64,000 nucleotides of DNA from a virus. Position 1 is the stretch's first letter, and every line of letters starts with the position of its first letter. Positions 1 through 64,000 of this stretch are shown here, piece by piece. The translations under genes and the position numbers were made by a program. The notes beneath the pieces were generated by a model. The model did not search any database, had not been told where the DNA came from, and worked only from the letters and a program-made list of their open reading frames with translations. The stretch is from IMG/VR virus record IMGVR_UViG_3300025085_002722, positions 62,001-126,000 of that record; one strand, given 5' to 3'.

Positions 1-10
1 AACAGGTACT

Positions 11-226
11 ATGAGTAATACAACAATATATAACTTTATTCTAACTGCAACTAAAAGCGATAACACAAAATATAACAGACACTTTTCAGTAAGTTTATTT
101 GGTGGTAGCGAAATTACAGAAGACGAAAGAACTGCAGGTAATGAAACATACTTTGTAAACGACGGCGGAACATTAAGTGAAGTTGTTTATGGCTCAGGTC
201 AGTATGCAGGTAGACAGTTAAAATAA
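11..226 (+). CDS. hypothetical protein, 71 aa
   Basis: Small soluble protein starting MSNTTIYNF and ending at a TAA just before a strong terminator, so it is probably the last gene of an upstream transcript that begins outside the window. It is Thr/Ser/Asn/Gly rich with alternating polar and hydrophobic residues, suggesting beta structure. No signal peptide, membrane segment or catalytic motif is visible, and I do not recognise the family. The ATG lies near the window edge and the few bases upstream show no clear ribosome binding site. Confidence 0.6.
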   Translation: MSNTTIYNFILTATKSDNTKYNRHFSVSLFGGSEITEDERTAGNETYFVNDGGTLSEVVYGSGQYAGRQLK

Positions 227-245
227 AATATTTTTTATAAAAAAG

Positions 246-270
246 TAGGCTGGGAACAGCCTATTTTTTT
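246..270 (+). terminator. Rho-independent terminator
   Basis: Perfect 6-bp stem TAGGCT/AGCCTA (246-251 with 258-263), loop GGGAAC, followed by seven T (264-270) and preceded by an A-run, so it could also act on the other strand. It separates the 71-aa gene from the GNAT/radical SAM pair. Confidence 0.85.
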
Positions 271-280
271 GACCGCACAA

Positions 281-288
281 AATAAATA
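281..288 (+). promoter_or_regulatory. T4-type late promoter AATAAATA, 5 nt before GTG start
   Basis: Matches the T4-like late promoter NATAAATA. Its last A is 5 nt before the GTG at 294, so transcription should begin at or next to the start codon. No Shine-Dalgarno is present. Confidence 0.75.
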
Positions 289-293
289 CTACT

Positions 294-770
294 GTGGAAA
301 CAACCAATATATCATTTGAAACTATTTGTCATGTGTGGCAAAAACATTTATGGCAAAATAGAGTAAGTCCAATTGAAACTCATAGTGCAATGACTTGGCC
401 ATTTGACGGCAATCCATTAGAATACGATATGGATATTTTTAATTATACACCAACTTTTTTTGCTATCTTTCTAAGGCAAGAGATAGTAGGAGTAAACAGC
501 GGACACAGAACAAAGGATAATATCTATAGAAGCAGAGGTATATGGGTACGACCCGAATACAGAAAAAGAGGTATATCGACAATGTTATTTGATGCTACAG
601 AAAAACAAGCAATCAAAGAAGGTTGCAATATGATATGGAGCATACCTCGTAAAAGTGCCTTACCGGCATATACTAAATTTGGCTTTGAAACTGTAGGTAA
701 CTATTTTGACGAAGGCATGGAGTTTGGGCCTAACATATATGTAACCAAGGAACTAAATGTATCCAACTAA
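294..770 (+). CDS. GNAT-family N-acetyltransferase, GTG start
   Basis: 158 aa. The GNAT acetyl-CoA binding segment is visible at about residues 82-100 (WVRPEYRKRGISTMLFD, an R-x-x-G-x-x type loop), followed by the late motif B region around ALPAYTKFGFETVG. The family transfers an acyl group from acyl-CoA to an amine; the substrate here is unknown. The GTG start is supported by the late promoter placed 5 nt upstream and by the absence of a suitable ATG. The 3' end overlaps the radical SAM gene by 14 nt, so the two are probably co-translated. Confidence 0.8.
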   Translation: METTNISFETICHVWQKHLWQNRVSPIETHSAMTWPFDGNPLEYDMDIFNYTPTFFAIFLRQEIVGVNSGHRTKDNIYRSRGIWVRPEYRKRGISTMLFDATEKQAIKEGCNMIWSIPRKSALPAYTKFGFETVGNYFDEGMEFGPNIYVTKELNVSN

Positions 771-1779
771 AGTACATGGACCTAGACCAGAGGTACTGTC
801 GAAAGATATCACTATACAATGGAGTATGGGCAATAGTTGTAACTTTGAATGTGAATACTGCCCCGCACAATTACATGATGGCAGTTTAGGTTGGCACGAT
901 ACAAGTAAGTATATAGACATTATAGAAAAAATATGTAAACACTATCAAGAACAAGACAAAGTAGTAAACTTTGAATTTATTGGCGGCGAAGTTACAGTTA
1001 TACCTGGCTTTATAGAAATATTAGAAAAAGTAAAAGAGTACAACGGGCACAATATAATTTTTACAAATGGTAGCAGAACAGTTAATTGGTGGAGCAAAGC
1101 AAAACATTTAATTGATGATTTAGTGATCAGTTACCACCCACAATCAATGGACGAAGATTCGCTGATAGAAATCGCTGAAGAAATAAAAGACTCGGTGTAT
1201 ACAAGTTATCAACTAGCAGGTGTAAAAGATTACTTACCAAGACTAGAACTGTTAGCAGAGAGGCTTAGAACAGTATATAAGCATAGTACAGTACAGGACT
1301 ACTGGGGTGTTAATATTGCAATCAAAACCATGTATAAAAAACTATTAGGTCCTGGTGCTAAACAAGATACATTTTATGACTATAGTGGCAATGATTGGCG
1401 TATATTAAATTTACCCACATGGAAAGAAAATCCAGACACACCTCCGCCACCGCCGCCAGATCCAAATGCTCCGCCTCCACCAGAGCCACATCCAAGTAGA
1501 TTTTTATTCACATACCAGACACCTGAAGAAACAAACTACTACAATGCAGATCAAATTATGGATCAAGGACTAAACAAATTTCAGGGCATGATGTGTCATA
1601 TAGGCGAGCGAGGTTTTAATATCGACATGCGTGGCAATATTGTTAGCAGTTGGTGTGGTGCTAAAACATATGGTAATGTGTTTGAATCTGATTTTGAATT
1701 GCCGACACCCGAAGGCGTAGTTTGTCCACATGAGCATTGTAATAATCCCAAAGATATTCAAATACTCAAAACTGCCTAA
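757..1779 (+). CDS. radical SAM protein with Pro-rich insert
   Basis: 340 aa. A radical SAM [4Fe-4S] motif CNFECEYC (CxxxCxxC) lies at about residues 28-35, followed by the glycine-rich FEFIGGEVT segment typical of the SAM-binding region. A proline-rich linker (PPPPPPDPNAPPPPEP type) occurs at about residues 225-245. C-terminal cysteines (MMCHIGERG, SSWCGA, VVCPHEHC) suggest an auxiliary SPASM-like cluster. Such proteins install radical-based modifications on peptides or small molecules; the substrate is unknown. It overlaps the GNAT gene, suggesting the two act on one product (inference). Confidence 0.85.
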   Translation: MYPTKVHGPRPEVLSKDITIQWSMGNSCNFECEYCPAQLHDGSLGWHDTSKYIDIIEKICKHYQEQDKVVNFEFIGGEVTVIPGFIEILEKVKEYNGHNIIFTNGSRTVNWWSKAKHLIDDLVISYHPQSMDEDSLIEIAEEIKDSVYTSYQLAGVKDYLPRLELLAERLRTVYKHSTVQDYWGVNIAIKTMYKKLLGPGAKQDTFYDYSGNDWRILNLPTWKENPDTPPPPPPDPNAPPPPEPHPSRFLFTYQTPEETNYYNADQIMDQGLNKFQGMMCHIGERGFNIDMRGNIVSSWCGAKTYGNVFESDFELPTPEGVVCPHEHCNNPKDIQILKTA

Positions 1780-1935
1780 AACCCCTACTAAATCAATAAC
1801 ATAATATAAATAGACTGTATAAAAGGATATAACTTACTTTTATATTATTTTTGCCCACATTCAAGATAAAATTTTAATAACATGCTAGGTTGTATGTTGT
1901 GATATCCTATTTATGGGCACATACAACAGACAAAG
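1780..1935 (+). other. noncoding leader with late promoter and stem-loop
   Basis: TATAAATA at 1805-1812 is a perfect late promoter but no start codon follows at short distance. A 9-bp perfect inverted repeat GTTGTATGT/ACATACAAC (1889-1897 with 1919-1927, 21-nt loop) sits just before the ATG at 1936. The stretch probably forms the 5' leader of the small membrane-gene cluster. I see no ORF in it. Confidence 0.5.
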
Positions 1936-2022
1936 ATGGAAAAACTTAGAGACAAAGCAGAGTTATTTACACTCATATCAGTATTCTTATTCAGCATTAT
2001 TGCACTTACACCAGTAACATGA
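1936..2022 (+). CDS. small membrane protein, 28 aa
   Basis: MEKLRDKAELF followed by one hydrophobic helix (TLISVFLFSIIAL) and a short tail. It directly follows the stem-loop leader, and its TGA overlaps the next ATG as ATGA. Function unknown. Small single-helix phage proteins of this kind often act in the inner membrane. Support comes from the gene-like overlap and the charged-then-hydrophobic layout. Confidence 0.45.
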   Translation: MEKLRDKAELFTLISVFLFSIIALTPVT

Positions 2023-2147
2023 AATATGCTTTATGTTATATGATGTTACTGTTCGCCGCACAAACTGATAACATAGCAGGCATTTTACGTGGATTACGAG
2101 ATGTCAGTAATTCACCTTATTATTTGGAACCTAAAAATGATCATTAA
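2019..2147 (+). CDS. small hydrophobic-leader protein, 42 aa
   Basis: Starts MKYALCYMMLLFAAQ, which resembles a signal peptide or short membrane anchor, followed by a polar tail with RGLRDVSN. It starts inside the stop codon of the 28-aa gene (ATGA), suggesting translational coupling. I do not recognise the family. Confidence 0.4.
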   Translation: MKYALCYMMLLFAAQTDNIAGILRGLRDVSNSPYYLEPKNDH

Positions 2148-2211
2148 CCGTCTTTTAAAAACAATTTACAAATACTGGATACTACCATGGACACCAATAC
2201 CTTACAAATAA
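2137..2211 (+). CDS. possible 24-aa basic/aromatic peptide
   Basis: MIINRLLKTIYKYWILPW then TPIPYK. It overlaps its upstream neighbour by 11 nt and its downstream neighbour by 25 nt in other frames. Composition (basic plus Trp/Tyr) suggests a membrane-interface peptide. The overlaps on both sides and the short length make it uncertain. Confidence 0.25.
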   Translation: MIINRLLKTIYKYWILPWTPIPYK

Positions 2212-2378
2212 AAAACGCAACACCCGAAGAAGTTCACAAGTGGCAAAACGGCGAAGACTTCTTTATGACAGGAAACTTTGATGTAATGAAAATGTTTGTT
2301 GTGATACCAGCAGTAATTCAGGTAGTAGTGTTTGGATTAATGTTAGCAGTCATGTACTTAAACACATTTTTCTTTTGA
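2187..2378 (+). CDS. small membrane protein, 63 aa
   Basis: A polar N-terminal half (residues 1-34) is followed by one long hydrophobic helix MFVVIPAVIQVVVFGLMLAV (about 36-55) and an aromatic end (LNTFFF). Topology is likely N-in with one transmembrane segment. It overlaps the following TTG-start gene by 4 nt. Function unknown; possible roles in lysis control or membrane remodelling are guesses. Confidence 0.6.
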   Translation: MDTNTLQIKNATPEEVHKWQNGEDFFMTGNFDVMKMFVVIPAVIQVVVFGLMLAVMYLNTFFF

Positions 2379-2542
2379 TAAAAAACGCAATTAAAGCCGT
2401 TATAGGTGTAGGAAGAGAATCCGATAGCAAATTCGAAATTAAACCTTTAGCAATTATTTGGTTTGCATTACTAGTAGCATTTTTCTTTCTAGGTACAGTA
2501 AGTTTATTATTGCTCTTGACAAGTTTGATTATTGCTGTATAA
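2375..2542 (+). CDS. small membrane protein, 55 aa, TTG start
   Basis: The frame opens at TTG 2375, overlapping the previous TGA (TTGA), and runs to TAA 2540-2542. The basic N-terminus (IKNAIKAVIGVGRESDSK) precedes a 25-residue hydrophobic stretch (LAIIWFALLVAFFFLGTVSL and onward). No ATG is available. Tight coupling to the preceding membrane gene supports it. Its end overlaps the next promoter. Confidence 0.5.
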   Translation: MIKNAIKAVIGVGRESDSKFEIKPLAIIWFALLVAFFFLGTVSLLLLLTSLIIAV

Positions 2543-2548
2543 TAAATA
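2516..2548 (+). promoter_or_regulatory. overlapping sigma70 and late promoter
   Basis: TTGACA (2516-2521), 16-nt spacer and TATAAT (2538-2543) form a near-consensus sigma70 promoter. AATAAATA (2541-2548) overlaps the -10 and ends 5 nt before the ATG at 2554, so the downstream gene may be transcribed both early and late. Confidence 0.75.
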
Positions 2549-2553
2549 CAGTT

Positions 2554-2700
2554 ATGAAAAAGAAAAAGTCAATTCCAAAAACTAGAACGCATCGTGAACT
2601 TTTTACACACGACACTCCCTACGGTCATAAAGTTCAGCAAGACAAAACAAAAACCATACCCAGAAAGCAAAAGTATAACGACGATTTATCTAACAAATAA
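2554..2700 (+). CDS. small basic protein, 48 aa
   Basis: MKKKKSIPKTRTHREL and onward; strongly basic and low in hydrophobic residues, so probably nucleic-acid binding or disordered. The start was chosen as ATG 2554, exactly 5 nt after the late promoter, rather than a longer frame running back through the promoter. Family not recognised. Confidence 0.6.
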   Translation: MKKKKSIPKTRTHRELFTHDTPYGHKVQQDKTKTIPRKQKYNDDLSNK

Positions 2701-2740
2701 GGTAAATACATGTAACAATTAAAACATAGTAAAAGATTAT

Positions 2741-2902
2741 ATGTCAAACAAAACACCATATGAAATCCGTCTAGAACTCATCCAAGAGGCTAGACTTATT
2801 CTTCAAGCAAAAGCAAATAAACCTGAGTACATGCCAACGGCAGAAGAGGTAATTGAAGAAGCAGAAAAACTTAATAAGTTTGTATCCAAAAGACCTGAAT
2901 AA
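2741..2902 (+). CDS. small conserved-type phage protein, 53 aa
   Basis: MSNKTPYEIRLELIQEARLI and onward, predicted as two charged amphipathic helices. The TPYEIRLELI opening resembles a small hypothetical protein common in marine T4-like phages (from memory, not searched). Just downstream lies the tRNA gene. No catalytic motif. Function unknown. Confidence 0.7.
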   Translation: MSNKTPYEIRLELIQEARLILQAKANKPEYMPTAEEVIEEAEKLNKFVSKRPE

Positions 2903-2935
2903 GTCTTCCTTCCCTAAGTAAATACTATTAAGATA

Positions 2936-3010
2936 GCCACCGTAACTCAGTGGTAGAGTAACTGATTTGTAATCAGTAGGTCGTCAGTTCGAGTCTGACC
3001 GGTGGCTCCA
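2936..3010 (+). tRNA. tRNA-Thr (anticodon TGT)
   Basis: Cloverleaf: acceptor stem GCCACCG/CGGTGGC, D-arm around CTCAGTGGTAGAG, anticodon stem ACTGA/TCAGT with loop TTTGTAA (anticodon TGT, reads ACA), T-arm containing GTTCGAGTC, discriminator T and an encoded CCA (3008-3010). ACA is a favoured Thr codon in these AT-rich genes, so it likely supplements host decoding. Confidence 0.95.
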
Positions 3011-3014
3011 TTTT

Positions 3015-3041
3015 AATAAATAAATGCGACACACATATAAT
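3015..3041 (+). promoter_or_regulatory. late promoter AATAAATA plus TATAAT box
   Basis: AATAAATA (3015-3022) and a TATAAT (3036-3041) precede the glycosyltransferase gene, with an AGGAAT Shine-Dalgarno at about 3042-3047. No good -35 is seen for the TATAAT. Unlike many late promoters here, this one leaves a real leader. Confidence 0.5.
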
Positions 3042-3051
3042 AGGAATACAA

Positions 3052-4137
3052 ATGGCACGAAATAAAAAGTCCAGAAATAAAAAACACAATCCAGCAAAAG
3101 CACAGAATACTATTAAAGGTAATTCAGAAGTGGACTCAATGGTATCAGAAAATCTTTCACCCCAACAAATAGCAGAGCAGGAAACACTATTCAATCTGCT
3201 AGAAAGAAAAATAGAAATCCCTGTACAAAGTTTTGAAGATAAGCATTTATTCATTGCAACGCCGTGCTACGGTGGGCAAGTAACAGAACCATATTTAAGA
3301 AGTATGGTTAGGCTTATATTGTTAATGAATCGATTTAATGTTAAATTTACAATGAGCACATTGGCAAATGAAAGTTTAATTACACGTGGTAGAAATACAC
3401 TTGTAAGTTTCTTTATGGAAAACAAAGATGCCACACACTTGATGTTTATCGATGCTGACATAGAATTTAATCCAGAGGATGTACTAAGAATGTTAGCATA
3501 TGACAAACCAATTATTGTAGGTGCATATCCTAAAAAAGCACTAAATTGGGATAGTATATTACAAGCCGCAAGAACACCTGGCTTAAATGAAACCCCGGAA
3601 ACAATCGAAGGACATAGTTCGAATTATGTTACTAATTTTGCATTCCAAGAAGATGAAAATGGCAATAGAATGCCATCAGTACAAATAAAAGACAATTTAA
3701 TTAAATTGTTAGACGGCGGCACTGGATTTATGACAATTAAAAAAGATGTCATACAACAGATGTTTGATCATTACCCTGAAACAAAATATAATAATGATCT
3801 AAATATTGACCAAAAGTTTGAACCGTTTATGTATGCATTATTTGATTGTATCATTGATCCAGACACAAGGCGTTACTTGTCAGAAGATTATACATTCTGC
3901 AGACGTTGGCAACAAATGGATGGCGAAATTTGGCTAGATCCTAGAGTTAGTCTTAACCATGTTGGGCATTATACATTTAATGGTAATGTAAGAAAAATGC
4001 TTACAGGCGAAGCAAGAGTGCAAACAGAATATGTATCACCGGATCAACGACCATTTGTTATTGGTGCATCAGATAAACCACAAGAACAACCACAAGAACA
4101 ACCACAGAAATCTATACAAATAAGTAAAAAGAAATGA
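3052..4137 (+). CDS. GT-A-type glycosyltransferase-like protein
   Basis: 361 aa. After a basic, disordered N-terminus (MARNKKSRNKKH) comes a domain with LFIATPCYGG, an N-terminal strand of nucleotide-sugar transferases, and the acidic FIDADIEFNPED at about residues 135-146, a DxD-like metal/sugar-nucleotide site. Later LDGGTGFMTIKKDV and the SEDYTFCRRW segment match the acceptor half of such enzymes. The C-terminus carries EQPQ repeats from a 12-bp tandem duplication (4081-4104). It probably glycosylates host surface glycan, phage DNA or virion protein (inference). The stop overlaps the next start (ATGA). Confidence 0.75.
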   Translation: MARNKKSRNKKHNPAKAQNTIKGNSEVDSMVSENLSPQQIAEQETLFNLLERKIEIPVQSFEDKHLFIATPCYGGQVTEPYLRSMVRLILLMNRFNVKFTMSTLANESLITRGRNTLVSFFMENKDATHLMFIDADIEFNPEDVLRMLAYDKPIIVGAYPKKALNWDSILQAARTPGLNETPETIEGHSSNYVTNFAFQEDENGNRMPSVQIKDNLIKLLDGGTGFMTIKKDVIQQMFDHYPETKYNNDLNIDQKFEPFMYALFDCIIDPDTRRYLSEDYTFCRRWQQMDGEIWLDPRVSLNHVGHYTFNGNVRKMLTGEARVQTEYVSPDQRPFVIGASDKPQEQPQEQPQKSIQISKKK

Positions 4138-4952
4138 AAAAAATAAGTATATTATTAGCAACAAGACAAAGAACAAAACTTTTAGATAAAAGCATTGATA
4201 GTTTATTATCAAACGTAAACAACACAGATAATGTCGAAATTATGTTAGGCATTGATAATGATGATCAAGAAACATTAGATTTTGTACAGTCAGAAGACTT
4301 TCAAAACAAAATGCAAGAAGAGTATAATGTAGACGTTCAAGCAGTTTTATTTGATAGATTAGGCTATAAAAATTTACATCAATACATGAATCAACTTTGG
4401 GCACAGGCAAATGGTGAATGGCTTATGTTATGGAACGACGATGCTATTATGGAAACTAAAGATTGGGATTTAGAAATTGGAAAATTTGATAATGAATTTG
4501 CATTATTAAAATTTAATCAAACAAATCACAAACATCCATACGCATTATTTCCAGTAATACCCACAGACTGGTGCAGGCTTATTGGTACGTTTAGTATGAA
4601 TGCACAAAATGATGCATGGCTAAACTTAATTGCAAAACCGTTAAATATTATTAAAGATATACCTGTAGATGTATTTCATGACCGATTCGATCTTACTGGA
4701 AACAACGATGACGATATTTTTAGAAGCAGAGAATATGCAGAAGGCAATCCAGAAGATCCAAATGATTTAATGAGTGAAAATAATATCAGAATGCGAGATG
4801 CAGTTATACACAAAATTGCATGGTTCTGTAACAGAATTGGTCAAACAGATACAAGCGATTATTTTGATAAAGTAAAAGCAGGCGAAATAGACCCATTTGA
4901 TGATTGGAAAAAAATAAGAGAAGAATCCGTGGGATTAGGCTCAGGTTTATAA
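4134..4952 (+). CDS. family 2-like glycosyltransferase
   Basis: 272 aa. The GT2 N-terminal signature KISILLATRQRTKLLDKSI (residues 2-20), then LGIDNDD and LMLWNDDAIM (about residues 99-108), a DD-type metal site, support a GT-A fold. A late RSREYAEGNPEDPND loop with Asn/Asp is seen. It is coupled to the preceding glycosyltransferase by a 4-bp overlap, so the two probably build one glycan. No membrane segment. Acceptor unknown. Confidence 0.75.
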   Translation: MKKISILLATRQRTKLLDKSIDSLLSNVNNTDNVEIMLGIDNDDQETLDFVQSEDFQNKMQEEYNVDVQAVLFDRLGYKNLHQYMNQLWAQANGEWLMLWNDDAIMETKDWDLEIGKFDNEFALLKFNQTNHKHPYALFPVIPTDWCRLIGTFSMNAQNDAWLNLIAKPLNIIKDIPVDVFHDRFDLTGNNDDDIFRSREYAEGNPEDPNDLMSENNIRMRDAVIHKIAWFCNRIGQTDTSDYFDKVKAGEIDPFDDWKKIREESVGLGSGL

Positions 4953-4955
4953 ATA
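4948..4955 (+). promoter_or_regulatory. perfect late promoter TATAAATA before bL33
   Basis: Identical to the T4 late consensus. It ends 5 nt before the ATG at 4961 and lies across the stop of the previous gene. A leaderless bL33 transcript is expected. Confidence 0.8.
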
Positions 4956-4960
4956 GTAGC

Positions 4961-5164
4961 ATGGCAAAGAAAGATAAAAGACGAACTATTGTATACTTAA
5001 TTCCAGAGGGCGAGACTAGGGATCATCATACTTATCATTATACCGCAGTGAAAACTAAAGCACTTGTGATAGAAAACAGGAAATTAAAACTTAAAAAATA
5101 TAATCCTGTAAAGAGAATTCATGAGTATTTTGTTGAAGCAAAACTTCCCCCTCATAGTAAATAA
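4961..5164 (+). CDS. rpmG: ribosomal protein bL33
   Basis: 67 aa, close to the family length (about 55). Residues from about 28 onward (HYTAVKTKALVIENRKLKLK then KYNPVKRIHEYFVEAKLP) align with the bacterial bL33 pattern: aromatic-Thr-x-x-Lys-x-Lys, E-x-L-x-L-K-K-[FY], P-V-x-R-x-H, EAK. The zinc-ribbon cysteines of some bL33 are absent, as in the cysteine-free proteobacterial form. The start at 4961 is fixed by the late promoter and the MAKKDKR opening. The product would join the host 50S subunit near the E site. Phage-encoded bL33 is rare compared with bS21. Confidence 0.8.
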   Translation: MAKKDKRRTIVYLIPEGETRDHHTYHYTAVKTKALVIENRKLKLKKYNPVKRIHEYFVEAKLPPHSK

Positions 5165-5197
5165 ATAGTTGACAACTACTATAAATAGTTGTATAAT
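5160..5197 (+). promoter_or_regulatory. sigma70 promoter with embedded late motifs
   Basis: TTGACA (5169-5174), 17-nt spacer and TATAAT (5192-5197). Two late-type boxes, AATAAATA (5160-5167) and TATAAATA (5180-5187), lie in the same stretch. It drives the gamma-glutamylcyclotransferase gene at 5207, which has an AAGG Shine-Dalgarno. Confidence 0.8.
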
Positions 5198-5206
5198 AAG
5201 GTTATT

Positions 5207-5644
5207 ATGGAAGAAACAAGACATAAAATATTTGTTTACGGCACACTTAAATCTGACGGTATAAGAGGCCTTGATAAGCCTATATACGATTTCTATGATT
5301 CAACCAAAGAAATTGAAAAAGAATTTATAGGTAAAGCAGTCACAACAGGCTCTAAATTTTCAATGGTAGATCTAGGTTCATTTCCTGGCGTTATTGTCAA
5401 TGGTTACAATGACATATATGGCGAAGTATATGAAGGTGGTAACGACTTGTTAGAATACTGCGACATGATAGAGGGGCACCAAGGCGATAGAGCAAAAAAC
5501 TTTTATCACAGAGATGAAGTTAATACATCTGAAGGCAAAGCATTCATTTATCATTTAGATCCATACTATGGAGATGAATATCCTAACTATAAAGAAAGTA
5601 ACCGAATTACATTCAAAAATAATATATTAACATGGCTAAATTAG
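5207..5644 (+). CDS. gamma-glutamylcyclotransferase-like (GGCT/AIG2) protein
   Basis: 145 aa. The family signature VYGTLK is at residues 10-15, with GEVYEG and LLEYCDMIEGH (the catalytic Glu region) in the middle and a C-terminal YHLDPYYGDEYP strand. GGCT-fold enzymes release 5-oxoproline from gamma-glutamyl amines or peptides, for example in glutathione turnover. ATG 5207 was preferred over an upstream TTG because the latter lies inside the promoter. The gene overlaps peptide deformylase by 13 nt. Confidence 0.75.
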   Translation: MEETRHKIFVYGTLKSDGIRGLDKPIYDFYDSTKEIEKEFIGKAVTTGSKFSMVDLGSFPGVIVNGYNDIYGEVYEGGNDLLEYCDMIEGHQGDRAKNFYHRDEVNTSEGKAFIYHLDPYYGDEYPNYKESNRITFKNNILTWLN

Positions 5645-6186
5645 AGTTTGCAAATAAATGGAACACTACACTAGTAGATCCAAAACACCCAGCATTAAGA
5701 AATGAATGCACAATTGACCCATTAAGTACAGACATAGTATGGCAAACAGTTGAGCAAGAAATGTTTACACTGATGCAGGAAAGATTTGGTATAGGCTTAG
5801 CCGCACCGCAACTGGGCAATCCAGTAAAAATGTTTGTAATGAGACACAGCACAGAAGGAAATATTGCAGTATACAATCCTAAAATATTAAATGTGTCAGA
5901 AGAACTAATTACATTAGAAGAAGGTTGTCTAACATTTCCAGGATTGTTTTTCCACATAACTAGACCAGAAGGCGTACAAGTAACTTTTCAAAATAGAAAA
6001 GGCGAAGAGCAAAGTATGGAACTTACTGGCATGGATTCTCGTTGCTTTCAGCACGAAACAGATCATTTGCATGGCATACTAAATCTCACTTATGTAAGCG
6101 ATTTTAAATTACAAAGAGCACTAAAGAAAAGAGATAAACTGATTAAAAAGTATTCTAAGATGAAAAGATCAGTAAGTCGTGTATGA
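5632..6186 (+). CDS. def: peptide deformylase
   Basis: 184 aa. All three motifs are present: GIGLAAPQ at 53-60, EEGCLTFPG around 97-104 with metal ligand C99, and QHETDHLHG at 140-148 with metal ligands H141/H145 and the catalytic Glu. It removes the N-formyl group from nascent proteins at the ribosome exit. Phage deformylases are known in marine T4-like phages. The length is normal and it keeps a short basic C-terminal tail. It overlaps both neighbours by a few nucleotides. Confidence 0.95.
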   Translation: MAKLEFANKWNTTLVDPKHPALRNECTIDPLSTDIVWQTVEQEMFTLMQERFGIGLAAPQLGNPVKMFVMRHSTEGNIAVYNPKILNVSEELITLEEGCLTFPGLFFHITRPEGVQVTFQNRKGEEQSMELTGMDSRCFQHETDHLHGILNLTYVSDFKLQRALKKRDKLIKKYSKMKRSVSRV

Positions 6187-6764
6187 TTCCTAAATACATT
6201 TATGACATTCCTAGTTTTATGTCTAAATCAGATTTAGAATCTATTTATGAATTAGCATATACGTTACCAAGCAATAGCAATATATTAGAGATTGGTTGTT
6301 TTTTAGGCAGTACTACTTGCACATTAAAAGAAGCAAGACAAGACTCCAATTTATATTGTGTTGACAAATGGACTAACGAAAAACACAATGATTACTTAAT
6401 AGGATATGACAGGAAGACTGTATATGAAAATATAGAGTCTGATAAAAATTTATGGAGACAAAACACAAACCACTTAGATAATGTTTTTATGTATCATGAG
6501 AAGTCCCTAGATGTTGAATTTGACAACGATTTAAAATTTGATTTAATATTCTTAGATGGTGATCATACATATGGTAATGTAATAGGAGAATTAATTAAAT
6601 TTTCAAAGTTATTAAAACCAAACGGTATCTTAGCAGGACATGATTACGGATGTGCACCTTGCACAAAAGCAATTACAAAGTTTGCTACAGACAATAATTT
6701 AGCAGTATGGACATTATTAGATAGTGTCTGGTACTATAAACCTTATAGGACTAGACAGAAATGA
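6183..6764 (+). CDS. class I SAM-dependent methyltransferase
   Basis: 193 aa. Motif I ILEIGCFLGSTTCTL is at about 35-49, with an acidic post-I residue in YCVDKW and FDLIFLDGDHTYGNVIGEL at about 121-139. This layout is typical of the Methyltransf_24 type, whose members often methylate sugars or small molecules. C-terminal hydrophobic strands complete the fold. It overlaps neighbours by 4 nt on both sides. The substrate is not evident; the nearby glycosyltransferases suggest a glycan (inference). Confidence 0.8.
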   Translation: MIPKYIYDIPSFMSKSDLESIYELAYTLPSNSNILEIGCFLGSTTCTLKEARQDSNLYCVDKWTNEKHNDYLIGYDRKTVYENIESDKNLWRQNTNHLDNVFMYHEKSLDVEFDNDLKFDLIFLDGDHTYGNVIGELIKFSKLLKPNGILAGHDYGCAPCTKAITKFATDNNLAVWTLLDSVWYYKPYRTRQK

Positions 6765-7606
6765 ATTATCCTTTTTGGGTCTTTGATTGGAATCGTGTAA
6801 AAGACTATCAAGACAAATATCCACTTTCAAAAGAAATTTTTAAACACCCATTAAGTCTATGGTACGGTAATCGTAGTGCCAAACCTATAAAAGGTTTAGA
6901 TAAAAGTTTACGCAGATTATTCAAACGTAGTGGCGACAAAATGCCTGTGCTAGTAGTGTATAATATGCCTAATAGAGATATAGGCCAATACAGCAAAGGT
7001 GGTGCCAAAACACATGACGAGTACTTAGAATTTATACAAGATTTTGCTAATGGTGTAGGCAAAAACAAGCCAATTGTAATTTTTGAACCTGATGCTATAC
7101 CTCATTTAACTCATTTAGAAAAAGGAGAAGCAAACAGTAGGATAAAATTAATTAAGCAGGCATTAGAAATTTTAACACAAACTAATGCCATTGTGTATAT
7201 AGATGTAGGGCATAGTAATTGGTTAAGTCCAGAAGAAGTAAATCAATTTTTAAATAAAGTTACCAATACTAAAGTAAGAGGGTTTAGTGTTAATGTAAGT
7301 AACTATAGAACAACAATAGAGTCGGCAAAGTGGGCAAACAAAATATGCGAACTTAGACCACAAGATTATTATGTTATAGATACTAGTCGTAACGGCAATG
7401 GTCCACATGGCAACGATTGGTGTAATCCACCAGGTAGAGCATTAGGTGAGCCGCCTACATGCAATACAGGATTAGAAAAATGCGATGCATTTTTATGGAT
7501 TAAGATACCAGGAGAAAGCGATGGTAAAGCAAACGGTGGCCCAAGAGCAGGAAGAATGTGGGGCGAAATGGCCGAAGAACTAGTAAGGAATACAAAATGG
7601 ATTTAA
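6761..7606 (+). CDS. glycoside hydrolase family 6-like (cellulase-type) protein
   Basis: 281 aa. The GH6 motif series is present in order: VLVVYNMPNRD (63-73, with D73 where GH6 keeps an active-site Asp), IVIFEPDAI (105-113, D111 the likely acid), YIDVGHSNWL (146-155), VIDTSRNGNGP (205-215), WCNPPGRALG (220-229) and FLWIKIPGESDG (244-255). GH6 enzymes invert beta-1,4-glucan bonds. There is no signal peptide or carbohydrate-binding module, so it acts inside the cell, is virion-borne, or is released at lysis. It overlaps neighbours in a glycan-related operon. It could also have shifted substrate. Confidence 0.85.
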   Translation: MNYPFWVFDWNRVKDYQDKYPLSKEIFKHPLSLWYGNRSAKPIKGLDKSLRRLFKRSGDKMPVLVVYNMPNRDIGQYSKGGAKTHDEYLEFIQDFANGVGKNKPIVIFEPDAIPHLTHLEKGEANSRIKLIKQALEILTQTNAIVYIDVGHSNWLSPEEVNQFLNKVTNTKVRGFSVNVSNYRTTIESAKWANKICELRPQDYYVIDTSRNGNGPHGNDWCNPPGRALGEPPTCNTGLEKCDAFLWIKIPGESDGKANGGPRAGRMWGEMAEELVRNTKWI

Positions 7607-8175
7607 ACTTTTTTATAATAGATAACTTTTATAATAATCCAGACGAAGTTAGAGAATTTGCTCTGAGTAAAGAATTTATAACAGAAGGCAATTATCCTGG
7701 ATTTAGAACAGGTCCAGAAGAACTACAACAACATAATTATTTAAAAACATTTTTTGAAGATAGTGTAATTAAAAAACCTATATCATACTGGCCAGAAGAA
7801 TACAACACCGCTTATCAAATTACTACAGAAGAATCTAAAACATGGATACACCATGACGAAACTACATGGGCGGCAGTATTATACTTAACACCAGATGCAC
7901 CTGCAGAATCAGGTACAGGAATATACAGACATAAACCAACAGGTATTTATGAATGGGACGGTGTTAAAGATTCTGCATCTGATTTTAATAATTCTGATTT
8001 TCTAGGTGAGGAACATATAGACCAATGGGAGCAGATTGCATTTGTTGGTAATGTGTATAATAGATTAGTATGCTACAAAGGGTCACTTTACCATAGAAGT
8101 GTATTACCAGGATTTGGAACAGATAAATATTCAGGTAGATTGTTTCAAACATTCTTCTTTGATACACAGGAATAG
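7597..8175 (+). CDS. 2OG-Fe(II) oxygenase-like protein
   Basis: 192 aa, starting MDLNFFIIDNFYNNPDEVR. The iron site is visible as WIHHDETTWAAVLYLTP (HxD-type, about residues 84-100), a distal His in YKGSLYHRSV and an Arg in GRLFQTFFF that would bind 2-oxoglutarate. Similar proteins are common in marine T4-like phages and fall near the DUF6445 type (from memory). Substrate unknown. The ATG lies within the end of the GH6 gene (10-nt overlap). Confidence 0.75.
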   Translation: MDLNFFIIDNFYNNPDEVREFALSKEFITEGNYPGFRTGPEELQQHNYLKTFFEDSVIKKPISYWPEEYNTAYQITTEESKTWIHHDETTWAAVLYLTPDAPAESGTGIYRHKPTGIYEWDGVKDSASDFNNSDFLGEEHIDQWEQIAFVGNVYNRLVCYKGSLYHRSVLPGFGTDKYSGRLFQTFFFDTQE

Positions 8176-8176
8176 T

Positions 8177-8854
8177 ATGGATAGTTATTGGGAATGGAAT
8201 AAAGAAAATTTTGAATGGCATTACGACCCAGCATCTAAGCATTCTGATGTACAATATGTAGGAAAATACATATCTAATCCTAAATCATTGCTTACAGACG
8301 TTGTAAGTGCGTCTAGTGACGCCTTAAGTGACGATGATGCATACAATGAAGTAAGTATCAAAGGCTCACCCTACAACAAAGAAGCCGCAGAAATAATGGA
8401 AGGGTATCATAACGATTTAACTCGTGCAGGATTTACTCCACATAATACAGGCGGCAGACAAACATGGAATGTATGCGATACGTTTCGTAAAATGGGCAAA
8501 TTAAGTGGATTAAAAAATCCGCAAATAATGTTTTTAGAACAACCACCAGGAAAAGCAATTCCATGGCATAGAGACAGTTATAATAATTACAGACGTAACT
8601 TTGCTAAAGTTAGCGACGACACTGAAGTAATACGTTACCTAGTTCAACTCAATGACTGGAAATGGGGACACTATGTATCAGTGGGCAATGATGTACTACA
8701 CCAATACCAGATAGGCGACATACATTGCTGGAAAGAAGGCATCTATCATGCTACCGGTAATGTAGGCTATTGGCCTAGATGGAGTTTGACTATTACTGGA
8801 CAAGTAACACCCGATTCATTGCATTTGCACGAACCAAAAGAAATACTAATATGA
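8177..8854 (+). CDS. Fe(II)/2OG oxygenase-like cupin protein
   Basis: 225 aa, starting [13 protein letters not shown] jelly-roll iron site is suggested by [14 protein letters not shown] (WHRD), then [19 protein letters not shown], a distal His in GIYHATGN and Arg/Trp in YWPRWSLTI. This is the second oxygenase-like gene in a row, one nucleotide after the previous stop. The target may be a peptide or nucleotide; not resolvable here. Confidence 0.6.
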
Positions 8855-9180
8855 CATTTGTAGTTGGAAGTCCTTGTGTAGGGTGTAAAGATACTGCCTG
8901 TGTAAAAGTATGCCCGGTAGATTGCTTTTATGAAGGTCCTGACATGCTTTACATTGATCCTGATGAATGCATTGACTGTGCATTATGTGAGCCAGAGTGT
9001 CCAGTAGAGGCAATTTGGAGCGATGACGAATTACCACAAGAAGAAATACCATTTATTGAAATCAACGAAAAAGGTGCAGAAAAATACAGAGATGCAAATA
9101 TCGTAGATCAACAAGACCCAATGGCACATAAATCACCATATACTACTGCTGAAGCAATCAAGGTAGTCCAGATAGATTAG
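8851..9180 (+). CDS. fdxA: 7Fe [3Fe-4S][4Fe-4S] ferredoxin
   Basis: 109 aa. Cysteines at 9, 12, 17, 21, 25, 40, 43, 46 and 50 match the spacing of Azotobacter ferredoxin I (8, 11, 16, 20, 24, 39, 42, 45, 49) with a constant +1 offset. Segments CPVDCFYEG and [14 protein letters not shown] are near-diagnostic. The family length of about 106 also fits. It would carry electrons in the cytoplasm, perhaps to oxygenases or radical SAM enzymes encoded nearby. It overlaps the preceding gene by 4 nt. Confidence 0.95.
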
Positions 9181-9188
9181 AAAAAAGA

Positions 9189-9196
9189 GATAAATA
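9189..9196 (+). promoter_or_regulatory. late promoter GATAAATA, 5 nt before ATG
   Basis: Lies in the 21-nt gap after the ferredoxin gene. It ends 5 nt before ATG 9202. No Shine-Dalgarno. Confidence 0.8.
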
Positions 9197-9201
9197 CTAC
9201 T

Positions 9202-11319
9202 ATGGACCGTTCAAATATCATAGTAGTATACCCAGGTAGATTCCAACCTTTTCACAAAGGACACAAATCAGTGTTCGATCATCTTAAAAAAGATTGGCCC
9301 AATGTGTATATTGCTACTACAGATAAAGTTCAACCAGGCAAATCACCATTTAATTTCCAAGATAAATTAAATTTTATGCAACTGTTAGGCATTGATAAAA
9401 GCGATGTATTACAAGTAAGAAATACCTATAATGGGCAAGAGTATATAGACCAATTTGGAAAGAAATATACGGCTAGCGACACAGGGTTAATTATGGTCGT
9501 AAGCGAAAAAGATATGGTTGATGACCCAAGATTTAACTTCCCCAATACGGGAATGTCTATTAAAAAGGACGGTAATCCTGCATATTTACAAAAATTTACA
9601 CACGAAGATGATATGAAAAGTATGGCTGAGCATGGTTATATAATGACTGCTCCTATCTTTCCATTTAAAATAGCAGGACACGATTTAGATAGTGCTAGTC
9701 AAATTAGAGAACTAATGAAAGGAGACGAGGAACTAGCAAAACAGGTTTTTGTGGACTTATATGATAAATACAACGAAGACCTATTTAAACTTATACGAGA
9801 GAAACTTATGATAACTGAACAGGAAATATTAGACTTAAATTACATGCGTAAAATGGCAGGTTTACAAGAAGTAGACGTAGAAGATGATGACTATGCTGTA
9901 AATCCAGGCTACAAAGAATTAGCAATGTTTGACCAATTAGGTAAAATTATTGACAGTGACGAAATGTCCAAAGATGGCGATGACATTAAAAATCCTAAAG
10001 CAACTGTAAAAACAGATGACGGTTCAGAAATGGAAGTAAGTGTAGGTGAAGCAAAAGCACTAAGAAAAATGGTAAACATGTTAGGCTCAAATAGAGGAGC
10101 AGAAGATAAATCACCTAGAGAAAAGTTTTTAGATGCAATTCAAAAAGAAGAAGGTCTTAGAAATATGATCGAATTTGCTAATTCAAAAGGTTTAGTAGAA
10201 GAAGGTGATGTAGAAGAAGGTAACGCATTTGGTAAAGCGGCTAGAAACACTAAGAAAGGTGATAAATTTTCAGTAGGTGGCAAAACATTTACAAAAGAAG
10301 AATTACAAGATTTAGACTTAAATGATATTAGATACGAATATGGTGTAAAACCAGTATCAGAAGGCGGTAATGCATTTGATATAGCAATGACAGATGCAGA
10401 AGATGTTATTATGACATGCCAGGATCAAGAACAATGTTTAAAAGATTTAGAAGCATTAATTAAAGATGGTGCAGAAGATTGGGACGACAAATATGCAAAC
10501 GAAGTTGTGCAAGACTACATCACATTAGTAGTTGACAAAGGCATAGAAGGTGCCAAAGAATATGTAGAACAACAAAATAGAGAACCAGAAGGTGCACCAT
10601 TAGAAAGCAAAGGTGCAAAACCAGACTACATTGACATAGACGGCGATGGCGACAAAGAAGAGCCAATGAAAAAAGCAGTCCAAGACAAAAAGAAGAAAGA
10701 AGAAAGTTTCGATGTTAGTGCAGAACAAAGTCGTGAGGAAGAAGCATACGAAGAACTAATGACTGCATTACAAACTGGCGGTGAAGAAGCATACGCAAAA
10801 GCATGTGGTTTATCAATGAAAGAACTAGATGATGAAATGAGTGAGATTGGCAGAGACCTAAACTTACACATGGATGACGACAGAGATGAAATTATTCAAA
10901 GACATGCTGAAGATACTGTAGACAATGCAGATTGGAAAGACTATGGTGGAATGGATCATGACATGGAAGAAGATTTAGAAAGAATGCGTGAATTAGCAGG
11001 CATTGAAGAAATTGCTGAAGAGTGGAACTGGGATAAAGGTAGTTATGATGAAAAAGCAGGCTATGATGCTAACTTTAGTCTGTGGTCACAAGAAGTACAA
11101 AAAGAAAGAAGTCAATATGGCGACAAACCATTTAGCAGTCATGAGGAAATGCATCAAGAGTTTAAGAAAATAATGAAAGATAGAGGTATCAATGTATTTG
11201 CTCAACAACGGTTAAGTCAAAAAATGAAGGCTCAAAAAAGTCAAGCAGAAATAGACAAGTACAGAGGCATTAAGGTGAAGGACTTTGAGAGAAGAAGATC
11301 TGAAATGCAAACGGATTAA
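9202..11319 (+). CDS. virion-type protein with nucleotidylyltransferase N-domain
   Basis: 705 aa. Residues 1-200 form a HIGH-superfamily cytidylyl/adenylyltransferase domain (VVYPGRFQPFHKGHKSVF near residue 8; SASQIRELM in place of the ISSTxIR loop). The rest is acidic, low-complexity and modular. It contains MRKMAGLQE (about 214) and MRELAGIEE (about 594), peptides shared with other proteins here, and PDYIDIDGDGDKEEPMKK (about 474), an EF-like acidic motif seen in marine phage proteins. T4-like prohead protease cuts after [IL]xE, so these may be processing or targeting sites (inference). The late promoter supports a structural or packaged role. Confidence 0.75.
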   Translation: MDRSNIIVVYPGRFQPFHKGHKSVFDHLKKDWPNVYIATTDKVQPGKSPFNFQDKLNFMQLLGIDKSDVLQVRNTYNGQEYIDQFGKKYTASDTGLIMVVSEKDMVDDPRFNFPNTGMSIKKDGNPAYLQKFTHEDDMKSMAEHGYIMTAPIFPFKIAGHDLDSASQIRELMKGDEELAKQVFVDLYDKYNEDLFKLIREKLMITEQEILDLNYMRKMAGLQEVDVEDDDYAVNPGYKELAMFDQLGKIIDSDEMSKDGDDIKNPKATVKTDDGSEMEVSVGEAKALRKMVNMLGSNRGAEDKSPREKFLDAIQKEEGLRNMIEFANSKGLVEEGDVEEGNAFGKAARNTKKGDKFSVGGKTFTKEELQDLDLNDIRYEYGVKPVSEGGNAFDIAMTDAEDVIMTCQDQEQCLKDLEALIKDGAEDWDDKYANEVVQDYITLVVDKGIEGAKEYVEQQNREPEGAPLESKGAKPDYIDIDGDGDKEEPMKKAVQDKKKKEESFDVSAEQSREEEAYEELMTALQTGGEEAYAKACGLSMKELDDEMSEIGRDLNLHMDDDRDEIIQRHAEDTVDNADWKDYGGMDHDMEEDLERMRELAGIEEIAEEWNWDKGSYDEKAGYDANFSLWSQEVQKERSQYGDKPFSSHEEMHQEFKKIMKDRGINVFAQQRLSQKMKAQKSQAEIDKYRGIKVKDFERRRSEMQTD

Positions 11320-11324
11320 TAACT

Positions 11325-11735
11325 ATGAGTAAAGTAAGCAAAGAAGATTTAAAAAAACTACAAGAACTAGCAGGTATCTATTCAGATGTATTGAACGAAA
11401 AAGATGCTGGTAGTAGTGATAATGTTAAAGTAGCAATAGGTCATGTTGACAACGAAAGAGACATGATTAGAAGACAACTTTATCAAATGGGAAAATATAG
11501 TGTAGAGATCGCAAAGACTCTAAAAGAATTGCCAGATTCAGATTTCCCAAATTGGTGGCAAGCAAAAATTACTAAAGCAGGTGCATATCTAAGTGATTGT
11601 GCTCACTATTTAGAAAACACAATGCAAGTACCACCGGGTAACGATATGACCAAAGACGGCACACAAGGTGAAGTTGAAGTATCAGATCCAGACTATTACG
11701 ACGATAGAGATCAAGACCCAAGCGGCGTAAGTTAA
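11325..11735 (+). CDS. phage protein with LQELAGI peptide, 136 aa
   Basis: The N-terminus carries LKKLQELAGIYSDVL, the same motif as in the 705-aa and 755-aa proteins. The middle is helical (NERDMIRRQLYQMGKYSVEI) and the tail acidic (YYDDRDQDPSGVS). It follows the 705-aa gene by 5 nt and is likely in the same late transcript. Probably a small virion or packaged protein; function unknown. Confidence 0.65.
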   Translation: MSKVSKEDLKKLQELAGIYSDVLNEKDAGSSDNVKVAIGHVDNERDMIRRQLYQMGKYSVEIAKTLKELPDSDFPNWWQAKITKAGAYLSDCAHYLENTMQVPPGNDMTKDGTQGEVEVSDPDYYDDRDQDPSGVS

Positions 11736-11741
11736 ATCCCC

Positions 11742-11771
11742 CATAAATATCCATAGTATCAAGGATAAATA
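11742..11771 (+). promoter_or_regulatory. two late promoters, CATAAATA and GATAAATA
   Basis: Boxes at 11742-11749 and 11764-11771. The second ends 5 nt before ATG 11777 (leaderless geometry). The first would add a leader of about 22 nt. Confidence 0.75.
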
Positions 11772-11776
11772 TTACT

Positions 11777-12430
11777 ATGGCGGCTACAAAGCAAGAGCAA
11801 TACATTGATAAGATTTTTAGAGACGGTGCAATAGAATTTGTAGGGTCAGAAAGTCGACTAGATTTTGACTTAATGGGCATAGATCATTTTAATTACCTAC
11901 AGCATCATGGACTTAGATCTCATCATATATTTTTTGATGTTGGTTGTGGAGCATTAAGAACAGGCCAATATGTTATACCCTATCTAGAGTCAGGTAATTA
12001 TTTTGGGTTAGACAGAATGCCCCAACTTATAGAGTATGGATTAAATGACGTACTAACACCAGAAATTGTTTTTGAAAAACATCCTAAATTTTCAGTAAAC
12101 AATAATTTTAATTGCACGTTTGTAGATAAGCCAGTTGATTTTGCATGGTGTCAAAGTTTAATGTCACATCTTAGTATAGCAGATATAACAGAATGCTTAA
12201 AAAACGTTAAAGAAACATTAGCACCTAATGGCAGAATTTACTTTACTTACTTCCAATTAGAAGGGTTAGATGAGGAAGAAGCAATCTCTCAAGACACTCA
12301 CTCAAAAGAAGATTTATTCTACAGCGAACAACACATGGATAAAATTGTTGCAAGTTGTGGTCTAACCAAATTATATAACGGTCCAGTAGGTCATCCAAGA
12401 GGCCAATGGATGTACATTTGTAAGGTATAA
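11777..12430 (+). CDS. class I SAM-dependent methyltransferase
   Basis: 217 aa. Motif I FFDVGCGALRTGQYVIPYL is at about 52-70, followed by YFGLDRMPQLIEYG with the ribose-binding Asp. Motif II-like DFAWCQSLMSHLS and LAPNGRIYFTYF complete the Rossmann core. It is unlike the methyltransferase at 6183. Substrate unknown. It is flanked by late promoters on both sides, so it seems independently expressed with glutaredoxin following. Confidence 0.8.
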   Translation: MAATKQEQYIDKIFRDGAIEFVGSESRLDFDLMGIDHFNYLQHHGLRSHHIFFDVGCGALRTGQYVIPYLESGNYFGLDRMPQLIEYGLNDVLTPEIVFEKHPKFSVNNNFNCTFVDKPVDFAWCQSLMSHLSIADITECLKNVKETLAPNGRIYFTYFQLEGLDEEEAISQDTHSKEDLFYSEQHMDKIVASCGLTKLYNGPVGHPRGQWMYICKV

Positions 12431-12433
12431 ATA
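12426..12433 (+). promoter_or_regulatory. perfect late promoter TATAAATA before glutaredoxin
   Basis: Overlaps the preceding stop codon. It ends 5 nt before ATG 12439. Confidence 0.8.
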
Positions 12434-12438
12434 AAAGC

Positions 12439-12660
12439 ATGAAAGTTGAAATATATAGCAAACCACAATGTCCATACTGTGATATGGCAAAAGCATTAGC
12501 AGAACAAAAAGGTCACGACTTAACAGTTAAAATGTTAGACGTTGACTTTGACAGGGAAGCATTAATGGAAGCATTTCCAGGAGCAAGAACATTCCCACAA
12601 ATCATTGTAGACGGTGATAAAATTGGTGGGTATCAAGAATACAAAAAATTAGTAGGCTAA
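12439..12660 (+). CDS. grx: glutaredoxin
   Basis: 73 aa. The active site CPYC lies in IYSKPQCPYCDMAKALAEQ, followed by the cis-Pro segment ARTFPQIIVDG and GGYQEYKKLVG. The length is typical of phage glutaredoxins such as T4 NrdC. It can reduce ribonucleotide reductase or protein disulfides and may serve Fe-S trafficking. The 3' end overlaps a convergent minus-strand gene by 4 nt. Confidence 0.95.
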   Translation: MKVEIYSKPQCPYCDMAKALAEQKGHDLTVKMLDVDFDREALMEAFPGARTFPQIIVDGDKIGGYQEYKKLVG

Positions 12661-13199
12661 CATTGAGTCGCTACGATATGTATTCTATCCTCATTGCTGA
12701 AATTTACTGCAGAATGTAAATAATTCGTACGCATCAAGTACGCATTTCCTGTTTCTAAATTATAGTGTTTAATCGAAATATCAGTGCCTGTATCGGTTGC
12801 TACAGGCTTATCCGTATAGAACATTAAAAAGTTTTGATCGTTTGTTATAACAGGTATATGTAGGCGTAAGACGTGCTCTATGCCGTCATGATGTACACTA
12901 TAGCAAGTACGTCTTGCTTTATTCATTATACGCCATCTACAGTAATTAGGTGCTAAACTTTGTATTAATTCGCCTATATAACGGTCTTTTATGCTGTTAT
13001 TAACTACAGTAAAGTCGCTTTCTTTATGCTGTAAATCTGCTATTTTACCAATGCTACAATCCCAATCATCATTGCCTGTAATACTAGTTAGACTGATTTG
13101 TTGGTTAGGCCACAGCGGAGTTAAGCCAAGTATATACTCAACATCTTCTAAAAGTTGTTTTTGATCTATTTGTAATGATAGTTTGTTTATATATTCCAT
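12657..13199 (-). CDS. aspartyl/asparaginyl beta-hydroxylase-like oxygenase
   Basis: 180 aa. An iron-binding pattern is visible in YSVHHDGIEHVLRLHIPVIT (HxD-type site plus strand), a distal His in NYLHSAVNFSNEDRIHIVA and a 2OG-binding Arg in DRIH. The family hydroxylates Asp/Asn or related side chains using Fe(II) and 2-oxoglutarate. It is the last gene of a minus-strand run (12657-17119) that contains two more oxygenases. Substrate unknown. Confidence 0.75.
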   Translation of the reverse strand: MEYINKLSLQIDQKQLLEDVEYILGLTPLWPNQQISLTSITGNDDWDCSIGKIADLQHKESDFTVVNNSIKDRYIGELIQSLAPNYCRWRIMNKARRTCYSVHHDGIEHVLRLHIPVITNDQNFLMFYTDKPVATDTGTDISIKHYNLETGNAYLMRTNYLHSAVNFSNEDRIHIVATQC

Positions 13200-13822
13200 G
13201 GTACTAACTTAAATCGCTCTTTTGGTAAGCCTAAGTATTTAGTAGTCCATTCGCTTTGTCCAACAAAATCTAAGTGTGCCCATTCTGATTTTTTAGAAAT
13301 TTTTTCTTGAGCAAAGTTTTTCCAATCAGTGTTTATTAATAATTCTTCTATTACAGATTTCTTTTCTTCTACTTCATCTATACTGTTACTATCCCACTCA
13401 TAGTGAAACAGTTCCATAGTATTATATCTACTATCGTCTACATAATCTAAACTGATGTCTATACCCCACTTAGGTTTAAGTTGAGTCATTTTGTGTATAA
13501 GATGATTACCTTCTGCCCAATGCCCTAACTGTTCTAGAGCATATCCGTGATAACCTTTGCGTTCGAATAAGTAAGAATGATTAATATGAGGACCACTAGT
13601 TGTGTGTGATTCGAACCAAGGTTTTGCTATTGATCTTCTGTAACGTACAAAGTCTGCTTCGCCCATATTCTTTTTAGCATACTCTTGCTCAAGTGGACAT
13701 AAGTCATATCCGCTTTGATCAAATAAATGTAACATATCAGCATTAGGACAATGCATTTGTTCTATGGCTGTACCCCAAGTACCTTGTGAATTAAATGTAT
13801 TTTTGCTTTTACTAATGTGCAT
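13187..13822 (-). CDS. hypothetical protein, 211 aa
   Basis: Soluble, aromatic- and His-rich protein (MHISKSKNTFNSQGTWG and onward) with WFESHTTSGPHINHSY and LFHYEWDSNS segments. It is sandwiched with small overlaps between two Asp/Asn-hydroxylase-like genes, suggesting it is their partner or substrate (inference). No recognised domain, signal peptide or membrane helix. Confidence 0.6.
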   Translation of the reverse strand: MHISKSKNTFNSQGTWGTAIEQMHCPNADMLHLFDQSGYDLCPLEQEYAKKNMGEADFVRYRRSIAKPWFESHTTSGPHINHSYLFERKGYHGYALEQLGHWAEGNHLIHKMTQLKPKWGIDISLDYVDDSRYNTMELFHYEWDSNSIDEVEEKKSVIEELLINTDWKNFAQEKISKKSEWAHLDFVGQSEWTTKYLGLPKERFKLVPWNI

Positions 13823-14351
13823 ACCAATCCAAAATTAAATGTATTCTATCTTCATTTGAATTATTATAAACCGAATGCATATCCTGATTATCAATTTCAA
13901 ATATTTCTCCTGATTTCATATAGATAGTCTCAGAACCTACTGTAAATTCAACTTTATTATTAGTAACTATAGGTATATGTATTCTACTATTTATAGAAAA
14001 AGAATCACCGGTATCAATGTGTGGATATATAAAACATTGTGCTGGTAGAAGAGCAAACATAACCCTTATAGGGTGACCAGTTTTATAATTATTAATTTTT
14101 TTAAATAACTCTTTAAAAAATACTTCATCCACATATTTGTCCCAATATTCTGTTTTAGGTGCACTTTGAGATGTGTATTCAAACTTGATAGATTCTAAAG
14201 ACCACATCAATGGAATTACTTTTGTACTACTGTGAACTGCATAGTACGAATGTCTGATTATTGAATAAGGATTATCCCAATCATTGGAATTAGATAATTT
14301 ATTAGTAATAGATTCTATATTGATATCATCAATATAAACAAATGGTTTCAT
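13812..14351 (-). CDS. aspartyl/asparaginyl beta-hydroxylase-like oxygenase
   Basis: 179 aa. The catalytic core runs CFIYPHIDTGDSF (HxD), SRIHIPIVTNNKVEFTVG, GEIFEIDNQDMHSVYN (distal His) and EDRIHLILDW (Arg). The same signature DMHSVYNNSNEDRIH is close to LHSAVNFSNEDRIH in the 12657 gene, so the two are paralogues. Overlaps the 211-aa gene by 11 nt. Confidence 0.8.
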   Translation of the reverse strand: MKPFVYIDDINIESITNKLSNSNDWDNPYSIIRHSYYAVHSSTKVIPLMWSLESIKFEYTSQSAPKTEYWDKYVDEVFFKELFKKINNYKTGHPIRVMFALLPAQCFIYPHIDTGDSFSINSRIHIPIVTNNKVEFTVGSETIYMKSGEIFEIDNQDMHSVYNNSNEDRIHLILDWYAH

Positions 14352-16619
14352 TTACCACTTACGGCAAGACCAGTAACGTGCCTTTGTCTTTGGTCCTGGG
14401 TTATCACAGTTGTGTCTTGCTCTAAAACTCTTTCTGGCTTTAGGGTTTGACTTTCTAATTTTCATTGTTTTACCTTTGGCACTACTTCCACCGTGTCCAA
14501 AGTTTACTTTTTTAACATTTCCTGTTTTAGGATCTTTCACATATACTTTAAACTTCTTAACATCGCCTTGCATAGGTTTGTTTAGTTTAACTGTACGCCC
14601 TTGGTATTCTGCTTCTTCTAAGCCTGCTAATTTTTTTAATTCTGCTAATTGCTTTTCTTCTTCAACAATGATTTCTTCTGCTAAATTATCCCAACCAACT
14701 AAAATATTTTCACCAACAACATGTAATACTGGTACAACAATACCTTCGCCTTCTGCTGTTTCGATCATTAGTTCGTCGCCTACTTGAATGCTTTCTTCGT
14801 TTTTGGCTTTTTTCTTTTCAGGCTTATCGTGTTTATCAATTGTTTTAGTGCCAAATGTATCTTCTATTCTTCCTTCGTCTTTTTTCATTGGGTGTCCTGG
14901 ATTATATCCTTTAGTCATCATGTGTTGTTGTGCGTAATCTTTATATGCAGTATTAATAGTAATATCGCTACCATAATTATGTGCTAACATCACATCGTAA
15001 TAATCTTTATATACTAGTGGAGCACCGTTCTCATCAAATGGTTCACCATTAATTACTGTATATCTAATTTCTTTACCTGTCATAGGACTTTTGATTTTTT
15101 CAACTTTTAATTGTTCATTCATTTCTGCACCTTCTTTCTTGACACAATTATTAACTGTTTTACCAAACATCTTCTTTGTGCCTTTCTTTTCATAACCTTT
15201 CCAGCAACGTTGTCCTTCATTAGTTAAACCTGCGGCTTTCATGCCTTTGGCAACCAAACTGGCTCTTTGTGCTCTGCCCATGTGCGGATAATCTATAGCC
15301 ATTTGTTGCATAGCCATTCTTGGATCATCCATATTCATAACCATATTACGAATCTGTTTGATTACTTCTTCGTCACCTGGATAGTTGTCTTTTGCTTGTT
15401 GTCTATCTACATTACGTTTGTCACTTTTAATAATTTCTGCCCAACTGCATTCATCATTTTTGAAAGTCATTTCACCTTCGTCACAACCGTAATTGCCCCA
15501 ACCGTCACAACTGTCTTCTTCTTCCTCGTAGTCTGCATCAGCATATCCACTTCCAGCACAATTAGGACATATACCGTCCTTGACATATTGTGCCTCAGTG
15601 CGATCACATTGTTCTAATGCATCTTGCATTTCTTGATATGCCTGCTTTCTGTCCTCTTCGTCATAATAACGATCAGGTTCACCAATCATACCATCATTTA
15701 AATCTACATCTTCGTTATTGACTACTTTTAATTGTGACCTTCTATAATCTTTTAAAAATTTATCTACTTGTTCGTCTGATAGTCTTGGAAAGTATTCTCT
15801 AAAAACTTGTTCTAATTTATCTATGCCATATGCACTTATAATTTGTTTAATAATTTGATCAGCATCTTTATCTGAAACTTCGTTAATTCCAACTTTCTTT
15901 AATTCTATTTTTTTAGATGGATGTTTCTTTTTCATCTTGTCTTCCATCTCACCTGCGTCTACATAATCCTTAAAACGTACCTGTGCATCTTTACCGTCAA
16001 TGTGTATTGCCCATCTACCTTCTTCCTCAGATTCGGCATGCATAGCCGCCATGTGTTTTTTATACTTTGCACTACCTTTTTTATGTGGTGATTTACCTTC
16101 TTCTAAATCTGAAGTGTCTAATTGTGCCATAACATCATCTATAACACTACTGCTATCTATAACATCTAATACACCGCCACTAGCAAAGTCGCCTATACGT
16201 TGTCCACCGTGTTCCATATCTGGATCAACACAATCTTCAACATCTAATCTTTCTAATTCAGTATAAACAGCATTTTCCAAAGCATCTATGCTTTCAAATT
16301 CGTCTTCACTATCTAAAAACATATCTACTAGTTTTTCAATACATGCATCACGAATAATACTTCTTTCTTCGCCTTCGTTGACATCTTCTCTTCTGTATTT
16401 AGTAACGCCTTTGCCCTGATAACTATCAGGTACTAAACCATATTTTTTCATTTCTGGTTCAATATATTCGTCCTGTACATCTGTGCCAGCATAAGCAAAC
16501 TTTTCTTTGGGTTGGCCTGTATCTTTTGCCCACTTTTCCGCGGCATTATGATAAGCATAGTAACTATCATTACTACCTTCTTGAACTTTTGTTGCTTCTA
16601 TAATGGTTCGTAGTTTCAT
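14352..16619 (-). CDS. large modular virion-type protein, 755 aa
   Basis: Acidic multi-module protein. The N-terminus MKLRTIIEATK resembles T4 internal-protein targeting leaders with an IxE cut site. A central Cys cluster CPNCAGSGYADAD...DSCDGWGNYGC resembles a DnaJ-type zinc module. RCWKGYEKKGTKKMFGK is a recurring marine-phage motif. LAELKKLAGLEE (about 655) matches peptides in the 705-aa and 136-aa proteins. The end FRARHNCDNPGPKTKARYWS is a typical C-terminal module of marine T4-like phage proteins (from memory). Likely a packaged or head-associated protein. Confidence 0.7.
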   Translation of the reverse strand: MKLRTIIEATKVQEGSNDSYYAYHNAAEKWAKDTGQPKEKFAYAGTDVQDEYIEPEMKKYGLVPDSYQGKGVTKYRREDVNEGEERSIIRDACIEKLVDMFLDSEDEFESIDALENAVYTELERLDVEDCVDPDMEHGGQRIGDFASGGVLDVIDSSSVIDDVMAQLDTSDLEEGKSPHKKGSAKYKKHMAAMHAESEEEGRWAIHIDGKDAQVRFKDYVDAGEMEDKMKKKHPSKKIELKKVGINEVSDKDADQIIKQIISAYGIDKLEQVFREYFPRLSDEQVDKFLKDYRRSQLKVVNNEDVDLNDGMIGEPDRYYDEEDRKQAYQEMQDALEQCDRTEAQYVKDGICPNCAGSGYADADYEEEEDSCDGWGNYGCDEGEMTFKNDECSWAEIIKSDKRNVDRQQAKDNYPGDEEVIKQIRNMVMNMDDPRMAMQQMAIDYPHMGRAQRASLVAKGMKAAGLTNEGQRCWKGYEKKGTKKMFGKTVNNCVKKEGAEMNEQLKVEKIKSPMTGKEIRYTVINGEPFDENGAPLVYKDYYDVMLAHNYGSDITINTAYKDYAQQHMMTKGYNPGHPMKKDEGRIEDTFGTKTIDKHDKPEKKKAKNEESIQVGDELMIETAEGEGIVVPVLHVVGENILVGWDNLAEEIIVEEEKQLAELKKLAGLEEAEYQGRTVKLNKPMQGDVKKFKVYVKDPKTGNVKKVNFGHGGSSAKGKTMKIRKSNPKARKSFRARHNCDNPGPKTKARYWSCRKW

Positions 16620-16624
16620 ACTAC

Positions 16625-17119
16625 TTATTTATCATCTTTTAGCCACATGGCAAGTGAATACCTTTCTCCTGATGTTAGCATCTTAACTCCATGTACAGAA
16701 TCTGTATTTGAAAAAATCACAGCATCACCTTTATTCATTGGAATTACTTTGTTATTATAAACAAAATCTCCACCAGTGTAATCAGAATTTAATTGTATGA
16801 TAATTGTTTCTTCTGTAGGGTCTACATGAGGAACACAAAACTCGCCCTCTTGATATCTAATTACATACATTCTGCTATCCATAGCAGATACTGGCTTTTT
16901 TAAAGATTCACTAATTTTTGATAGGATTGTGTGTGATGCATTAAGTTCGATCCTTGTAGGTAATAATTCTAATCTATACCACGTATCTAACGGTACTTCT
17001 TCTTTTTCTCTATCTATTGCTGGTGCAGTATTAATATCTAATACCGGTAATTGACTAATAAAGTTGTCACATTCAATAGGAGTAAGAAACTGTTTAATAA
17101 ATTTATACGGAGTAGGCAT
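16625..17119 (-). CDS. prolyl-4-hydroxylase-like 2OG-Fe(II) oxygenase
   Basis: 164 aa. Classic P4Hc layout: RYQEGEFCVPHVDPTEET (HxD at about 117-119), IQLNSDYTGGDFVYN, GDAVIFSNTDSVHGVKML (distal His) and ERYSLAMWLKDD (Arg for 2-oxoglutarate). The family hydroxylates proline or other residues; phage members are widespread. Start fixed by the late promoter 5 nt upstream. Confidence 0.88.
   Translation of the reverse strand: MPTPYKFIKQFLTPIECDNFISQLPVLDINTAPAIDREKEEVPLDTWYRLELLPTRIELNASHTILSKISESLKKPVSAMDSRMYVIRYQEGEFCVPHVDPTEETIIIQLNSDYTGGDFVYNNKVIPMNKGDAVIFSNTDSVHGVKMLTSGERYSLAMWLKDDK
16626..16633 (-). promoter_or_regulatory. late promoter GATAAATA (minus), 6 nt before ATG
   Basis: On the minus strand it ends 6 nt before the ATG of the 755-aa gene (16619) and overlaps the stop of the upstream oxygenase gene. 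Confidence 0.7.
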
Positions 17120-17124
17120 AAATT

Positions 17125-17132
17125 TATTTATA
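17125..17132 (-). promoter_or_regulatory. late promoter TATAAATA (minus), 5 nt before ATG
   Basis: Perfect consensus on the minus strand, ending 5 nt before the ATG of the P4H-like gene (17119). Confidence 0.8.
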
Positions 17133-17138
17133 GATATT

Positions 17139-17348
17139 TTATTCTTCGGATGGCGATTTCCAAACTAATTTTACACCGCGTCTATCTAATTCATTACGGC
17201 ATTTTTGTTTGATTTTAGGTTTTTGACCATTGTTGATATAGTCGATTAATTCTTCTTTAGGAGTGTTTTTAATATAAAAATGTTGTGTTACTACATTCTT
17301 TGTACCACGTACTAGTGTTTTTTGTGTTGGCTTAAATTTAATTGGCAT
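17139..17348 (-). CDS. conserved-type small phage protein, 69 aa
   Basis: Basic protein (MPIKFKPTQKTLVRGT, then a YINNGQKPKIKQKCRNELDR core). It resembles a small hypothetical protein common to marine T4-like phages (from memory). It is one nucleotide downstream of the 52-aa basic gene and ends just upstream of the P4H promoter. Function unknown; the charge suggests nucleic-acid contact. Confidence 0.7.
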   Translation of the reverse strand: MPIKFKPTQKTLVRGTKNVVTQHFYIKNTPKEELIDYINNGQKPKIKQKCRNELDRRGVKLVWKSPSEE

Positions 17349-17349
17349 A

Positions 17350-17508
17350 TTATCTCCCTTGTCCTCTGTATTTTTTATGTGATCGCTTTTTGCTTTTGTT
17401 CATAGTCGACATGCTAATCTTAACACGTCTACCGCGACCACCCGCTCCAATGCTAGAACATTTACGGGATCCTACATGTGATGTTGAATATGCTTTTGAT
17501 TTTGCCAT
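17350..17508 (-). CDS. small very basic phage protein, 52 aa
   Basis: MAKSKAYSTSHVGSRKCSSI opening and KKRSHKKYRGQGR end; Gly/Arg/Lys/Ser rich, hence disordered and nucleic-acid binding in appearance. The KKYRGQGR tail resembles small basic proteins of marine T4-like phages (from memory). It has an AAGGAG Shine-Dalgarno and a late promoter 21 nt upstream, so here a normal leader is used. Confidence 0.65.
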   Translation of the reverse strand: MAKSKAYSTSHVGSRKCSSIGAGGRGRRVKISMSTMNKSKKRSHKKYRGQGR

Positions 17509-17529
17509 CTGTCTCCTTTTGTTGAAATA

Positions 17530-17537
17530 TATTTATG
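17530..17537 (-). promoter_or_regulatory. late promoter CATAAATA (minus) with SD leader
   Basis: Ends 21 nt before the 52-aa gene start at 17508. The leader contains AAGGAG. A contrast case to the leaderless pattern. Confidence 0.7.
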
Positions 17538-17546
17538 AAAGGAGAT

Positions 17547-17804
17547 TTACTTTTTCTTCTTAAGTTTGGCCACTTCTTTTTCTAAGTCTACAATTCGCTG
17601 TCCTAGTAACGGATATTGCTTTAACCATTTTTCTTCACGAGTAGCAATCTCTAAATCATATCTCTTTGCTACCCATTCCATTGCGTTATCCATTTTAACT
17701 TGGAACCATACACCCATTTTAGTATTTTTAAACCATTGATAAAAACTACTGCCAATTATACTTGATAGTATAGCCTTTAATGATAAAATTATTAACCAGT
17801 TCAT
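17547..17804 (-). CDS. membrane-anchored coiled-coil protein, 85 aa
   Basis: N-terminal hydrophobic helix MNWLIILSLKAILSSIIG, then FYQWFKNTKMGVWF and a C-terminal charged coil LGQRIVDLEKEVAKLKKKK. The start was chosen at 17804 because AAAGGA lies 8 nt upstream; a longer in-frame extension lacks one. A similar small membrane protein occurs in marine T4-like phages (from memory). Function unknown. Confidence 0.65.
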   Translation of the reverse strand: MNWLIILSLKAILSSIIGSSFYQWFKNTKMGVWFQVKMDNAMEWVAKRYDLEIATREEKWLKQYPLLGQRIVDLEKEVAKLKKKK

Positions 17805-17805
17805 A

Positions 17806-18108
17806 TTACTTTCCTTTTGTATTGCTGACGTTCTTTGCTTTGCCCTTTCTATTTTTATTAGGGTCATTACGTCTCTTTTTTGATACAGCGGCACCAATTG
17901 CCTTTTTGCCACCTTTTGCTCTTAAACTTGCGGCTTTTGATTTGCTTAAACACTTAGGCTTACCTTCGCCTTTTTTAGCATCTCCGCATTTGCCTATTCT
18001 TTCGCCTTTGGTGTTGTATCTATCCCAACCGCCACCACCGGCTCCGCCTTTCTTGCCTTTGCCAAACCAGGCTCTTAAGTCTTCTGTGAGAATTTCGTTA
18101 ATTAACAT
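17806..18108 (-). CDS. basic DUF5872-like protein, 100 aa
   Basis: N-terminus MLINEILTEDLRAWFGKGKK resembles phage head-targeting leaders (an LINE site for [IL]xE cleavage). A Gly/Lys stretch leads to the module WDRYNTKGERIGKCGD, KPKCLSKSKAASLRAKGG and KKRRNDPNKNRKGKAKN, the DUF5872-type pattern found in marine phages (from memory). Basic and probably packaged with DNA. Starts one nucleotide after the upstream stop. Confidence 0.7.
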   Translation of the reverse strand: MLINEILTEDLRAWFGKGKKGGAGGGGWDRYNTKGERIGKCGDAKKGEGKPKCLSKSKAASLRAKGGKKAIGAAVSKKRRNDPNKNRKGKAKNVSNTKGK

Positions 18109-18109
18109 C

Positions 18110-18300
18110 TTACTTCTTTTTCTTCTTAGATTTGTTACCCCAATTTTTAGCACCTACTTTACGGCACTTAACTAAGGCTCCACTTGCGTATGCACTAGGC
18201 CACACTTTATATCTGGATTTTACTTTGTGATAGCAGGCGTCTTTTTCGCCTGCCGCTTCGTCGAATTGTTCTTCTGTAATATACCTAGAGTCGCTTATCT
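18110..18300 (-). CDS. C-terminal module of the 18295-19050 gene, in the -1 frame
   Basis: The frame runs without a stop from the T9 run (A9 in mRNA, 18300-18308) to TAA at 18110-18112, encoding ISDSRYITEEQFDEAAGEKD, then ACYHKVKSRYKVWPSAYASG, then ALVKCRKVGAKNWGNKSKKK. It has no ATG, GTG or TTG near its beginning. The KSRYKVWPSAYASGALVKCR module is a typical C-terminus of marine phage proteins (from memory). One extra A, or a -1 shift on A-AAA-AAA, joins it to the upstream protein. Either programmed slippage or an assembly indel. Confidence 0.7.
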
Positions 18301-19050
18301 TTTTTTTTGACTATTTCTAAAGTTTGCTCTAGTAATTGGACTGTTAATTGGATTTTTGCTTACCTTTGTATTGATGCTTGCCGGCTTATTGATGCTTGCC
18401 GGCTCACCTAGTTCAATACCGCCTTTTGGTTGTTGCATAGTTTTGCCTGCTCTTTTATATGCTGGTTCATCATACTTTTTGTAATCCTGCTTAGGCTTGT
18501 TTAAGACTTTTTCGCCTTTTGCTTTATTCTGTGCGTTTTGGAATTCCATTTGATACTTAACTAAGTTTTGCTCAACTGCGGCATAAGTCTTATTAGGATG
18601 ATTTTGAACTATATACTGTCTAAATGCGTCGTGATCAAAAACTATGTTTCTTTGAGAGTCTGCTCTTGCTTGTCTTTGAGCAACGGCAGTTTGTCTTTGA
18701 TTATACATTCCTGTATCGTCTGCTTCGCCTACCATTTTACCACGCATTTTATTTGGGGATTCATGTCCAGTAGTAGGTTTTACTTTCATAGTGTTTTTGT
18801 CACTAGTCTTTGCATACTTTTTACTTGCATATTTTTCTTTTAATTTGCTTAATATTGGATCGTTATTTTCCACTTCGTCTTCTCCTAACTTTGATAAGTC
18901 AATACTTAAAGGACCTTTTGGCTTTTTAAAATTTTTGTGTTTTTTGCCTGAGACAATCTTCTCAATCTTCTTTGCTTTTCTTACACGAGGCATTTCACCA
19001 CCGTTATTATTGAGTCCTTGTAATCCGTTTAGTGCCTCTTGAATGTTCAT
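18295..19050 (-). CDS. virion-type protein, 251 aa (may extend by slippage)
   Basis: MNIQEALNGLQGLNNNGGEM opening, then basic low-complexity segments and a Gln-rich helix (MYNQRQTAVAQRQARADSQR). PASINKPASIN comes from an 18-bp tandem repeat. It ends QKKR at a TAA just past an A9 run, after which the -1 frame stays open for about 60 codons. The start at 19050 is set by a late promoter 5 nt upstream. Probably structural or packaged; exact role unknown. Confidence 0.65.
   Translation of the reverse strand: MNIQEALNGLQGLNNNGGEMPRVRKAKKIEKIVSGKKHKNFKKPKGPLSIDLSKLGEDEVENNDPILSKLKEKYASKKYAKTSDKNTMKVKPTTGHESPNKMRGKMVGEADDTGMYNQRQTAVAQRQARADSQRNIVFDHDAFRQYIVQNHPNKTYAAVEQNLVKYQMEFQNAQNKAKGEKVLNKPKQDYKKYDEPAYKRAGKTMQQPKGGIELGEPASINKPASINTKVSKNPINSPITRANFRNSQKKR
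18371..18406. repeat. 18-bp tandem repeat, two copies
   Basis: Unit TTGATGCTTGCCGGCTTA and a copy with one change (last TA to CA), in frame inside the 251-aa gene, giving a PASIN duplication. Confidence 0.9.
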
Positions 19051-19055
19051 ACATG

Positions 19056-19063
19056 TATTTATC
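19056..19063 (-). promoter_or_regulatory. late promoter GATAAATA (minus), 5 nt before ATG
   Basis: Ends 5 nt before ATG 19050 on the minus strand; this decides the start of the 251-aa gene. Confidence 0.8.
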
Positions 19064-19084
19064 TCAGAGATAGAAATTACGGCC

Positions 19085-19115
19085 AAAAAAATCCCCCTAA
19101 AATTAAGGGGGATTT
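19085..19115 (-). terminator. Rho-independent terminator for the structural genes
   Basis: 10-bp stem AAATCCCCCT/AGGGGGATTT (19089-19098 with 19106-19115), 7-nt loop, with a run of seven T on the minus-strand side. It ends the minus-strand transcript of the two virion genes (19132-21961). Confidence 0.9.
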
Positions 19116-19131
19116 GATTTCTATCTTTGGA

Positions 19132-20109
19132 TTATAAAGAACCGTTATCTGTAACAAGTCCGTAATCTGTAGGTTGAATAGAACCTTCTGTTTCAATTTC
19201 CACGGAAACTCTGGCTGTACCTGCCGAAGCGGCACCTTGAGTTACCTCTGCAACTAATTGCACCGTTGCACTACTTGGCCATATGTAATGGAAGTCCGAT
19301 CTATATTGCCCGGCTGATGTTAAATCAATATCACTCGCCTTAAATAAAAGATCTGTATCAGTGCTAGTACCAACTGTGATTGCAGTTGTATTATTAGCAT
19401 CTGCCCAAGCATCGTCAACTTCGATTATAACTGCTGAGGCTCTGACTGCATTATTGACTAGGAATATGTTTGCAGTACCACTATCGTATGAAACGTTAGC
19501 AGTTGCAAATACCAAGCCATTAGCACCAGAACTAGCACCAACACCTTTTGTACCAACATATTGGTGAGCAACTAAAAATACGTTACTACTAATACCTGAT
19601 GGTACATTGTTAGGGAAGTGTAAAACACCTGCCGTATAATCGAACACCCATTCTTGGTTAGAACTTAAAGCATTCATTTTATTTGAATCGCCTTTAGCAT
19701 CTGATTCACTAGTGTAAATCTTTGCTAAGTAAGTACTACCAATTGATGGTGGTATAAAGTCTCTTAGTCTATTAGCACTACCTGGAACAACGTTACCTGT
19801 AGGATCTGCTACTGCTAGCCATGTCTTACCTCCTGAAACGGTCGGGTCAGCAACCATTTGGATTGGTTCAGCAACATAACTGCCACTAGCCGCGTTTGCA
19901 CCGTAATATTTTACTGGTGTATCCGCACTACTTGTAGGTGCTGTTGCAGGAATATCTGAGGATTGTTGCCAAACGTCTTGTGCAAGTGTTAATGTTTCAC
20001 TCTTGTAAATTTCGTTAGGCCCGTCTTTGCCATCAATGTTTGTTTCGGTTACACCGTAAACAACCTTCTTCCAAAGGAAATCTAATTTATCGCTATCTGT
20101 AATTGCCAT
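19132..20109 (-). CDS. virion structural protein, 325 aa
   Basis: Begins MAITDSDKLDFLWKKVVYGV, an opening shared with a structural protein of marine T4-like phages (from memory). Rich in Ser/Thr/Ala/Gly/Val with beta-strand periodicity and almost no Cys, as in tail-fibre or capsid appendage proteins. Contains RLRDFIPPSIGSTYLAKIY and a beta-rich C-terminus. It is the last gene before the terminator, 13 nt after the 612-aa gene, with an AGGAGGA Shine-Dalgarno. Precise virion position not determinable. Confidence 0.75.
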   Translation of the reverse strand: MAITDSDKLDFLWKKVVYGVTETNIDGKDGPNEIYKSETLTLAQDVWQQSSDIPATAPTSSADTPVKYYGANAASGSYVAEPIQMVADPTVSGGKTWLAVADPTGNVVPGSANRLRDFIPPSIGSTYLAKIYTSESDAKGDSNKMNALSSNQEWVFDYTAGVLHFPNNVPSGISSNVFLVAHQYVGTKGVGASSGANGLVFATANVSYDSGTANIFLVNNAVRASAVIIEVDDAWADANNTTAITVGTSTDTDLLFKASDIDLTSAGQYRSDFHYIWPSSATVQLVAEVTQGAASAGTARVSVEIETEGSIQPTDYGLVTDNGSL

Positions 20110-20122
20110 TTATCATTCCTCC

Positions 20123-21961
20123 TTAAGAAACACTAATTGCTGATATAGAGTTTGAACTACCTAGTTTAACTCTAACCAAAACAACGTTATTGGTGGCGTT
20201 TGTTGTGCTTTCTGTACCTAATGTTATCGAAACTGAGCCGGAACTCCCACTTGCGACTGAACCATTACCACAGCCTGCACCATTACCTGTACCACCTGGG
20301 TTACCTGAGCCATCGTATAATGTAAATGCATCATACCATGCTCCACCAGTTGCGTTAGGTGATGTGCTATTGCTATCACTAACTCCTGGCAATCCTATAT
20401 ATAGTCCTGAATAAGAACCTGTTATGCTAATACTAAAAGTACTAACGGCTGATTTGGCAAAATAGAATGTCATATACTGAGTAGCATCTTTGCCACTGTA
20501 GTCTATTGCATTTTCATTTGGCCAATAGCCTGATGTGTAATCAGTTTGATCAGAACTTAAAATACCTGCAACTACTCCAGCCTCGTGTTCATAACCACTT
20601 GCTGTTAAGTCTTGGGTACTGTCCCATGTTAAACTGCTACTTGGAAGGTTACCTGCGCCTAAAGGTGTATCACCTGTCGCACTCGAACCTAAGTCTACTC
20701 TATTACCGCCAGTTGCTCCTGATGGTATAGATATGTTTTGCTCATCAACATCACTGCTTCGCGCCGTGCCTGCTTTGAGTAAGATTGTACCGGATATGCT
20801 CTGAGAGCCTGATCCGTTTACGTTTGTGCCTGTTACTGTTAATGAACCTGACGTATGTCTATTAGATCCATTTACATTCACTGTTAAAGCACTCAATGAT
20901 TGAGCACTTGTTGTTTGTCTGGTTATTGGAGTACTTACGCCTACATCTGAATAGGAATAACTCTGAGAACTAATAATACTATCAGAACCTGAAACACTTA
21001 TCGGGTTTCCGTTATAGTATGTTTCTCCTGCCAAATTCGTCATTGTCAAGTTACCAATTGCAACTGCACCACTAGTACCAAAATGTTCGATACCTGAACT
21101 GTATGCTGTTGTACCATTTGTGTCACCTGTAATAGTCCCTGACGCAACTGTTGGTGATCCTGTTAGATCATCTACTACAAAGTACACTTCATTAGTGTCA
21201 TCTGTATCAGTTTTTGTCATTTGGATTCTATTCCACCCTGTACTCAGGGCCGATGCTATTCTAATTTGAGCATCACTTTCTGTATAAAATCCTGGTGTAT
21301 CACTTGGCGAGTCAGCATGGCCGCTAACTCTTAAATCAGTATAAGTACCATCTTTGTCTGTGCCGTCGAATGTTACACTACCTGAGGTAGAGCCATTGAC
21401 TACAGCCGCTAATGTTCCTGAGTCTGATCTAAAGTTGTCTACTTGACTTGAATTTGGAGTAGTATCAGTTACACGAGTCACACTTGCCCCAGCACTTGCT
21501 GGAAGTGTACCTCCGGAGGTTCTATCTGGAACTGAGCCATCTGCAAGATATGGTGAACTTCCTACACTTGAAACTGTTAAAGTTTCGCTGTTAGGAAAAT
21601 CTCCAGGTGCTGTTGGTACTAACAATCCTAAAGTTTCATTTAGTGTATCGATCGCACTTGAAATTTTAGTACTATCTGTTAGTGTAATTGCACCACCGGC
21701 ATAACTTCCGTCGCCGTATGATGTAACATCTCCCAAACTAATTTGGAATCCATCTGCACTCCCGGCAATACCTGAGTCAAATTGTGCTTTAGTTACAAAA
21801 TGACTTGCGGCTGTACCGTTTGCTCCTGAGATTGTGGCCAGTGCTCCAGCGGCAGTCTTAAGGATAACGTTTCCGCCATCGCTCTCGATTGTATTACCTC
21901 TTTTGCCTAATTCTATATTGGCGCCTACACCTTTTAATCCATAATTTTTAGTGTCTGCCAT
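20123..21961 (-). CDS. virion structural (fibre/appendage) protein, 612 aa
   Basis: Begins MADTKNYGLKGVGANIELGK, an opening typical of marine phage structural proteins (from memory). The body is Ser/Thr/Gly/Asp rich with many short beta repeats (SGSVTFDGTDKDGT, VNGSNRHTSGSLTVTGTN), and ends in a Gly/Ser-rich domain with SISITGSYSGLYIGLPG that could be a receptor-contact domain. No signal peptide. GGAG Shine-Dalgarno and an upstream late promoter. Likely a fibre or whisker protein. Confidence 0.75.
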   Translation of the reverse strand: MADTKNYGLKGVGANIELGKRGNTIESDGGNVILKTAAGALATISGANGTAASHFVTKAQFDSGIAGSADGFQISLGDVTSYGDGSYAGGAITLTDSTKISSAIDTLNETLGLLVPTAPGDFPNSETLTVSSVGSSPYLADGSVPDRTSGGTLPASAGASVTRVTDTTPNSSQVDNFRSDSGTLAAVVNGSTSGSVTFDGTDKDGTYTDLRVSGHADSPSDTPGFYTESDAQIRIASALSTGWNRIQMTKTDTDDTNEVYFVVDDLTGSPTVASGTITGDTNGTTAYSSGIEHFGTSGAVAIGNLTMTNLAGETYYNGNPISVSGSDSIISSQSYSYSDVGVSTPITRQTTSAQSLSALTVNVNGSNRHTSGSLTVTGTNVNGSGSQSISGTILLKAGTARSSDVDEQNISIPSGATGGNRVDLGSSATGDTPLGAGNLPSSSLTWDSTQDLTASGYEHEAGVVAGILSSDQTDYTSGYWPNENAIDYSGKDATQYMTFYFAKSAVSTFSISITGSYSGLYIGLPGVSDSNSTSPNATGGAWYDAFTLYDGSGNPGGTGNGAGCGNGSVASGSSGSVSITLGTESTTNATNNVVLVRVKLGSSNSISAISVS

Positions 21962-22022
21962 TATTTTTTCTCCACTTATATTTTTAACCGGTTATAGTAT
22001 ATGTGTGTATGTTTGATAAAAG

Positions 22023-22030
22023 TATTTATC
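22023..22030 (-). promoter_or_regulatory. late promoter GATAAATA (minus) for structural genes
   Basis: Ends about 60 nt before the ATG of the 612-aa gene. The leader includes GTGGAG, a proper Shine-Dalgarno. Confidence 0.7.
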
Positions 22031-22054
22031 GTAAAACTGCAATAAGTTAGTACT

Positions 22055-23128
22055 ATGGAATTAAATATGTACATGGGCATCTTAGATTTAATACCGTTTG
22101 ACAGTAAGCACAAAGTACAGCAATTCTTAAATGAAAATAATCTTATATATGTATACGATTTAGATTTACCAAACGGTGTCAAAGGTAGCGAAGAGTGGCG
22201 CAAAGAGGATTTAATTAACATACTAGAGCATTGCGACAGCAAAAATATAGACCCAACAACTGTACTAGTACCCGAAAACTCATTTAGTGTATCATATAAT
22301 ACACCGTTGGTTCATGTACATTGTCCTGCAAATCTTATGATAATAGACGAGTTCGAAACATTGCCCGAATGTGAGCCTACTAAACATTTTAATTATCTAG
22401 CAGGAAACTTTCATCATGATAGATTTATGCTACTTGAAGAATTGTATCAAAAAGATTTACTAAAATGTACGCATTGGTCTGCGTACAGAAATATTAATAC
22501 AGATGCTTTCCCAAATCACAACTACACAGAAAATTTTATAGATTTTTGTAAAAACAATATACCAAGAACAATGAAAAACTTAGAGGTGTATAATAAATTT
22601 CCAGAAGACTTGTTAGAGCCTGCACAATATAGAGAAGGCAGTTTTATACTAGATGCCAACAATTCAGATGCAGAAATATTTAAAGATAGTGCAGTAACTA
22701 TTATACTAGATACTTTAGCAAACACTACACCTTCTCTATATAATAGCAAATGGCATGATGTAGAACAAGAACTAGGAAGAACATCTTTTTATACTAAAAA
22801 AATAGTAAAACCTATTTTGCATAAAAGACCATTTATTGCAAGTATTGGCAGAGGAAAAGGCATTAACAAGCAACTCACTGATATGGGATTTCAAACATTT
22901 GATTCTGTTTGGGATGAATCTTATTTTGATGCAGACACACCAAAAGAAAGAGTTGACCGCATAGCAGATTTGTGTTATAATTTATCTAAATTAGAAATAT
23001 CCGAAATACATGATAAAACTAAAGAAATTTGCGAACACAACTACAATGTACTTACAAAAACGGATTGGGTAGAATGGTTTCTGAGTCAGATACAAACAAC
23101 TTTACATACACGGCAGGCGATTACATAA
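22055..23128 (+). CDS. glycosyltransferase-like protein, paralogue A, 357 aa
   Basis: Shares its C-terminal layout with the proteins at 28261 and 29636: a K-x-x-KP..K-[RP]-PFI stretch (KKIVKPILHKRPFIASIG), then TDMGFQTFDSVWDESYFD and a helical tail with HNYNVL. This pattern occurs in putative glycosyltransferases of marine phages (from memory). The N-terminal half contains HVHCPANLMIIDEFE. Cytoplasmic. Overlaps the next gene by 55 nt. Confidence 0.55.
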   Translation: MELNMYMGILDLIPFDSKHKVQQFLNENNLIYVYDLDLPNGVKGSEEWRKEDLINILEHCDSKNIDPTTVLVPENSFSVSYNTPLVHVHCPANLMIIDEFETLPECEPTKHFNYLAGNFHHDRFMLLEELYQKDLLKCTHWSAYRNINTDAFPNHNYTENFIDFCKNNIPRTMKNLEVYNKFPEDLLEPAQYREGSFILDANNSDAEIFKDSAVTIILDTLANTTPSLYNSKWHDVEQELGRTSFYTKKIVKPILHKRPFIASIGRGKGINKQLTDMGFQTFDSVWDESYFDADTPKERVDRIADLCYNLSKLEISEIHDKTKEICEHNYNVLTKTDWVEWFLSQIQTTLHTRQAIT

Positions 23129-23643
23129 AAACAAACGTCGGGTGGAATCCTCCGGACCTCAAAACTTTTTGCAAGTTTGCAACTAAACATCTAGTAAATG
23201 CGTTTCCAAAACATGATATTTTTATGCATGGGGCATTCCCTTATGAACCTACATGGGACGTAGATATAGCAATAATAGGCGAACCCACAGACGAAGCAGG
23301 TAAAACCATAATAGACTTGACAAACATCAGTCTAAACGAGTATAATATGCTTGTGGATATTACAATATATGAAACACCTGCAATATTCGAAGGTATGTAT
23401 ACATACAATCAAACAGGTGATGTTAGTAAACTAGGTAGAACAGATATGTATAAGCCATTTTACGAAATATATAAAAACGGAGAGCCAATGCATTACTCAA
23501 AACGTAAAGTTGAAAAAATTTCAGAACATTTGTACAAACATTACACTTCGTTAGAAGAACCACAACTAAAATTTAAACAACATAAAAAATACATATATGA
23601 AGCAAAACATATATCAACATTCCTAAAGGTGCATAATGTTTAA
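23074..23643 (+). CDS. putative nucleotidyltransferase-fold protein, 189 aa
   Basis: HDIFMHGAFPYEPTWDVDIA at about 47-66 followed by MLVDITIYE at about 96-104 resembles the hG..(x)DxD....hDhxhx arrangement of Pol-beta-type nucleotidyltransferases. The Gly-Ser of the canonical GS motif is replaced by Gly-Ala. No other motif recognised. The long overlap with the preceding gene suggests translational coupling. ATG 23074 was chosen as the first in-frame ATG. Confidence 0.45.
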   Translation: MVSESDTNNFTYTAGDYIKTNVGWNPPDLKTFCKFATKHLVNAFPKHDIFMHGAFPYEPTWDVDIAIIGEPTDEAGKTIIDLTNISLNEYNMLVDITIYETPAIFEGMYTYNQTGDVSKLGRTDMYKPFYEIYKNGEPMHYSKRKVEKISEHLYKHYTSLEEPQLKFKQHKKYIYEAKHISTFLKVHNV

Positions 23644-24715
23644 CAACTCAGTTAAAAGAATTGGTTTTTGTTGTAAATACTTAGACAGCGATCAAACACA
23701 GAAACCTAAAGTATTAAAAGAAATACAACAACAATACACCGAGAAAGGCACAACTGTTGCATGGTGCAATAGACAAGAAAAAAGTGTTGCTGAACAAAAA
23801 CTATTAGACATAGTTGAACACAACATGCAAAGTGCCTACAACCTCGTTGATTACGCCGGCAGTTTACCTGCAGGTAGGAGAATGGTTAGACTGGGCAGTA
23901 ACCAAATACCAATGGCAACTGAACCCAGTTGGAGATATGTTTTCGAAGATAAAACAGTTCGTAAGGAACTTGCCCGTGGATTCGGAAGAATTGGTGATCA
24001 TGCTCGTGAGCGTGACGTTAGGATCAGTTTTCATCCTGGTCAGTTTTGTGTCCTTGCTTCGGACAATGATGACGTCGTAGAACGTAGCATTGACGAATTC
24101 GAGTATCATGCTGATATGGCCAGATGGATGGGTTACGGCCAAGAGTTCATGGACATGAAACTTAACGTACACATATCAGGTAGACGTGGATATCAGGGTA
24201 TCATAGATGTATTGCCTAGGCTTTCCCCTGAGGCTAGAAACACTATTGCTATTGAGAATGACGAAATGTGTCATGGCTTAGACGCAAGTCTTATGCTAAA
24301 AGATCATGTAGCACTAGTATTGGACATACATCATCATTGGATTAGAGATGAAGAATATATTCAAGCAGATGACGACCGTATTAAAATGGTCATTGACAGT
24401 TGGCGTGGTGTCAGGCCTACTTTACATTACAGTTACAGCAGAGATGAATGGCTGGACCAGAGTACATCAATCGATGATGGAAACAGGCACAATTCCTTAC
24501 ATTCCATTCCGGTGCTGTTAGAGTCTGGAGCAAAGAAACAAAAACTTAGAGCACACTCTGACTACTATCCTAATCAAGATGCAAATGATTGGGCATTGAG
24601 TTTTTGGGACGACTTTGATATACAATGCGAGGCTAAGGCTAAGAATCTAGCAAGTGAACAACTGTACAATAGAGCAGTTGAAACTAAAAAAGTAAATGAG
24701 GTGGATGTATTCTGA
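23636..24715 (+). CDS. uvsE: UV damage endonuclease
   Basis: 359 aa. TIM-barrel UvdE signatures: RIGFCCKYL at the start, VRISFHPGQFCVLAS (metal ligand His), NTIAIENDE, LVLDIHHHW, LHYSYSRD and LRAHSDYYP. It nicks DNA 5' of UV photoproducts. Phages use it to repair their own DNA in sunlit water. The length is family-typical (about 300-360). It overlaps the upstream gene by 8 nt. Confidence 0.92.
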   Translation: MFNNSVKRIGFCCKYLDSDQTQKPKVLKEIQQQYTEKGTTVAWCNRQEKSVAEQKLLDIVEHNMQSAYNLVDYAGSLPAGRRMVRLGSNQIPMATEPSWRYVFEDKTVRKELARGFGRIGDHARERDVRISFHPGQFCVLASDNDDVVERSIDEFEYHADMARWMGYGQEFMDMKLNVHISGRRGYQGIIDVLPRLSPEARNTIAIENDEMCHGLDASLMLKDHVALVLDIHHHWIRDEEYIQADDDRIKMVIDSWRGVRPTLHYSYSRDEWLDQSTSIDDGNRHNSLHSIPVLLESGAKKQKLRAHSDYYPNQDANDWALSFWDDFDIQCEAKAKNLASEQLYNRAVETKKVNEVDVF

Positions 24716-24760
24716 TATCGTGTATCTTAGAGTTTCATCAGAGGGACTCAAATTGTTAAA

Positions 24761-24784
24761 GGTTGTGAGAATTTTATCACAACC
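24761..24784. other. 8-bp perfect stem-loop in the 159-nt gap
   Basis: GGTTGTGA (24761-24768) pairs with TCACAACC (24777-24784), loop GAATTTTA. No T-run follows, so it is more likely an mRNA-stabilising or processing hairpin than a terminator. The gap 24716-24874 otherwise shows only an AAAGGA Shine-Dalgarno for the next gene. Confidence 0.6.
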
Positions 24785-24874
24785 TCATTTACATAATATA
24801 TTTACAGGATCTGCCTTAAACCGTTTTAAAATAGGTAAAAAATTGTTAAATATGAGCAAGAAAAGGATAAAACC

Positions 24875-25702
24875 ATGTCAAACATAGTCAGTATGGCCCT
24901 TTGCCGTATTAAAAACAATGATAAACTAGAATACAACACAGATCAGGGTGCCGATAATACCTTTAAACTGTATTCCAGCATGAGTGAAATAGTTTGCGAA
25001 AGTGTCGATACATTTCTAGAAGGTGATTGGGAATTTGAAATCATTGAGAATGAAGTAGACAGTTACCAAGAAGTATTTGATAAAAACTTTGGTGAAGTTT
25101 ATGAAATGTGGGACAGCGGTAATAATAATGTATTCTTTTTAGACTTAGATACAATTATGCTAAAGCCTGTAAATGTTTTTGATCAACTTGAACATTTTCA
25201 AATGTTTAATTATACAGACCCAAAAACATTAGGTGGCAAAGATGCAAACAACAAATATGGATTACAACATCAACATTACTTTAATGCAGGAGTAAGATAC
25301 TATCCTAAAACAATGTCTCAAGATGTATGGGACTTAGGTTGGAAGTATGCAAGTGATTGGGACTATAACATTTGGGGTACGGAACAAATAATATTCAATG
25401 AAATGATGTACAGCGAAAACAAGGATGTCAAACATTGGCATGACCCAACAATGAATTTTCAAATGATGAATGCTGTACCACAAGCAATATTTAATTCACA
25501 TTACATAGCACAAATAGAAGCATGGAATGGAGCAAATATAGACGATGCAAAAGTTATGCACTTGCACGGAACAAGAGGTGCAGACAAAACTGTAATGACA
25601 CAATGGCAACTTTGGAAACAAGTAACAGGTGAAGAATTTGAATTTGAACACATAAATATTGTTCAAGATAACGGCATAGCCGTAGGAGTAGAATACAAAT
25701 AA
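24875..25702 (+). CDS. GT8-like glycosyltransferase
   Basis: 275 aa. NVFFLDLDTIMLKPV at about 87-101 carries the DxD metal site followed by the L-K-P of GT8/GT-A enzymes. Later YFNAGVRYYPKTM and VMHLHGTRG (a His-x-His-Gly end motif) match the acceptor half. It probably transfers a sugar from a nucleotide donor. It has an AAGGA Shine-Dalgarno. The stop overlaps the next ATG (TAATG). Confidence 0.75.
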   Translation: MSNIVSMALCRIKNNDKLEYNTDQGADNTFKLYSSMSEIVCESVDTFLEGDWEFEIIENEVDSYQEVFDKNFGEVYEMWDSGNNNVFFLDLDTIMLKPVNVFDQLEHFQMFNYTDPKTLGGKDANNKYGLQHQHYFNAGVRYYPKTMSQDVWDLGWKYASDWDYNIWGTEQIIFNEMMYSENKDVKHWHDPTMNFQMMNAVPQAIFNSHYIAQIEAWNGANIDDAKVMHLHGTRGADKTVMTQWQLWKQVTGEEFEFEHINIVQDNGIAVGVEYK

Positions 25703-25875
25703 TGGACGGAGTAATTTTAGTAGCAGTAGTAGTGCCAGCCATAATTGGCTTGTTCAGTTTAATGTTTCAAGTAATTAATAGTGAAGGTGGTACTAAAGGT
25801 ATCACACAACCATATATAACAAAAAGCGGAACAAAGCATACAGCACATAAAAGCAGAGAACAACATATAGTATGA
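25702..25875 (+). CDS. small membrane protein, 57 aa
   Basis: N-terminal helix MDGVILVAVVVPAIIGLFSL, then a basic His/Lys-rich tail (GTKHTAHKSREQH). It is linked by a 1-nt overlap upstream and a 4-nt ATGA overlap downstream, which strongly supports translation. Family unknown. Confidence 0.6.
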   Translation: MDGVILVAVVVPAIIGLFSLMFQVINSEGGTKGITQPYITKSGTKHTAHKSREQHIV

Positions 25876-26054
25876 AAATTATTAGAGCAACAATCACAGT
25901 AGAAGTTCCGTACGAAAATGAACTAATGAATTACGGTGATAAACTTAATAAAAAATTAAAACAAATTATTGCTGACACAGATTATATACCACACGAAACA
26001 GAAGCAGGTGACCTAAAGCCTTGCACAAGACCAGTAGTTAGACATGAAACTTAA
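25872..26054 (+). CDS. hypothetical protein, 60 aa
   Basis: MKIIRATITVEVPYENELMN then a Lys-rich helix and CTRPVVRHET. A beta strand plus helix; no motif recognised. Overlaps the membrane gene (ATGA) and the following cytidylyltransferase gene (11 nt), so it belongs to this operon. Confidence 0.55.
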   Translation: MKIIRATITVEVPYENELMNYGDKLNKKLKQIIADTDYIPHETEAGDLKPCTRPVVRHET

Positions 26055-26490
26055 TTATAAAGATTGCGGCAGAATAGGTTTTACATGTAGTACATTTGAT
26101 TTGCTACATGCTGGACATATCACAATGTTAGAAGAAGCAAAACATCACTGTGATTATTTGATAGTAGGATTACAAAATGACCCCACTGAAGATAGGCCTG
26201 AAAAAAACAAACCTGTACAGACAATAGTCGAAAGACAAATACAATTAGCGGCAGTTAAATACGTCGACGAAATTGTAATTTACAACACTGAACAAGACCT
26301 AGTTGACTTATTACTAACATTACCAATAGATGTTAGAGTGCTAGGCGACGAATACAAAAACAAAGACTTTACAGGTAAAGATATTGCTAAACAACGTGGC
26401 AGTAAGATAGTTTACAACGGTAGAGATCACAGTTTTAGCAGTACGTCATTACGCAAAAGAGTACATTCAGCAGAAGACAGCAAAGCATAA
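26044..26490 (+). CDS. cytidylyltransferase-like protein (TagD/HldE-C type)
   Basis: 148 aa. The HIGH-family motif FDLLHAGHITMLEEA is at about 19-33, LIVGLQNDP follows, and the C-terminal SSTSLRKRV corresponds to the ISSTxIR signature. Such enzymes activate phospho-sugars or glycerol-phosphate with CTP or ATP. Size is typical for TagD (about 130 aa). Likely supplies a nucleotide-linked precursor for the nearby glycosyltransferases. Confidence 0.85.
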   Translation: MKLNYKDCGRIGFTCSTFDLLHAGHITMLEEAKHHCDYLIVGLQNDPTEDRPEKNKPVQTIVERQIQLAAVKYVDEIVIYNTEQDLVDLLLTLPIDVRVLGDEYKNKDFTGKDIAKQRGSKIVYNGRDHSFSSTSLRKRVHSAEDSKA

Positions 26491-26494
26491 ATAG

Positions 26495-26523
26495 TTGACA
26501 CATTCACACAAATTTGTTATAAT
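26495..26523 (+). promoter_or_regulatory. consensus sigma70 promoter before lysin
   Basis: TTGACA (26495-26500), 17-nt spacer, TATAAT (26518-26523). A CATAAATA late box lies just upstream (26486-26493). Drives the SleB-like gene. Confidence 0.88.
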
Positions 26524-26548
26524 ATAGTTTATAGAAAGGGCAAGAGAT

Positions 26549-27088
26549 ATGAACATTTATAAAAATTTGCTGTTATTAGCAGTCTTTTTATCACCACAAG
26601 TAAAAGCCAACTTTACAGGTCCTATTAACTTAAATGCTGAAGTAGAATGTCTCGCAATGAACATTTACCATGAAGCAAGAAGTGAAAGAACTGCTGGTAT
26701 GTGGGCAGTAGCAGATGTAACCATCAACAGAGTTAAAAGTATATCATATCCTAATACAGTATGCGAAGTAGTGTATCAAGGCCCTGTGTATGAAAGTTGG
26801 AAAACTGCAAGGTTTGATCATTTACCAGATAGTGAACGCATTTATAATCCTGTAAAAGGCATGTGTCAGTTCAGTTGGTATTGTGACGGTAAGAGCGATG
26901 AACCAACAGAACCCGATAGTTGGCAACGAGCATTAGACATAGCACACGGTGTAATGAATCATGATCTTGGATTAGGATTAACTGATGGAGCAGACCATTA
27001 TCACGCAAACTTCATTGAGCCTTTTTGGGCACCTCACATGACACTTGTCACCACAATTGGTAACCACAAGTTTTACAAGTCTAACTGA
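26549..27088 (+). CDS. SleB-type cell wall hydrolase with signal peptide
   Basis: 179 aa. N-terminal export signal MNIYKNLLLLAVFLSPQVKA. The Hydrolase_2 signature CLAMNIYHEARSE is at about 34-46 with the catalytic-type Glu, followed by VADVTINRV and a CQFSWYCDG segment. Probably a lytic transglycosylase or amidase acting on host peptidoglycan in the periplasm. The signal peptide suggests Sec export without a canonical holin (inference). An AAGGG Shine-Dalgarno and a strong sigma70 promoter precede it. Confidence 0.85.
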   Translation: MNIYKNLLLLAVFLSPQVKANFTGPINLNAEVECLAMNIYHEARSERTAGMWAVADVTINRVKSISYPNTVCEVVYQGPVYESWKTARFDHLPDSERIYNPVKGMCQFSWYCDGKSDEPTEPDSWQRALDIAHGVMNHDLGLGLTDGADHYHANFIEPFWAPHMTLVTTIGNHKFYKSN

Positions 27089-27094
27089 TAAATA
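27087..27094 (+). promoter_or_regulatory. late promoter GATAAATA with SD leader
   Basis: Overlaps the lysin stop codon. The leader of about 30 nt before ATG 27131 contains AGGAG. Confidence 0.65.
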
Positions 27095-27130
27095 CTCTTA
27101 TAATCCCGTAGGTGGGAGTAGGAGTAAACA

Positions 27131-27610
27131 ATGTACGAGTATAGATGTAAAGTACTCAGAGTTGTAGATGGCGACACAGTAGACGTAGACATAGATTTAG
27201 GCTTCGGTATTGTCCTCAAAGACGAACGAGTACGCATTATGGGTATCGACACCCCAGAAAGTCGAACAAGAGATAAAGTTGAAAAACTATTTGGTCTAGC
27301 AAGTAAGACAAGACTCAAGGAACTAGTTGGTGGCCGTTCAGGTCCAATCCTCAAAACTCAAATTAACAAAAAAGGCGAAGACATGAAAGGTAAGTTTGGT
27401 AGAATCTTGGGTGACTTCGAAACAGAGGATGGCAGTATGGTTACTGATATATTAGTAGAAGAAGGCCATGCCGTAGCATACTTTGGTGGTAGCAAAGAAG
27501 AAATACAACAAAAGCATATGGCCAATAGAGATAAATTGCTTCGTGAAAGAAAAATATTAAAGAAAGATTACGACCAAGCAGTTAAGTTGATGGAAGCCAA
27601 GAAAAAGTAA
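27131..27610 (+). CDS. thermonuclease (SNase)-like nuclease
   Basis: 159 aa. VVDGDTVDVDIDLGF at about 11-25, RIMGIDTPESRT (calcium/phosphate-site Asp and Arg) and GKFGRILGDF with the second catalytic Arg are all SNase-fold signatures. No signal peptide, so it acts in the cytoplasm and may degrade host DNA or RNA. The C-terminal helix is Lys-rich. Confidence 0.9.
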   Translation: MYEYRCKVLRVVDGDTVDVDIDLGFGIVLKDERVRIMGIDTPESRTRDKVEKLFGLASKTRLKELVGGRSGPILKTQINKKGEDMKGKFGRILGDFETEDGSMVTDILVEEGHAVAYFGGSKEEIQQKHMANRDKLLRERKILKKDYDQAVKLMEAKKK

Positions 27611-27617
27611 AAATAGG

Positions 27618-27646
27618 TTGACATTTACCTAAATATACCCTATAAT
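27618..27646 (+). promoter_or_regulatory. consensus sigma70 promoter before queD-like gene
   Basis: TTGACA (27618-27623), 17-nt spacer, TATAAT (27641-27646). Confidence 0.88.
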
Positions 27647-27672
27647 TACACAATTATTGAGGCATATTACAA

Positions 27673-28161
27673 ATGGCAAAAAGATTTTATTCAGGCAAAA
27701 CATATTCACATGCAACTGGTCACAGTTGTGCGTTCAGACAGTGGCGAGCAGATAGTCACTGCAATCTAATCCATGGTTACGCACTTCAATTCGAGTTCAC
27801 TTTTGGTGGAGCAGAACTTGATGAACGTAACTGGATAGTGGACTTTGGGGGATTAAAGCCACTTAAAACTTGGTTGGCAGAAATGTTTGACCACACATAC
27901 TTAGTAGCCGAAGATGACCCTGAGTTGGAGACATTTGTTGATCTAGCAAAGAAAGATTTGGTAGATTTAAGAATTGTTTCAGCAACAGGTTGTGAGAGGT
28001 TTGCTGAGATGGCCTTTGACAAAGCAGAAGAAATTGTAAGTGAACTTACAGATAGAAGATGCTGGGTACAAAGTGTCACAGTAAGAGAACATGGTCACAA
28101 TAGTGCCACTGTTGAACTTGCTGATCACCAAAAGATACGTTTTTTAGAAAACGTACAATAA
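27673..28161 (+). CDS. queD: QueD/6-pyruvoyltetrahydropterin synthase-like protein
   Basis: 162 aa. Family features: SHATGHSCAF with the first zinc His, SHCNLIHGYAL with the catalytic Cys and the second His, FDHTYLVAEDD and VREHGHNSATVEL with the late Glu. The usual HGH zinc pair reads HGY, so one zinc ligand is changed; a marine phage and bacterial subfamily with HGY exists (from memory). It would act in queuosine/7-deazaguanine or pterin synthesis. No other que gene is in the window. Confidence 0.8.
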   Translation: MAKRFYSGKTYSHATGHSCAFRQWRADSHCNLIHGYALQFEFTFGGAELDERNWIVDFGGLKPLKTWLAEMFDHTYLVAEDDPELETFVDLAKKDLVDLRIVSATGCERFAEMAFDKAEEIVSELTDRRCWVQSVTVREHGHNSATVELADHQKIRFLENVQ

Positions 28162-28170
28162 CATAAAGGA

Positions 28171-28217
28171 GAAAAAGTTACTATAGAGGACGGCACCCTT
28201 AACTGCTCCAAGTAACT
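28171..28217 (-). terminator. likely terminator of minus-strand GT genes / structured RNA
   Basis: On the minus strand AGTTACT (28217-28211) pairs with AGTAACT (28182-28176), followed by TTTTTC, consistent with a terminator with a 28-nt loop. A second pairing GGCACC/GGTGCC (28192-28197 with 28254-28259) interleaves with it, allowing a pseudoknot. The whole 99-nt gap (28162-28260) holds no ORF. Confidence 0.5.
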
Positions 28218-28260
28218 AATATAATGATATACGAGAATGTAGAAAAGGTAACCGGTGCCC

Positions 28261-29643
28261 TTACTGATTGAATTCATTGTCAACTTTTCTTCGCAAATTG
28301 TAATAATTATTCACACACTGATTAGTCATATCAGCAAATTGATTTAGTTGAAAATCCGTACTGTAAAATAAATCTAAATTAAATTTACAAATTTCTAAAA
28401 TCTTTTCCTTATCTGGTGGATTATCTAAAAACTGCTTAATAGATTTCAATACCATTTGATATCTAACTTCTGGATCAGTTTCTTTATCATAATCTTCGTC
28501 AATTAAATCCTCAAATGTCTTAAATCCTAATTGCCTAACTTTAAGTAAACTAAAAGCATTTCCCAAAATTATAAAAGGCATACCCCAAGCAATTGGTTTG
28601 AATACTTTTTCACTGATAAATCTAATGGGATAGTGATCGTAACCCTGCTGAAGTGTCTGAGATTCTACTGACATATAACTTTCTGTGCCAACGTATAATT
28701 TTGACTTAAGAATCCAGTCATAATTTGCAACAGAGTCATGTTGCATAAATCCATCATCGCTTATATTATAATCTGGTTCGTTATCTGCAAGAATAGGCAA
28801 CGAGAAATCCTTTAAAATATCACTTGCCTCGCCTTCTTGGTTAATTTCTTGTAAACTATAAAAACTATTATCCAAATACCCGTCTTTGTATAAATCGTTT
28901 ACTATAGCGGCTCTGTGTGCTTTGTATGTACGGTTTAATAGCAACAAATCCTTGCTTTTTTCTGTTTTTTGTTGTAGTTTAAAAAATGAATCAACATTAA
29001 AATCTGTTTTGTCATTTAATTTAGAGCCATGATATGTAACACCGCTTTGCACCCATGTATCATACAGAAAATACTCAAAAACCACAATATTTGCAGGAAT
29101 ATTATTTACAGATAACCATTTTTGTAACCCGTTATGCGAATTAGGTTTTATAATATTAATATGAAAAGGTGCTACTGCATCATTGCATTCTTTAATAGAT
29201 TCAAACACATTATACATAGATAGTTTTGGGTCATGATCTAAAAATTCTGGTTCCCATACATCTGAAATAACTAAATTAAAGTTAGGAACTGCTTTTAACC
29301 AAAATTCACGTGATAGTACACATGCAAGATGCTCACTCATAGTAATATAAATTATTACTTCGTCATTATATGATTCTGATAGGCGTCTACTGATTTGATC
29401 TAACAAATCAATATCATCTACAGCAAGTCTAAATGGACTAATTGAAACTTTTTTACCATATTGCGAAAAATCCAAGTTGCTGTCGTACATCGGAGATCTT
29501 GAAAGTACATGAAAAATATCATGTTCAATATAGTCATTACCTTTTAAACCTAATTCGTCTTCCATACGTTGGACTTTTGTCTCATCAACAAAATATCCGT
29601 TTGCATAAGTGCTAATATCTAAAGGTACAAAAATATTAATCAT
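28261..29643 (-). CDS. glycosyltransferase-like protein, paralogue B, 460 aa
   Basis: The C-terminal third carries FISEKVFKPIAWGMPFIILG, then LGFKTFEDLIDEDYD, closely matching FLTEKTFKAMAWGMPFLFVG and LGFRTFPEWFDESYD in its upstream neighbour. The pattern (conserved Glu-Lys, Gly-x-Pro-Phe, LGF.TF) resembles donor-binding halves of GT-B-like phage glycosyltransferases (inference). No membrane helix. Overlaps the upstream paralogue by 8 nt, so they form an operon. Confidence 0.6.
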   Translation of the reverse strand: MINIFVPLDISTYANGYFVDETKVQRMEDELGLKGNDYIEHDIFHVLSRSPMYDSNLDFSQYGKKVSISPFRLAVDDIDLLDQISRRLSESYNDEVIIYITMSEHLACVLSREFWLKAVPNFNLVISDVWEPEFLDHDPKLSMYNVFESIKECNDAVAPFHINIIKPNSHNGLQKWLSVNNIPANIVVFEYFLYDTWVQSGVTYHGSKLNDKTDFNVDSFFKLQQKTEKSKDLLLLNRTYKAHRAAIVNDLYKDGYLDNSFYSLQEINQEGEASDILKDFSLPILADNEPDYNISDDGFMQHDSVANYDWILKSKLYVGTESYMSVESQTLQQGYDHYPIRFISEKVFKPIAWGMPFIILGNAFSLLKVRQLGFKTFEDLIDEDYDKETDPEVRYQMVLKSIKQFLDNPPDKEKILEICKFNLDLFYSTDFQLNQFADMTNQCVNNYYNLRRKVDNEFNQ

Positions 29644-31105
29644 TTATATTGTGTTCGTCAATCCTATCAATTATAATTCGCATCGGATCTACTAATCTAC
29701 TAGATACCCAATAGGTATCATGTATCATATTAAAATTATGTACAAGCGAATCTTTAATTTCTTCAATGCTATGCTCTTCTGATAGGAATTTTTCGTATGA
29801 ATCAAACATGGCTTGTATCCGTAAGTTAAAATTTTCTAGTTCATCGTAACTTTCATCAAACCATTCTGGGAATGTTCTGAATCCTAAGTCTCTTATACGT
29901 TGTAATCCATGTTGATTGCCTACAAATAAAAATGGCATTCCCCAAGCCATTGCTTTAAATGTTTTTTCTGTTAAAAATCTAACCGGATGGGGAGGATTGT
30001 GTTCTATAATTAAATCTCTTGCTTGGCTTTCTGTGATAATTTTTACTCTACACTTTTGTGGCCATTTCAAACTAAATTTTCTGTCATGGTGAATAGGTAT
30101 TTCATTTCCAGATATATTATCATAGGGTTCAAACTCTGCCTGTTTAGGCAACATGCTAATTACACGAGAATCCAATTCATGATCATCGCCTGGTGTAACT
30201 AGACCATCTGGCTCATATCCGCAACTCCATATCATGTTATCTAGCAATCCGCGTTTTTCTGCTTCTATTATAGTTGTGAGTCTGTGTTGCTTGGGCATTC
30301 TATTTAAAAGCAATGCATCGTACTCTTTGTTATCGTGCCAAATACTGTCCATAATCTGATCTATGTCAAACGGCTGGTCGTTCATTGCTTCTTCCCAATC
30401 CATCATATCCATATTTCTACTAGATTTTATACCACATGTATTGCTGGTATCAAATAAAAAGTACTCAAACGGCACAACCTCAAAATCTATACCTTGTGAC
30501 TGCAAGAATACTGTATAATCTTTATCAGAATTCGATTTTATATAAAATCTTTTATTTTTACATTCTCCTGCAGGTTTAAGATGTCTTTTACAATTTTCTA
30601 CAAAATATTCCCAAACATTTAACTTGCTAATTTCAGTATGACCATCTGGTCCTAAATTTGGTTTTGTAGTTAATTGGGGTCCACATTCCCATATATCAGA
30701 AATCATACCACTGAACTCTGGATGATTGAAAAATTTACTAAAAATTTTACCATTTAGCATAAATGCGGCTTTTTCAGAAATGGAAATTACTACACGCCAG
30801 TCTTGTATTGGTTCAAAACGTTTTATTAAATCCACCCAAAAACCGCTTTCCACGTCAATGGCCTCATTTATATCAATTGATATAGGATATATAAAATGAT
30901 CAGATGTTAAATTTATAGAAATTTCTCTACGACGTGCTTTTGTGCTTTTAATTAACCATCCAATGTATTCGTGTTTATTCACATAATTTAAAAAATTGTT
31001 TTCTTTATCAAATAACGAATCTGCAATAAAGGCTTTTGCTACTTTTTTTTGAACTGTACTGTGATCTGAAGGATTTACAGTTGCATTAACGAAAATTGTT
31101 CTCAT
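29636..31105 (-). CDS. glycosyltransferase-like protein, paralogue C, 489 aa
   Basis: Paralogue of the 28261 protein; shared blocks include MRTIFVNATVN-like start strand, DALLLNRMPKQHR versus DLLLLNRTYKAHR in the middle, and the KTFKAMAWGMPFLFVGNQHG to LGFRTFPEWFDESYDE C-terminal block. Both also keep FEYFLFDT / FEYFLYDT before the middle block. Probably cytoplasmic sugar transferases acting on one glycan. Exact activity not established. Confidence 0.6.
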   Translation of the reverse strand: MRTIFVNATVNPSDHSTVQKKVAKAFIADSLFDKENNFLNYVNKHEYIGWLIKSTKARRREISINLTSDHFIYPISIDINEAIDVESGFWVDLIKRFEPIQDWRVVISISEKAAFMLNGKIFSKFFNHPEFSGMISDIWECGPQLTTKPNLGPDGHTEISKLNVWEYFVENCKRHLKPAGECKNKRFYIKSNSDKDYTVFLQSQGIDFEVVPFEYFLFDTSNTCGIKSSRNMDMMDWEEAMNDQPFDIDQIMDSIWHDNKEYDALLLNRMPKQHRLTTIIEAEKRGLLDNMIWSCGYEPDGLVTPGDDHELDSRVISMLPKQAEFEPYDNISGNEIPIHHDRKFSLKWPQKCRVKIITESQARDLIIEHNPPHPVRFLTEKTFKAMAWGMPFLFVGNQHGLQRIRDLGFRTFPEWFDESYDELENFNLRIQAMFDSYEKFLSEEHSIEEIKDSLVHNFNMIHDTYWVSSRLVDPMRIIIDRIDEHNIND

Positions 31106-31120
31106 ATGTGTATATTATCC

Positions 31121-31128
31121 GATAAATA
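31121..31128 (+). promoter_or_regulatory. late promoter GATAAATA, 5 nt before ATG 31134
   Basis: It overlaps a first ATG (31128) and sits 5 nt before the second in-frame ATG (31134), which I take as the start by the window-wide rule. Confidence 0.7.
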
Positions 31129-31133
31129 TGTGT

Positions 31134-32735
31134 ATGTTATTTGGTATTCTAACATTAATTACTGCACTGGCTATTGCCGGTGTTGCCGCATGGTTTTCCA
31201 TTGTCGGCTTAATGCTACTATTTAGTGGTATGCCCCTGAGTATAGCCGTAATGGCTGGCACATTAGAAGTAGGTAAACTCCTAACTGCTAGTTGGCTGTA
31301 CAGATACTGGAACGAAACCAGCATAATGTTGCGTACCTACCTCACGACCGCAGTTGTTGTCTTAATGATTGTTACCAGCATAGGTATTTTTGGATATTTG
31401 AGTAAAGCCGCTTCTGATCAAGCAGGAGATATAGGCGATGCTGTAGCAGTAGTTGAAAGAATCGACGCTCAAATAGATAGAGAAGAAAACAAAATTGCAT
31501 TAATTGAAGATAGAATACTAGGCATAGGCGGTAGTGTTGATATTAGTGCCAGCATAGAAGCACAAGAAGATATTAGAGACGGTGCTTGGGCAAGAGTACA
31601 AGGCGATATAGATTACAACCAAGAGCAGATCGAGAACGTTAGAGAACAACTCAAAGTAGACATTGCTCAACAAGATAGTAGATTAGCAGAATTAGACAAA
31701 GCAGTAAATGAACTTAGAGCAAAAGGTGTAGAAGTTGTTACACTAGATGAGGGCGGAGCATTTAGAAGTGCTGAAACCGAAAAGATAGATTACATCGCAC
31801 AGGCAAATGAACTTAGGGCAAGCCAACAAGCAGAACGTGATGAAATAAAAGCAGAAAAACAAAGTTTACGTGATACAGCAACAGCAGATATAAATGTATT
31901 CCAAACTGCTATTGACAATTATAGACAACAAGCACAAGACGATATAAACGGTGCTAACGCAGAAATAAACAGATTGCGTAATCAAAGTTCAACACAGGCA
32001 GATGATAACATAAACAAGATAAATGCTTTTAACGAGGACATCGACGCCATTTACGCCAACATAGTAACACTTAAAGACGAGAAATTTGACGCAGAAAGCA
32101 AGATAAGAAACTTAGACAGAGAAGTTGGGCCAATCAAATACTTGGCACAATTAATTTACGGCAGTGAAGAAAGAGATGTATTAGATCAGGCAATACGTTT
32201 ATTCATATTAATGTTAGTGTTTGTGTTTGATCCACTAGCAGTTATGTTAGTTATTGCGGCTAACCAAACATTATTACGTTATGGTATTAACTTAGAAAGC
32301 AGTGGACCACCAATGCCGCCTAAGGAACCAGAGCCAGAGCCAGAAGTAGAAGTAGAAGAAATAACAGACAAGGATTACGAGTTGCCACGAGACCCAGAAG
32401 GCGACCCAGGTAGTTTCTTTGATAAACCAAGTGCAGTAGATGATGCCGCTGATGTAATGAGCGGGTACGATGGAAGAGACAAAACATTTTTTGAAAGTAT
32501 AAACGAACCTATTGTAAACATAGACAATCAAAAAACAGAAGACATAGTAAATCAAATTGAGAAAACTGAAAAACTAGAAGACGACCTTAACAAAATATTA
32601 GGCGGCAAGACAAAAGCACAATTAATGCAGATGGCATTAGATGGTGGAATAGAATTACCTGCACAATTAAGCAAAGCAGAAATGGTTGCAAACGTTATAC
32701 AAAATTACGACAGTATCACCAAAAAAAAAATTTAA
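31134..32735 (+). CDS. large membrane/coiled-coil protein, 533 aa (may extend by slippage)
   Basis: Two or three N-terminal membrane helices (LTLITALAIAGVAAWFSIVG; YLTTAVVVLMIVTSIGIFGY) are followed by about 230 residues of charged coiled coil (IDAQIDREENKIALIEDRIL and onward), then another membrane pair (LFILMLVFVFDPLAVMLVIA) and an acidic Pro/Glu-rich tail. The visible stop follows an A10 run at 32721-32730; the -1 frame continues for 170 codons. The topology resembles DUF4407-type proteins. It may organise the host membrane during infection (guess). Confidence 0.7.
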   Translation: MLFGILTLITALAIAGVAAWFSIVGLMLLFSGMPLSIAVMAGTLEVGKLLTASWLYRYWNETSIMLRTYLTTAVVVLMIVTSIGIFGYLSKAASDQAGDIGDAVAVVERIDAQIDREENKIALIEDRILGIGGSVDISASIEAQEDIRDGAWARVQGDIDYNQEQIENVREQLKVDIAQQDSRLAELDKAVNELRAKGVEVVTLDEGGAFRSAETEKIDYIAQANELRASQQAERDEIKAEKQSLRDTATADINVFQTAIDNYRQQAQDDINGANAEINRLRNQSSTQADDNINKINAFNEDIDAIYANIVTLKDEKFDAESKIRNLDREVGPIKYLAQLIYGSEERDVLDQAIRLFILMLVFVFDPLAVMLVIAANQTLLRYGINLESSGPPMPPKEPEPEPEVEVEEITDKDYELPRDPEGDPGSFFDKPSAVDDAADVMSGYDGRDKTFFESINEPIVNIDNQKTEDIVNQIEKTEKLEDDLNKILGGKTKAQLMQMALDGGIELPAQLSKAEMVANVIQNYDSITKKKI

Positions 32736-33244
32736 AAATAGACAAACTAGAAACTGAATTAAAAGATTCAGAATATAGGTATCAAAAGCAATTAGACGAA
32801 TTAAACGATAAGTACAATAGAACACTAGAAAGTCTCGAAGATGCCAAGAATTCGCTTGACATAAAACCAAAAGAAGTTATAATAGAAAAAGAAATCATTA
32901 AGGAAGTAATTAAGGAGGTTCCTGTTGAGGTCGAGAAAATTGTCGAAGTTGAACGCAAGGTCGAGGTCCCAAAGGAGGTTGTGGTCACTCGCGAAGTCGA
33001 AGTCCCAGGACCCGAGCGTATTGTTGAGGTCCCCGGACCAGAACGAATCGTGGAACGAATCGTGGAAGTCGAAGTCCCCGGACCAGAAAGAATAGTCGAA
33101 AAGATTGTCGAAGTACCAGTAGAATCTAAACCCAAACCCAAAGTACCCAACAGTTGGACATTTACTCCAAAGAAAGATCTGCCAGTAGATAACGCAGATA
33201 ATCCTACAGATAGTAAATACTACATTAAGAAACCTAAAAGTTAA
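32723..33244 (+). CDS. C-terminal coil/repeat extension in the -1 frame
   Basis: Open from the A10 run to TAA 33242-33244, with NLKIDKLETELKDSEYRYQK, a coil matching that of the upstream gene, then a Val/Glu/Pro repeat zone (VPGPERIVE) and SWTFTPKKDLP near the end. No ATG lies near the junction; a GTG at 32981 could start a short 87-aa form. One extra A at the run, or a -1 frameshift, fuses it to the 533-aa protein. Confidence 0.65.
   Translation, partial: KKNLKIDKLETELKDSEYRYQKQLDELNDKYNRTLESLEDAKNSLDIKPKEVIIEKEIIKEVIKEVPVEVEKIVEVERKVEVPKEVVVTREVEVPGPERIVEVPGPERIVERIVEVEVPGPERIVEKIVEVPVESKPKPKVPNSWTFTPKKDLPVDNADNPTDSKYYIKKPKS
32856..32883 (+). promoter_or_regulatory. possible internal sigma70 promoter upstream of clpX
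   Basis: TTGACA (32856-32861), 16-nt spacer, TATAAT (32878-32883). It lies inside the coil-coding frame, 360 nt before clpX, and could give clpX early expression. It may be chance. Confidence 0.4.
33002..33100. repeat. three copies of a 27-bp VPGPERIVE-coding unit
   Basis: Copies at 33002-33028, 33029-33055 and 33074-33100, the last two separated by an 18-bp partial copy. GC-richer than the surroundings. Confidence 0.85.
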
Positions 33245-34482
33245 TGACAGACGACAACAACACAGATAAAAGTTCACTATCTTGTAATTTTTGTGGTAAG
33301 CACAGGAACGAAGTTAATAAACTTGTAGCAGGTCCAGATGTTTACATTTGCAACGAATGTATAGAATTATCATACAAAATCATAGACGATGAGTTCACCG
33401 AAGAAGATCTGCAATTAGATAATATTGCCGACCCTAAAGAGATACGTGAATACTTGGACAAATATATTACTGGTCAAGATTATGCTAAAAAAGTTTTAAG
33501 TGTAAGTGCATACAATCATTACAAACGGATTGAGTCACCTGTAGTAGATGATGTTGAAATAGAAAAAAGCAATATACTTATGCTAGGACCATCTGGTGTT
33601 GGTAAAACATTACTTGCAAAAACATTATCTAAAAAACTAAAAGTGCCATTTACAATAGCAGATGCTACAACACTAACTGAAGCAGGTTATGTTGGTGAAG
33701 ATGCAGAAAGTGTACTAGAACGTTTAATACAAGCCGCTAATGGAGATATAACATTAGCAGAAAAAGGCATAGTGTTTATAGACGAAGTTGATAAAAAGGC
33801 CCGTAGCAGTGAATCTAACACGTCTACACGTGATGTTAGTGGCGAGGGTGTGCAACAAGCACTCTTAAGATTAATAGAGGGCACAACAACGTATATTAAT
33901 GTTGGTTCCAATAAATTATCAAGTGAAAAAATTGAATTCAGTACTGAAAACATTCTGTTCATATTGGGCGGTGCATTTGTTGGATTAGATAAAGTGATTA
34001 AGGCCAGGCTCAACAAGAAAAATAAAATAGGATTCAATTCTGCACTTGACAACGAAAACGATTTAGACAAAGATGTTTATTTACATGCCACACACGAAGA
34101 TATTATACAATACGGTTTGATACCAGAACTAGTTGGTAGACTTCCTGTGTTGTCAGGTTTAACAGACTTAGATGTAAGCGACTTAACACACATACAGAAA
34201 GAAAGTAAAAATAGTGTAAGCAATCAAGTCAAAGCATTGTATAAACTTGAAGGTATTGATGTAGGCTTTACAGATAATTTTTATAAAATTGTATCAAAAG
34301 AAGCAATTAAATTAAAAACAGGTGCCAGAGGAATACGAAGTGTATTAGAACAATTTTTTATTGAACTAACATATAACATTACAGATCTTAAGGCACAAAA
34401 AGTCAAAGAAATTTACATTGATAATCTTGATCATGAAACTATTTCATATATCAAAGAGGTTGACAATGAAGAAGATAACTAG
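33244..34482 (+). CDS. clpX: ClpX, ATP-dependent protease unfoldase
   Basis: 412 aa, full family length. N-terminal zinc domain with C14/C17 and C36/C39; Walker A GPSGVGKT (115-122); pore loop GYVG (149-152); Walker B FIDEVD (179-184); ELVGRLPV and GARGIRS sensor region. The ClpP-docking tripeptide IGF is kept at 262-264 (KNKIGFNSA), so it should dock host ClpP; no ClpP is seen in the window. It probably redirects proteolysis during infection, alone or with the ClpS at 42365 (whose usual partner is ClpA). TAATG overlap with the upstream frame. Confidence 0.95.
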   Translation: MTDDNNTDKSSLSCNFCGKHRNEVNKLVAGPDVYICNECIELSYKIIDDEFTEEDLQLDNIADPKEIREYLDKYITGQDYAKKVLSVSAYNHYKRIESPVVDDVEIEKSNILMLGPSGVGKTLLAKTLSKKLKVPFTIADATTLTEAGYVGEDAESVLERLIQAANGDITLAEKGIVFIDEVDKKARSSESNTSTRDVSGEGVQQALLRLIEGTTTYINVGSNKLSSEKIEFSTENILFILGGAFVGLDKVIKARLNKKNKIGFNSALDNENDLDKDVYLHATHEDIIQYGLIPELVGRLPVLSGLTDLDVSDLTHIQKESKNSVSNQVKALYKLEGIDVGFTDNFYKIVSKEAIKLKTGARGIRSVLEQFFIELTYNITDLKAQKVKEIYIDNLDHETISYIKEVDNEEDN

Positions 34483-34488
34483 TATAAT
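34460..34488 (+). promoter_or_regulatory. consensus sigma70 promoter before bS21
   Basis: TTGACA (34460-34465), 17-nt spacer, TATAAT (34483-34488), lying at the end of clpX. Confidence 0.85.
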
Positions 34489-34514
34489 AAAAATAATATT
34501 AAAAAGAGGTAATT

Positions 34515-34928
34515 TTGAGTAATAAATTTAAAGGCAACGATATCAAGAAAGGATATCAATATGATCGCAAAAAGAAGCAAGACTTCAAAAAGAAGTACGA
34601 GCCACGTGATCCATTTGATTCTGCAATATATGTTCGCAATGGTAATGTAGACCAAGCAATTAGAACTCTTAAGAAAAAGTTATTAAAAGATAACTTTCAA
34701 AAAGAACTTGCTAAAAGAGAGTACTACGAAAAGCCATGTGAAAAACGCAAACGCAAAAAAGCACAAGGCGTAAAAAAAGCACAGAAATCTTTTCGTGATA
34801 AAGTAATGAGAGGTGAAGCATTGCCTCCTGTTAGAGGTGGTCAAAAACATCTTAAAGGTAAAAGATCACTGAACAAATATCGTGCAACTAAGAGGCTCCT
34901 ACAACAAAGAGATTGGGCAAGGAAGTAA
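34515..34928 (+). CDS. rpsU: ribosomal protein bS21 with long extensions
   Basis: 137 aa, versus about 70 for cellular bS21. The core at about 37-92 (IYVRNGNVDQAIRTLKKKLL, then KREYYEKPCEKRKRKKAQG) matches bS21: VRxGNxxxAIR, F/YYEKP, basic helix. A basic N-terminal extension (KGNDIKKGYQYDRKKKQDF) and a 45-residue C-terminal extension (PPVRGGQKHLKGKRSLNKYR) are added. TTG start with GAGGT Shine-Dalgarno. bS21 contacts the anti-Shine-Dalgarno region, so it could alter initiation on leadered or leaderless messages (inference). Confidence 0.9.
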   Translation: MSNKFKGNDIKKGYQYDRKKKQDFKKKYEPRDPFDSAIYVRNGNVDQAIRTLKKKLLKDNFQKELAKREYYEKPCEKRKRKKAQGVKKAQKSFRDKVMRGEALPPVRGGQKHLKGKRSLNKYRATKRLLQQRDWARK

Positions 34929-34930
34929 GT

Positions 34931-35731
34931 ATGAAATATGACTTTGCACTTGTAAGTGGTGGGTTTGATCCTGTACACTTAGGACACTTACAAATGTTTC
35001 AAGATGCAAGTAAGTTAGCAGACAATGTAGTAGTGCTACTTAACAGCGACGAATGGCTCACTAGAAAGAAGGGCAGACCTTTTATGGACCAAGTCCAAAG
35101 AAAAGCCATACTAGAAGAAATGAATTGTGTTAGTCAAGTAATCATACAGTCCCAAGATGCAGATGATAGTAGCAGTAATGCTATTATGAACTTTGCTATA
35201 AGACATCCTGAAGCAAAAATATGTTTCTGTAACGGAGGTGATCGTAGTGACACCAAAAGAATACGAGAAACAGATGTATGCAATAAATACCATGTAGCAC
35301 TAGAGTTTGGCATCGGTGGTGAAGCCAAAGTTGCAAGTAGTAGTAAATTACTGCAAGATTATACAACCACAGTCATAGAAAGACCGTGGGGTAGATATAA
35401 ACAACTATATGCTGGTGAAGGATATGTTGTTAAGGAACTTGAAATAGATCCAGGGAAAGAACTAAGCGATCAATTTCATTTTCACAGAAGCGAACACTGG
35501 ATAGTATTAAGCGGTATAGGACATCTTAGGCAAGGTGCTACTAGACAAATGCCTGAAAGAGAATTTTATATTCCAGAAGGCGAAAGTGTATATATTAGGC
35601 CAGCACAGACACACAAACTAAGCAACCCAGGCCAAGTGCCGTTGCGTATAGTTGAAGTTTGGGCAGGAGAGATATTAGAAGAAACCGACATTAAAAGATT
35701 GGATGTTGGACCAAACTACGGAGAAAAATGA
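34931..35731 (+). CDS. fusion: cytidylyltransferase-like plus mannose-6-phosphate isomerase-type cupin
   Basis: 266 aa. Residues 1-140 hold a HIGH-family nucleotidyltransferase (SGGFDPVHLGHLQMFQDA; a KVASSSKLLQDY end motif). Residues 150-266 are a type II phosphomannose isomerase cupin (VIERPWGRYKQL, FHFHRSEHWIVLSG with metal His residues, IRPAQTHKLSN, LRIVEVWAGE). Together they would interconvert and activate a phospho-sugar. Start MKYDFALVSGG is 3 nt after the bS21 stop. Overlaps the cytochrome gene by 4 nt. Confidence 0.85.
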   Translation: MKYDFALVSGGFDPVHLGHLQMFQDASKLADNVVVLLNSDEWLTRKKGRPFMDQVQRKAILEEMNCVSQVIIQSQDADDSSSNAIMNFAIRHPEAKICFCNGGDRSDTKRIRETDVCNKYHVALEFGIGGEAKVASSSKLLQDYTTTVIERPWGRYKQLYAGEGYVVKELEIDPGKELSDQFHFHRSEHWIVLSGIGHLRQGATRQMPEREFYIPEGESVYIRPAQTHKLSNPGQVPLRIVEVWAGEILEETDIKRLDVGPNYGEK

Positions 35732-36177
35732 GAGAATTAGGAATGGCTTTATTAGGAACAATGGCAATAGCATTGTTCTTTGGATTTAAAATTTATCCAG
35801 ATTTAGAATACACAGGCGGTAGCAGTAATACCAGTTGCACAGGCGAATGTTATGTTGCTTATGTTGAACAGTTTGGTACACCAGCAGAAATAGAGCAACG
35901 TAAAAAAGAATTAGCAAGTGCTGATGAGTTCAGTAGTATTAGAAGTTTATGGGCAGGTTGTGCCGCATGTCACGGAGCAGATGGCGGTGGTATGGGACCA
36001 TTTCCAAGTTTACAAGGTAGAGATAAATCATACATTGTAAACAGACTTGTACAATACAAAAACAAAGAACAAGTTGGTGCAATGAGTAGCACCATGTGGG
36101 CACAGGCAGGAATGCTAAGTGATCAAGACATGGAAACAATAGGTAAGTTCATAGAAGCAGGCTTACCAGGAAAATAA
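35728..36177 (+). CDS. class I c-type cytochrome, membrane-anchored
   Basis: 149 aa. N-terminal hydrophobic helix (LGMALLGTMAIALFFGF), a signal-anchor. Haem site CAACH (C78, C81, H82) followed by GADGGGMGPFPSL, and a candidate axial Met at 119 or 123 (VGAMSSTMW). The end helix DQDMETIGKFIEAGLP is typical of cytochrome c553/c555-type domains. Extra Cys at 37 and 41. It would sit in the periplasm, anchored to the inner membrane, matured by host Ccm. A c-type cytochrome in a phage is unusual. Confidence 0.88.
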   Translation: MRELGMALLGTMAIALFFGFKIYPDLEYTGGSSNTSCTGECYVAYVEQFGTPAEIEQRKKELASADEFSSIRSLWAGCAACHGADGGGMGPFPSLQGRDKSYIVNRLVQYKNKEQVGAMSSTMWAQAGMLSDQDMETIGKFIEAGLPGK

Positions 36178-36183
36178 GGACTT

Positions 36184-36624
36184 ATGGAATTGAAAGAATT
36201 GAACACATCGAAAGTATGCGATATACTAAACAGAATTGTGGAAATGGAAATGGCTGGAGTTGTACGTTATGCTCACAGTTCACTAATGGTAACAGGACCT
36301 AACAGGATTCCTATTGTTGCCTTCTTACAAGAACAAGCAAACGAAAGTTTAGCACACGCCTTACAAGCAGGTGAATACATCACAGGCTTTGGTGGACACC
36401 CAAGTCAAAACATTTCTGCTATCGAAGAAAATCACAATCATAGTGTTGAACAAATTCTCACAGAAAGTTTACAACACGAAATGGGTGCTGTAGAAATGTA
36501 CAAAGAATTGCTAATGGAAGTTGCTGATGCAAGTATTATGCTTGAAGAATATGCTAGAGGTCAAATTGGCATGGAAGAACAACACGCATTAGAAATAAGG
36601 AAGATGCTACAAGATTATTCATAA
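36184..36624 (+). CDS. bacterioferritin/ferritin-like iron protein
   Basis: 146 aa, four-helix bundle. Ferroxidase-type ligands: E in VEMEMAGVVRYAHSSL, E..H in QANESLAHALQAGEY, E in LQHEMGAVEMYKELL and E..H in GQIGMEEQHALEIRKM. The pattern fits bacterioferritin-type ferritins (about 150-160 aa). It would oxidise and store Fe(II), or buffer iron. It lies 6 nt after the cytochrome gene. No signal peptide. Confidence 0.85.
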   Translation: MELKELNTSKVCDILNRIVEMEMAGVVRYAHSSLMVTGPNRIPIVAFLQEQANESLAHALQAGEYITGFGGHPSQNISAIEENHNHSVEQILTESLQHEMGAVEMYKELLMEVADASIMLEEYARGQIGMEEQHALEIRKMLQDYS

Positions 36625-36848
36625 TGGACAACTCGCAAAAAATACATCTATCTAAAGCAGTAACATGGCGTATTTTAGCAAGTATTATCACAGCAAGTTT
36701 GGCACTAGCATTTGGTATGCCTCAAAAGGCAGTAGGCGGTTTATTTGTAGCAGATTTAATTATTAAGTTTATATTATACTATGGCCATGAAAGATTGTGG
36801 TATAATTTAGCAAAATTGTTTGAAAATGATCAGAAAGGTAATTCGTAA
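36624..36848 (+). CDS. DUF2061 membrane protein, 74 aa
   Basis: KAVTWRILASIITASLALAF and a second helix to IKFILYYGHERLW, the DUF2061 signature (KAxTWR...YYxHERxW). Two short membrane helices. In bacteria it often accompanies sulfate-assimilation genes; here a sulfotransferase gene lies convergent and overlaps its end by 19 nt. TAATG overlap with the ferritin gene. Confidence 0.85.
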   Translation: MDNSQKIHLSKAVTWRILASIITASLALAFGMPQKAVGGLFVADLIIKFILYYGHERLWYNLAKLFENDQKGNS

Positions 36849-37525
36849 CCAAACGCCTTACAATCCTTATAATACATATCAGTAAATAACTCTTTAAACT
36901 CGTTACTAGGATTAGGATGTGTTGTTGGTCTTTCTATATGTTTGTCCAATGAACTGTTTTGTTCACCCGGAGATTCAATACCATATTTGTTTTTCATCTC
37001 AGGCCAAAACTTTGTATCCATTTCTTCAAACCAATAAATGTTCCATGAATCCGTAATAAAATGTTCCTGGGGTCTAAAATGATTATCAAATACAAAACTT
37101 TGTTTGCCTTCTTTGAATTGTGTTTTACTCAATTGATATTGTGCTTCGTTGGCCTTGTATGCTTTGAAATGTGCTACAGCAAACTCGTCTAATGTTTTAA
37201 AAAAGATATCTGTATATCCATGTTGTTTAACATGATTGTTTGCTCCTGTTCGCCACATAAACTCAGACATTAACCTTGTGTAAGGATTACGAATTACTGT
37301 AAATTGATCTGTGCAATTTTCACTAGGCATAATTAATTCTTCAATTAGTTCTGCGTGAAAATGCTGTGGGTTACATGGTCTTTCATCATACCCAGTTTTC
37401 TTAGGTTCGTTAAGATATCCCCATTCCCAACCAGCATTTCTAAATGAATTTTCAATTGCTGTGCCACCGCATTTAGGAACATGAACAAATAAAACTAAGT
37501 CGTCTCCGTTATGAAATAGAGGCAT
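36830..37525 (-). CDS. sulfotransferase (Sulfotransfer_2-like)
   Basis: 231 aa. The PAPS 5'-phosphosulfate loop LFVHVPKCGGTAIE is at about 12-25 and the 3'-phosphate motif FTVIRNPYTRLMSEF at about 74-88. These enzymes move sulfate from PAPS to carbohydrate or other acceptors. Cytoplasmic. It is alone on the minus strand between plus-strand genes and uses its own late promoter. It may sulfate the host surface glycan to block superinfection (guess). Confidence 0.85.
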   Translation of the reverse strand: MPLFHNGDDLVLFVHVPKCGGTAIENSFRNAGWEWGYLNEPKKTGYDERPCNPQHFHAELIEELIMPSENCTDQFTVIRNPYTRLMSEFMWRTGANNHVKQHGYTDIFFKTLDEFAVAHFKAYKANEAQYQLSKTQFKEGKQSFVFDNHFRPQEHFITDSWNIYWFEEMDTKFWPEMKNKYGIESPGEQNSSLDKHIERPTTHPNPSNEFKELFTDMYYKDCKAFGYELPF

Positions 37526-37532
37526 TTTTTTC

Positions 37533-37560
37533 TTGACCTTTGTTGCTCATTGTGTTATAT
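37533..37560 (+). promoter_or_regulatory. possible sigma70 promoter (plus) overlapping the minus late promoter
   Basis: TTGACC (37533-37538), 16-nt spacer, TTATAT (37555-37560), with ATG 37569 close behind. It would oppose the minus-strand late promoter, giving an early/late switch (inference). Confidence 0.4.
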
Positions 37561-37565
37561 TTATA
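37558..37565 (-). promoter_or_regulatory. late promoter TATAAATA (minus) for sulfotransferase
   Basis: About 32 nt before the ATG at 37525. The leader holds AAAGG about 10 nt before the start. Confidence 0.6.
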
Positions 37566-37568
37566 ACT

Positions 37569-38057
37569 ATGACAATGCATTTACAACAAGGTCTGAGTAC
37601 CATAAACACTCGTAAGACACGCAAGATGCCTAAGTTGACTAAGGCGAAACTTGCTGAACTAGAACTTAGATGGCGTAAACATAACAAAGAAATGAAACGT
37701 ACTCACATGCATCATATGAGATATGAGACTTTGCAGGAGTATATTGATTACTGTTACGGTAGAGTAAAAATGCCTGACCCACGTGATTATAGACACTTCA
37801 AAGTAAACAAGCCTACTCCAAGTTGGCGAGTCGAACAAGACAAAGAGCACAGAGAAAAGTATCCAAGTCTTATGGAACAACAAATGAAACAAGGCACGTT
37901 TAATACTGGCATGGATGGTAAAGGTACTAAGAAGGAGCCTATGAAGTACACAGGCGACCTTATACAGGGTATTGCTACTATGCACAAAAGTAATGCGGTG
38001 CCTGTAATGAAAGGCACAGATCAAGCAAAAGACATAGCAAGAATGAGGAGAGGCTAA
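37569..38057 (+). CDS. conserved-type marine phage protein, 162 aa
   Basis: Basic helical N-terminal half (LTKAKLAELELRWRKHNKEM) with MHHMRYETLQEYIDYCYGRV, and a C-terminal block KYTGDLIQGIATMHKSNAVP followed by GTDQAKDIARMRR. The C-terminal block closely resembles a hypothetical protein of marine T4-like phages (from memory). No known domain. ATG 37569 chosen for its position just after the promoter. Confidence 0.8.
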   Translation: MTMHLQQGLSTINTRKTRKMPKLTKAKLAELELRWRKHNKEMKRTHMHHMRYETLQEYIDYCYGRVKMPDPRDYRHFKVNKPTPSWRVEQDKEHREKYPSLMEQQMKQGTFNTGMDGKGTKKEPMKYTGDLIQGIATMHKSNAVPVMKGTDQAKDIARMRRG

Positions 38058-38212
38058 TGTTTGAGAAGATAGTTGAATTTATTGTTATAGCCATGGTTTT
38101 AGGAATTTTAGGTGCTGGTATTTATGTAGCATTTGATAGTCGTTATGAAATGATAGAAAAACAAAAATACTTCGATGATGCAAATAATTTAGATACAGAT
38201 AAAATTGCATGA
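38057..38212 (+). CDS. small membrane protein, 51 aa
   Basis: MFEKIVEFIVIAMVLGILGA and onward: one N-terminal transmembrane helix, then a charged tail (RYEMIEKQKYFDDANNLD). TAATG overlap upstream and ATGA overlap downstream support it. Family unknown. Confidence 0.6.
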   Translation: MFEKIVEFIVIAMVLGILGAGIYVAFDSRYEMIEKQKYFDDANNLDTDKIA

Positions 38213-38403
38213 ATCAAAATTATCAAGAACTATTGAGACAACACTATGCCGCACAAGGTATAGTAATACCTGCAGAATTTGAATTGCCTGTATGTGATCA
38301 CCCAATAGAAAAATGGTGTAGTAACTGCGACTACGATTGTGAAACTTATGAGAAGATAACGCATACTAGAAAATATCCTCAAATTTATTTTTTCGATGAT
38401 TGA
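38209..38403 (+). CDS. small Cys-rich protein, 64 aa
   Basis: A cluster CDHPIEKWCSNCDYDCET in the middle offers up to four Cys and one His, suggesting a small zinc site. MNQNYQELLRQHYAAQG opens with a helix. ATGA overlap with the upstream membrane gene; 8-nt overlap with the next. Function unknown. Confidence 0.6.
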   Translation: MNQNYQELLRQHYAAQGIVIPAEFELPVCDHPIEKWCSNCDYDCETYEKITHTRKYPQIYFFDD

Positions 38404-38653
38404 ATTAGCAAAATTACAAAACAGTGAATTAATCTACGGCACATACGAAGAATGCGAGGCCTATGCAGAACAGCAAGACTCTTGTGTTGATAGATATTTT
38501 GACCACGTTAATCCCTCCACAGTATACAAAAACTTTAAATATGTAGGCAATAACATCAGTAACCCTTATAGTGTAAGTGTACCTTTTGATTACAGAAAGC
38601 AAAGGACTAAAGGCACATTTAACAATGCAGGGGTGAATCAAGATAAATGGTAA
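38396..38653 (+). CDS. hypothetical protein, 85 aa
   Basis: MIELAKLQNSELIYGTYEEC and onward; Tyr/Asn rich, two Cys in the first half (EECEAYAEQQDSCVDRY), a C-terminal polar tail. No recognised motif. Overlaps the upstream Cys-rich gene by 8 nt. Confidence 0.55.
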   Translation: MIELAKLQNSELIYGTYEECEAYAEQQDSCVDRYFDHVNPSTVYKNFKYVGNNISNPYSVSVPFDYRKQRTKGTFNNAGVNQDKW

Positions 38654-38659
38654 ACAAAC

Positions 38660-38800
38660 ATGTCAGCAGATAAGCACTTCACAGGCAAAGGCTCTAAACA
38701 AAGACCAATTAAAGATCAAAAACAGTTTGACGATAATTGGGACAGAATATTTGGTAAAAAGAAATCAAAAGATGATAAAAATAAATCCAACCCCAGTTGA
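38660..38800 (+). CDS. small conserved-type phage protein, 46 aa
   Basis: MSADKHFTGKGSKQRPIKDQ then FDDNWDRIFGKKK. Basic and compact. FTGKGSKQRP...NWDRIFG is a pattern I recall from small marine T4-like phage proteins. It overlaps the next gene by 29 nt in another frame. Function unknown. Confidence 0.65.
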   Translation: MSADKHFTGKGSKQRPIKDQKQFDDNWDRIFGKKKSKDDKNKSNPS

Positions 38801-39395
38801 TAGCGGCATTCCTATTTGGGAGGGTTCTTTAACATGGAAACTCAAACCAGAAGAGATTATCAATCAAACCGAATGGGCCAAAATCGAAGATGGTAAACAC
38901 TTATTAACTGAGCCATCAGGTAATACTATTAGAAATTTAGAAAATCTATTAGGCTATTTTGGTTCTCATAGAATTATTAATAATCTACCAATAGAAGAAA
39001 TTGGCGACCATCTATATGAACAATGGGCAACTGACAACATAAGAGATCCCGAATATTTAAAAACAATATTAAGTTATCATTCTAGTATTGTTAAGCACGA
39101 TGTAGGATATAAAAAAGTCCCATTTAATGATAATAGGATTATATTTGGTAAAATTATTGTAAATTTAAATGATTATCTATTAACACCGCCAGTATTATTT
39201 ACAAGTAATATGGATTGGCCAGTTACCGATGTAATAGTAGAAAAGGACTGGGATTATCTAGATGCACTTTTCTTTCTAAATAGTAACAATTTTTATTATG
39301 GCTCACAAAATAACACCAAGCGAGAATGCTACTTTTTAGAGTGCGATTTAGCACTTGAGCCACTTTTTCTGGTTGACAGAGACTCCTTAATTTAG
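38772..39395 (+). CDS. hypothetical protein, 207 aa
   Basis: MIKINPTPVDSGIPIWEGSL and onward, soluble, with a hydrophobic C-terminal half (ALFFLNSNNFYYGSQ; CYFLECDLALEPLFLVD). ATG 38772 chosen as the first ATG compatible with modest overlap. No domain recognised. It ends inside the next promoter. Confidence 0.55.
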   Translation: MIKINPTPVDSGIPIWEGSLTWKLKPEEIINQTEWAKIEDGKHLLTEPSGNTIRNLENLLGYFGSHRIINNLPIEEIGDHLYEQWATDNIRDPEYLKTILSYHSSIVKHDVGYKKVPFNDNRIIFGKIIVNLNDYLLTPPVLFTSNMDWPVTDVIVEKDWDYLDALFFLNSNNFYYGSQNNTKRECYFLECDLALEPLFLVDRDSLI

Positions 39396-39401
39396 TATAA
39401 T
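39373..39401 (+). promoter_or_regulatory. consensus sigma70 promoter before SWIM gene
   Basis: TTGACA (39373-39378), 17-nt spacer, TATAAT (39396-39401). TTAGGAG Shine-Dalgarno before ATG 39427. Confidence 0.9.
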
Positions 39402-39426
39402 ATACTTAAATTGTTAGGAGTTAAAT

Positions 39427-39732
39427 ATGATCGAAATACTACAGGAAATAACTGATTGGGGCAAGTATCCAGTTGCCAATGGTGTGTATCATGTTAATAG
39501 TGCAGGTCAACTTGTTCAGCACAATGATACAGTATTTAAAAATCCAATTAAACAGTTTTCTAAAGCAAGGCGTAAGTTTACTAAGATAGGCGAACGACCA
39601 GAAGAACTTGCCGCCGATGTTATCCAAGTACAAGGTAGCAATGGCAAAGTATACACTATTGAAGATGGCAAATGCAGTTGCCCTGGTTATACGTTTAGGG
39701 GGAACTGTAAGCATGTTAAACAAGTTGCTTAA
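39427..39732 (+). CDS. SWIM zinc-finger protein, 101 aa
   Basis: C-terminal SWIM motif CSCPGYTFRGNCKHV (CxC...CxH) at about 83-97. The N-terminal half is a basic strand/helix region (NPIKQFSKARRKFTKIGERP). SWIM domains bind DNA or protein. Similar short proteins occur in marine phages. Driven by its own sigma70 promoter, so probably early. Its end overlaps the lipoprotein gene by 20 nt. Confidence 0.85.
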   Translation: MIEILQEITDWGKYPVANGVYHVNSAGQLVQHNDTVFKNPIKQFSKARRKFTKIGERPEELAADVIQVQGSNGKVYTIEDGKCSCPGYTFRGNCKHVKQVA

Positions 39733-41515
39733 AACTATAGTCGATATAAGTGTTGTTGCTTTATTAGTATTTGGCTTAACAGCATGTGGAGGCGGTGGTG
39801 GTTCATCGGCTGTCGCTACAACTACATCTGCACCAACATATCCTGCTAATGGTACAAAATCAGGTAGTGAATATTGTGGCACCGATGACAATGAATGGAC
39901 ATTATATCAAGACTATCATAACGGTAGCGGTGGTACTTACACATCAGTAGTTGAAGAAAATTCTGCTACTTGTGGCTGGAAAGAATTACCAGCATGGCAA
40001 GGCGAAGACTATAGCGAGTATGACAGCAACTCTGATCAATATGCAGTAATACAATACAACAGAAAAGAATTTGACGAGTATGACTTGTCTGCAATGGAAC
40101 TTAATTTAGAAGGTAATGAATACTTTGCATACAAAAATACAGGCATGATGTATTCTGAAAACACAGGTTGGCGTAATGCAAGTACATGGCATGAACACGA
40201 ACAATCAGAAGCCGGCTACTCATATAGTTACGAAAAAGGCCCAGCACCTATTGTAATGGACATTAACGGCGATGGCTTACAAGACATGATGTATGCACAT
40301 AGGTTTGGTCCCAACCACAACGACTGGTTACCACGTACAAAACTTATACCACTTGTGAATCAAGGCAATGGAAGACTACATGTTGATCCAGATGTATTTG
40401 TAGGTTACGAGATTCCATTTAGTAGTAACATGTATGTAAGTCATGTTGCTGATTTTAATGGAGATGGCAAAGACGACTTTCTAAATATAGGTGAAGGTCC
40501 TGTGCTATTGCTGTCTGAGTATGGTGGACTTGCTAACCACACAGATAGATTGATATCACAAATGACCGATATAGGTTCATTAAATAGCGAAAAATATGCA
40601 AATGGCATAGTAGAATTTAATGTATGGACTCACACTACTGCAATTGGCGACTTAGACGGTAATGGTACTATAGATGTATTTGTGCCGTCTCCATTAGTAG
40701 ATCAAAATCATAATTGCCCAGATGCACTTTATTGTATTGCATTCACTATGTTAAATGACGGTGATGGCAATTTTACATTAGGTTCAGTGAACATGCCTTT
40801 TGTAGCAAGTGCAGGTGGCAGTTGGATAGACGACTTTAATAACGATGGTTATGGCGATATTGCAATACTATCTAGTTCAGAACATAACCCATGTACTGAC
40901 TGCAATGGATATGTAATGTATGGTAATGCAGACGGAGACTATACCAGAGATATTAGACCGCTACCTAAGAATTCAGAAAGCCAAAATGGTTCATTGCAAA
41001 TTATAGGTACTGACTTAAATGACGATGGCTTAACAGATTTAATTACAGGCCACACAGGTTCAGAAGGATACTATGTTGGGCATCAGTATCAAGTTTTTAT
41101 TAACGGTGGCGATGGCAATTGGACTAATGAAACTCAAACATACATAGAAACAAAAGAAGTAGAAGGGCACCCAACCCACGGAGTTCAATTAGCATACGCC
41201 AAGTATGTTGATATGAATGGAGATGGCCATGAAGATATTGTATCAACAGGTTCGTGGTCATCACCTATTTATATTTGGGAGAATGGTAAATTTGTAATGC
41301 AGGGCAGACTAATAGACTACCTACCATATGCAGGTACAACAGCCAACTGTGACCCTACACAAGACCATACATGTGGTAGTGTAATACAAGGACACAACCC
41401 TATTAACATTAACGGAGATAACATATTAGATTTTGTACAAGTTATAGAATACGGCTCAGATCAAATGTCTGGAATAGTATTAACGCAAATAAATGGTAAA
41501 AAATTGCCTTTTTAG
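39713..41515 (+). CDS. FG-GAP/VCBS-repeat lipoprotein, 600 aa
   Basis: Lipoprotein signal MLNKLLKTIVDISVVALLVF then GLTAC (lipobox, Cys lipidated) followed by Gly/Ser. At least seven calcium-binding FG-GAP/VCBS units follow: DINGDGLQDM, DFNGDGKDDF, DLDGNGTIDV, DFNNDGYGDI, DLNDDGLTDL, DMNGDGHEDI, NINGDNILDF, giving a seven-bladed propeller. It would be attached to the outer or inner membrane, facing the periplasm or outside. GGGGGAA Shine-Dalgarno before ATG 39713. Possibly a superinfection-exclusion or adhesion factor (guess). Confidence 0.85.
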   Translation: MLNKLLKTIVDISVVALLVFGLTACGGGGGSSAVATTTSAPTYPANGTKSGSEYCGTDDNEWTLYQDYHNGSGGTYTSVVEENSATCGWKELPAWQGEDYSEYDSNSDQYAVIQYNRKEFDEYDLSAMELNLEGNEYFAYKNTGMMYSENTGWRNASTWHEHEQSEAGYSYSYEKGPAPIVMDINGDGLQDMMYAHRFGPNHNDWLPRTKLIPLVNQGNGRLHVDPDVFVGYEIPFSSNMYVSHVADFNGDGKDDFLNIGEGPVLLLSEYGGLANHTDRLISQMTDIGSLNSEKYANGIVEFNVWTHTTAIGDLDGNGTIDVFVPSPLVDQNHNCPDALYCIAFTMLNDGDGNFTLGSVNMPFVASAGGSWIDDFNNDGYGDIAILSSSEHNPCTDCNGYVMYGNADGDYTRDIRPLPKNSESQNGSLQIIGTDLNDDGLTDLITGHTGSEGYYVGHQYQVFINGGDGNWTNETQTYIETKEVEGHPTHGVQLAYAKYVDMNGDGHEDIVSTGSWSSPIYIWENGKFVMQGRLIDYLPYAGTTANCDPTQDHTCGSVIQGHNPININGDNILDFVQVIEYGSDQMSGIVLTQINGKKLPF

Positions 41516-41516
41516 G

Positions 41517-41544
41517 TTGATTTTTATCCAAAAAGCACTATAAT
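41517..41544 (+). promoter_or_regulatory. sigma70-like promoter upstream of hsp20
   Basis: TTGATT (41517-41522), 16-nt spacer, TATAAT (41539-41544). It starts a leader of about 300 nt before hsp20. Confidence 0.65.
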
Positions 41545-41855
41545 ATATATTATAGATGGTAAATAAAAATGCGAAGAGATCTTCAAAAGAGCACGGGCCT
41601 TTAAATGTAGGTCTTCAAAAGTGCTCGGGTTGAACGCAAATGTAGAAGGAAAGCGGAAAGCAATCCTTTTTAGGCTACCCAACAAAGGACTGGAGATGGC
41701 AACATCAAAGGAAACCAAGAAGTGTAGCAAGTGTGGTGAGGAGATACGGACACACACAAACAGAAACGACCTCACAACGCGACTTTTTCATTCGCCATAA
41801 TGGGTATGAAAATTTTAGGAAAATAAAATAACTTGCTAAATTATAGGAGATTATT
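41545..41855 (+). other. long structured leader of hsp20
   Basis: About 310 nt without a convincing long ORF. It has two imperfect 32-35-bp direct repeats (41581-41610 and 41613-41645: cttcaaaag, cggg/tcggg and aaatgtag blocks) whose cores GAGCAC (41589-41594) and GTGCTC (41621-41626) are complementary and can pair. A TAGGAGA Shine-Dalgarno precedes ATG 41856. It might be a regulatory leader; one small candidate ORF lies within. Confidence 0.4.
41696..41800 (+). CDS. possible 34-aa zinc-ribbon peptide
   Basis: MATSKETKKCSKCGEEIRTH and onward with a CxxC pair and His residues, preceded by GGAG at 5 nt. It could be a tiny metal-binding protein or a leader peptide for hsp20. Short length makes this uncertain. 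Confidence 0.35.
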   Translation: MATSKETKKCSKCGEEIRTHTNRNDLTTRLFHSP

Positions 41856-42296
41856 ATGGTAAACAAGCAAATCAGATTCTCTACAGAATCACTTTCCCCA
41901 CTATTTAAAGCCAGCATTGGCTTCGACAACTTAGTAAACGAGTTCTTCAATGAGCCTCAGTTTACAAATTCTACAGGGTATCCCCCTTACAACATATCTA
42001 AAAACAAAGACGATGTCTATGAAATTACTCTTGCAGTTGCAGGATTTAAAAAGTCAGATATCGAAATTGAACTTGAAGACGGTACACTAAAAATTACTGG
42101 AACTTCTAATGTTTTAGATGCTGATGAAGTTGAATACTTACACAAAGGTATTGCAGAACGCAACTTTGTGAGAACATTCAAACTTGCAGAATATGTCGAA
42201 GTTAGTTCAGCAAAACTCGAAGATGGTATTCTAAGAGTTGGCTTAGAGAGAAATGTTCCTGAGGCAATGAAGCCTAAGAAAATAGATATTTCTTAA
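41856..42296 (+). CDS. hsp20: Hsp20/IbpA-type small heat-shock protein
   Basis: 146 aa. The alpha-crystallin domain runs from about 46 to 135 with YEITLAVAGFKKSDIEIELE, KGIAERNFVRTFKLAEYVEV and DGILRVGLERNVPE; the C-terminal KPKKIDIS carries the I-x-I anchor. It holds unfolded proteins, as in other T4-like marine phages. Strong Shine-Dalgarno. Followed by a hairpin and clpS, so chaperone and protease adaptor are linked. Confidence 0.95.
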   Translation: MVNKQIRFSTESLSPLFKASIGFDNLVNEFFNEPQFTNSTGYPPYNISKNKDDVYEITLAVAGFKKSDIEIELEDGTLKITGTSNVLDADEVEYLHKGIAERNFVRTFKLAEYVEVSSAKLEDGILRVGLERNVPEAMKPKKIDIS

Positions 42297-42305
42297 TTTT
42301 AACTA

Positions 42306-42340
42306 GTGGCGGGATATTGCCAATGTGTGGTACCCGCCAC
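42306..42340 (+). other. GC-rich 8-bp stem-loop between hsp20 and clpS
   Basis: GTGGCGGG (42306-42313) pairs with CCCGCCAC (42333-42340), 19-nt loop, no T-run after it. Likely an mRNA stabiliser or partial terminator that separates hsp20 output from the clpS-suf operon. Confidence 0.6.
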
Positions 42341-42364
42341 ACCATAAACAAGTAAATAAGTGTA

Positions 42365-42661
42365 ATGAGTAAAGCAGATATTAGAACTAGAAAAACAGTA
42401 AACCTCAAATATCCTGACAGGTTTAAAATTGTTATTTTAAATGATGATTATACACCATTTGATTTTGTTATACAATTACTTGTAGAGTTGTTTAATAAAA
42501 ACATAGACGAAGCAAAAAAAATTACTTCGCAAGTGCATGAACAAGGGCAAGGTGTCATAGGTTACTACAATGCCGAGATAGCCGAGCAAAAAACCAATGA
42601 AGCAACTGTGGCTTCACGAACAGCAGGGTATCCTCTAGTCGTGAAGGTGCAGAAAGCATGA
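42365..42661 (+). CDS. clpS: ClpS, Clp protease adaptor
   Basis: 98 aa. [20 protein letters not shown] (N-degron pocket Asn/Asp region), [20 protein letters not shown] (His-Glu region) are diagnostic. ClpS delivers N-degron substrates to ClpA and blocks ssrA substrates. Only ClpX is phage-encoded in this window, so ClpS would work with host ClpA. Its last codons overlap the SufB start (ATGA), joining proteolysis and Fe-S genes in one operon. Confidence 0.95.
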
Positions 42662-44106
42662 AGCAATTTGACGAAGTAAATAAAACTTATAAAGAAGGCT
42701 TTTCAACTGACATCGAGTCATTCTCATTGCCGCCAGGTTTAGATGAAGACGTAGTTCGTACTATAAGTAGTATGAAAAATGAACCCGAGTGGTTACTTGA
42801 CTTTAGACTAAAAGCATTTGCACATTGGAAAAATAGTGTCGAGCCTACATGGGCAGAACTAGATTTCAAACCGATTGACTACCAGAGTATTTCTTATTAC
42901 TCGGCACCAGAAAAATTTAACAAAGACGACATACCACAAGAGATTTTAGATACGTTTGAAAAGTTAGGCGTACCTTTACATGAACGTAATGCATTACTAG
43001 GACTAGAAGAACCAGATCCAAATATCATTCCCACAGTGGCCATTGACGCAGTATTTGATAGTGTCAGTGTTGCTACAACATTTAAAGCAGAATTAGAAAA
43101 ACACGGCATTATATTTTGCAGTATCAGTGAAGCAATAGAACAACACGAGGACTTAGTTAAAAAATATTTAGGTACAGTAATACCTATTAAAGATAATTAT
43201 TTTGCTACACTTAACTCAGCAGTATTCACAGACGGCACATTTTGTTACATACCACCAGGTGTAACATGCCCAATGGAACTAAACACTTACTTTAGAATAA
43301 ATGCTCGTAACACAGGGCAGTTTGAACGCACACTTATCATAGCAGACAAGGACAGCAAGGTTAGTTACTTAGAAGGCTGTACTGCACCTGCTTACTCACA
43401 AAACACGTTACACGCGGCCTGTGTAGAACTAGTGGCCCATGAAAACGCAAATATCAAATACAGTACAGTACAAAATTGGTATCCAGGAGATGAGAACGGT
43501 GTAGGTGGTGTATATAATTTTGTAACCAAAAGAGGACTATGTAAAGGTGATAACAGTAAAATATCTTGGACCCAAGTTGAAACAGGTTCCGCAATTACTT
43601 GGAAGTATCCTTCCTGTATATTACGAGGTGACAATAGTGTTGGCGAGTTCTATAGTGTTGCGGTAACAAAAGGCAAACAACAAGCAGACACAGGAACCAA
43701 AATGTTCCATGTCGGAAAGAACACAAAGAGCACTATCATAAGCAAGGGCATAAGTTTTGATGATAGTGTAAACACTTACAGAGGCAAAGTAAGAGTAAAC
43801 AAAGGTGCCACAGGTAGTAGAAACTACACTAGGTGTGACAGTTTAATGTTAGACAACAGTCTAGCAATTACACTACCAACAGTAGAACAACACAATAACG
43901 ATAGTGTTGTTGAACACGAAGCAAGTACAAACAAAGTATCTGAAGACCAATTGTACTACTTAAACACGTTAGGCATTGATGAAGAAAATGCAACTAATCT
44001 AATTGTAAACGGGTTCTGCAAAGAAGTTTTTAAAGAACTTCCTTTGGAATTTGCCGCTGAGGCAAGACAACTTTTAAACGTAACACTAGAAGGAGCAGTT
44101 GGATGA
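42658..44106 (+). CDS. sufB: SufB, Fe-S cluster scaffold subunit
   Basis: 482 aa, near full length (about 480-495). Hallmarks: [70 protein letters not shown], the persulfide-accepting Cys in YTRCDSLML (C393, equivalent to C405 of E. coli) and [18 protein letters not shown] with H420/E421. SufB forms the SufBC2D scaffold with SufC and SufD. First suf gene; overlaps clpS and the following SGNH-like gene by 4 nt each. Confidence 0.97.
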
Positions 44107-45230
44107 AGCCACTAATTATATGCGGTGGATGTAGTTTTACACATGCCCCAGATAGTTGGGCACAGGTCCTTGGCGGATATAAAAAAATCTGGAATGATCA
44201 GGCTCAATATCAGTATAGTCTATGGAAAGAGTACGGTAAAGTAGTTGCCAATGCAAACATGGATCATTTGCCGGAAAGCATATATGATGTATGGGACGAG
44301 GGAGAGGATATATCTAAATATGCAGATGTAATGGTAGTAGGCCAAGGTGCAAGTGGTAATCAACTTAACAGCAGAGTTATTAGACACGCAGTTGAACAAA
44401 ACGAAGGTAGACAAATTATTGTATTATGGCAATTAAGTAGTTGGTCTAGAAATGAATATGCCATTAATAGATTTGACTCTATTGACTACAACACAATAAT
44501 AAATGAACACGATGCACATCATATGTATAGCATACCTTATGCTAGAAGATTTAGAAATTGTGCTCATATAGACGGAGGCGAACATGACCCGAATGTTCCT
44601 GCAGGTTGGGGGTATGATTTTGAAGAAACTGTAAATGAGAATTATGCTGGGATTACTCCGCCTCAATACAGAGCCGAACACAGAGTATGGATGAAGCAAG
44701 GCGGCGGATATACAGGCTGGGAAAACAGGCGACTATTTGAAGTATTTAAAGAAGATTATATAAATCTTAATACCGCGGATAATCAGTCAGTAAAAAATTT
44801 AGAAAACGTAGAATATATGAAACTTTTTTGCGAATCTAAAAACGTGCAATTATTAATGTTCCCTGGTTGGTATTGGTGCTGGGATGGTATGTTTAATTTT
44901 GTTTCATCTGAGAGCACACTATATTCCAAAGATGTATTAGATAGAGTAGGATTAAGTGCAGTTGATAATATAAACAATACCGGAGGTATAGCAGAATATG
45001 GTATACAAGACGAACTATATTGTACACCTGATGCAACTAACCAGAACCCAGAAATAATGTTACTAAGCGGTGACGTATATACTGCTAACGAAACATCAAG
45101 TATTTACGAAAAGGCAAAACTAGACGACGGCACATGGTGGTGTGGTAATCATCCGAGTGGATATAATCATGCAAAATTTTGCAACAAATGGCTAAAGCCT
45201 AAAGTACTAGAAATGCTTGACAACGCATAA
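44103..45230 (+). CDS. SGNH/GDSL-like protein inserted in the suf operon
   Basis: 375 aa. Block [17 protein letters not shown] with the Ser of the GxSxx nucleophile position, [11 protein letters not shown] (Gly/Asn block) and a C-terminal [15 protein letters not shown] with the catalytic-type His. It resembles GDSF proteins at 56340, 57496 and 61490. Tyr/Trp/Asn rich. Its position between sufB and sufC, with a 4-nt overlap upstream, is not explained by Fe-S chemistry. Confidence 0.65.
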
Positions 45231-45246
45231 TAAATTAGTGTATAAT
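45217..45246 (+). promoter_or_regulatory. sigma70 promoter immediately before sufC
   Basis: TTGACA (45217-45222), 18-nt spacer, TATAAT (45241-45246). Start would be at or near ATG 45253, leaving almost no leader. Confidence 0.75.
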
Positions 45247-45252
45247 AACAAT

Positions 45253-45951
45253 ATGAAATTCCAAGACGTAAGTATAACAATCGACAATAAAGAGTTACTA
45301 AAAAACTTTAATAAAACAATTTTACCCGGTGAAACCGTTGTTGTTATTGGACCTAATGGTTGCGGTAAAAGTACATTAGCACATGGCATCATGGGCCGAG
45401 GCGACATCGATGTAGAAGGTTCAATAAAATTTAATAACAAAGAAATTACTGATATGGAAACATTTGAGAGATCAAAAGAAGGAATATTTGTCAGTTGGCA
45501 AACTCCTCCAGAACTACCAGGCGTTTCTACATTCGGACTAATTAAAGAAATCAAAGAAATTAAGTCTGCACAAATAGGTACAGAATTAAAAGAATTTAAA
45601 AACACATTGACTAAAGTAGGATTACCTGAATCATGGACTACTAGACCAGTTAATGTCGGCGGCAGTGGCGGAGAAAGAAAAAGAGCAGAGTTATCTAATT
45701 TACTTACATTACAACCACAATGTGCTATATTAGATGAAATAGATACAGGTTTAGATTCAAATGGATTAAAACTTGTTGTTGAAGTTATTAATGACCGCAA
45801 AGAGAAAAACTTATCAACTATTATGATAACACACAATATCAATACTGTACAAAACTTAGAATACGATTATGGTTTAATGTTTGAAGACGGTAAATTAGTT
45901 GAAGTTGACAGCAATGTAGTTGAAAAGAAATTAAAGGAAGGTTATGACTAA
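45253..45951 (+). CDS. sufC: SufC, Fe-S assembly ATPase
   Basis: 232 aa. ABC ATPase: Walker A GPNGCGKST (33-41), Q-loop VSWQTPPELPGV, SufC-type signature VGGSGGERKRAELSNLL and Walker B AILDEIDTGLD, then ITHN with the switch His. SufC drives conformational change in the SufB-SufD pair. Slightly shorter than cellular SufC (about 248). Start at 45253 chosen because the longer frame would run through the promoter. 8-nt overlap with sufD. Confidence 0.97.
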   Translation: MKFQDVSITIDNKELLKNFNKTILPGETVVVIGPNGCGKSTLAHGIMGRGDIDVEGSIKFNNKEITDMETFERSKEGIFVSWQTPPELPGVSTFGLIKEIKEIKSAQIGTELKEFKNTLTKVGLPESWTTRPVNVGGSGGERKRAELSNLLTLQPQCAILDEIDTGLDSNGLKLVVEVINDRKEKNLSTIMITHNINTVQNLEYDYGLMFEDGKLVEVDSNVVEKKLKEGYD

Positions 45952-47119
45952 GTCATGCGAGGATTTACTAGATTTATTAATCGAAGTTGGCGGTGAACAG
46001 TGGTCTATAAATGCAACTAAAGAATTCTTAAGCAAGTCCTTACATGATTCTTACACACCAGTAAATTACAAACTTGAAGAATATTCTTCTGCTGTATTCA
46101 AACGTCTTTGGACAAAAGAATTAGACTTTCCGTTTAATGGTCAAGGTAATGCCAGTGTATACAGTAACGGCTTTAATGACGAAGTGCCACAAAATGTTAG
46201 ATTCAAGGCAGGACAATTTTCGGGTAATCACGAACTAAACCAACTCGGTGGCCATATATGGCATGATACCGGTGATGCACACGGAAACGTTTATGACTAC
46301 TATACAAGGTCAATAGATGTTTTTAAAAACAGCACTATACCAGGATTACTAGCAACTGCATTAACAGGTGGAACAAGTGTATGCATGTTAAGTACATGGG
46401 AAAACAAACATGCATTAAATTTTGTTAATGAAGATGTAGACAATGAAAATAATTCATTAAATGCAGGTGTATACATAGTGCATATTAGAGACAAGTCTAA
46501 TCTTACAGTTAAAGAATCTATCCTTAACGGAAAAGATATGTACTTAAACAAATGGATTTATATTATTGGGTATGACAGTAAATTAGAACTTACTAGAGAG
46601 GTAATTAACAGCAATGGCGTAGTTGATGATGTCAGTATAATTCAGTATCCTGGCAGTGAACTAATTGTGAATACATATGACAAAGACCCACAATGGCGGC
46701 ACTTAGATATTACTGCATACCAAAACACAACAACAACTGTCAATGGTAGTGTGTTATGCAAAAACTCTAGTTCATCTCATAATGTAATTGTTAACCATAA
46801 AGGTAATAATAGCACTAGCACAATAAAATATCACTCTGCAATTTACAACAACAATGTAACAGATTTTATTGGCAGTATAAATGTTGATAAAAAAGCAGTA
46901 GGTACAAACTCCAGTATGATAAACAAAAATCTATTAATGGACAAGACTAGCAAAGCAAAGTCAATACCGAAACTAAATATCAATACCAAAGAGATACAAT
47001 GTACACACGGTTGTACAATAAGCAATGTAGATGAAAACGAGATATATTATCTTGAAACATTAGGAGTTAGCAAAACAAATGCAAGAAAAATGATTGCAGA
47101 CGGGCACATACAAATATGA
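45944..47119 (+). CDS. sufD: SufD, Fe-S scaffold subunit
   Basis: 391 aa. Divergent beta-helix with the diagnostic C-terminus: IPKLNINTKEIQCTHGCTIS (H355 matching the cluster-site His of E. coli SufD), then VDENEIYYLETLGVSKTNAR. A lower-identity N-terminal half is usual for SufD. Pairs with SufB. Overlaps sufC (8 nt) and sufS (4 nt). Confidence 0.92.
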   Translation: MTKSCEDLLDLLIEVGGEQWSINATKEFLSKSLHDSYTPVNYKLEEYSSAVFKRLWTKELDFPFNGQGNASVYSNGFNDEVPQNVRFKAGQFSGNHELNQLGGHIWHDTGDAHGNVYDYYTRSIDVFKNSTIPGLLATALTGGTSVCMLSTWENKHALNFVNEDVDNENNSLNAGVYIVHIRDKSNLTVKESILNGKDMYLNKWIYIIGYDSKLELTREVINSNGVVDDVSIIQYPGSELIVNTYDKDPQWRHLDITAYQNTTTTVNGSVLCKNSSSSHNVIVNHKGNNSTSTIKYHSAIYNNNVTDFIGSINVDKKAVGTNSSMINKNLLMDKTSKAKSIPKLNINTKEIQCTHGCTISNVDENEIYYLETLGVSKTNARKMIADGHIQI

Positions 47120-48294
47120 TTAACAGTAACACAAGAGATCAATTTAAGGCACTAAAGTCTGGCAAGGTGTATTTTGATACAGCGGCAACCAGCCTTACTC
47201 CTGATGAAGTTGTAGATAAGATGGCTGAGTACTACAACGAGTACCCTAGCAATGTACACAGAGGTAACTATGCTTGGGGAGATGTTGCTACAACAGAATA
47301 CGAAGGCGTAAGAGACAAAGTAAAAGACTGGTGTAATGCACACAATTATGAAGTAGTATTTACATCAGGTGCTACATTTTCTTCTAACTTAATTTATTAC
47401 AATTTAAAAAATTTAGGTATATCTAAATCCATAGTAAGTCTTAACGACCATCATGCTAATATTGTACCTTACAGATTACACAACTCTAACGTTGAACAAA
47501 TACCTGTACCAGATAACGGAGTATTTAATGAACAAGAACTGTTTAAATACGGGTCACTAGACGCACACATTTTGCATATAAGCGGGGTTTTCAATGCAAC
47601 TGGGCAAATACTGGATATAGAAAAAATTACGCACACAGCAAAAGAATTAGGTGGCTTAGTAGCATTAGACATGAGTCAACATATGAGTCATGAAAGTTTA
47701 GACGCAGATAAAGTCAATGCAGATTTTTACTACTGGAGTTCACATAAACACTATGGGCCAACAGGAACAGGTATATTATTAATTAAAAAGTCTATTGCAG
47801 AACACATGGAACCACTAATAGGTGGCGGTGCCCAAGTAAGCAATGTAACTGATAGTAAAACAGAGTTTTGGGAAATACCGTTAAAGTTAGAAGCAGGCAC
47901 ACCTAACATAGCAGGAGTTATAGGCACCGGTGCAAGTATAGACTTTATGCAAAAGATTGGCATGGATGTAATACACAGTCACACACAAAACCTATTAGGA
48001 ATCATTATCAAAGAATTAAGAGAAAGAAAGATACCTATTATATGCGACGAACTACCACTAGAGAAAAGAGGTGGCTTGGTAAGTTTTACCATACCAGGTC
48101 AACATTCATATGATGTTAGTGTAGCATTAGGATTAAAAGATATATATGTTAGGTCAGGCAAACTATGTGCCCACCCTGTGGTAAACAAATTATCGGACAA
48201 TGGATTTATTAGAGTAAGTGTCGGTGTAAACAACAACGAAGTTGATGTTGCAAGATTCTTAGAATCGCTAGACCAAGTATTAACATATGGATGA
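47116..48294 (+). CDS. sufS: SufS-type cysteine desulfurase
   Basis: 392 aa, PLP fold type I. VYFDTAATSLTP at the start, DHHANIVPYR (His stacking on PLP), the Schiff-base Lys K211 in SSHKHYGPTGTGIL and the persulfide Cys C351 in VRSGKLCAHPVV. It supplies sulfur to SufB. No SufE or SufU is seen in the window, so a host partner is needed. Overlaps sufD by 4 nt and the SufT-like gene by 8 nt. Confidence 0.97.
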   Translation: MINSNTRDQFKALKSGKVYFDTAATSLTPDEVVDKMAEYYNEYPSNVHRGNYAWGDVATTEYEGVRDKVKDWCNAHNYEVVFTSGATFSSNLIYYNLKNLGISKSIVSLNDHHANIVPYRLHNSNVEQIPVPDNGVFNEQELFKYGSLDAHILHISGVFNATGQILDIEKITHTAKELGGLVALDMSQHMSHESLDADKVNADFYYWSSHKHYGPTGTGILLIKKSIAEHMEPLIGGGAQVSNVTDSKTEFWEIPLKLEAGTPNIAGVIGTGASIDFMQKIGMDVIHSHTQNLLGIIIKELRERKIPIICDELPLEKRGGLVSFTIPGQHSYDVSVALGLKDIYVRSGKLCAHPVVNKLSDNGFIRVSVGVNNNEVDVARFLESLDQVLTYG

Positions 48295-48604
48295 TTTAAG
48301 AAAATTTATTGCTGGCAAAGTAAAAGCAGAACTAACAAAAATATTTGATCCTGAAGTACCAGTAAACATTGTTGACTTAGGTCTTATATACAATGTAGAA
48401 ATCAATCAAGAAATGGACTGCCAAGTACTAATGACACTAACAGCACCAAATTGCCCAGCCGCAGAAATATTACCAGCAGAAGTACATGCCGCGGCGGCAA
48501 CTGTCGAAGGCGTACAAAAAGTAAATGTTGATATTACTTTTAACCCACCTTGGAATCCAGATCTTATATCAGAAGAAGCACGTTTTACACTAGGCATAGA
48601 ATAA
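48287..48604 (+). CDS. sufT: SufT/DUF59 (MIP18-like) Fe-S maturation protein
   Basis: 105 aa. KIFDPEVPVNIVDLGLIYNV (DPE..xIVDLGLIY), MTLTAPNCPAAEILPAEV with the conserved Cys, and FNPPWNPDLISEEARFTLG are diagnostic of the DUF59 family. It helps transfer Fe-S clusters to apo-proteins. Being last in sufBCDS-T, it matches the gene order of alphaproteobacterial suf operons (from memory). Confidence 0.93.
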   Translation: MDDLRKFIAGKVKAELTKIFDPEVPVNIVDLGLIYNVEINQEMDCQVLMTLTAPNCPAAEILPAEVHAAAATVEGVQKVNVDITFNPPWNPDLISEEARFTLGIE

Positions 48605-48607
48605 ATA
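48600..48607 (+). promoter_or_regulatory. late promoter AATAAATA with SD leader
   Basis: Overlaps the SufT stop. The leader of about 35 nt before ATG 48643 has AAAAGGAA. Confidence 0.65.
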
Positions 48608-48642
48608 AATGCTTACGCCACAACAGGTGTAAAAGGAAATAT

Positions 48643-49065
48643 ATGAATATAATAAATCACATCACTACTAACCTGAAAACAGTATTAGTAGACAGATGGA
48701 AAGACTGGAGCGGAAGAAGTAATAGACCAGAGTATTGGTTCTTTACATTGTACGCAAGTCTTATTGCCTTAGTGGCAATGGGAATAGATAACCTTATAGG
48801 ATTCACATTCTTTAATTGGCTTGATCCATTCTCAGAAAGCAAGAACTCAGGAATATTTGTAGCGATCTGGATATTGGCAACATTACCAGCATCACTAAGT
48901 GTTACTGTAAGACGACTACATGACAGAGGTCATAGTGGTTGGTGGGTAATTGCTTTCTTTGTACCTGTGCTAAACTTCTTACCATTATATTGGTTAGTGA
49001 GAGCGGCAAAGGATACACCAGAAGCAAAGAAATACAAAAACCCTTATGGAAAACTACCTAAGTAA
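48643..49065 (+). CDS. DUF805 membrane protein, 140 aa
   Basis: WKDWSGRSNRPEYWFFTLYA then membrane helices (LIALVAMGIDNLIGFTFF; FVAIWILATLPASLSVTV), the RRLHDRGHSGWW signature and a last helix VIAFFVPVLNFLPLYWLV, all typical of DUF805 inner membrane proteins. ATG 48643 supported by AAAAGGAA upstream. Function unknown. Confidence 0.88.
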   Translation: MNIINHITTNLKTVLVDRWKDWSGRSNRPEYWFFTLYASLIALVAMGIDNLIGFTFFNWLDPFSESKNSGIFVAIWILATLPASLSVTVRRLHDRGHSGWWVIAFFVPVLNFLPLYWLVRAAKDTPEAKKYKNPYGKLPK

Positions 49066-49077
49066 AGGAGAAAAATA

Positions 49078-49635
49078 ATGTCATCAATTAAGAGAAAAGT
49101 ACCAGTAATGGATTTTCCTGTCAGAGTAGAAACTGACGAGAACCCAGGATGGAAATGGGATACACTTACTTATGACCAAATTTTTGCAGGTAAAAAAGTT
49201 ATAGTATTTGGATTACCAGGTGCTTATACTCCTACTTGCACAACTAATCAATTACCAGGCTATGAGGCTTTCTACGAGCAATTCAAAGCAGAAGGCATTG
49301 ATGAAATCTTTTGTTGTTCAGTAAATGATACATTCGTAATGAACTCTTGGTTCAGAGAAGTTAATGTAGAAAAAGTAAAACCAATACCAGACGGTACAGG
49401 TAAATTTACTAGACAAATGGGATTCTTAGTTGATAAGAGTGTCATAGGTTTTGGACTTAGAAGTTGGAGATATGCAATGATTGTTAATGATGGTAACATT
49501 GAAGCAATTTTTGAAGAGCCAGGATACAGCGATGAATGTCCTGATGATCCATATCAAGTCAGTGATCCAAACACAGTTTTACAGTTTATCAAATCAGGTA
49601 CACTACCTAGCATAGACGACCAAAACGAAGAATAA
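49078..49635 (+). CDS. peroxiredoxin (Prx5/AhpE-like redoxin)
   Basis: 185 aa. Peroxidatic motif LPGAYTPTCTTNQLPGYE with Cp in PTCT and Thr two before it; SVNDTFVMNSWF and a later RYAMIVNDG strand complete the thioredoxin-type fold. A glutaredoxin (12439) could reduce it. It would remove H2O2 made by host respiration or iron chemistry. A clear terminator follows. AAAGGAG Shine-Dalgarno. Confidence 0.93.
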   Translation: MSSIKRKVPVMDFPVRVETDENPGWKWDTLTYDQIFAGKKVIVFGLPGAYTPTCTTNQLPGYEAFYEQFKAEGIDEIFCCSVNDTFVMNSWFREVNVEKVKPIPDGTGKFTRQMGFLVDKSVIGFGLRSWRYAMIVNDGNIEAIFEEPGYSDECPDDPYQVSDPNTVLQFIKSGTLPSIDDQNEE

Positions 49636-49637
49636 GA

Positions 49638-49667
49638 TTAGGGCGGCCTTAACGCCCTAACCTTTTT
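49638..49667 (+). terminator. Rho-independent terminator closing the chaperone/SUF block
   Basis: 8-bp stem TTAGGGCG/CGCCCTAA (49638-49645 with 49653-49660), loop GCCTTAA, followed by CCTTTTT. Confidence 0.92.
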
Positions 49668-49677
49668 ATTTCCACAT

Positions 49678-49685
49678 AATAAATA
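49678..49685 (+). promoter_or_regulatory. late promoter AATAAATA, 5 nt before ATG
   Basis: Directly after the terminator. It ends 5 nt before ATG 49691 and starts the sugar cassette. Confidence 0.8.
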
Positions 49686-49690
49686 CTAGC

Positions 49691-50386
49691 ATGTCCACAA
49701 AACACATCACAGATGTGCTGTTCGTAGTACAGGCTAGAGTAAACAGCACAAGAGTACCAAGAAAAATGATTAGACCATTTGCTAGTACCAGTTTGATCGA
49801 TGTGTGTTTACGAAAAATTAAAAAGTCCAAGATACCACAAGAACAATTTATTCTCAGTGCTAACGAAATTCATTTAAAACGATTAGCAGAACATCACGGA
49901 CTAAATGTGTTCGATAGAAGTGTTAAGAGTGCTAACGAAGAAAAAGATTTACAGTCATTATACGAATGGTACGATAAGTTTCCACAATATAAATATGTAG
50001 TTCTAATAAATGCATGTAACTTATTTTTAACTGTAGAAACAATAAACAATTTTATTGATACATATCTTAACTCTCCAAACGATGGACTGTTTGCTGTTAC
50101 CAATAAGAAAAATTACTTTTGGAATAGCAACGGAGATCTTACAACACCATGGCCAGAAGGATATGAACTAATGAATACTAAAGCAGTAACACCTACATAC
50201 GAAGGTGCTCATTGCTTGTATGCTAGTAGACTAGACTTAATAGGCGAAGGCAGTTTTATGGGCAAGGCACCATTCAAGAAAGACAATCCAGAAATATTTG
50301 TTATAGATGAGTTTGAAAGTCTTGACATAGATTATGAATGGCAATTTGATTTATACACATCGTATTGGAAAAAGTTAAATGGTTAA
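49691..50386 (+). CDS. NeuA-like CMP-sugar cytidylyltransferase
   Basis: 231 aa. Opens with FVVQARVNSTRVPRKMIRPF, the CTP-binding Gxxx-R-x-P-xK region of NeuA/KdsB/SpsF-type enzymes, followed by LINACNLFL and an acidic end DIDYEWQFDLY. It would activate a nonulosonic acid or related acid sugar with CMP. Substrate not proven. Overlaps the NeuB-like gene by 8 nt. Confidence 0.8.
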   Translation: MSTKHITDVLFVVQARVNSTRVPRKMIRPFASTSLIDVCLRKIKKSKIPQEQFILSANEIHLKRLAEHHGLNVFDRSVKSANEEKDLQSLYEWYDKFPQYKYVVLINACNLFLTVETINNFIDTYLNSPNDGLFAVTNKKNYFWNSNGDLTTPWPEGYELMNTKAVTPTYEGAHCLYASRLDLIGEGSFMGKAPFKKDNPEIFVIDEFESLDIDYEWQFDLYTSYWKKLNG

Positions 50387-51194
50387 AGTAATAGCAGAAA
50401 TAGGAATCAATCACAACGGAGACTTAGATCTTTGTAAAAAAATGATAGCCGCGGCAAAAGAAGCCGGTGCTTATGCAGTAAAGTTTCAAAAACGTGACCC
50501 AGACACTTGTGTACCGGAACACCAAAAAAGTATGATGCGTCAGACCCCATGGGGCGAAATGACGTATTTAGAATACAAACATAAAATAGAATTTGGCAAA
50601 GACGAATATGATGAGATACGCAGGTACTGTAAAGAAATAGACATAGACTGGTTTCTTAGTGTGTGGGATATCAAAAGTTTACACTTTGCATTACTGTATG
50701 GTAACAGACTTGTCAAAATACCAAGTGCATTAGCAACAGACGAAGAACTGGTTAGACGTGCTGGTAGTAACTTTGATAATGTTATAGTTAGTACAGGCAT
50801 GTGCAACTTCCAAGAGGTTGTACAAATGACAAAAAGGTTTGAACGTACAAGAAACTTAATACTGTTTTATACAGTAAGTGCCTATCCGGCTCCACTAGAT
50901 CAACTGAACTTAGATACATTAGACTTGTACAAAGAGTTTGGTCACCCAATAGGTTATAGCAGTCATGACGTAGGTGTATATCCTGCGGCCGCCACAGTAT
51001 TAAAAGGTGTAAAGTATATTGAAAAACATTTTACCACTGATAAAACTTTATGGGGAACAGACCAATCAGCAAGTATGGAGCCAAGCGAATTAAAAGAATT
51101 AGTAGAGCAAGTAAGAATGCTAGAGCAAACTGTAGGCAAACGTTTTGATGTATTACCTTGTGAAGAGCCAAATAGAAAAAAATTAAGACCATGA
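50379..51194 (+). CDS. neuB: NeuB-like nonulosonate synthase without SAF domain
   Basis: 271 aa. VIAEIGINHNGDLDLCKKMI, EAGAYAVKFQKRDP, LSVWDIKSLHF, VSTGMCNFQEV, IGYSSHDVGVYPA and YIEKHFTTDKTLWGTDQSAS are all NeuB barrel signatures (PEP plus amino-sugar). The usual C-terminal SAF (antifreeze-like) domain is missing (family about 340-350 aa). Its product would pass to the NeuA-like enzyme. Overlaps neighbours by 8 and 4 nt. Confidence 0.9.
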   Translation: MVKVIAEIGINHNGDLDLCKKMIAAAKEAGAYAVKFQKRDPDTCVPEHQKSMMRQTPWGEMTYLEYKHKIEFGKDEYDEIRRYCKEIDIDWFLSVWDIKSLHFALLYGNRLVKIPSALATDEELVRRAGSNFDNVIVSTGMCNFQEVVQMTKRFERTRNLILFYTVSAYPAPLDQLNLDTLDLYKEFGHPIGYSSHDVGVYPAAATVLKGVKYIEKHFTTDKTLWGTDQSASMEPSELKELVEQVRMLEQTVGKRFDVLPCEEPNRKKLRP

Positions 51195-52012
51195 AAGTAG
51201 CATATTGTTTATCAGGATTAATCGATAATATTACGCCAACAATACATGGCTTAAATGAAATACAATTATCACAGGAGATGGATTTCTTTTGCCATACTTG
51301 GGACGATCCTAAAAATCCAGGCATAGATATTGTAAATCAATTTCCCTTTAAAAGAACAAGGACATCAACATATAAAGAATTCGAAGATCATATACTATCA
51401 CAGCCAAATGCAGAAGAATTACATATTAGATCAAACTCTCAAAAAAATATAAAACACTTTTTTAGAACTCATATGGCGCAATTCTATAGCACTATAAAAT
51501 GTATCGAAAGAGCATTAGAATACGGAGATTATGATATAATCATAAAAGCAAGATCTAATCTTAGATACGAAAAAAGTTTATGTAATAATTTAAAAAGTAA
51601 TTTAGAACAAAATATTCAGCCAATCGTAAATAGAGAACCTGGAGCATGGACTCATTTCCAAAGACCAGATAGCGACGACCGGACTGGTACAAAATGGGAA
51701 CACTGGCCTTCCTGCATAGATGGTGTACAAACGGTTTTTGCACCTTCTTTTACTTTTCCTATATGGAAAAACAATGCACCATTTATAGATACAATGTTTG
51801 CAATGGAAAAAGCATTTGCAAAAAAACATATACTAGAGCCAGACTTTTTAGAAAATATCATTAATACATTTATGTATTTTGCCGATAATATAGATTCTCT
51901 TTCAATGGAGGCTGATAAAGTATGGTTTAGATATTTAATGGATAACAACATAGCAATTTTTGGTTTTCCAGTTGAGATGTGGATGACAAGGAATCAAAAG
52001 ATAATAATATGA
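51191..52012 (+). CDS. glycosyltransferase-like protein, 273 aa
   Basis: Opens KVAYCLSGLIDNITPTIHGL, then MDFFCHTWDDP and YDIIIKARSNLRYEKSL (acidic then basic strand) as in a phage/bacterial family that resembles GT-A transferases of O-antigen clusters. A C-terminal MEADKVWFRYLMDNNIAIFG. Probably adds the sugar made by the cassette. Overlaps the next gene as ATGA. Confidence 0.6.
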   Translation: MKVAYCLSGLIDNITPTIHGLNEIQLSQEMDFFCHTWDDPKNPGIDIVNQFPFKRTRTSTYKEFEDHILSQPNAEELHIRSNSQKNIKHFFRTHMAQFYSTIKCIERALEYGDYDIIIKARSNLRYEKSLCNNLKSNLEQNIQPIVNREPGAWTHFQRPDSDDRTGTKWEHWPSCIDGVQTVFAPSFTFPIWKNNAPFIDTMFAMEKAFAKKHILEPDFLENIINTFMYFADNIDSLSMEADKVWFRYLMDNNIAIFGFPVEMWMTRNQKIII

Positions 52013-52920
52013 TAGCAATATGGGGCCTAGGTTCAGCAGGTGGTAGATATAAAAATATTGCCAACGACTTAGGTTATACAACAAAGATTTTAAAAAGGCA
52101 AGACAACGGAGACAGTTTTGATTTTGATGAGTTAGATTTATCAGAAATAGAAGCCGCTATTATATGTACGCCAACTGTATTCCACAAAGAACAATCAATA
52201 AAGTTTTTAGAAAATAATATTCCTGTGTTATGCGAAAAGCCAATCGCACATACATACCAAGATGGTAGAGAAATAATAGACGTTGCTGTTAAACACGGAA
52301 CCAATTTTATGGTAGGTTACAATCAAAGATATTTTGCGGCCTACAAAAAGTTTCAAGAGGCCCAGTGGGGCAAACCCATCTATGCAGAAAGCAAATGGAG
52401 TGAACTAGTATCCGGGTGGCATCCACACGAAGACTACAGAGAATCCTATGCTGTTAGACCTGACCTAGGTGGAGGTGTACCTTTGACTTTGAGCCACGAC
52501 TTTGACTGGTGGACAGGTCTATTTGGTGACTTAACTGTTTTAAGTGTACACCACTCCGCTGGTGCTCTTGATGTTGATATTCCTACATCATATGACATTT
52601 TACTAGACAATCATGATTCGTCATTGCAAGTAAATATGCATTTGGATTATGAAGGTTCGCCTACTGAAAGATACTATAAAGTAGAGTACGAGAAAGGCAC
52701 GTTATACTATAACCCAATAGAGTCAGTTTGCGAGTTTACATACAAGGATAGCACAATTGAAGAAGTAATGATACCTTCCTTCAGCAATGAAAGAAGCAGT
52801 TCTTTTGTAAATACATTTATTAAATTTATGAATGAAGACGATCGCATAGGAAACAAAACCGATTGGGAGTTAGGATTAACTGCATTAGAAATAGCAGACA
52901 CAGTTGAGAATTGGAAATGA
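52009..52920 (+). CDS. Gfo/Idh/MocA-family oxidoreductase
   Basis: 303 aa. Rossmann dinucleotide loop IAIWGLGSAGGRY (2-14), ICTPTVFHKEQSI, and PVLCEKPIAHTYQDG with the catalytic-type EKP motif. Later GGGVPLTLSHDFDWW supplies the conserved His region. It would oxidise or reduce a sugar or nucleotide-sugar. Start MIAIWG at 52009 preferred for the ATGA overlap and tight Rossmann start. Confidence 0.88.
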   Translation: MIAIWGLGSAGGRYKNIANDLGYTTKILKRQDNGDSFDFDELDLSEIEAAIICTPTVFHKEQSIKFLENNIPVLCEKPIAHTYQDGREIIDVAVKHGTNFMVGYNQRYFAAYKKFQEAQWGKPIYAESKWSELVSGWHPHEDYRESYAVRPDLGGGVPLTLSHDFDWWTGLFGDLTVLSVHHSAGALDVDIPTSYDILLDNHDSSLQVNMHLDYEGSPTERYYKVEYEKGTLYYNPIESVCEFTYKDSTIEEVMIPSFSNERSSSFVNTFIKFMNEDDRIGNKTDWELGLTALEIADTVENWK

Positions 52921-53603
52921 GTAATAGAGTATTAATTTTAGGTAATGGAATAATAGGAACACAGGCAAAAATTGCGGCTACTCAATTAGGCTATTCTGTA
53001 GCAACAGCAGATTTGAAAGGTGCAACATTTACTGTAGACTTACGAGACGAAGAACAATACAACGAAGTATTACACGACTGGAAGCCTAATGTAATTTTTA
53101 ATACAGCAGGCAAAGATCAAAAGTTAGGCGAAGATGCAAAACCTTTACATGAAATGCACAACACTGACTGGGATAGTTTATTTGGACATAACACAGATCT
53201 ACTGTTTAATGTAGCAAGAACATCATTAGCATACTTAATGGAAAGCAAAAAGCAAAATAAAAAATTAATATTCACACCCAGCACTTACAGTTTTACAGCA
53301 CCCAATCCAAATTTTTATGATGATGATTTTGTAAAAAGTTTTGCGTATGTTGGTTCTCAAAGTGTGTATGTAAACTTAGTACAATACATTGCAAGGCATT
53401 ATGCTAAACACGGCATATCATGTAATGGCCTTGTACCACATTTAGTAATGCACGAACTTAAAAATGTTGATAGCACTTACTCACCAGTAGGAAGAACATG
53501 TTTGCCAGAAGAACTATTACCTGTATTAAAAATGCTTATGGACGAAAATAACACTTATATGAATGGAGAGTTTATTAAAGTTAACGGAGGATGGTTGTGC
53601 TAG
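52917..53603 (+). CDS. short-chain dehydrogenase/reductase
   Basis: 228 aa. NAD(P) loop VLILGNGIIGTQAKIAA, then NVIFNTAGKD and a catalytic Tyr-x-x-x-type region SAYVGSQSVYVNLVQYIAR after the STYSFTAPN Ser. Ends with NGEFIKVNGGW, the SDR C-terminal turn. It partners the Gfo/Idh/MocA enzyme in the sugar cassette. ATGA overlap upstream, 13-nt overlap downstream. Confidence 0.8.
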   Translation: MSNRVLILGNGIIGTQAKIAATQLGYSVATADLKGATFTVDLRDEEQYNEVLHDWKPNVIFNTAGKDQKLGEDAKPLHEMHNTDWDSLFGHNTDLLFNVARTSLAYLMESKKQNKKLIFTPSTYSFTAPNPNFYDDDFVKSFAYVGSQSVYVNLVQYIARHYAKHGISCNGLVPHLVMHELKNVDSTYSPVGRTCLPEELLPVLKMLMDENNTYMNGEFIKVNGGWLC

Positions 53604-54001
53604 ATGTAATTAAAAATTTAGTTAAGGACACTAGTACAGAGGGCGGTGTAAAAAATATTATATTATGGTCTAACAGTCATGACCTTGCACAGGAATATTA
53701 TGAGTCTTATATTAAAATGCAGTTAGGTCTCAAACTAGTAGGACCATTAAACGTCACATTACATTCTATACCAGTATGGAGCCAGTTTACTAACTTTTCA
53801 GATGAGATGCCATGGTGCCTTTCAATGACACCAGCAGAATTGTTTTTAGGAGATTACGAGTACGGAGTAAGTGATCAAGTAAAAAGAACACACGAAGAAT
53901 TAATTAAATACTGGATGTACACTCAACAAATTTTAACAATACAAATTGATTATACACCAGGTTTAGATCACCCGAATATTATTAAACATGAGCAGTGGTA
54001 A
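53591..54001 (+). CDS. hypothetical protein, 136 aa
   Basis: MVVLDVIKNLVKDTSTEGGV then LWSNSHDLAQEYYESYIKMQ; soluble with helices and a Trp/Pro-rich middle (SIPVWSQFTNFSDEMPW). It overlaps both the SDR gene and the radical SAM gene by 13-14 nt. Not recognised; maybe a partner of the radical SAM protein. Confidence 0.5.
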   Translation: MVVLDVIKNLVKDTSTEGGVKNIILWSNSHDLAQEYYESYIKMQLGLKLVGPLNVTLHSIPVWSQFTNFSDEMPWCLSMTPAELFLGDYEYGVSDQVKRTHEELIKYWMYTQQILTIQIDYTPGLDHPNIIKHEQW

Positions 54002-55190
54002 TTTAGTAGCAATTGATTTTGAAATAGCAAGTACATGCAATGCAGTATGTCCTGTATGCATCAGGCGTAACCACGGGCAACTTGCTGAGTTTTCTCAACA
54101 ATACAGAACAGCAGAAGAAGTACAACGAATCTTAAGCGATACTATACATCAATTACAACATATACAGTTCTGTGGCAATTACGGTGACCCAATGACTAAT
54201 CCTGAAATATTAGATATATGCGAATGGATTAGAGGTGAAAACGAACATGTGAGTATTAGAATCAGTACTAATGGCGGCATAGGCAGTCCTAAACACTACA
54301 AAAGATTAGGACAATTAGGTGTACATCTCATATGGGGCATTGATGGTGCAAGTAAAGAAGTAAATGAATTACACCGGGTAAGGGTTGACTTTGATAAAGT
54401 TATGCGTAACATGGACGAATATTTAAGCGACATTAAAGACGGGACTTATCACGAATGGCAGTATATTGTGTGGCAAGAGAATGTACATGAATTAGAAGAA
54501 GCAATTAAAATTGCACATAGTAAAAATATTAAAGTATTTTATATAAGACGCCCGAATGGAGCAGATTGGGGACCTATTCATGTTTATAACTTCCAAGGCG
54601 AGCATACACATTTGCTTCATGGTCCAAGTGAAACAGAGTTATTAGATACTCACTGGTCACTTAAAACACAATATCCAGAACTAATGCAAAAGTTACAAAC
54701 ACAAAATATCTTTTTTACTCCGCCTAGAAAAGCAGAGTTTGATAACGTGCCACCTAATATAAAAGGTAAGCCTTTTCCTGCTAATGCGCCATATAGCGAA
54801 TCGTTACACGAAAGCGAACAGTTACAAGCCGATTCTATTACGGAACAAACATGTTTCAGTAAGAATTTTGAAAACCCAAAAAATATATCAGAAAATAAAA
54901 ATTATGTGTTTATAAGTTTTGATAACTATGTGTACCCATGTTGTATGATAGGCAGTAATGTTGCTCAATCTAAAACTAGTATATTCGAAGGTGGACCGAT
55001 AAATTCTATATTGAATAAAATAAATAGTATTGGCGAACAAGCATTTAGTGTCGAAGATAAAACACTTAAACAAGTACTTGATAGTGGTGTATTAAATACC
55101 ACATACTTCGATAACATGGAAAACAATGCAGACGCATTTTGCAAACTCACATGTGGCAAATGCGATAATAACAAGTACAAGGTTGTTTAA
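53988..55190 (+). CDS. radical SAM protein with SPASM-like C-terminus
   Basis: 400 aa. CNAVCPVC (CxxxCxxC) at about 17-24, FCGNYGDPMTNPEI (the GGE-like SAM segment) and ISTNGGIG match the radical SAM core. The C-terminus has CFSKNF, NYVYPCCMIGS and FCKLTCGKCDN, an auxiliary Fe-S SPASM-type cluster site. It may act on the sugar cassette product or a peptide. The last nucleotide overlaps the oxygenase start (TAATG). Confidence 0.9.
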   Translation: MSSGNLVAIDFEIASTCNAVCPVCIRRNHGQLAEFSQQYRTAEEVQRILSDTIHQLQHIQFCGNYGDPMTNPEILDICEWIRGENEHVSIRISTNGGIGSPKHYKRLGQLGVHLIWGIDGASKEVNELHRVRVDFDKVMRNMDEYLSDIKDGTYHEWQYIVWQENVHELEEAIKIAHSKNIKVFYIRRPNGADWGPIHVYNFQGEHTHLLHGPSETELLDTHWSLKTQYPELMQKLQTQNIFFTPPRKAEFDNVPPNIKGKPFPANAPYSESLHESEQLQADSITEQTCFSKNFENPKNISENKNYVFISFDNYVYPCCMIGSNVAQSKTSIFEGGPINSILNKINSIGEQAFSVEDKTLKQVLDSGVLNTTYFDNMENNADAFCKLTCGKCDNNKYKVV

Positions 55191-55873
55191 TGGAAGAACG
55201 AATAAGAGCAAGAGATTTCATTGATTGGGACGCATTATGGAATGCAGAAATCCAGACACACCCTTACATATACTGTGAAGTTGATTTGATAAAACCAGAG
55301 TTCTGTGAACTAGTATACGAAGAACTAAAGCCAGGATTTTATGATAACTACGATCCAGATCTACATGACAGAGACGGTGCCTTTCCTGTGTTTTCAACAG
55401 GACCAATTAATGAATCATATGCAGGTGATCTAGTAGATGCACTCAACACCTGGGACGACTGGAACGAATGGTTTATACAAAAGTTTGATGCAGATTTAGG
55501 TCTATCACACGAAACATGGCCTAAATTTGGATACCAGGGAGCAAATCCAAACAGCAACTTTGAACCACACACTGATGAAATAGGTATCACAGAAGTATGG
55601 GCAAAAGGTCTGATATACTTACACGATTCTGTAGGTACAAAGATGTACGAAAGTGAATTAATTACACACAAAGATATTATAGATCCAGATGGTAATACTG
55701 TAAGTAACCCTGTTCCAGAACCGTATTACGAGGCAAGAAACGAATACAAAGAATCTAACGGTATTGGTAAATTGTTTCTATTCAAGTGCAATAGACAAAG
55801 TTTCCATGGCACAGACTTTTCTTCTTTAAATCACGAGTCAAAAAGAGTTATACTAGCCGGCACATTCAAATAA
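55190..55873 (+). CDS. 2OG-Fe(II) oxygenase-like protein, 227 aa
   Basis: SNFEPHTDEIGITEV holds the HxD iron pair (about 122-136), followed by KGLIYLHDSVGTKMYESE, the distal His in RQSFHGTDFSS and Arg in ESKRVILAGTF. An N-terminal FIDWDALWNAEIQTHPYIYC. Sixth oxygenase of the window. It ends with a late promoter across its stop. Confidence 0.75.
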   Translation: MEERIRARDFIDWDALWNAEIQTHPYIYCEVDLIKPEFCELVYEELKPGFYDNYDPDLHDRDGAFPVFSTGPINESYAGDLVDALNTWDDWNEWFIQKFDADLGLSHETWPKFGYQGANPNSNFEPHTDEIGITEVWAKGLIYLHDSVGTKMYESELITHKDIIDPDGNTVSNPVPEPYYEARNEYKESNGIGKLFLFKCNRQSFHGTDFSSLNHESKRVILAGTFK

Positions 55874-55876
55874 ATA
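55869..55876 (+). promoter_or_regulatory. late promoter AATAAATA, 6 nt before ATG
   Basis: Overlaps the oxygenase stop and ends 6 nt before ATG 55883. Confidence 0.75.
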
Positions 55877-55882
55877 TTTTAC

Positions 55883-56263
55883 ATGAAAATAAGACTTATA
55901 TGGAATTTTATTCCAATCCTTATTTTTATATCTAACTGGATGCCTAAAAGATTTAGCGGATACCATGTAGGAACTCTAGTATTAATCAGACCAGATTACA
56001 AAGATGACGAAGGATTAATACAACACGAATTAACACATGTAAAGCAAAATATAAGAACATTAGGTTGGTCAGGTATAAAACAAATATGGAATAAAAACCA
56101 CAAATTAAATAGAGAGTGTGAAGCATACGCAGAACAGTTAAAGTATGTACCAGCAAATCAGTACAAAACAGTAAGCACTAGATTCGTAAACTTCATGTAT
56201 ACCAAATACAACTTAGGAATGAGCAAGAACTTCATTAGAAGAAGGTTCGAAGAGTACAAGTAG
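55883..56263 (+). CDS. putative zinc metallopeptidase-like protein, 126 aa
   Basis: GLIQHELTHVKQNIRTLGW contains HExxH (HELTH) and a downstream ECEAYAEQLKY Glu that could be the third ligand. A short hydrophobic N-terminus (LIWNFIPILIFISNWM) could be a membrane anchor. Family not recognised. Could be a small protease or an inactive zincin fold. Confidence 0.65.
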   Translation: MKIRLIWNFIPILIFISNWMPKRFSGYHVGTLVLIRPDYKDDEGLIQHELTHVKQNIRTLGWSGIKQIWNKNHKLNRECEAYAEQLKYVPANQYKTVSTRFVNFMYTKYNLGMSKNFIRRRFEEYK

Positions 56264-56339
56264 TAGGGTACCGGCAGGCGTAGACTCCGGCTCCGCTTAA
56301 ACGATTTTTTTGACTCCTAATTGGATAAAGGACATTATA
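56264..56339 (+). other. GC-rich intergenic stretch with terminator-like end
   Basis: Contains a weak stem AGGCG/CGCTT (56276-56280 with 56295-56299) followed at a short distance by seven T (56304-56310), so a weak terminator is possible. An AAAGGA Shine-Dalgarno serves the next gene. GC content here differs from the AT-rich surroundings. Confidence 0.4.
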
Positions 56340-57140
56340 ATGGCAGGCAAACTATGGATCATAGGTGACAGTTTCTGGACTAGATGTATTCAACGAGACA
56401 CCAATTACCGTTTGCCTGGTGCTTCATGGGTAGACACCTTTGCAACTGAATGTCAACTAGATTTCAACTGGAGCAACAGTTGGAGTCACCCTGGTGCAAG
56501 TAATGACTGGAATCTGTATGGTTTAGACTGTATAACAAAAAATCCACAGTTTAACTGCAACACAGACACCATACTGTTTGGTATAACCACTGTGGACCGT
56601 TGGGTAACATCAGGTAGGTCAGACACACACTTTGATGTACACAATGGCGAACGTAACCTTGTTGAAAAGAACATACACATAACCAACAGAGACATGATGT
56701 TGATGCTAGAGCAAAATCGCAGTAGTGATATGTTATACACAGAAGCAATGACACACAACTGGGAGTTGCCATTACTACACTCAGCAATAGATTACGACAT
56801 ACTGAACTACGATGCGGCATGGCATCATTGGCGTCATTGCAGTCACATAGATAACTGTGTTACCAGTGCAAAACATCGTGGCATAGACATAGTGTTACAT
56901 CGTGGCTGTTTAAACTGGTGGGATATATGGACAGAACAAACCAGTTCACAGTTAGAAGAATTCACAGAACCGCTGACAGATCCGCTGTATGATTGGCAAA
57001 ACACAGAACTGTGGGATATGCCAAGTTTCACCCTGGGCATTACCCATCATGAGGATATATACAAGTACAGCAATCACATGAGCCCAGCAGGAGCAAAAAT
57101 ATATGGCGAAGCATTCGCACAATGGTGGAACAACAGATGA
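56340..57140 (+). CDS. SGNH-like GDSF protein, 266 aa
   Basis: KLWIIGDSFWTRC (block I GDS, nucleophile Ser), HPGASNDWNLYG (oxyanion Gly/Asn), LFGITTVDRW and SNHMSPAGAKIYGEAFAQW (Asp/His block V equivalent: NHMSPAG). Similar to the 57496 protein, so tandem paralogues around a small membrane gene. More CTG leucine codons than neighbours, suggesting a different origin. Could be an esterase acting on acylated glycans. Confidence 0.7.
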   Translation: MAGKLWIIGDSFWTRCIQRDTNYRLPGASWVDTFATECQLDFNWSNSWSHPGASNDWNLYGLDCITKNPQFNCNTDTILFGITTVDRWVTSGRSDTHFDVHNGERNLVEKNIHITNRDMMLMLEQNRSSDMLYTEAMTHNWELPLLHSAIDYDILNYDAAWHHWRHCSHIDNCVTSAKHRGIDIVLHRGCLNWWDIWTEQTSSQLEEFTEPLTDPLYDWQNTELWDMPSFTLGITHHEDIYKYSNHMSPAGAKIYGEAFAQWWNNR

Positions 57141-57499
57141 CTAGAACAGTAAAGCCACACTCAGAAAAATTAGACGATGTGATCATCGAAACGGCCAAGG
57201 GTCAAGAATTCACTGTGGGTGAGATCAAACACTCAAGTAGGATACAAAAGAGCGCCACACCCAAACAAGACCTTAGTTGGTATATCAAATGGACTGCCAG
57301 TACTTTTATACTGGCAAGTATGAGTATGCGAGGCATAGAAGGCTTTCAAATGTATGATCTCATACTGAGCCTTGTGGGTGTAGCAGGATGGATGTGGGTA
57401 GGCTTCTTGTGGAAAGACAGGGCACTTATACTGTTGAACGGTGTGGGTATTATACTGTTTATGCGTACACTACTGCAAGATTACCTGTTGATATCATGA
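57137..57499 (+). CDS. membrane protein, 120 aa
   Basis: Polar N-terminus (KPHSEKLDDVIIETAKGQEF), then three hydrophobic segments: WTASTFILASMSM, MYDLILSLVGVAGWMWVGFL and ALILLNGVGIILFM. A similar three-helix small membrane protein exists in marine phages (from memory). Overlaps both neighbouring GDSF genes by 4 nt (ATGA at each end), so the three are one unit. Confidence 0.7.
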   Translation: MTRTVKPHSEKLDDVIIETAKGQEFTVGEIKHSSRIQKSATPKQDLSWYIKWTASTFILASMSMRGIEGFQMYDLILSLVGVAGWMWVGFLWKDRALILLNGVGIILFMRTLLQDYLLIS

Positions 57500-58302
57500 G
57501 CAAACTGTGGATATTTGGCGACAGTTTCTGGAGCAGAAACACACTCACACCCAGGTATTCGCATAACACAGGCCAAGCAACAAACGTCAGTTATGATCAC
57601 TTCTGTGAAGTGTTTGCACAACACAGCAATTTGGATTTCAGTTGGGGGTCTACAGCATTAAGCAATCGCGGAGCAAGTAATGACATCATCATGTATTACT
57701 TTGACTGGGCAACACATCAACCCAATTTCAACATAGATCAAGACATTTGCATTGTGGGACTTACCACATTTGACAGACGTGCAACCAAACCTGTGCCCAA
57801 TGATATCACATGGGACTGGAACATTGGCATAGAAAATGTACGTGAACAGCGACTCAGCAGTACTAACCACGACAGCATGATGACTTTGTACAGGGAAAAA
57901 GGCAGTCAACGATATTCTGCAAACACAGAATACTTTATAAATCGCTGGAACAAAGAAAGCCTTGACACTGAAATGAATCACATGATATTCAATACTGATC
58001 CTGTTTGGGAAGAATACAAATTGTGTAACATGATAGATGGCATGATCACACACGCAAAACAAAGAGGTGTGAACGTGATACTACACGAAGGTTGTAGCAA
58101 ACTGTGGGCCAATAGATTAAACGTATCAGGCGATAGAGTAAATCAGTTACAGTCAACGTACAACTGGCACAACATGAGCGATGCACCTGGATTTGAAAAC
58201 TATGTTACCAAAGAAAGTGCGAAACAATATGTTAATCACATGAGTCCTGATGCTAATCGTGAATTAGGCGAATGCCTTGCTGACTGGTATAAAAATCAAT
58301 AA
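57496..58302 (+). CDS. SGNH-like GDSF protein, 268 aa
   Basis: KLWIFGDSFWSRN (block I), SNRGASNDIIMYYFDW, VGLTTFDRRA and VNHMSPDANRELGECLADW (His block). Paralogous to the 56340 protein along its length. Ends convergent with the minus-strand gene, overlapping it by 7 nt. Start at 57496 taken from the ATGA overlap. Confidence 0.7.
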   Translation: MSKLWIFGDSFWSRNTLTPRYSHNTGQATNVSYDHFCEVFAQHSNLDFSWGSTALSNRGASNDIIMYYFDWATHQPNFNIDQDICIVGLTTFDRRATKPVPNDITWDWNIGIENVREQRLSSTNHDSMMTLYREKGSQRYSANTEYFINRWNKESLDTEMNHMIFNTDPVWEEYKLCNMIDGMITHAKQRGVNVILHEGCSKLWANRLNVSGDRVNQLQSTYNWHNMSDAPGFENYVTKESAKQYVNHMSPDANRELGECLADWYKNQ

Positions 58303-59090
58303 AAAGGTTTTTTGCTGGATTCGTCGTGCAAGTCTCTATTGCCAATGTAACTGACTTTATTAAATCGTTTTGCACTATGTTTGTGTATGTGTTCTGCTAA
58401 CACGTCGGTCATCATCTCTGTGGGTATATTATCTTTGCTCATTAAACCCTTGTCCTGCAACAGTTCATACTGTTTGAATTTTTCCATAATCATTGTGATT
58501 ACTTTATGCTCATTGGGGTCAATCTTGCTGTTTAAAAATATTCTATCTCGATCATCACTGAAAGGTGAACTCATATAGTCTTCATCTACAAATTTACACC
58601 AACTGCCCACTATTGATAAACCATGTTTATCACTGTTATCATCTGCTATTTGTTCGATCAATTTATGACCTATATCTGTGCTACCACCAACCACATACCA
58701 TTGTGAATTACTTGACGTTTCCTCCTTGCTACACGCAGGTAATCTTTCCTTAGATAAAATACTCAGTCTTTTTAAAACGTTCAGCACAGAGCGTCTGTGT
58801 GCGTCTAAGATACCGGTTTTAGGTATATCAAAGTCACGAAATGTGTTTCCTAGCACAAATAATACTGTGATGTTACTTCGTGGATACATGCCTTTTAAAT
58901 CTAAGTTACGCAAGTAATTTTCTAATGCGTCTATAGATTCTTGTGGTGACTGCATAGGAAAACCCAAATTGGTTACATTGAAAAACTTTCTAAAACTGTT
59001 TTCTACACAAAGGTTACTGCTTGTAACAGCATCTATATAACTGCCCTGCGTCCATTCGTCTCCTGCTATTATCAGTTTAGGTTTATCCAT
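58296..59090 (-). CDS. possible divergent SGNH-like protein, 264 aa
   Basis: KLIIAGDEWTQGSYIDA resembles the GDSF block I with Ser replaced by Glu, and GGSTDIGHKLIEQ occurs mid-protein. FVLGNTFRDF is the middle strand. The missing Ser suggests a non-hydrolytic relative, or no relation at all. Overlaps its upstream neighbour by 8 nt. Confidence 0.45.
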   Translation of the reverse strand: MDKPKLIIAGDEWTQGSYIDAVTSSNLCVENSFRKFFNVTNLGFPMQSPQESIDALENYLRNLDLKGMYPRSNITVLFVLGNTFRDFDIPKTGILDAHRRSVLNVLKRLSILSKERLPACSKEETSSNSQWYVVGGSTDIGHKLIEQIADDNSDKHGLSIVGSWCKFVDEDYMSSPFSDDRDRIFLNSKIDPNEHKVITMIMEKFKQYELLQDKGLMSKDNIPTEMMTDVLAEHIHKHSAKRFNKVSYIGNRDLHDESSKKPFY

Positions 59091-59745
59091 TGTGTTCTAA
59101 TCTATTCCATAAACCCATAAGTGTATCTCCTTCATTGTAAATCAAAGTTAAGTGAGACTGTAACTCTAATAATAACTTATCGTTTTGCATAACAGTATGT
59201 ACACGAGTTGCTACATTCTTTGGGATATCAGTTGTCATATTAGTAACTGTTTTTTGACCTTTTAATCCTGGTATGGGTTTTGGTTCGCCAAACTTTCCTG
59301 GTCCGTTTGGAAAGAGTGGATCTGGTGAAAGAGGTGCTTTGCTTAATATGTTGTTGTGATTAATCTCCCAATTGGTTAAATGCAAAAACAGGCTGTCTGT
59401 AATTAAACTTTTTTTGTATATTGCTGATAACCATGTAGCATTTACTTTACGAGTTGAAGGCAAATTTGTATCTGGATCATTAGGAGCATCTGCAAGTGTG
59501 TCTAGCACACTACATGTCCAACGCATATTTAAATTAGGTATAATTATTTTTTTGTATCTCTCTAGATACTCTTCAAACTTATCCCAATCTGTATTTTCTT
59601 TTCTGCGTAATTCCACAATCATTCTTTTGATTGTATAGACACACATTGGTAATCCAAAATCTTTTTGCCATTCTTTTTTTAAATGTTTATCAATGTCATC
59701 AACTATTGGTTGATTTGCTGATATAATTTCTAAATTCTGATCCAC
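59083..59745 (-). CDS. hypothetical protein, 220 aa
   Basis: Charged helical protein (MDQNLEIISANQPIVDDIDK; KKEWQKDFGLPMCVYTIKRM) with a Pro/Gly-rich middle (SPDPLFPNGPGKFGEPKPIP). No motif recognised. Placed between the SGNH-like and B12-type radical SAM genes, 2 nt from the latter. Confidence 0.55.
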   Translation of the reverse strand: MDQNLEIISANQPIVDDIDKHLKKEWQKDFGLPMCVYTIKRMIVELRRKENTDWDKFEEYLERYKKIIIPNLNMRWTCSVLDTLADAPNDPDTNLPSTRKVNATWLSAIYKKSLITDSLFLHLTNWEINHNNILSKAPLSPDPLFPNGPGKFGEPKPIPGLKGQKTVTNMTTDIPKNVATRVHTVMQNDKLLLELQSHLTLIYNEGDTLMGLWNRLEHNG

Positions 59746-59747
59746 TG

Positions 59748-61271
59748 TTAGCCGCCGTGTTTCAAAATTGTTGATCTAATATAATTTTCTGTGTGCATCA
59801 TTCCTAACTGATATAGCCTATCTGGATCTTGATCTTTTGCTGTGTCAGGATGACTTTGGCCGCCTAATGCTTTGTCTTTTAGATATTCCCAATTAGTGTA
59901 TTCCATGAAATTACCAAACCCAAGTCTAGTAGATGTTTCTCTTCTAAATTTTTCTTTAAGAACAATTGACTCTTCTGATGTTATCCAATCGTTTTTCCAT
60001 TCGTGCATATGAGTAGTTTCTGCACCATCGGCTGTTACTGTAAATCCAAACTTCTCTGGATTTTTGCTAAAGTCACTTGCCCATGTGTCACCCGGATACG
60101 GTGCGCCAATGCCTACTTGATTAATGTATGTGTTATGCAACAACTGATGTTCAACTATGTAATCAAAGCCTGCTTGAATTTTTTCTTCGCTGTCATAAGT
60201 TAATCCTATCATAAAAGAACCAAACCTATATAAGTCAGGCACATTCTCTTTTAACAATCTAAGTGACTCTAAGTTTTTAGCACCACCTGTAATTTTTCTT
60301 ATGTTCTTACCGGCTTTGTTATCTAATGTTTCAATGCCAAAGAAAACACCTTTAAATCCTATTTCGGCCATTTGTTCTATTTGATATCTCTTTGCACTCA
60401 ACATGTCAAGTCTTGCGTAACCTGTGAACTCGGGTTGATAATCTAATTGTCTTACTGCGGTTAGTAAATTTTCATACTTCTGATCTACTTCATTAGTTGT
60501 TTCATCTGATAAATTAAAATGTTTTACTCCGTATCTGCTGTGTGCTTCACTTAAAAACTCTACTAAATTATCTACGCTCTGAAATTGTGTTGCTGATTTT
60601 TTAAATGGTGTATTACAAAAACTGCAATTAAATTTACACCCTACACCTAACTCAATTGTCAAGACATCACGTGGATTGAAAGAATCGCTATCATGTAATG
60701 CCATTACAATAGGTGGCTCTGGTATAACGTCTGGATTTTTTAATTTGTACCATATACTGTTATTGTGATCTGTTTCGTAGTAATGTTCGCTCATGTCTCC
60801 TTTGTTTAACCAAGTAGGAAACATTGTTAAACTTCTACCAATAAAGTATGCATCAATTAAATAAGGTAATTGTGTTTCAGCAGTAAATTCTTTTCTTTTT
60901 ACAGGCAACGGCCTATATAATCCGCCTGCCGCAACTCTAACATTATAGTTTTTTCTAACTGCTTCAATGATTTTAACTAAACGCGAATCACCTAAAACAG
61001 CATGATGCCCAATTGTTAAACTAAGGCCTATGACACCATCTGTACAACCTGAAAAATGTTTTTCCATTATCAACGTTAATCCAGAAACAAACTCTGGCTT
61101 TGCTAACCAATCGTTGATGTATTCTATATTAATAGTATCGTATCCGTTGTCTCGCATACATTGTGCTACCATGTGAGCCCCGGGTGCTCTAGCAGTATTT
61201 TTGCCTAAACGTGTTTCATGTCCGCCGGATGTGAGTGCCGCCGGTGCACTTAATACTATTGCTTTCTTCAT
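59748..61271 (-). CDS. B12-binding-type radical SAM protein, 507 aa
   Basis: The N-terminal half resembles a B12-binding Rossmann domain (KKAIVLSAPAAL; GVIGLSLTIGHH; NVRVAAGGLY). The radical SAM motif CKFNCSFC lies in LGVGCKFNCSFCNTPF, followed by FGIETLDNKAGKNIRKITGG and a TIM-barrel C-terminus. Members methylate or rearrange inactivated carbons. Substrate unknown. Late promoter 5 nt upstream on the minus strand. Confidence 0.85.
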   Translation of the reverse strand: MKKAIVLSAPAALTSGGHETRLGKNTARAPGAHMVAQCMRDNGYDTINIEYINDWLAKPEFVSGLTLIMEKHFSGCTDGVIGLSLTIGHHAVLGDSRLVKIIEAVRKNYNVRVAAGGLYRPLPVKRKEFTAETQLPYLIDAYFIGRSLTMFPTWLNKGDMSEHYYETDHNNSIWYKLKNPDVIPEPPIVMALHDSDSFNPRDVLTIELGVGCKFNCSFCNTPFKKSATQFQSVDNLVEFLSEAHSRYGVKHFNLSDETTNEVDQKYENLLTAVRQLDYQPEFTGYARLDMLSAKRYQIEQMAEIGFKGVFFGIETLDNKAGKNIRKITGGAKNLESLRLLKENVPDLYRFGSFMIGLTYDSEEKIQAGFDYIVEHQLLHNTYINQVGIGAPYPGDTWASDFSKNPEKFGFTVTADGAETTHMHEWKNDWITSEESIVLKEKFRRETSTRLGFGNFMEYTNWEYLKDKALGGQSHPDTAKDQDPDRLYQLGMMHTENYIRSTILKHGG

Positions 61272-61319
61272 GCAAGTATTTATCGTTGAGTATATTACAT
61301 TTCTATAAATACTTGCATG
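61269..61319. promoter_or_regulatory. divergent late promoters in a 15-bp inverted repeat
   Basis: Minus GATAAATA (61277-61284) and plus TATAAATA (61304-61311), each ending 5 nt before its ATG. The arms CATGCAAGTATTTAT (61269-61283) and ATAAATACTTGCATG (61305-61319) are perfect inverted repeats including both start codons. Confidence 0.85.
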
Positions 61320-61493
61320 TCAGTACAATCGCCATGTAAAGGAATTTGCAATTTAGATTTTGCAACTCACACGGTTTGTCAAGGCTGTGGTAGAAATGTA
61401 GACGATATTAGGAACTGGCGTATATACACTGATGAACAAAAACAAACAGCAGTTAATGAGGCAGAAATTAGATTGAGAGAAATAGAAGGATGA
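61317..61493 (+). CDS. DUF1289-type protein, 58 aa
   Basis: SPCKGICNLDFATHTVCQGC then GRNVDDIRNW: the DUF1289 pattern with four Cys (SPCxGxC...CxGCGR). Typical of small proteobacterial proteins, perhaps binding Fe-S or zinc. Leaderless start from the divergent promoter. ATGA overlap with the next gene. Confidence 0.85.
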   Translation: MSVQSPCKGICNLDFATHTVCQGCGRNVDDIRNWRIYTDEQKQTAVNEAEIRLREIEG

Positions 61494-62224
61494 AAGCATG
61501 GATAGTGGGCGACAGTTTCAGTACACCATGTGTAACCACAGACATATTTCCAGTTGACGAAGGATTACCTGATAATCAGGTTGTCAAAGACACAGAATGG
61601 GTTAAACAAGTTGTCGAAAATTTAGGCTATACTTATATGCCTGAATTAAATCTTTCTATGCAAGGTTGTAGCAATGATTATATATTACATAATATTGATT
61701 GGATATTAAACACTGACAGATTTGACAAACAAGAAGATTTACTTGTAATAGTACCTACTGCACCAGTTAGGTTTATGTATCGAGCCCAACCTGATTCATA
61801 TATAAATGGTAAAGGACATAAATTTGATTTTGCACTTAACCGCACACCGCATTTAAATACTGCTGGTTCTCATACTACTGGAATCAATACTATAGACGAG
61901 TATTCTGCAATATACCGAGATCAAGATTTTGAATATTATAAAACATTGAGTGTGTATGATAAAACATTGGGATTCCTAAATTTATATAACATAGACTATT
62001 TGTTCTGTAATGCATTTTGGTGCGACTACGAATATGGCGATAGCATTACAGGATACAGTCCACAGTTTATTAGTTTTGATTTTCCCAGATATGAAATAGG
62101 TTTCAATGCAGACTTAGAAGAATACAATCAACCTGTTGAAAATTTCTACAGTAATCATTTTACACACATAGGCAATAATGCTTATGCAAAAGCAATACTG
62201 GATTATATAAATGAAAGGAGTTGA
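61490..62224 (+). CDS. SGNH-like GDSF protein, 244 aa
   Basis: KAWIVGDSFSTPC (block I), MQGCSNDYILHNID (Gly/Asn block), LLVIVPTAPVRFM and SNHFTHIGNNAYAKAILDY (His block). Related to the 56340 and 57496 proteins and more weakly to 44103. Cytoplasmic, no signal peptide. Co-translated with the DUF1289 gene. Confidence 0.7.
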   Translation: MKAWIVGDSFSTPCVTTDIFPVDEGLPDNQVVKDTEWVKQVVENLGYTYMPELNLSMQGCSNDYILHNIDWILNTDRFDKQEDLLVIVPTAPVRFMYRAQPDSYINGKGHKFDFALNRTPHLNTAGSHTTGINTIDEYSAIYRDQDFEYYKTLSVYDKTLGFLNLYNIDYLFCNAFWCDYEYGDSITGYSPQFISFDFPRYEIGFNADLEEYNQPVENFYSNHFTHIGNNAYAKAILDYINERS

Positions 62225-62438
62225 GTTTTGGATACCTTCCGGAGGAGCCGGCATACCTGCAAAAATGAAAAGCGGACAGGTAAGCAGACACATGCGAGAG
62301 TGGTGTGAACGTTATAATGTTGAACCTGTAGACGTAATCAAAAGCAAAGGTGCACTCACATACTATTTTCTAAACACAGATATTCCAAAATTTGTATTGA
62401 CGTGGAACGGTGACTTTGCTTACAAACTCACAGAGTGA
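62211..62438 (+). CDS. hypothetical protein, 75 aa
   Basis: MKGVEFWIPSGGAGIPAKMK and onward with a Gly-rich turn and an aromatic end (TWNGDFAYKL). Similar short proteins may occur in marine phages; not certain. Overlaps the GDSF gene by 14 nt. A late promoter lies at its stop. Confidence 0.55.
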   Translation: MKGVEFWIPSGGAGIPAKMKSGQVSRHMREWCERYNVEPVDVIKSKGALTYYFLNTDIPKFVLTWNGDFAYKLTE

Positions 62439-62444
62439 TAAATA
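62437..62444 (+). promoter_or_regulatory. late promoter GATAAATA, 5 nt before ATG
   Basis: Overlaps the previous stop; ends 5 nt before ATG 62450. Confidence 0.8.
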
Positions 62445-62449
62445 CTGTT

Positions 62450-63529
62450 ATGAGACTAAATGAATTAAAAGGTGATCAAAGAGAACGAGTCGAAGCAATT
62501 TATGATAAGTTGAATGATATATTCTATAAAAAAATTGCTCCTGCTATGAAAGAGTTAGGAAATTACTATGCTCAACAATATCCTAAACCAACGTGGATTG
62601 CTTATACAAAAAATTTAGAATCAGTAATTAAAGGCTGGCAAACATTACAAAAATTAATAATTGATCAAACTAATGTTACACGCAAACAAGAACCTGCTTA
62701 TAGATTTCCAGCAGTTGTCATTGATACTTTAACAAAAAGTCATGCACAAATGGTTAAGAATGCTAGACTAACAGCAAGTGATATCAATATGAATAAATCC
62801 ACTGCTGGTAGATTAATGTATACTGATGATCCTAATGATCAAATTCTTAATGACGTACGAAATAAAATTAATGAATTAGTAACAGCATTAAGAGGTAGTT
62901 TTCCAACTAAACAAAAATGGAGTAAACTATTAGACTTACCCAAAGGAACACAAACTATAGTAGATCCTGTTGAACCGGCTGAACCAGGTACAGACATTAG
63001 TACTGATGTTAAACTTAAACAAATACCAAACCTGCATCCAATGGGAACTATTGACGGTGAACTTATTCGTAAAGGTCAAGAAAAGACAGCAGGTGATTTA
63101 GAAAAGTTTGGGCAAATTATAGACGGCGAGTGGGAAGTCATAGACAACACTATGAAACAATTACCTGACCTAAGACCAAAACAGTTACTAGATATGAGAC
63201 CTAAACCAGGTGACTATGTTATGTGGACTGGTGGTGCAAGGAGTAGTAGACCCAATCAACCAAACTACGGTAAAGTAGTTAGTGTTAGAGATAACGGTGT
63301 ATTAAATATTACCAGTGTTAACCAACAACCTAATCCTAGTAGGCAAGGCAGAGAATTTGGCTTGAATCCTACCAGCATACAAAAAGTCCTTAAACAAGCA
63401 GATGCACAAAAATTAATGCCACAACAAGATCCAGACAAATACAGAAAAGGCAATGCGTTCAAACAAGGAATAAAAAAAGTAGCAAGTACCAACCAAGGAT
63501 ACAAGTACAAAGGTAACCAAAACGTCTAA
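62450..63529 (+). CDS. virion-type or packaged protein, 359 aa
   Basis: MRLNELKGDQRERVEAIYDK opens with a short leader (LNE fits the [IL]xE cleavage rule). Helical N-terminal half, Pro-rich linker (DPVEPAEPGTD), then a PGDYVMWTGGARSSRPNQPN segment and a KVVSVRDNGVLNITSV beta segment near the C-terminus. Start chosen by the 5-nt promoter rule. Function unknown; convergent with the next gene by a 4-nt overlap. Confidence 0.55.
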   Translation: MRLNELKGDQRERVEAIYDKLNDIFYKKIAPAMKELGNYYAQQYPKPTWIAYTKNLESVIKGWQTLQKLIIDQTNVTRKQEPAYRFPAVVIDTLTKSHAQMVKNARLTASDINMNKSTAGRLMYTDDPNDQILNDVRNKINELVTALRGSFPTKQKWSKLLDLPKGTQTIVDPVEPAEPGTDISTDVKLKQIPNLHPMGTIDGELIRKGQEKTAGDLEKFGQIIDGEWEVIDNTMKQLPDLRPKQLLDMRPKPGDYVMWTGGARSSRPNQPNYGKVVSVRDNGVLNITSVNQQPNPSRQGREFGLNPTSIQKVLKQADAQKLMPQQDPDKYRKGNAFKQGIKKVASTNQGYKYKGNQNV

Positions 63530-63780
63530 TAGATTTTTCTAATCATATAATCAAAAGGCTGTACAGTTCTAATTTCAAATGCTTTGCCATCTAACTCTAC
63601 ACCTTTAACATGTGTAGGAGTTCTTTTTGAAATACTTTTTAATAGAAATACTTTTTTGCTTTTAGGATTGGGTGTTAGATTGCCCTCAGCATCTTCTCGT
63701 GTACCGCCATCAAACCACACAGTTAATTCAAACTCTTCTTTGATTAATGTGTTCCACCAATTAATTATTGCTCTGATCAT
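63526..63780 (-). CDS. conserved-type phage protein, 84 aa
   Basis: FELTVWFDGGTREDAEGNLT, then KSKKVFLLKSISKRTPTHVK and FEIRTVQPFDYMIRKIY. The PFDYxxRKIY ending resembles a small marine T4-like phage protein (from memory). A compact beta protein of unknown role. Leaderless start from a late promoter. Confidence 0.75.
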   Translation of the reverse strand: MIRAIINWWNTLIKEEFELTVWFDGGTREDAEGNLTPNPKSKKVFLLKSISKRTPTHVKGVELDGKAFEIRTVQPFDYMIRKIY

Positions 63781-63785
63781 AATAC

Positions 63786-63793
63786 TATTTATG
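63786..63793 (-). promoter_or_regulatory. late promoter CATAAATA (minus), 5 nt before ATG
   Basis: Ends 5 nt before ATG 63780 on the minus strand. Confidence 0.8.
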
Positions 63794-64000
63794 ATACCGA
63801 TATCGGTTTATTAGTAATCGATTCTATATAGCAATATTTAAGAAATGCAGGATAAGGCATTTTGGCATTCCAACTTTGACATGTATCGTTCATATTGGTA
63901 CATGTAATATTAAAATCTTTATCGAATCCTACTTCCCAAATAATATCACCATAGTAATGCTTTTCTTTTATGTAATCAGGAATAGGATCACGCAAGTCTA
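63789..64000 (-). CDS. partial hypothetical protein, 5' end outside window
   Basis: The frame is open to the right window edge (DLRDPIPDYIKEKHYYG and onward) and ends ITNKPISVS. Two Cys in ITCTNMNDTCQSW may form a disulfide. No start codon is certain. Not recognised. Confidence 0.5.
   Translation of the reverse strand, partial: DLRDPIPDYIKEKHYYGDIIWEVGFDKDFNITCTNMNDTCQSWNAKMPYPAFLKYCYIESITNKPISVS

Follow-up and report, generated by a model that had tools for sequence, protein, structure and literature searches.

Single-haem anchored class I cytochromes normally shuttle electrons from bc1 to an oxidase; c4, cy and their relatives are established examples. On the viral side, the photosynthesis genes of phages are the textbook case of control over energy metabolism. 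Genes for c-type cytochromes have also been placed on viral contigs, namely two phage copies of soxD, which are sulfur-oxidation genes without one or both cytochrome c motifs (PMC8190135), and a cytochrome C mentioned in Microcystis viruses and filed under photosynthesis (PMC12542629), but neither is a widespread stand-alone family of T4-like phages. Viral cbb3 oxidase reads have been described (PMC3474794), and energy-metabolism genes are listed in a study of cellular contamination in viromes (PMC3877843). The literature that we searched, with incomplete coverage and thus with earlier mention elsewhere possible, contained no further phage respiratory cytochrome and no comparable stand-alone respiratory carrier for phages of heterotrophs.

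Here we describe a c-type cytochrome gene in a stretch of 64,000 nucleotides (the window) that comprises bases 62001-126000 of a 130,385-bp IMG/VR record. Over the haem domain the encoded protein is 40% identical to 2zzs and 32% identical to 1cno, the c554/c552 proteins of Vibrio and Pseudomonas, with which it has in common the class I single-haem fold, CxxCH and the Met motif; the mature chains of these bacterial proteins, however, are without its N-terminal anchor and C37/C41 linker. Cytochrome c4, including 8smr, resembles it in haem-domain sequence, fold and probable electron-carrier role, but has two haem domains where the phage protein has one plus an anchor helix. The full-length architecture (anchor, CxGxCY, CxACHG, Met motif) is that of an anchored family of marine gammaproteobacteria (L091 from Halioglobus, and L200-L210), which are stand-alone chromosomal genes with varied neighbours; L091 is roughly 32-37% identical to three viral forms.

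Results

The cytochrome reading frame is intact, running from an ATG at 35728 to 36177 on the + strand and encoding 149 residues. It passes the gathering cut-off of Pfam Cytochrom_C (PF00034; E=1.2e-7, 33.4 bits against 21.3), and its best PDB relatives by both sequence and fold are monohaem c554/c552 and dihaem c4 (by sequence, c554 2zzs at 1.5e-15, 8yts at 3.5e-13 and c4 proteins at ~1e-11). The predicted fold (mean pLDDT 79.5, the linker being poorly defined at 30-36) matches 2zzs with E 4.2e-6 and a TM-score by target of 0.84. The haem-attachment motif CAACH occupies residues 78-82 (35959-35973, + strand) and is the sole CXXCH among all called ORFs of the window. Towards the C-terminus lies the candidate axial ligand M123, in an SSTMWAQA motif (36094-36096, + strand), which is invariant across 49 viral and cellular homologues and aligned to the Met of c554. 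The order of CxxCH followed by a C-terminal axial Met within a class I fold is thus present, with the ligation read from the alignment, and membership of the single-haem class I cytochrome family is well supported. By these residues, His/Met ligation is expected, as in the plain electron-carrier class, and the protein would be loaded with haem. At the N-terminus a hydrophobic segment at residues 4-22 (35737-35793, + strand), which is the hydropathy maximum (Kyte-Doolittle 19-residue mean of 1.89 from residue 4) and falls within a helix placed by the model at residues 2-26, is predicted to be a likely uncleaved signal anchor. It is followed in the linker by a C37-x-G-x-C41 pair (35836-35850, + strand) that is found in 81/81 viral homologues as well as in the full-length cellular ones. 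The first-pass annotation had called the gene a phage-encoded c-type cytochrome with a signal anchor, a CAACH motif and an axial Met candidate, and this description is borne out, the anchor as a prediction.

Two more specific identities were rejected. Cytochrome c4 needs two haem-c domains, and the ORF has one CXXCH in 149 residues. The NCBIfam equivalog cut-off for CcoP, subunit III of the cbb3 oxidase, was missed (19.9 bits against 179.95), so the protein is not an oxidase subunit; none of the NCBIfam named cytochromes reached its cut-off with this ORF.

The phage location of the gene is well supported, because its record carries genes for the large subunit of a T4-type terminase, for tail sheath proteins, a gp32-like SSB, a DNA primase and a DnaB-like helicase; a UvsW-like helicase and a class I ribonucleotide reductase (RNR) are also encoded on it. 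Its terminase is closest (58.5%) to the group of the Pseudomonas jumbo phage PA5oct and its NrdB is nearest (60%) to enterobacterial jumbo phages, so that the record probably represents part of a T4-like genome of jumbo size. Terminase genes are present on 6 of 21 other long cytochrome-bearing viral records and confirm as phage those of 109 kb (L245) and 340 kb (L302). The records of IMG/VR derive from metagenomes, and earlier claims of metabolic genes in viromes have gone astray through cellular contamination (PMC3877843). It is nevertheless extremely improbable that the cytochrome gene stems from host DNA or faulty assembly, or is a passenger with no function: it shares its record with phage hallmark genes, it recurs in T4-like synteny across hundreds of contigs drawn from many samples, and its close matches in metagenome-assembled genomes (MAGs) are themselves misbinned phage contigs. 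Those matches (L087-L090, with the MAG labels Sphingobacteriales, Synechococcus and Planctomycetaceae) were rejected as cellular homologues on account of their full phage synteny. Their misbinned nature, together with the hallmarks on the record, led us to reject a host contig or misassembly, and elsewhere too the gene sits among T4-like core genes; placement inside a host contig, which would have counted against the first-pass annotation, is thereby excluded.

Among 50,697 records of cultured phages we found no relative of the cytochrome; it has no known PHROG, and a BFVD fold search gave no match below E 1. By contrast, 393 to 493 matching stretches of IMG/VR contigs, counts that include near-identical contigs, encode relatives, mostly on marine-type contigs of uncultured phages. 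The earlier statement that such genes are rare in phages thus holds for the cultured collection but not for uncultured contigs. A survey set of 81 viral loci, representing 55 distinct proteins, keeps the CAACH, C.[GD].CY and MW motifs in 81/81 cases. Pairwise dN/dS values of 0.09-0.32 show, at the level of sequence, purifying selection on the viral cytochrome. These values and the retention of all haem-binding residues count against the idea that the protein is a decoy which competes with the host cytochrome and so lowers respiration, times lysis or blocks superinfection. Membrane anchoring and a periplasmic position, both by prediction, and changes specific to the phage sequences, the DEFSSIRSLW stretch for example, would suit a decoy, but no lysis genes were recognised beside the cytochrome, and we regard this role as improbable.

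When one genome per species was scanned, seven matches came up: the four misbinned phage contigs and three chromosomal genes, namely the nearly full-length L091 of Halioglobus (37%) and, from Halieaceae, L092 and L093. The order to which the L091 genome belongs has matches at E 1e-16 or better in 39 of 392 genomes, many of these matches being full-length and having the same linker motif; at the level of the phylum, 1e-14 is passed by 14 of 399, almost all of them over the haem domain only. Phylogeny against host cytochromes c, the check that the first-pass annotation had proposed, places the gene next to this marine gammaproteobacterial family. A 100-protein tree unites the viral and misbinned rows in a single group (100/99) that adjoins the full-length cellular family, and when more distant viral rows are added the main viral group (97/91) keeps its place next to that family. 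In the expanded tree a second viral group (L241-L246) is nested in the cellular family (97/91), and L302 and L317 cluster with the haem-domain type of Halieaceae (98/92). The starred branches require the viral label to change at least four times, and phages thus captured the cytochrome more than once. By this phylogeny, the main viral clade is a single old one, and other phages, among them a 340-kb jumbo phage, made further captures of their own. The tree is rooted at its midpoint and has a long stem branch, and it does not fix the exact donor lineage; an origin near the anchored family of Halioglobus and its relatives is nonetheless well supported by the sequences. The breadth of the cellular family argues strongly for capture from cell to phage. 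The gene has the features of an auxiliary metabolic gene, residing in a hallmark-bearing phage genome and being, as judged from the tree and dN/dS, host-derived and kept under selection.

In the window, the cytochrome start overlaps the stop of the preceding gene (ATGA at 35728-35731), which encodes a cytidylyltransferase-like and mannose-6-phosphate-isomerase-type cupin protein (34913-35731, + strand; PF01050 7.6e-33, PF01467 1e-11). A ferritin-like gene (36184-36624, + strand; PF00210 1.3e-16) begins 6 bases downstream, and its stop is overlapped by the start of a gene for a DUF2061 membrane protein (36624-36848, + strand; PF09834 3.7e-11). These four genes look like one operon. Two genes upstream of the cytochrome is a homologue of ribosomal protein S21 (34515-34928; PF01165), and the record also carries a proteostasis set consisting of a ClpX homologue with a zinc finger (33244-34482), Hsp20 (41856-42296) and ClpS (42365-42661). 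The ferritin and ferredoxin companions named in the first-pass annotation are both real, but only ferritin is adjacent; the 4Fe-4S-type ferredoxin (Fer4; 8848-9180, + strand; PF00037 5.6e-8) is ~27 kb away. Further redox genes on the + strand encode a glutaredoxin (12439-12660; PF00462 9.8e-15), the SUF Fe-S assembly proteins SufB, SufC, SufD, a SufS-type desulfurase and a SufT-like protein (42658-48604; Pfam matches PF01458 at 7.5e-74 and 4.4e-32, PF00005, PF00266 at 7.6e-95 and PF01883 at 5.2e-16, with one unassigned ORF, 44103-45230, among them) and a peroxiredoxin of the Redoxin family (49078-49635; PF08534 1.7e-24). From ClpS to peroxiredoxin (42365-49635) these genes stand in a row as a nearly complete SUF operon.

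Such companions invite the explanation that the cytochrome acts with ferritin, peroxiredoxin and SUF in dealing with peroxide, nitric oxide or iron, as stress protection and not energy supply. Ferritin is indeed the next gene here, likewise neighbours the cytochrome in L003, L004 and L010-L012, and shares the record with SUF, peroxiredoxin and ferredoxin. It is the next gene in only 6/81 loci, however, ferritin and SUF are cytosolic, and the protein belongs to a plain electron-carrier class, which makes a stress role rather unlikely. SufB/SufD also occur on the 340-kb phage record with an independently captured cytochrome, but SUF genes are on only 2/22 cytochrome-bearing records, and SUF was rejected as a general partner of the viral cytochromes. 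A cultured-phage SufB match (MaAM05) was not relied on, since its neighbours panB and panC look bacterial. Elsewhere among the contigs, L084:5971-7791 encodes a 606-residue protein whose N-terminal region resembles superoxide dismutase (phrog_1975, 1e-16).

Across the 81 loci, 424/459 neighbouring ORFs share the strand of the cytochrome. Within three genes of it are NrdB in 40 loci and a glutaredoxin homologue in 46; UvsW is a neighbour in 15, gp55 in 13 and ClpX in 7. These names come from the sequences, partly by resemblance; RNR, glutaredoxin, ClpX, the UvsW-like helicase and ferritin were identified by Pfam on the window record. In independent contigs the cytochrome sits among T4-like core genes (NrdA-NrdB-glutaredoxin, UvsW, gp55-gp47-gp46). 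A small one-helix protein of ~55-68 residues (EVHPMKQVAVMSVVQ) is encoded within three genes of the cytochrome in 31/81 loci (L013, L014, L020, L022, L032, L064, L072 and others), and the window has a weak homologue at 2187-2378; it is possibly a membrane partner of the cytochrome.

The most interesting unexplained point is the repeated placement beside or inside nrdAB. In L242, whose cytochrome was captured independently, the gene (3568-4014) again lies between nrdA (1686-3578) and nrdB (4237-5229). Together with the frequency of NrdB and glutaredoxin neighbours, this would suit a cytochrome belonging to a phage nucleotide/redox module, with indirect support of RNR (for instance by poising oxygen or redox state while the NrdB radical is assembled) in place of bulk respiration. 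A periplasmic cytochrome cannot directly reach cytosolic RNR, however, and on the window record the gene is ~40 kb from nrdAB, while other phages have it beside UvsW/gp55 or ClpX/ferritin. Adjacency is also explicable by a shared early/middle gene block. We consider RNR support unlikely; because the compartments differ, the adjacency may reflect shared expression timing instead of a direct link.

Discussion

The whole of these observations is best explained, with a probability of roughly 0.6, by an anchored c4/c554-like carrier, taken from marine gammaproteobacteria, that keeps or redirects electrons to host terminal oxidases. A marine T4-like (probably jumbo) phage would encode a single-haem class I cytochrome c descended from the anchored family of those bacteria. 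During infection, host Sec would export the protein and host Ccm attach its haem, and the uncleaved N-terminal helix would tether it to the periplasmic face of the inner membrane. There it may accept electrons from bc1, or from a different quinol or periplasmic donor, and pass them to terminal oxidases of the host, for instance cbb3, a role like that of c4/c554-type cytochromes. Once host gene expression stops, the phage copy would maintain the bc1-oxidase link, sustaining proton motive force and ATP supply, or relieving over-reduction, as host synthesis declines.

The carrier role is supported by the invariance of the haem and axial residues and by the nearest relatives, c554/c552 and c4, among the latter the c4 that belongs to the bc1-cbb3 supercomplex of P. 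aeruginosa (8smr). Genes for an oxidase or for bc1 were not seen next to the cytochrome, and its partners must therefore be supplied by the host; membrane topology and redox partners, like the phage host, the benefit and the function, are deduced here from sequence and context. The commonest neighbours, RNR and glutaredoxin, are cytosolic and count against the respiratory reading, while an SdhB-like gene near another viral-contig cytochrome, in L316, counts for it; a search for SdhB in the cytochrome phages found it on only 1/22 records. The L316 gene (5619-6323) encodes an SdhB-like succinate dehydrogenase iron-sulfur protein close to cytochrome c and SHMT genes on a 155-kb viral contig, of which the phage hallmark check covered 40 kb. 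The presence of SUF, ferredoxin, glutaredoxin, peroxiredoxin and ferritin on one record is in keeping with phage investment in iron and redox cofactors. Roles in stress handling or in inhibiting the host are possible but have less support than respiratory electron transfer, and the manipulation of host respiration proposed in the first-pass annotation is plausible and the best explanation.

A known protein class is thus apparently a widespread, undescribed metabolic gene of phages. Our analysis suggests that ocean phages with captured gammaproteobacterial cytochromes keep host respiratory electron flow running during infection. More tentatively, and with somewhat less than an even chance, repeated capture of a respiratory cytochrome c by marine T4-like and jumbo phages that infect gammaproteobacteria has been followed by its long-term retention as a near-core gene, which would make control of the aerobic respiratory chain a common ocean strategy. 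If so, phage control of aerobic respiration would parallel what phage photosystem genes are for cyanobacteria. With the family present in hundreds of uncultured contigs, multiply captured and absent from the cultured collection, phage support of host respiration becomes directly testable, and the viral cytochromes offer a sequence marker for metatranscriptomes and new isolates.
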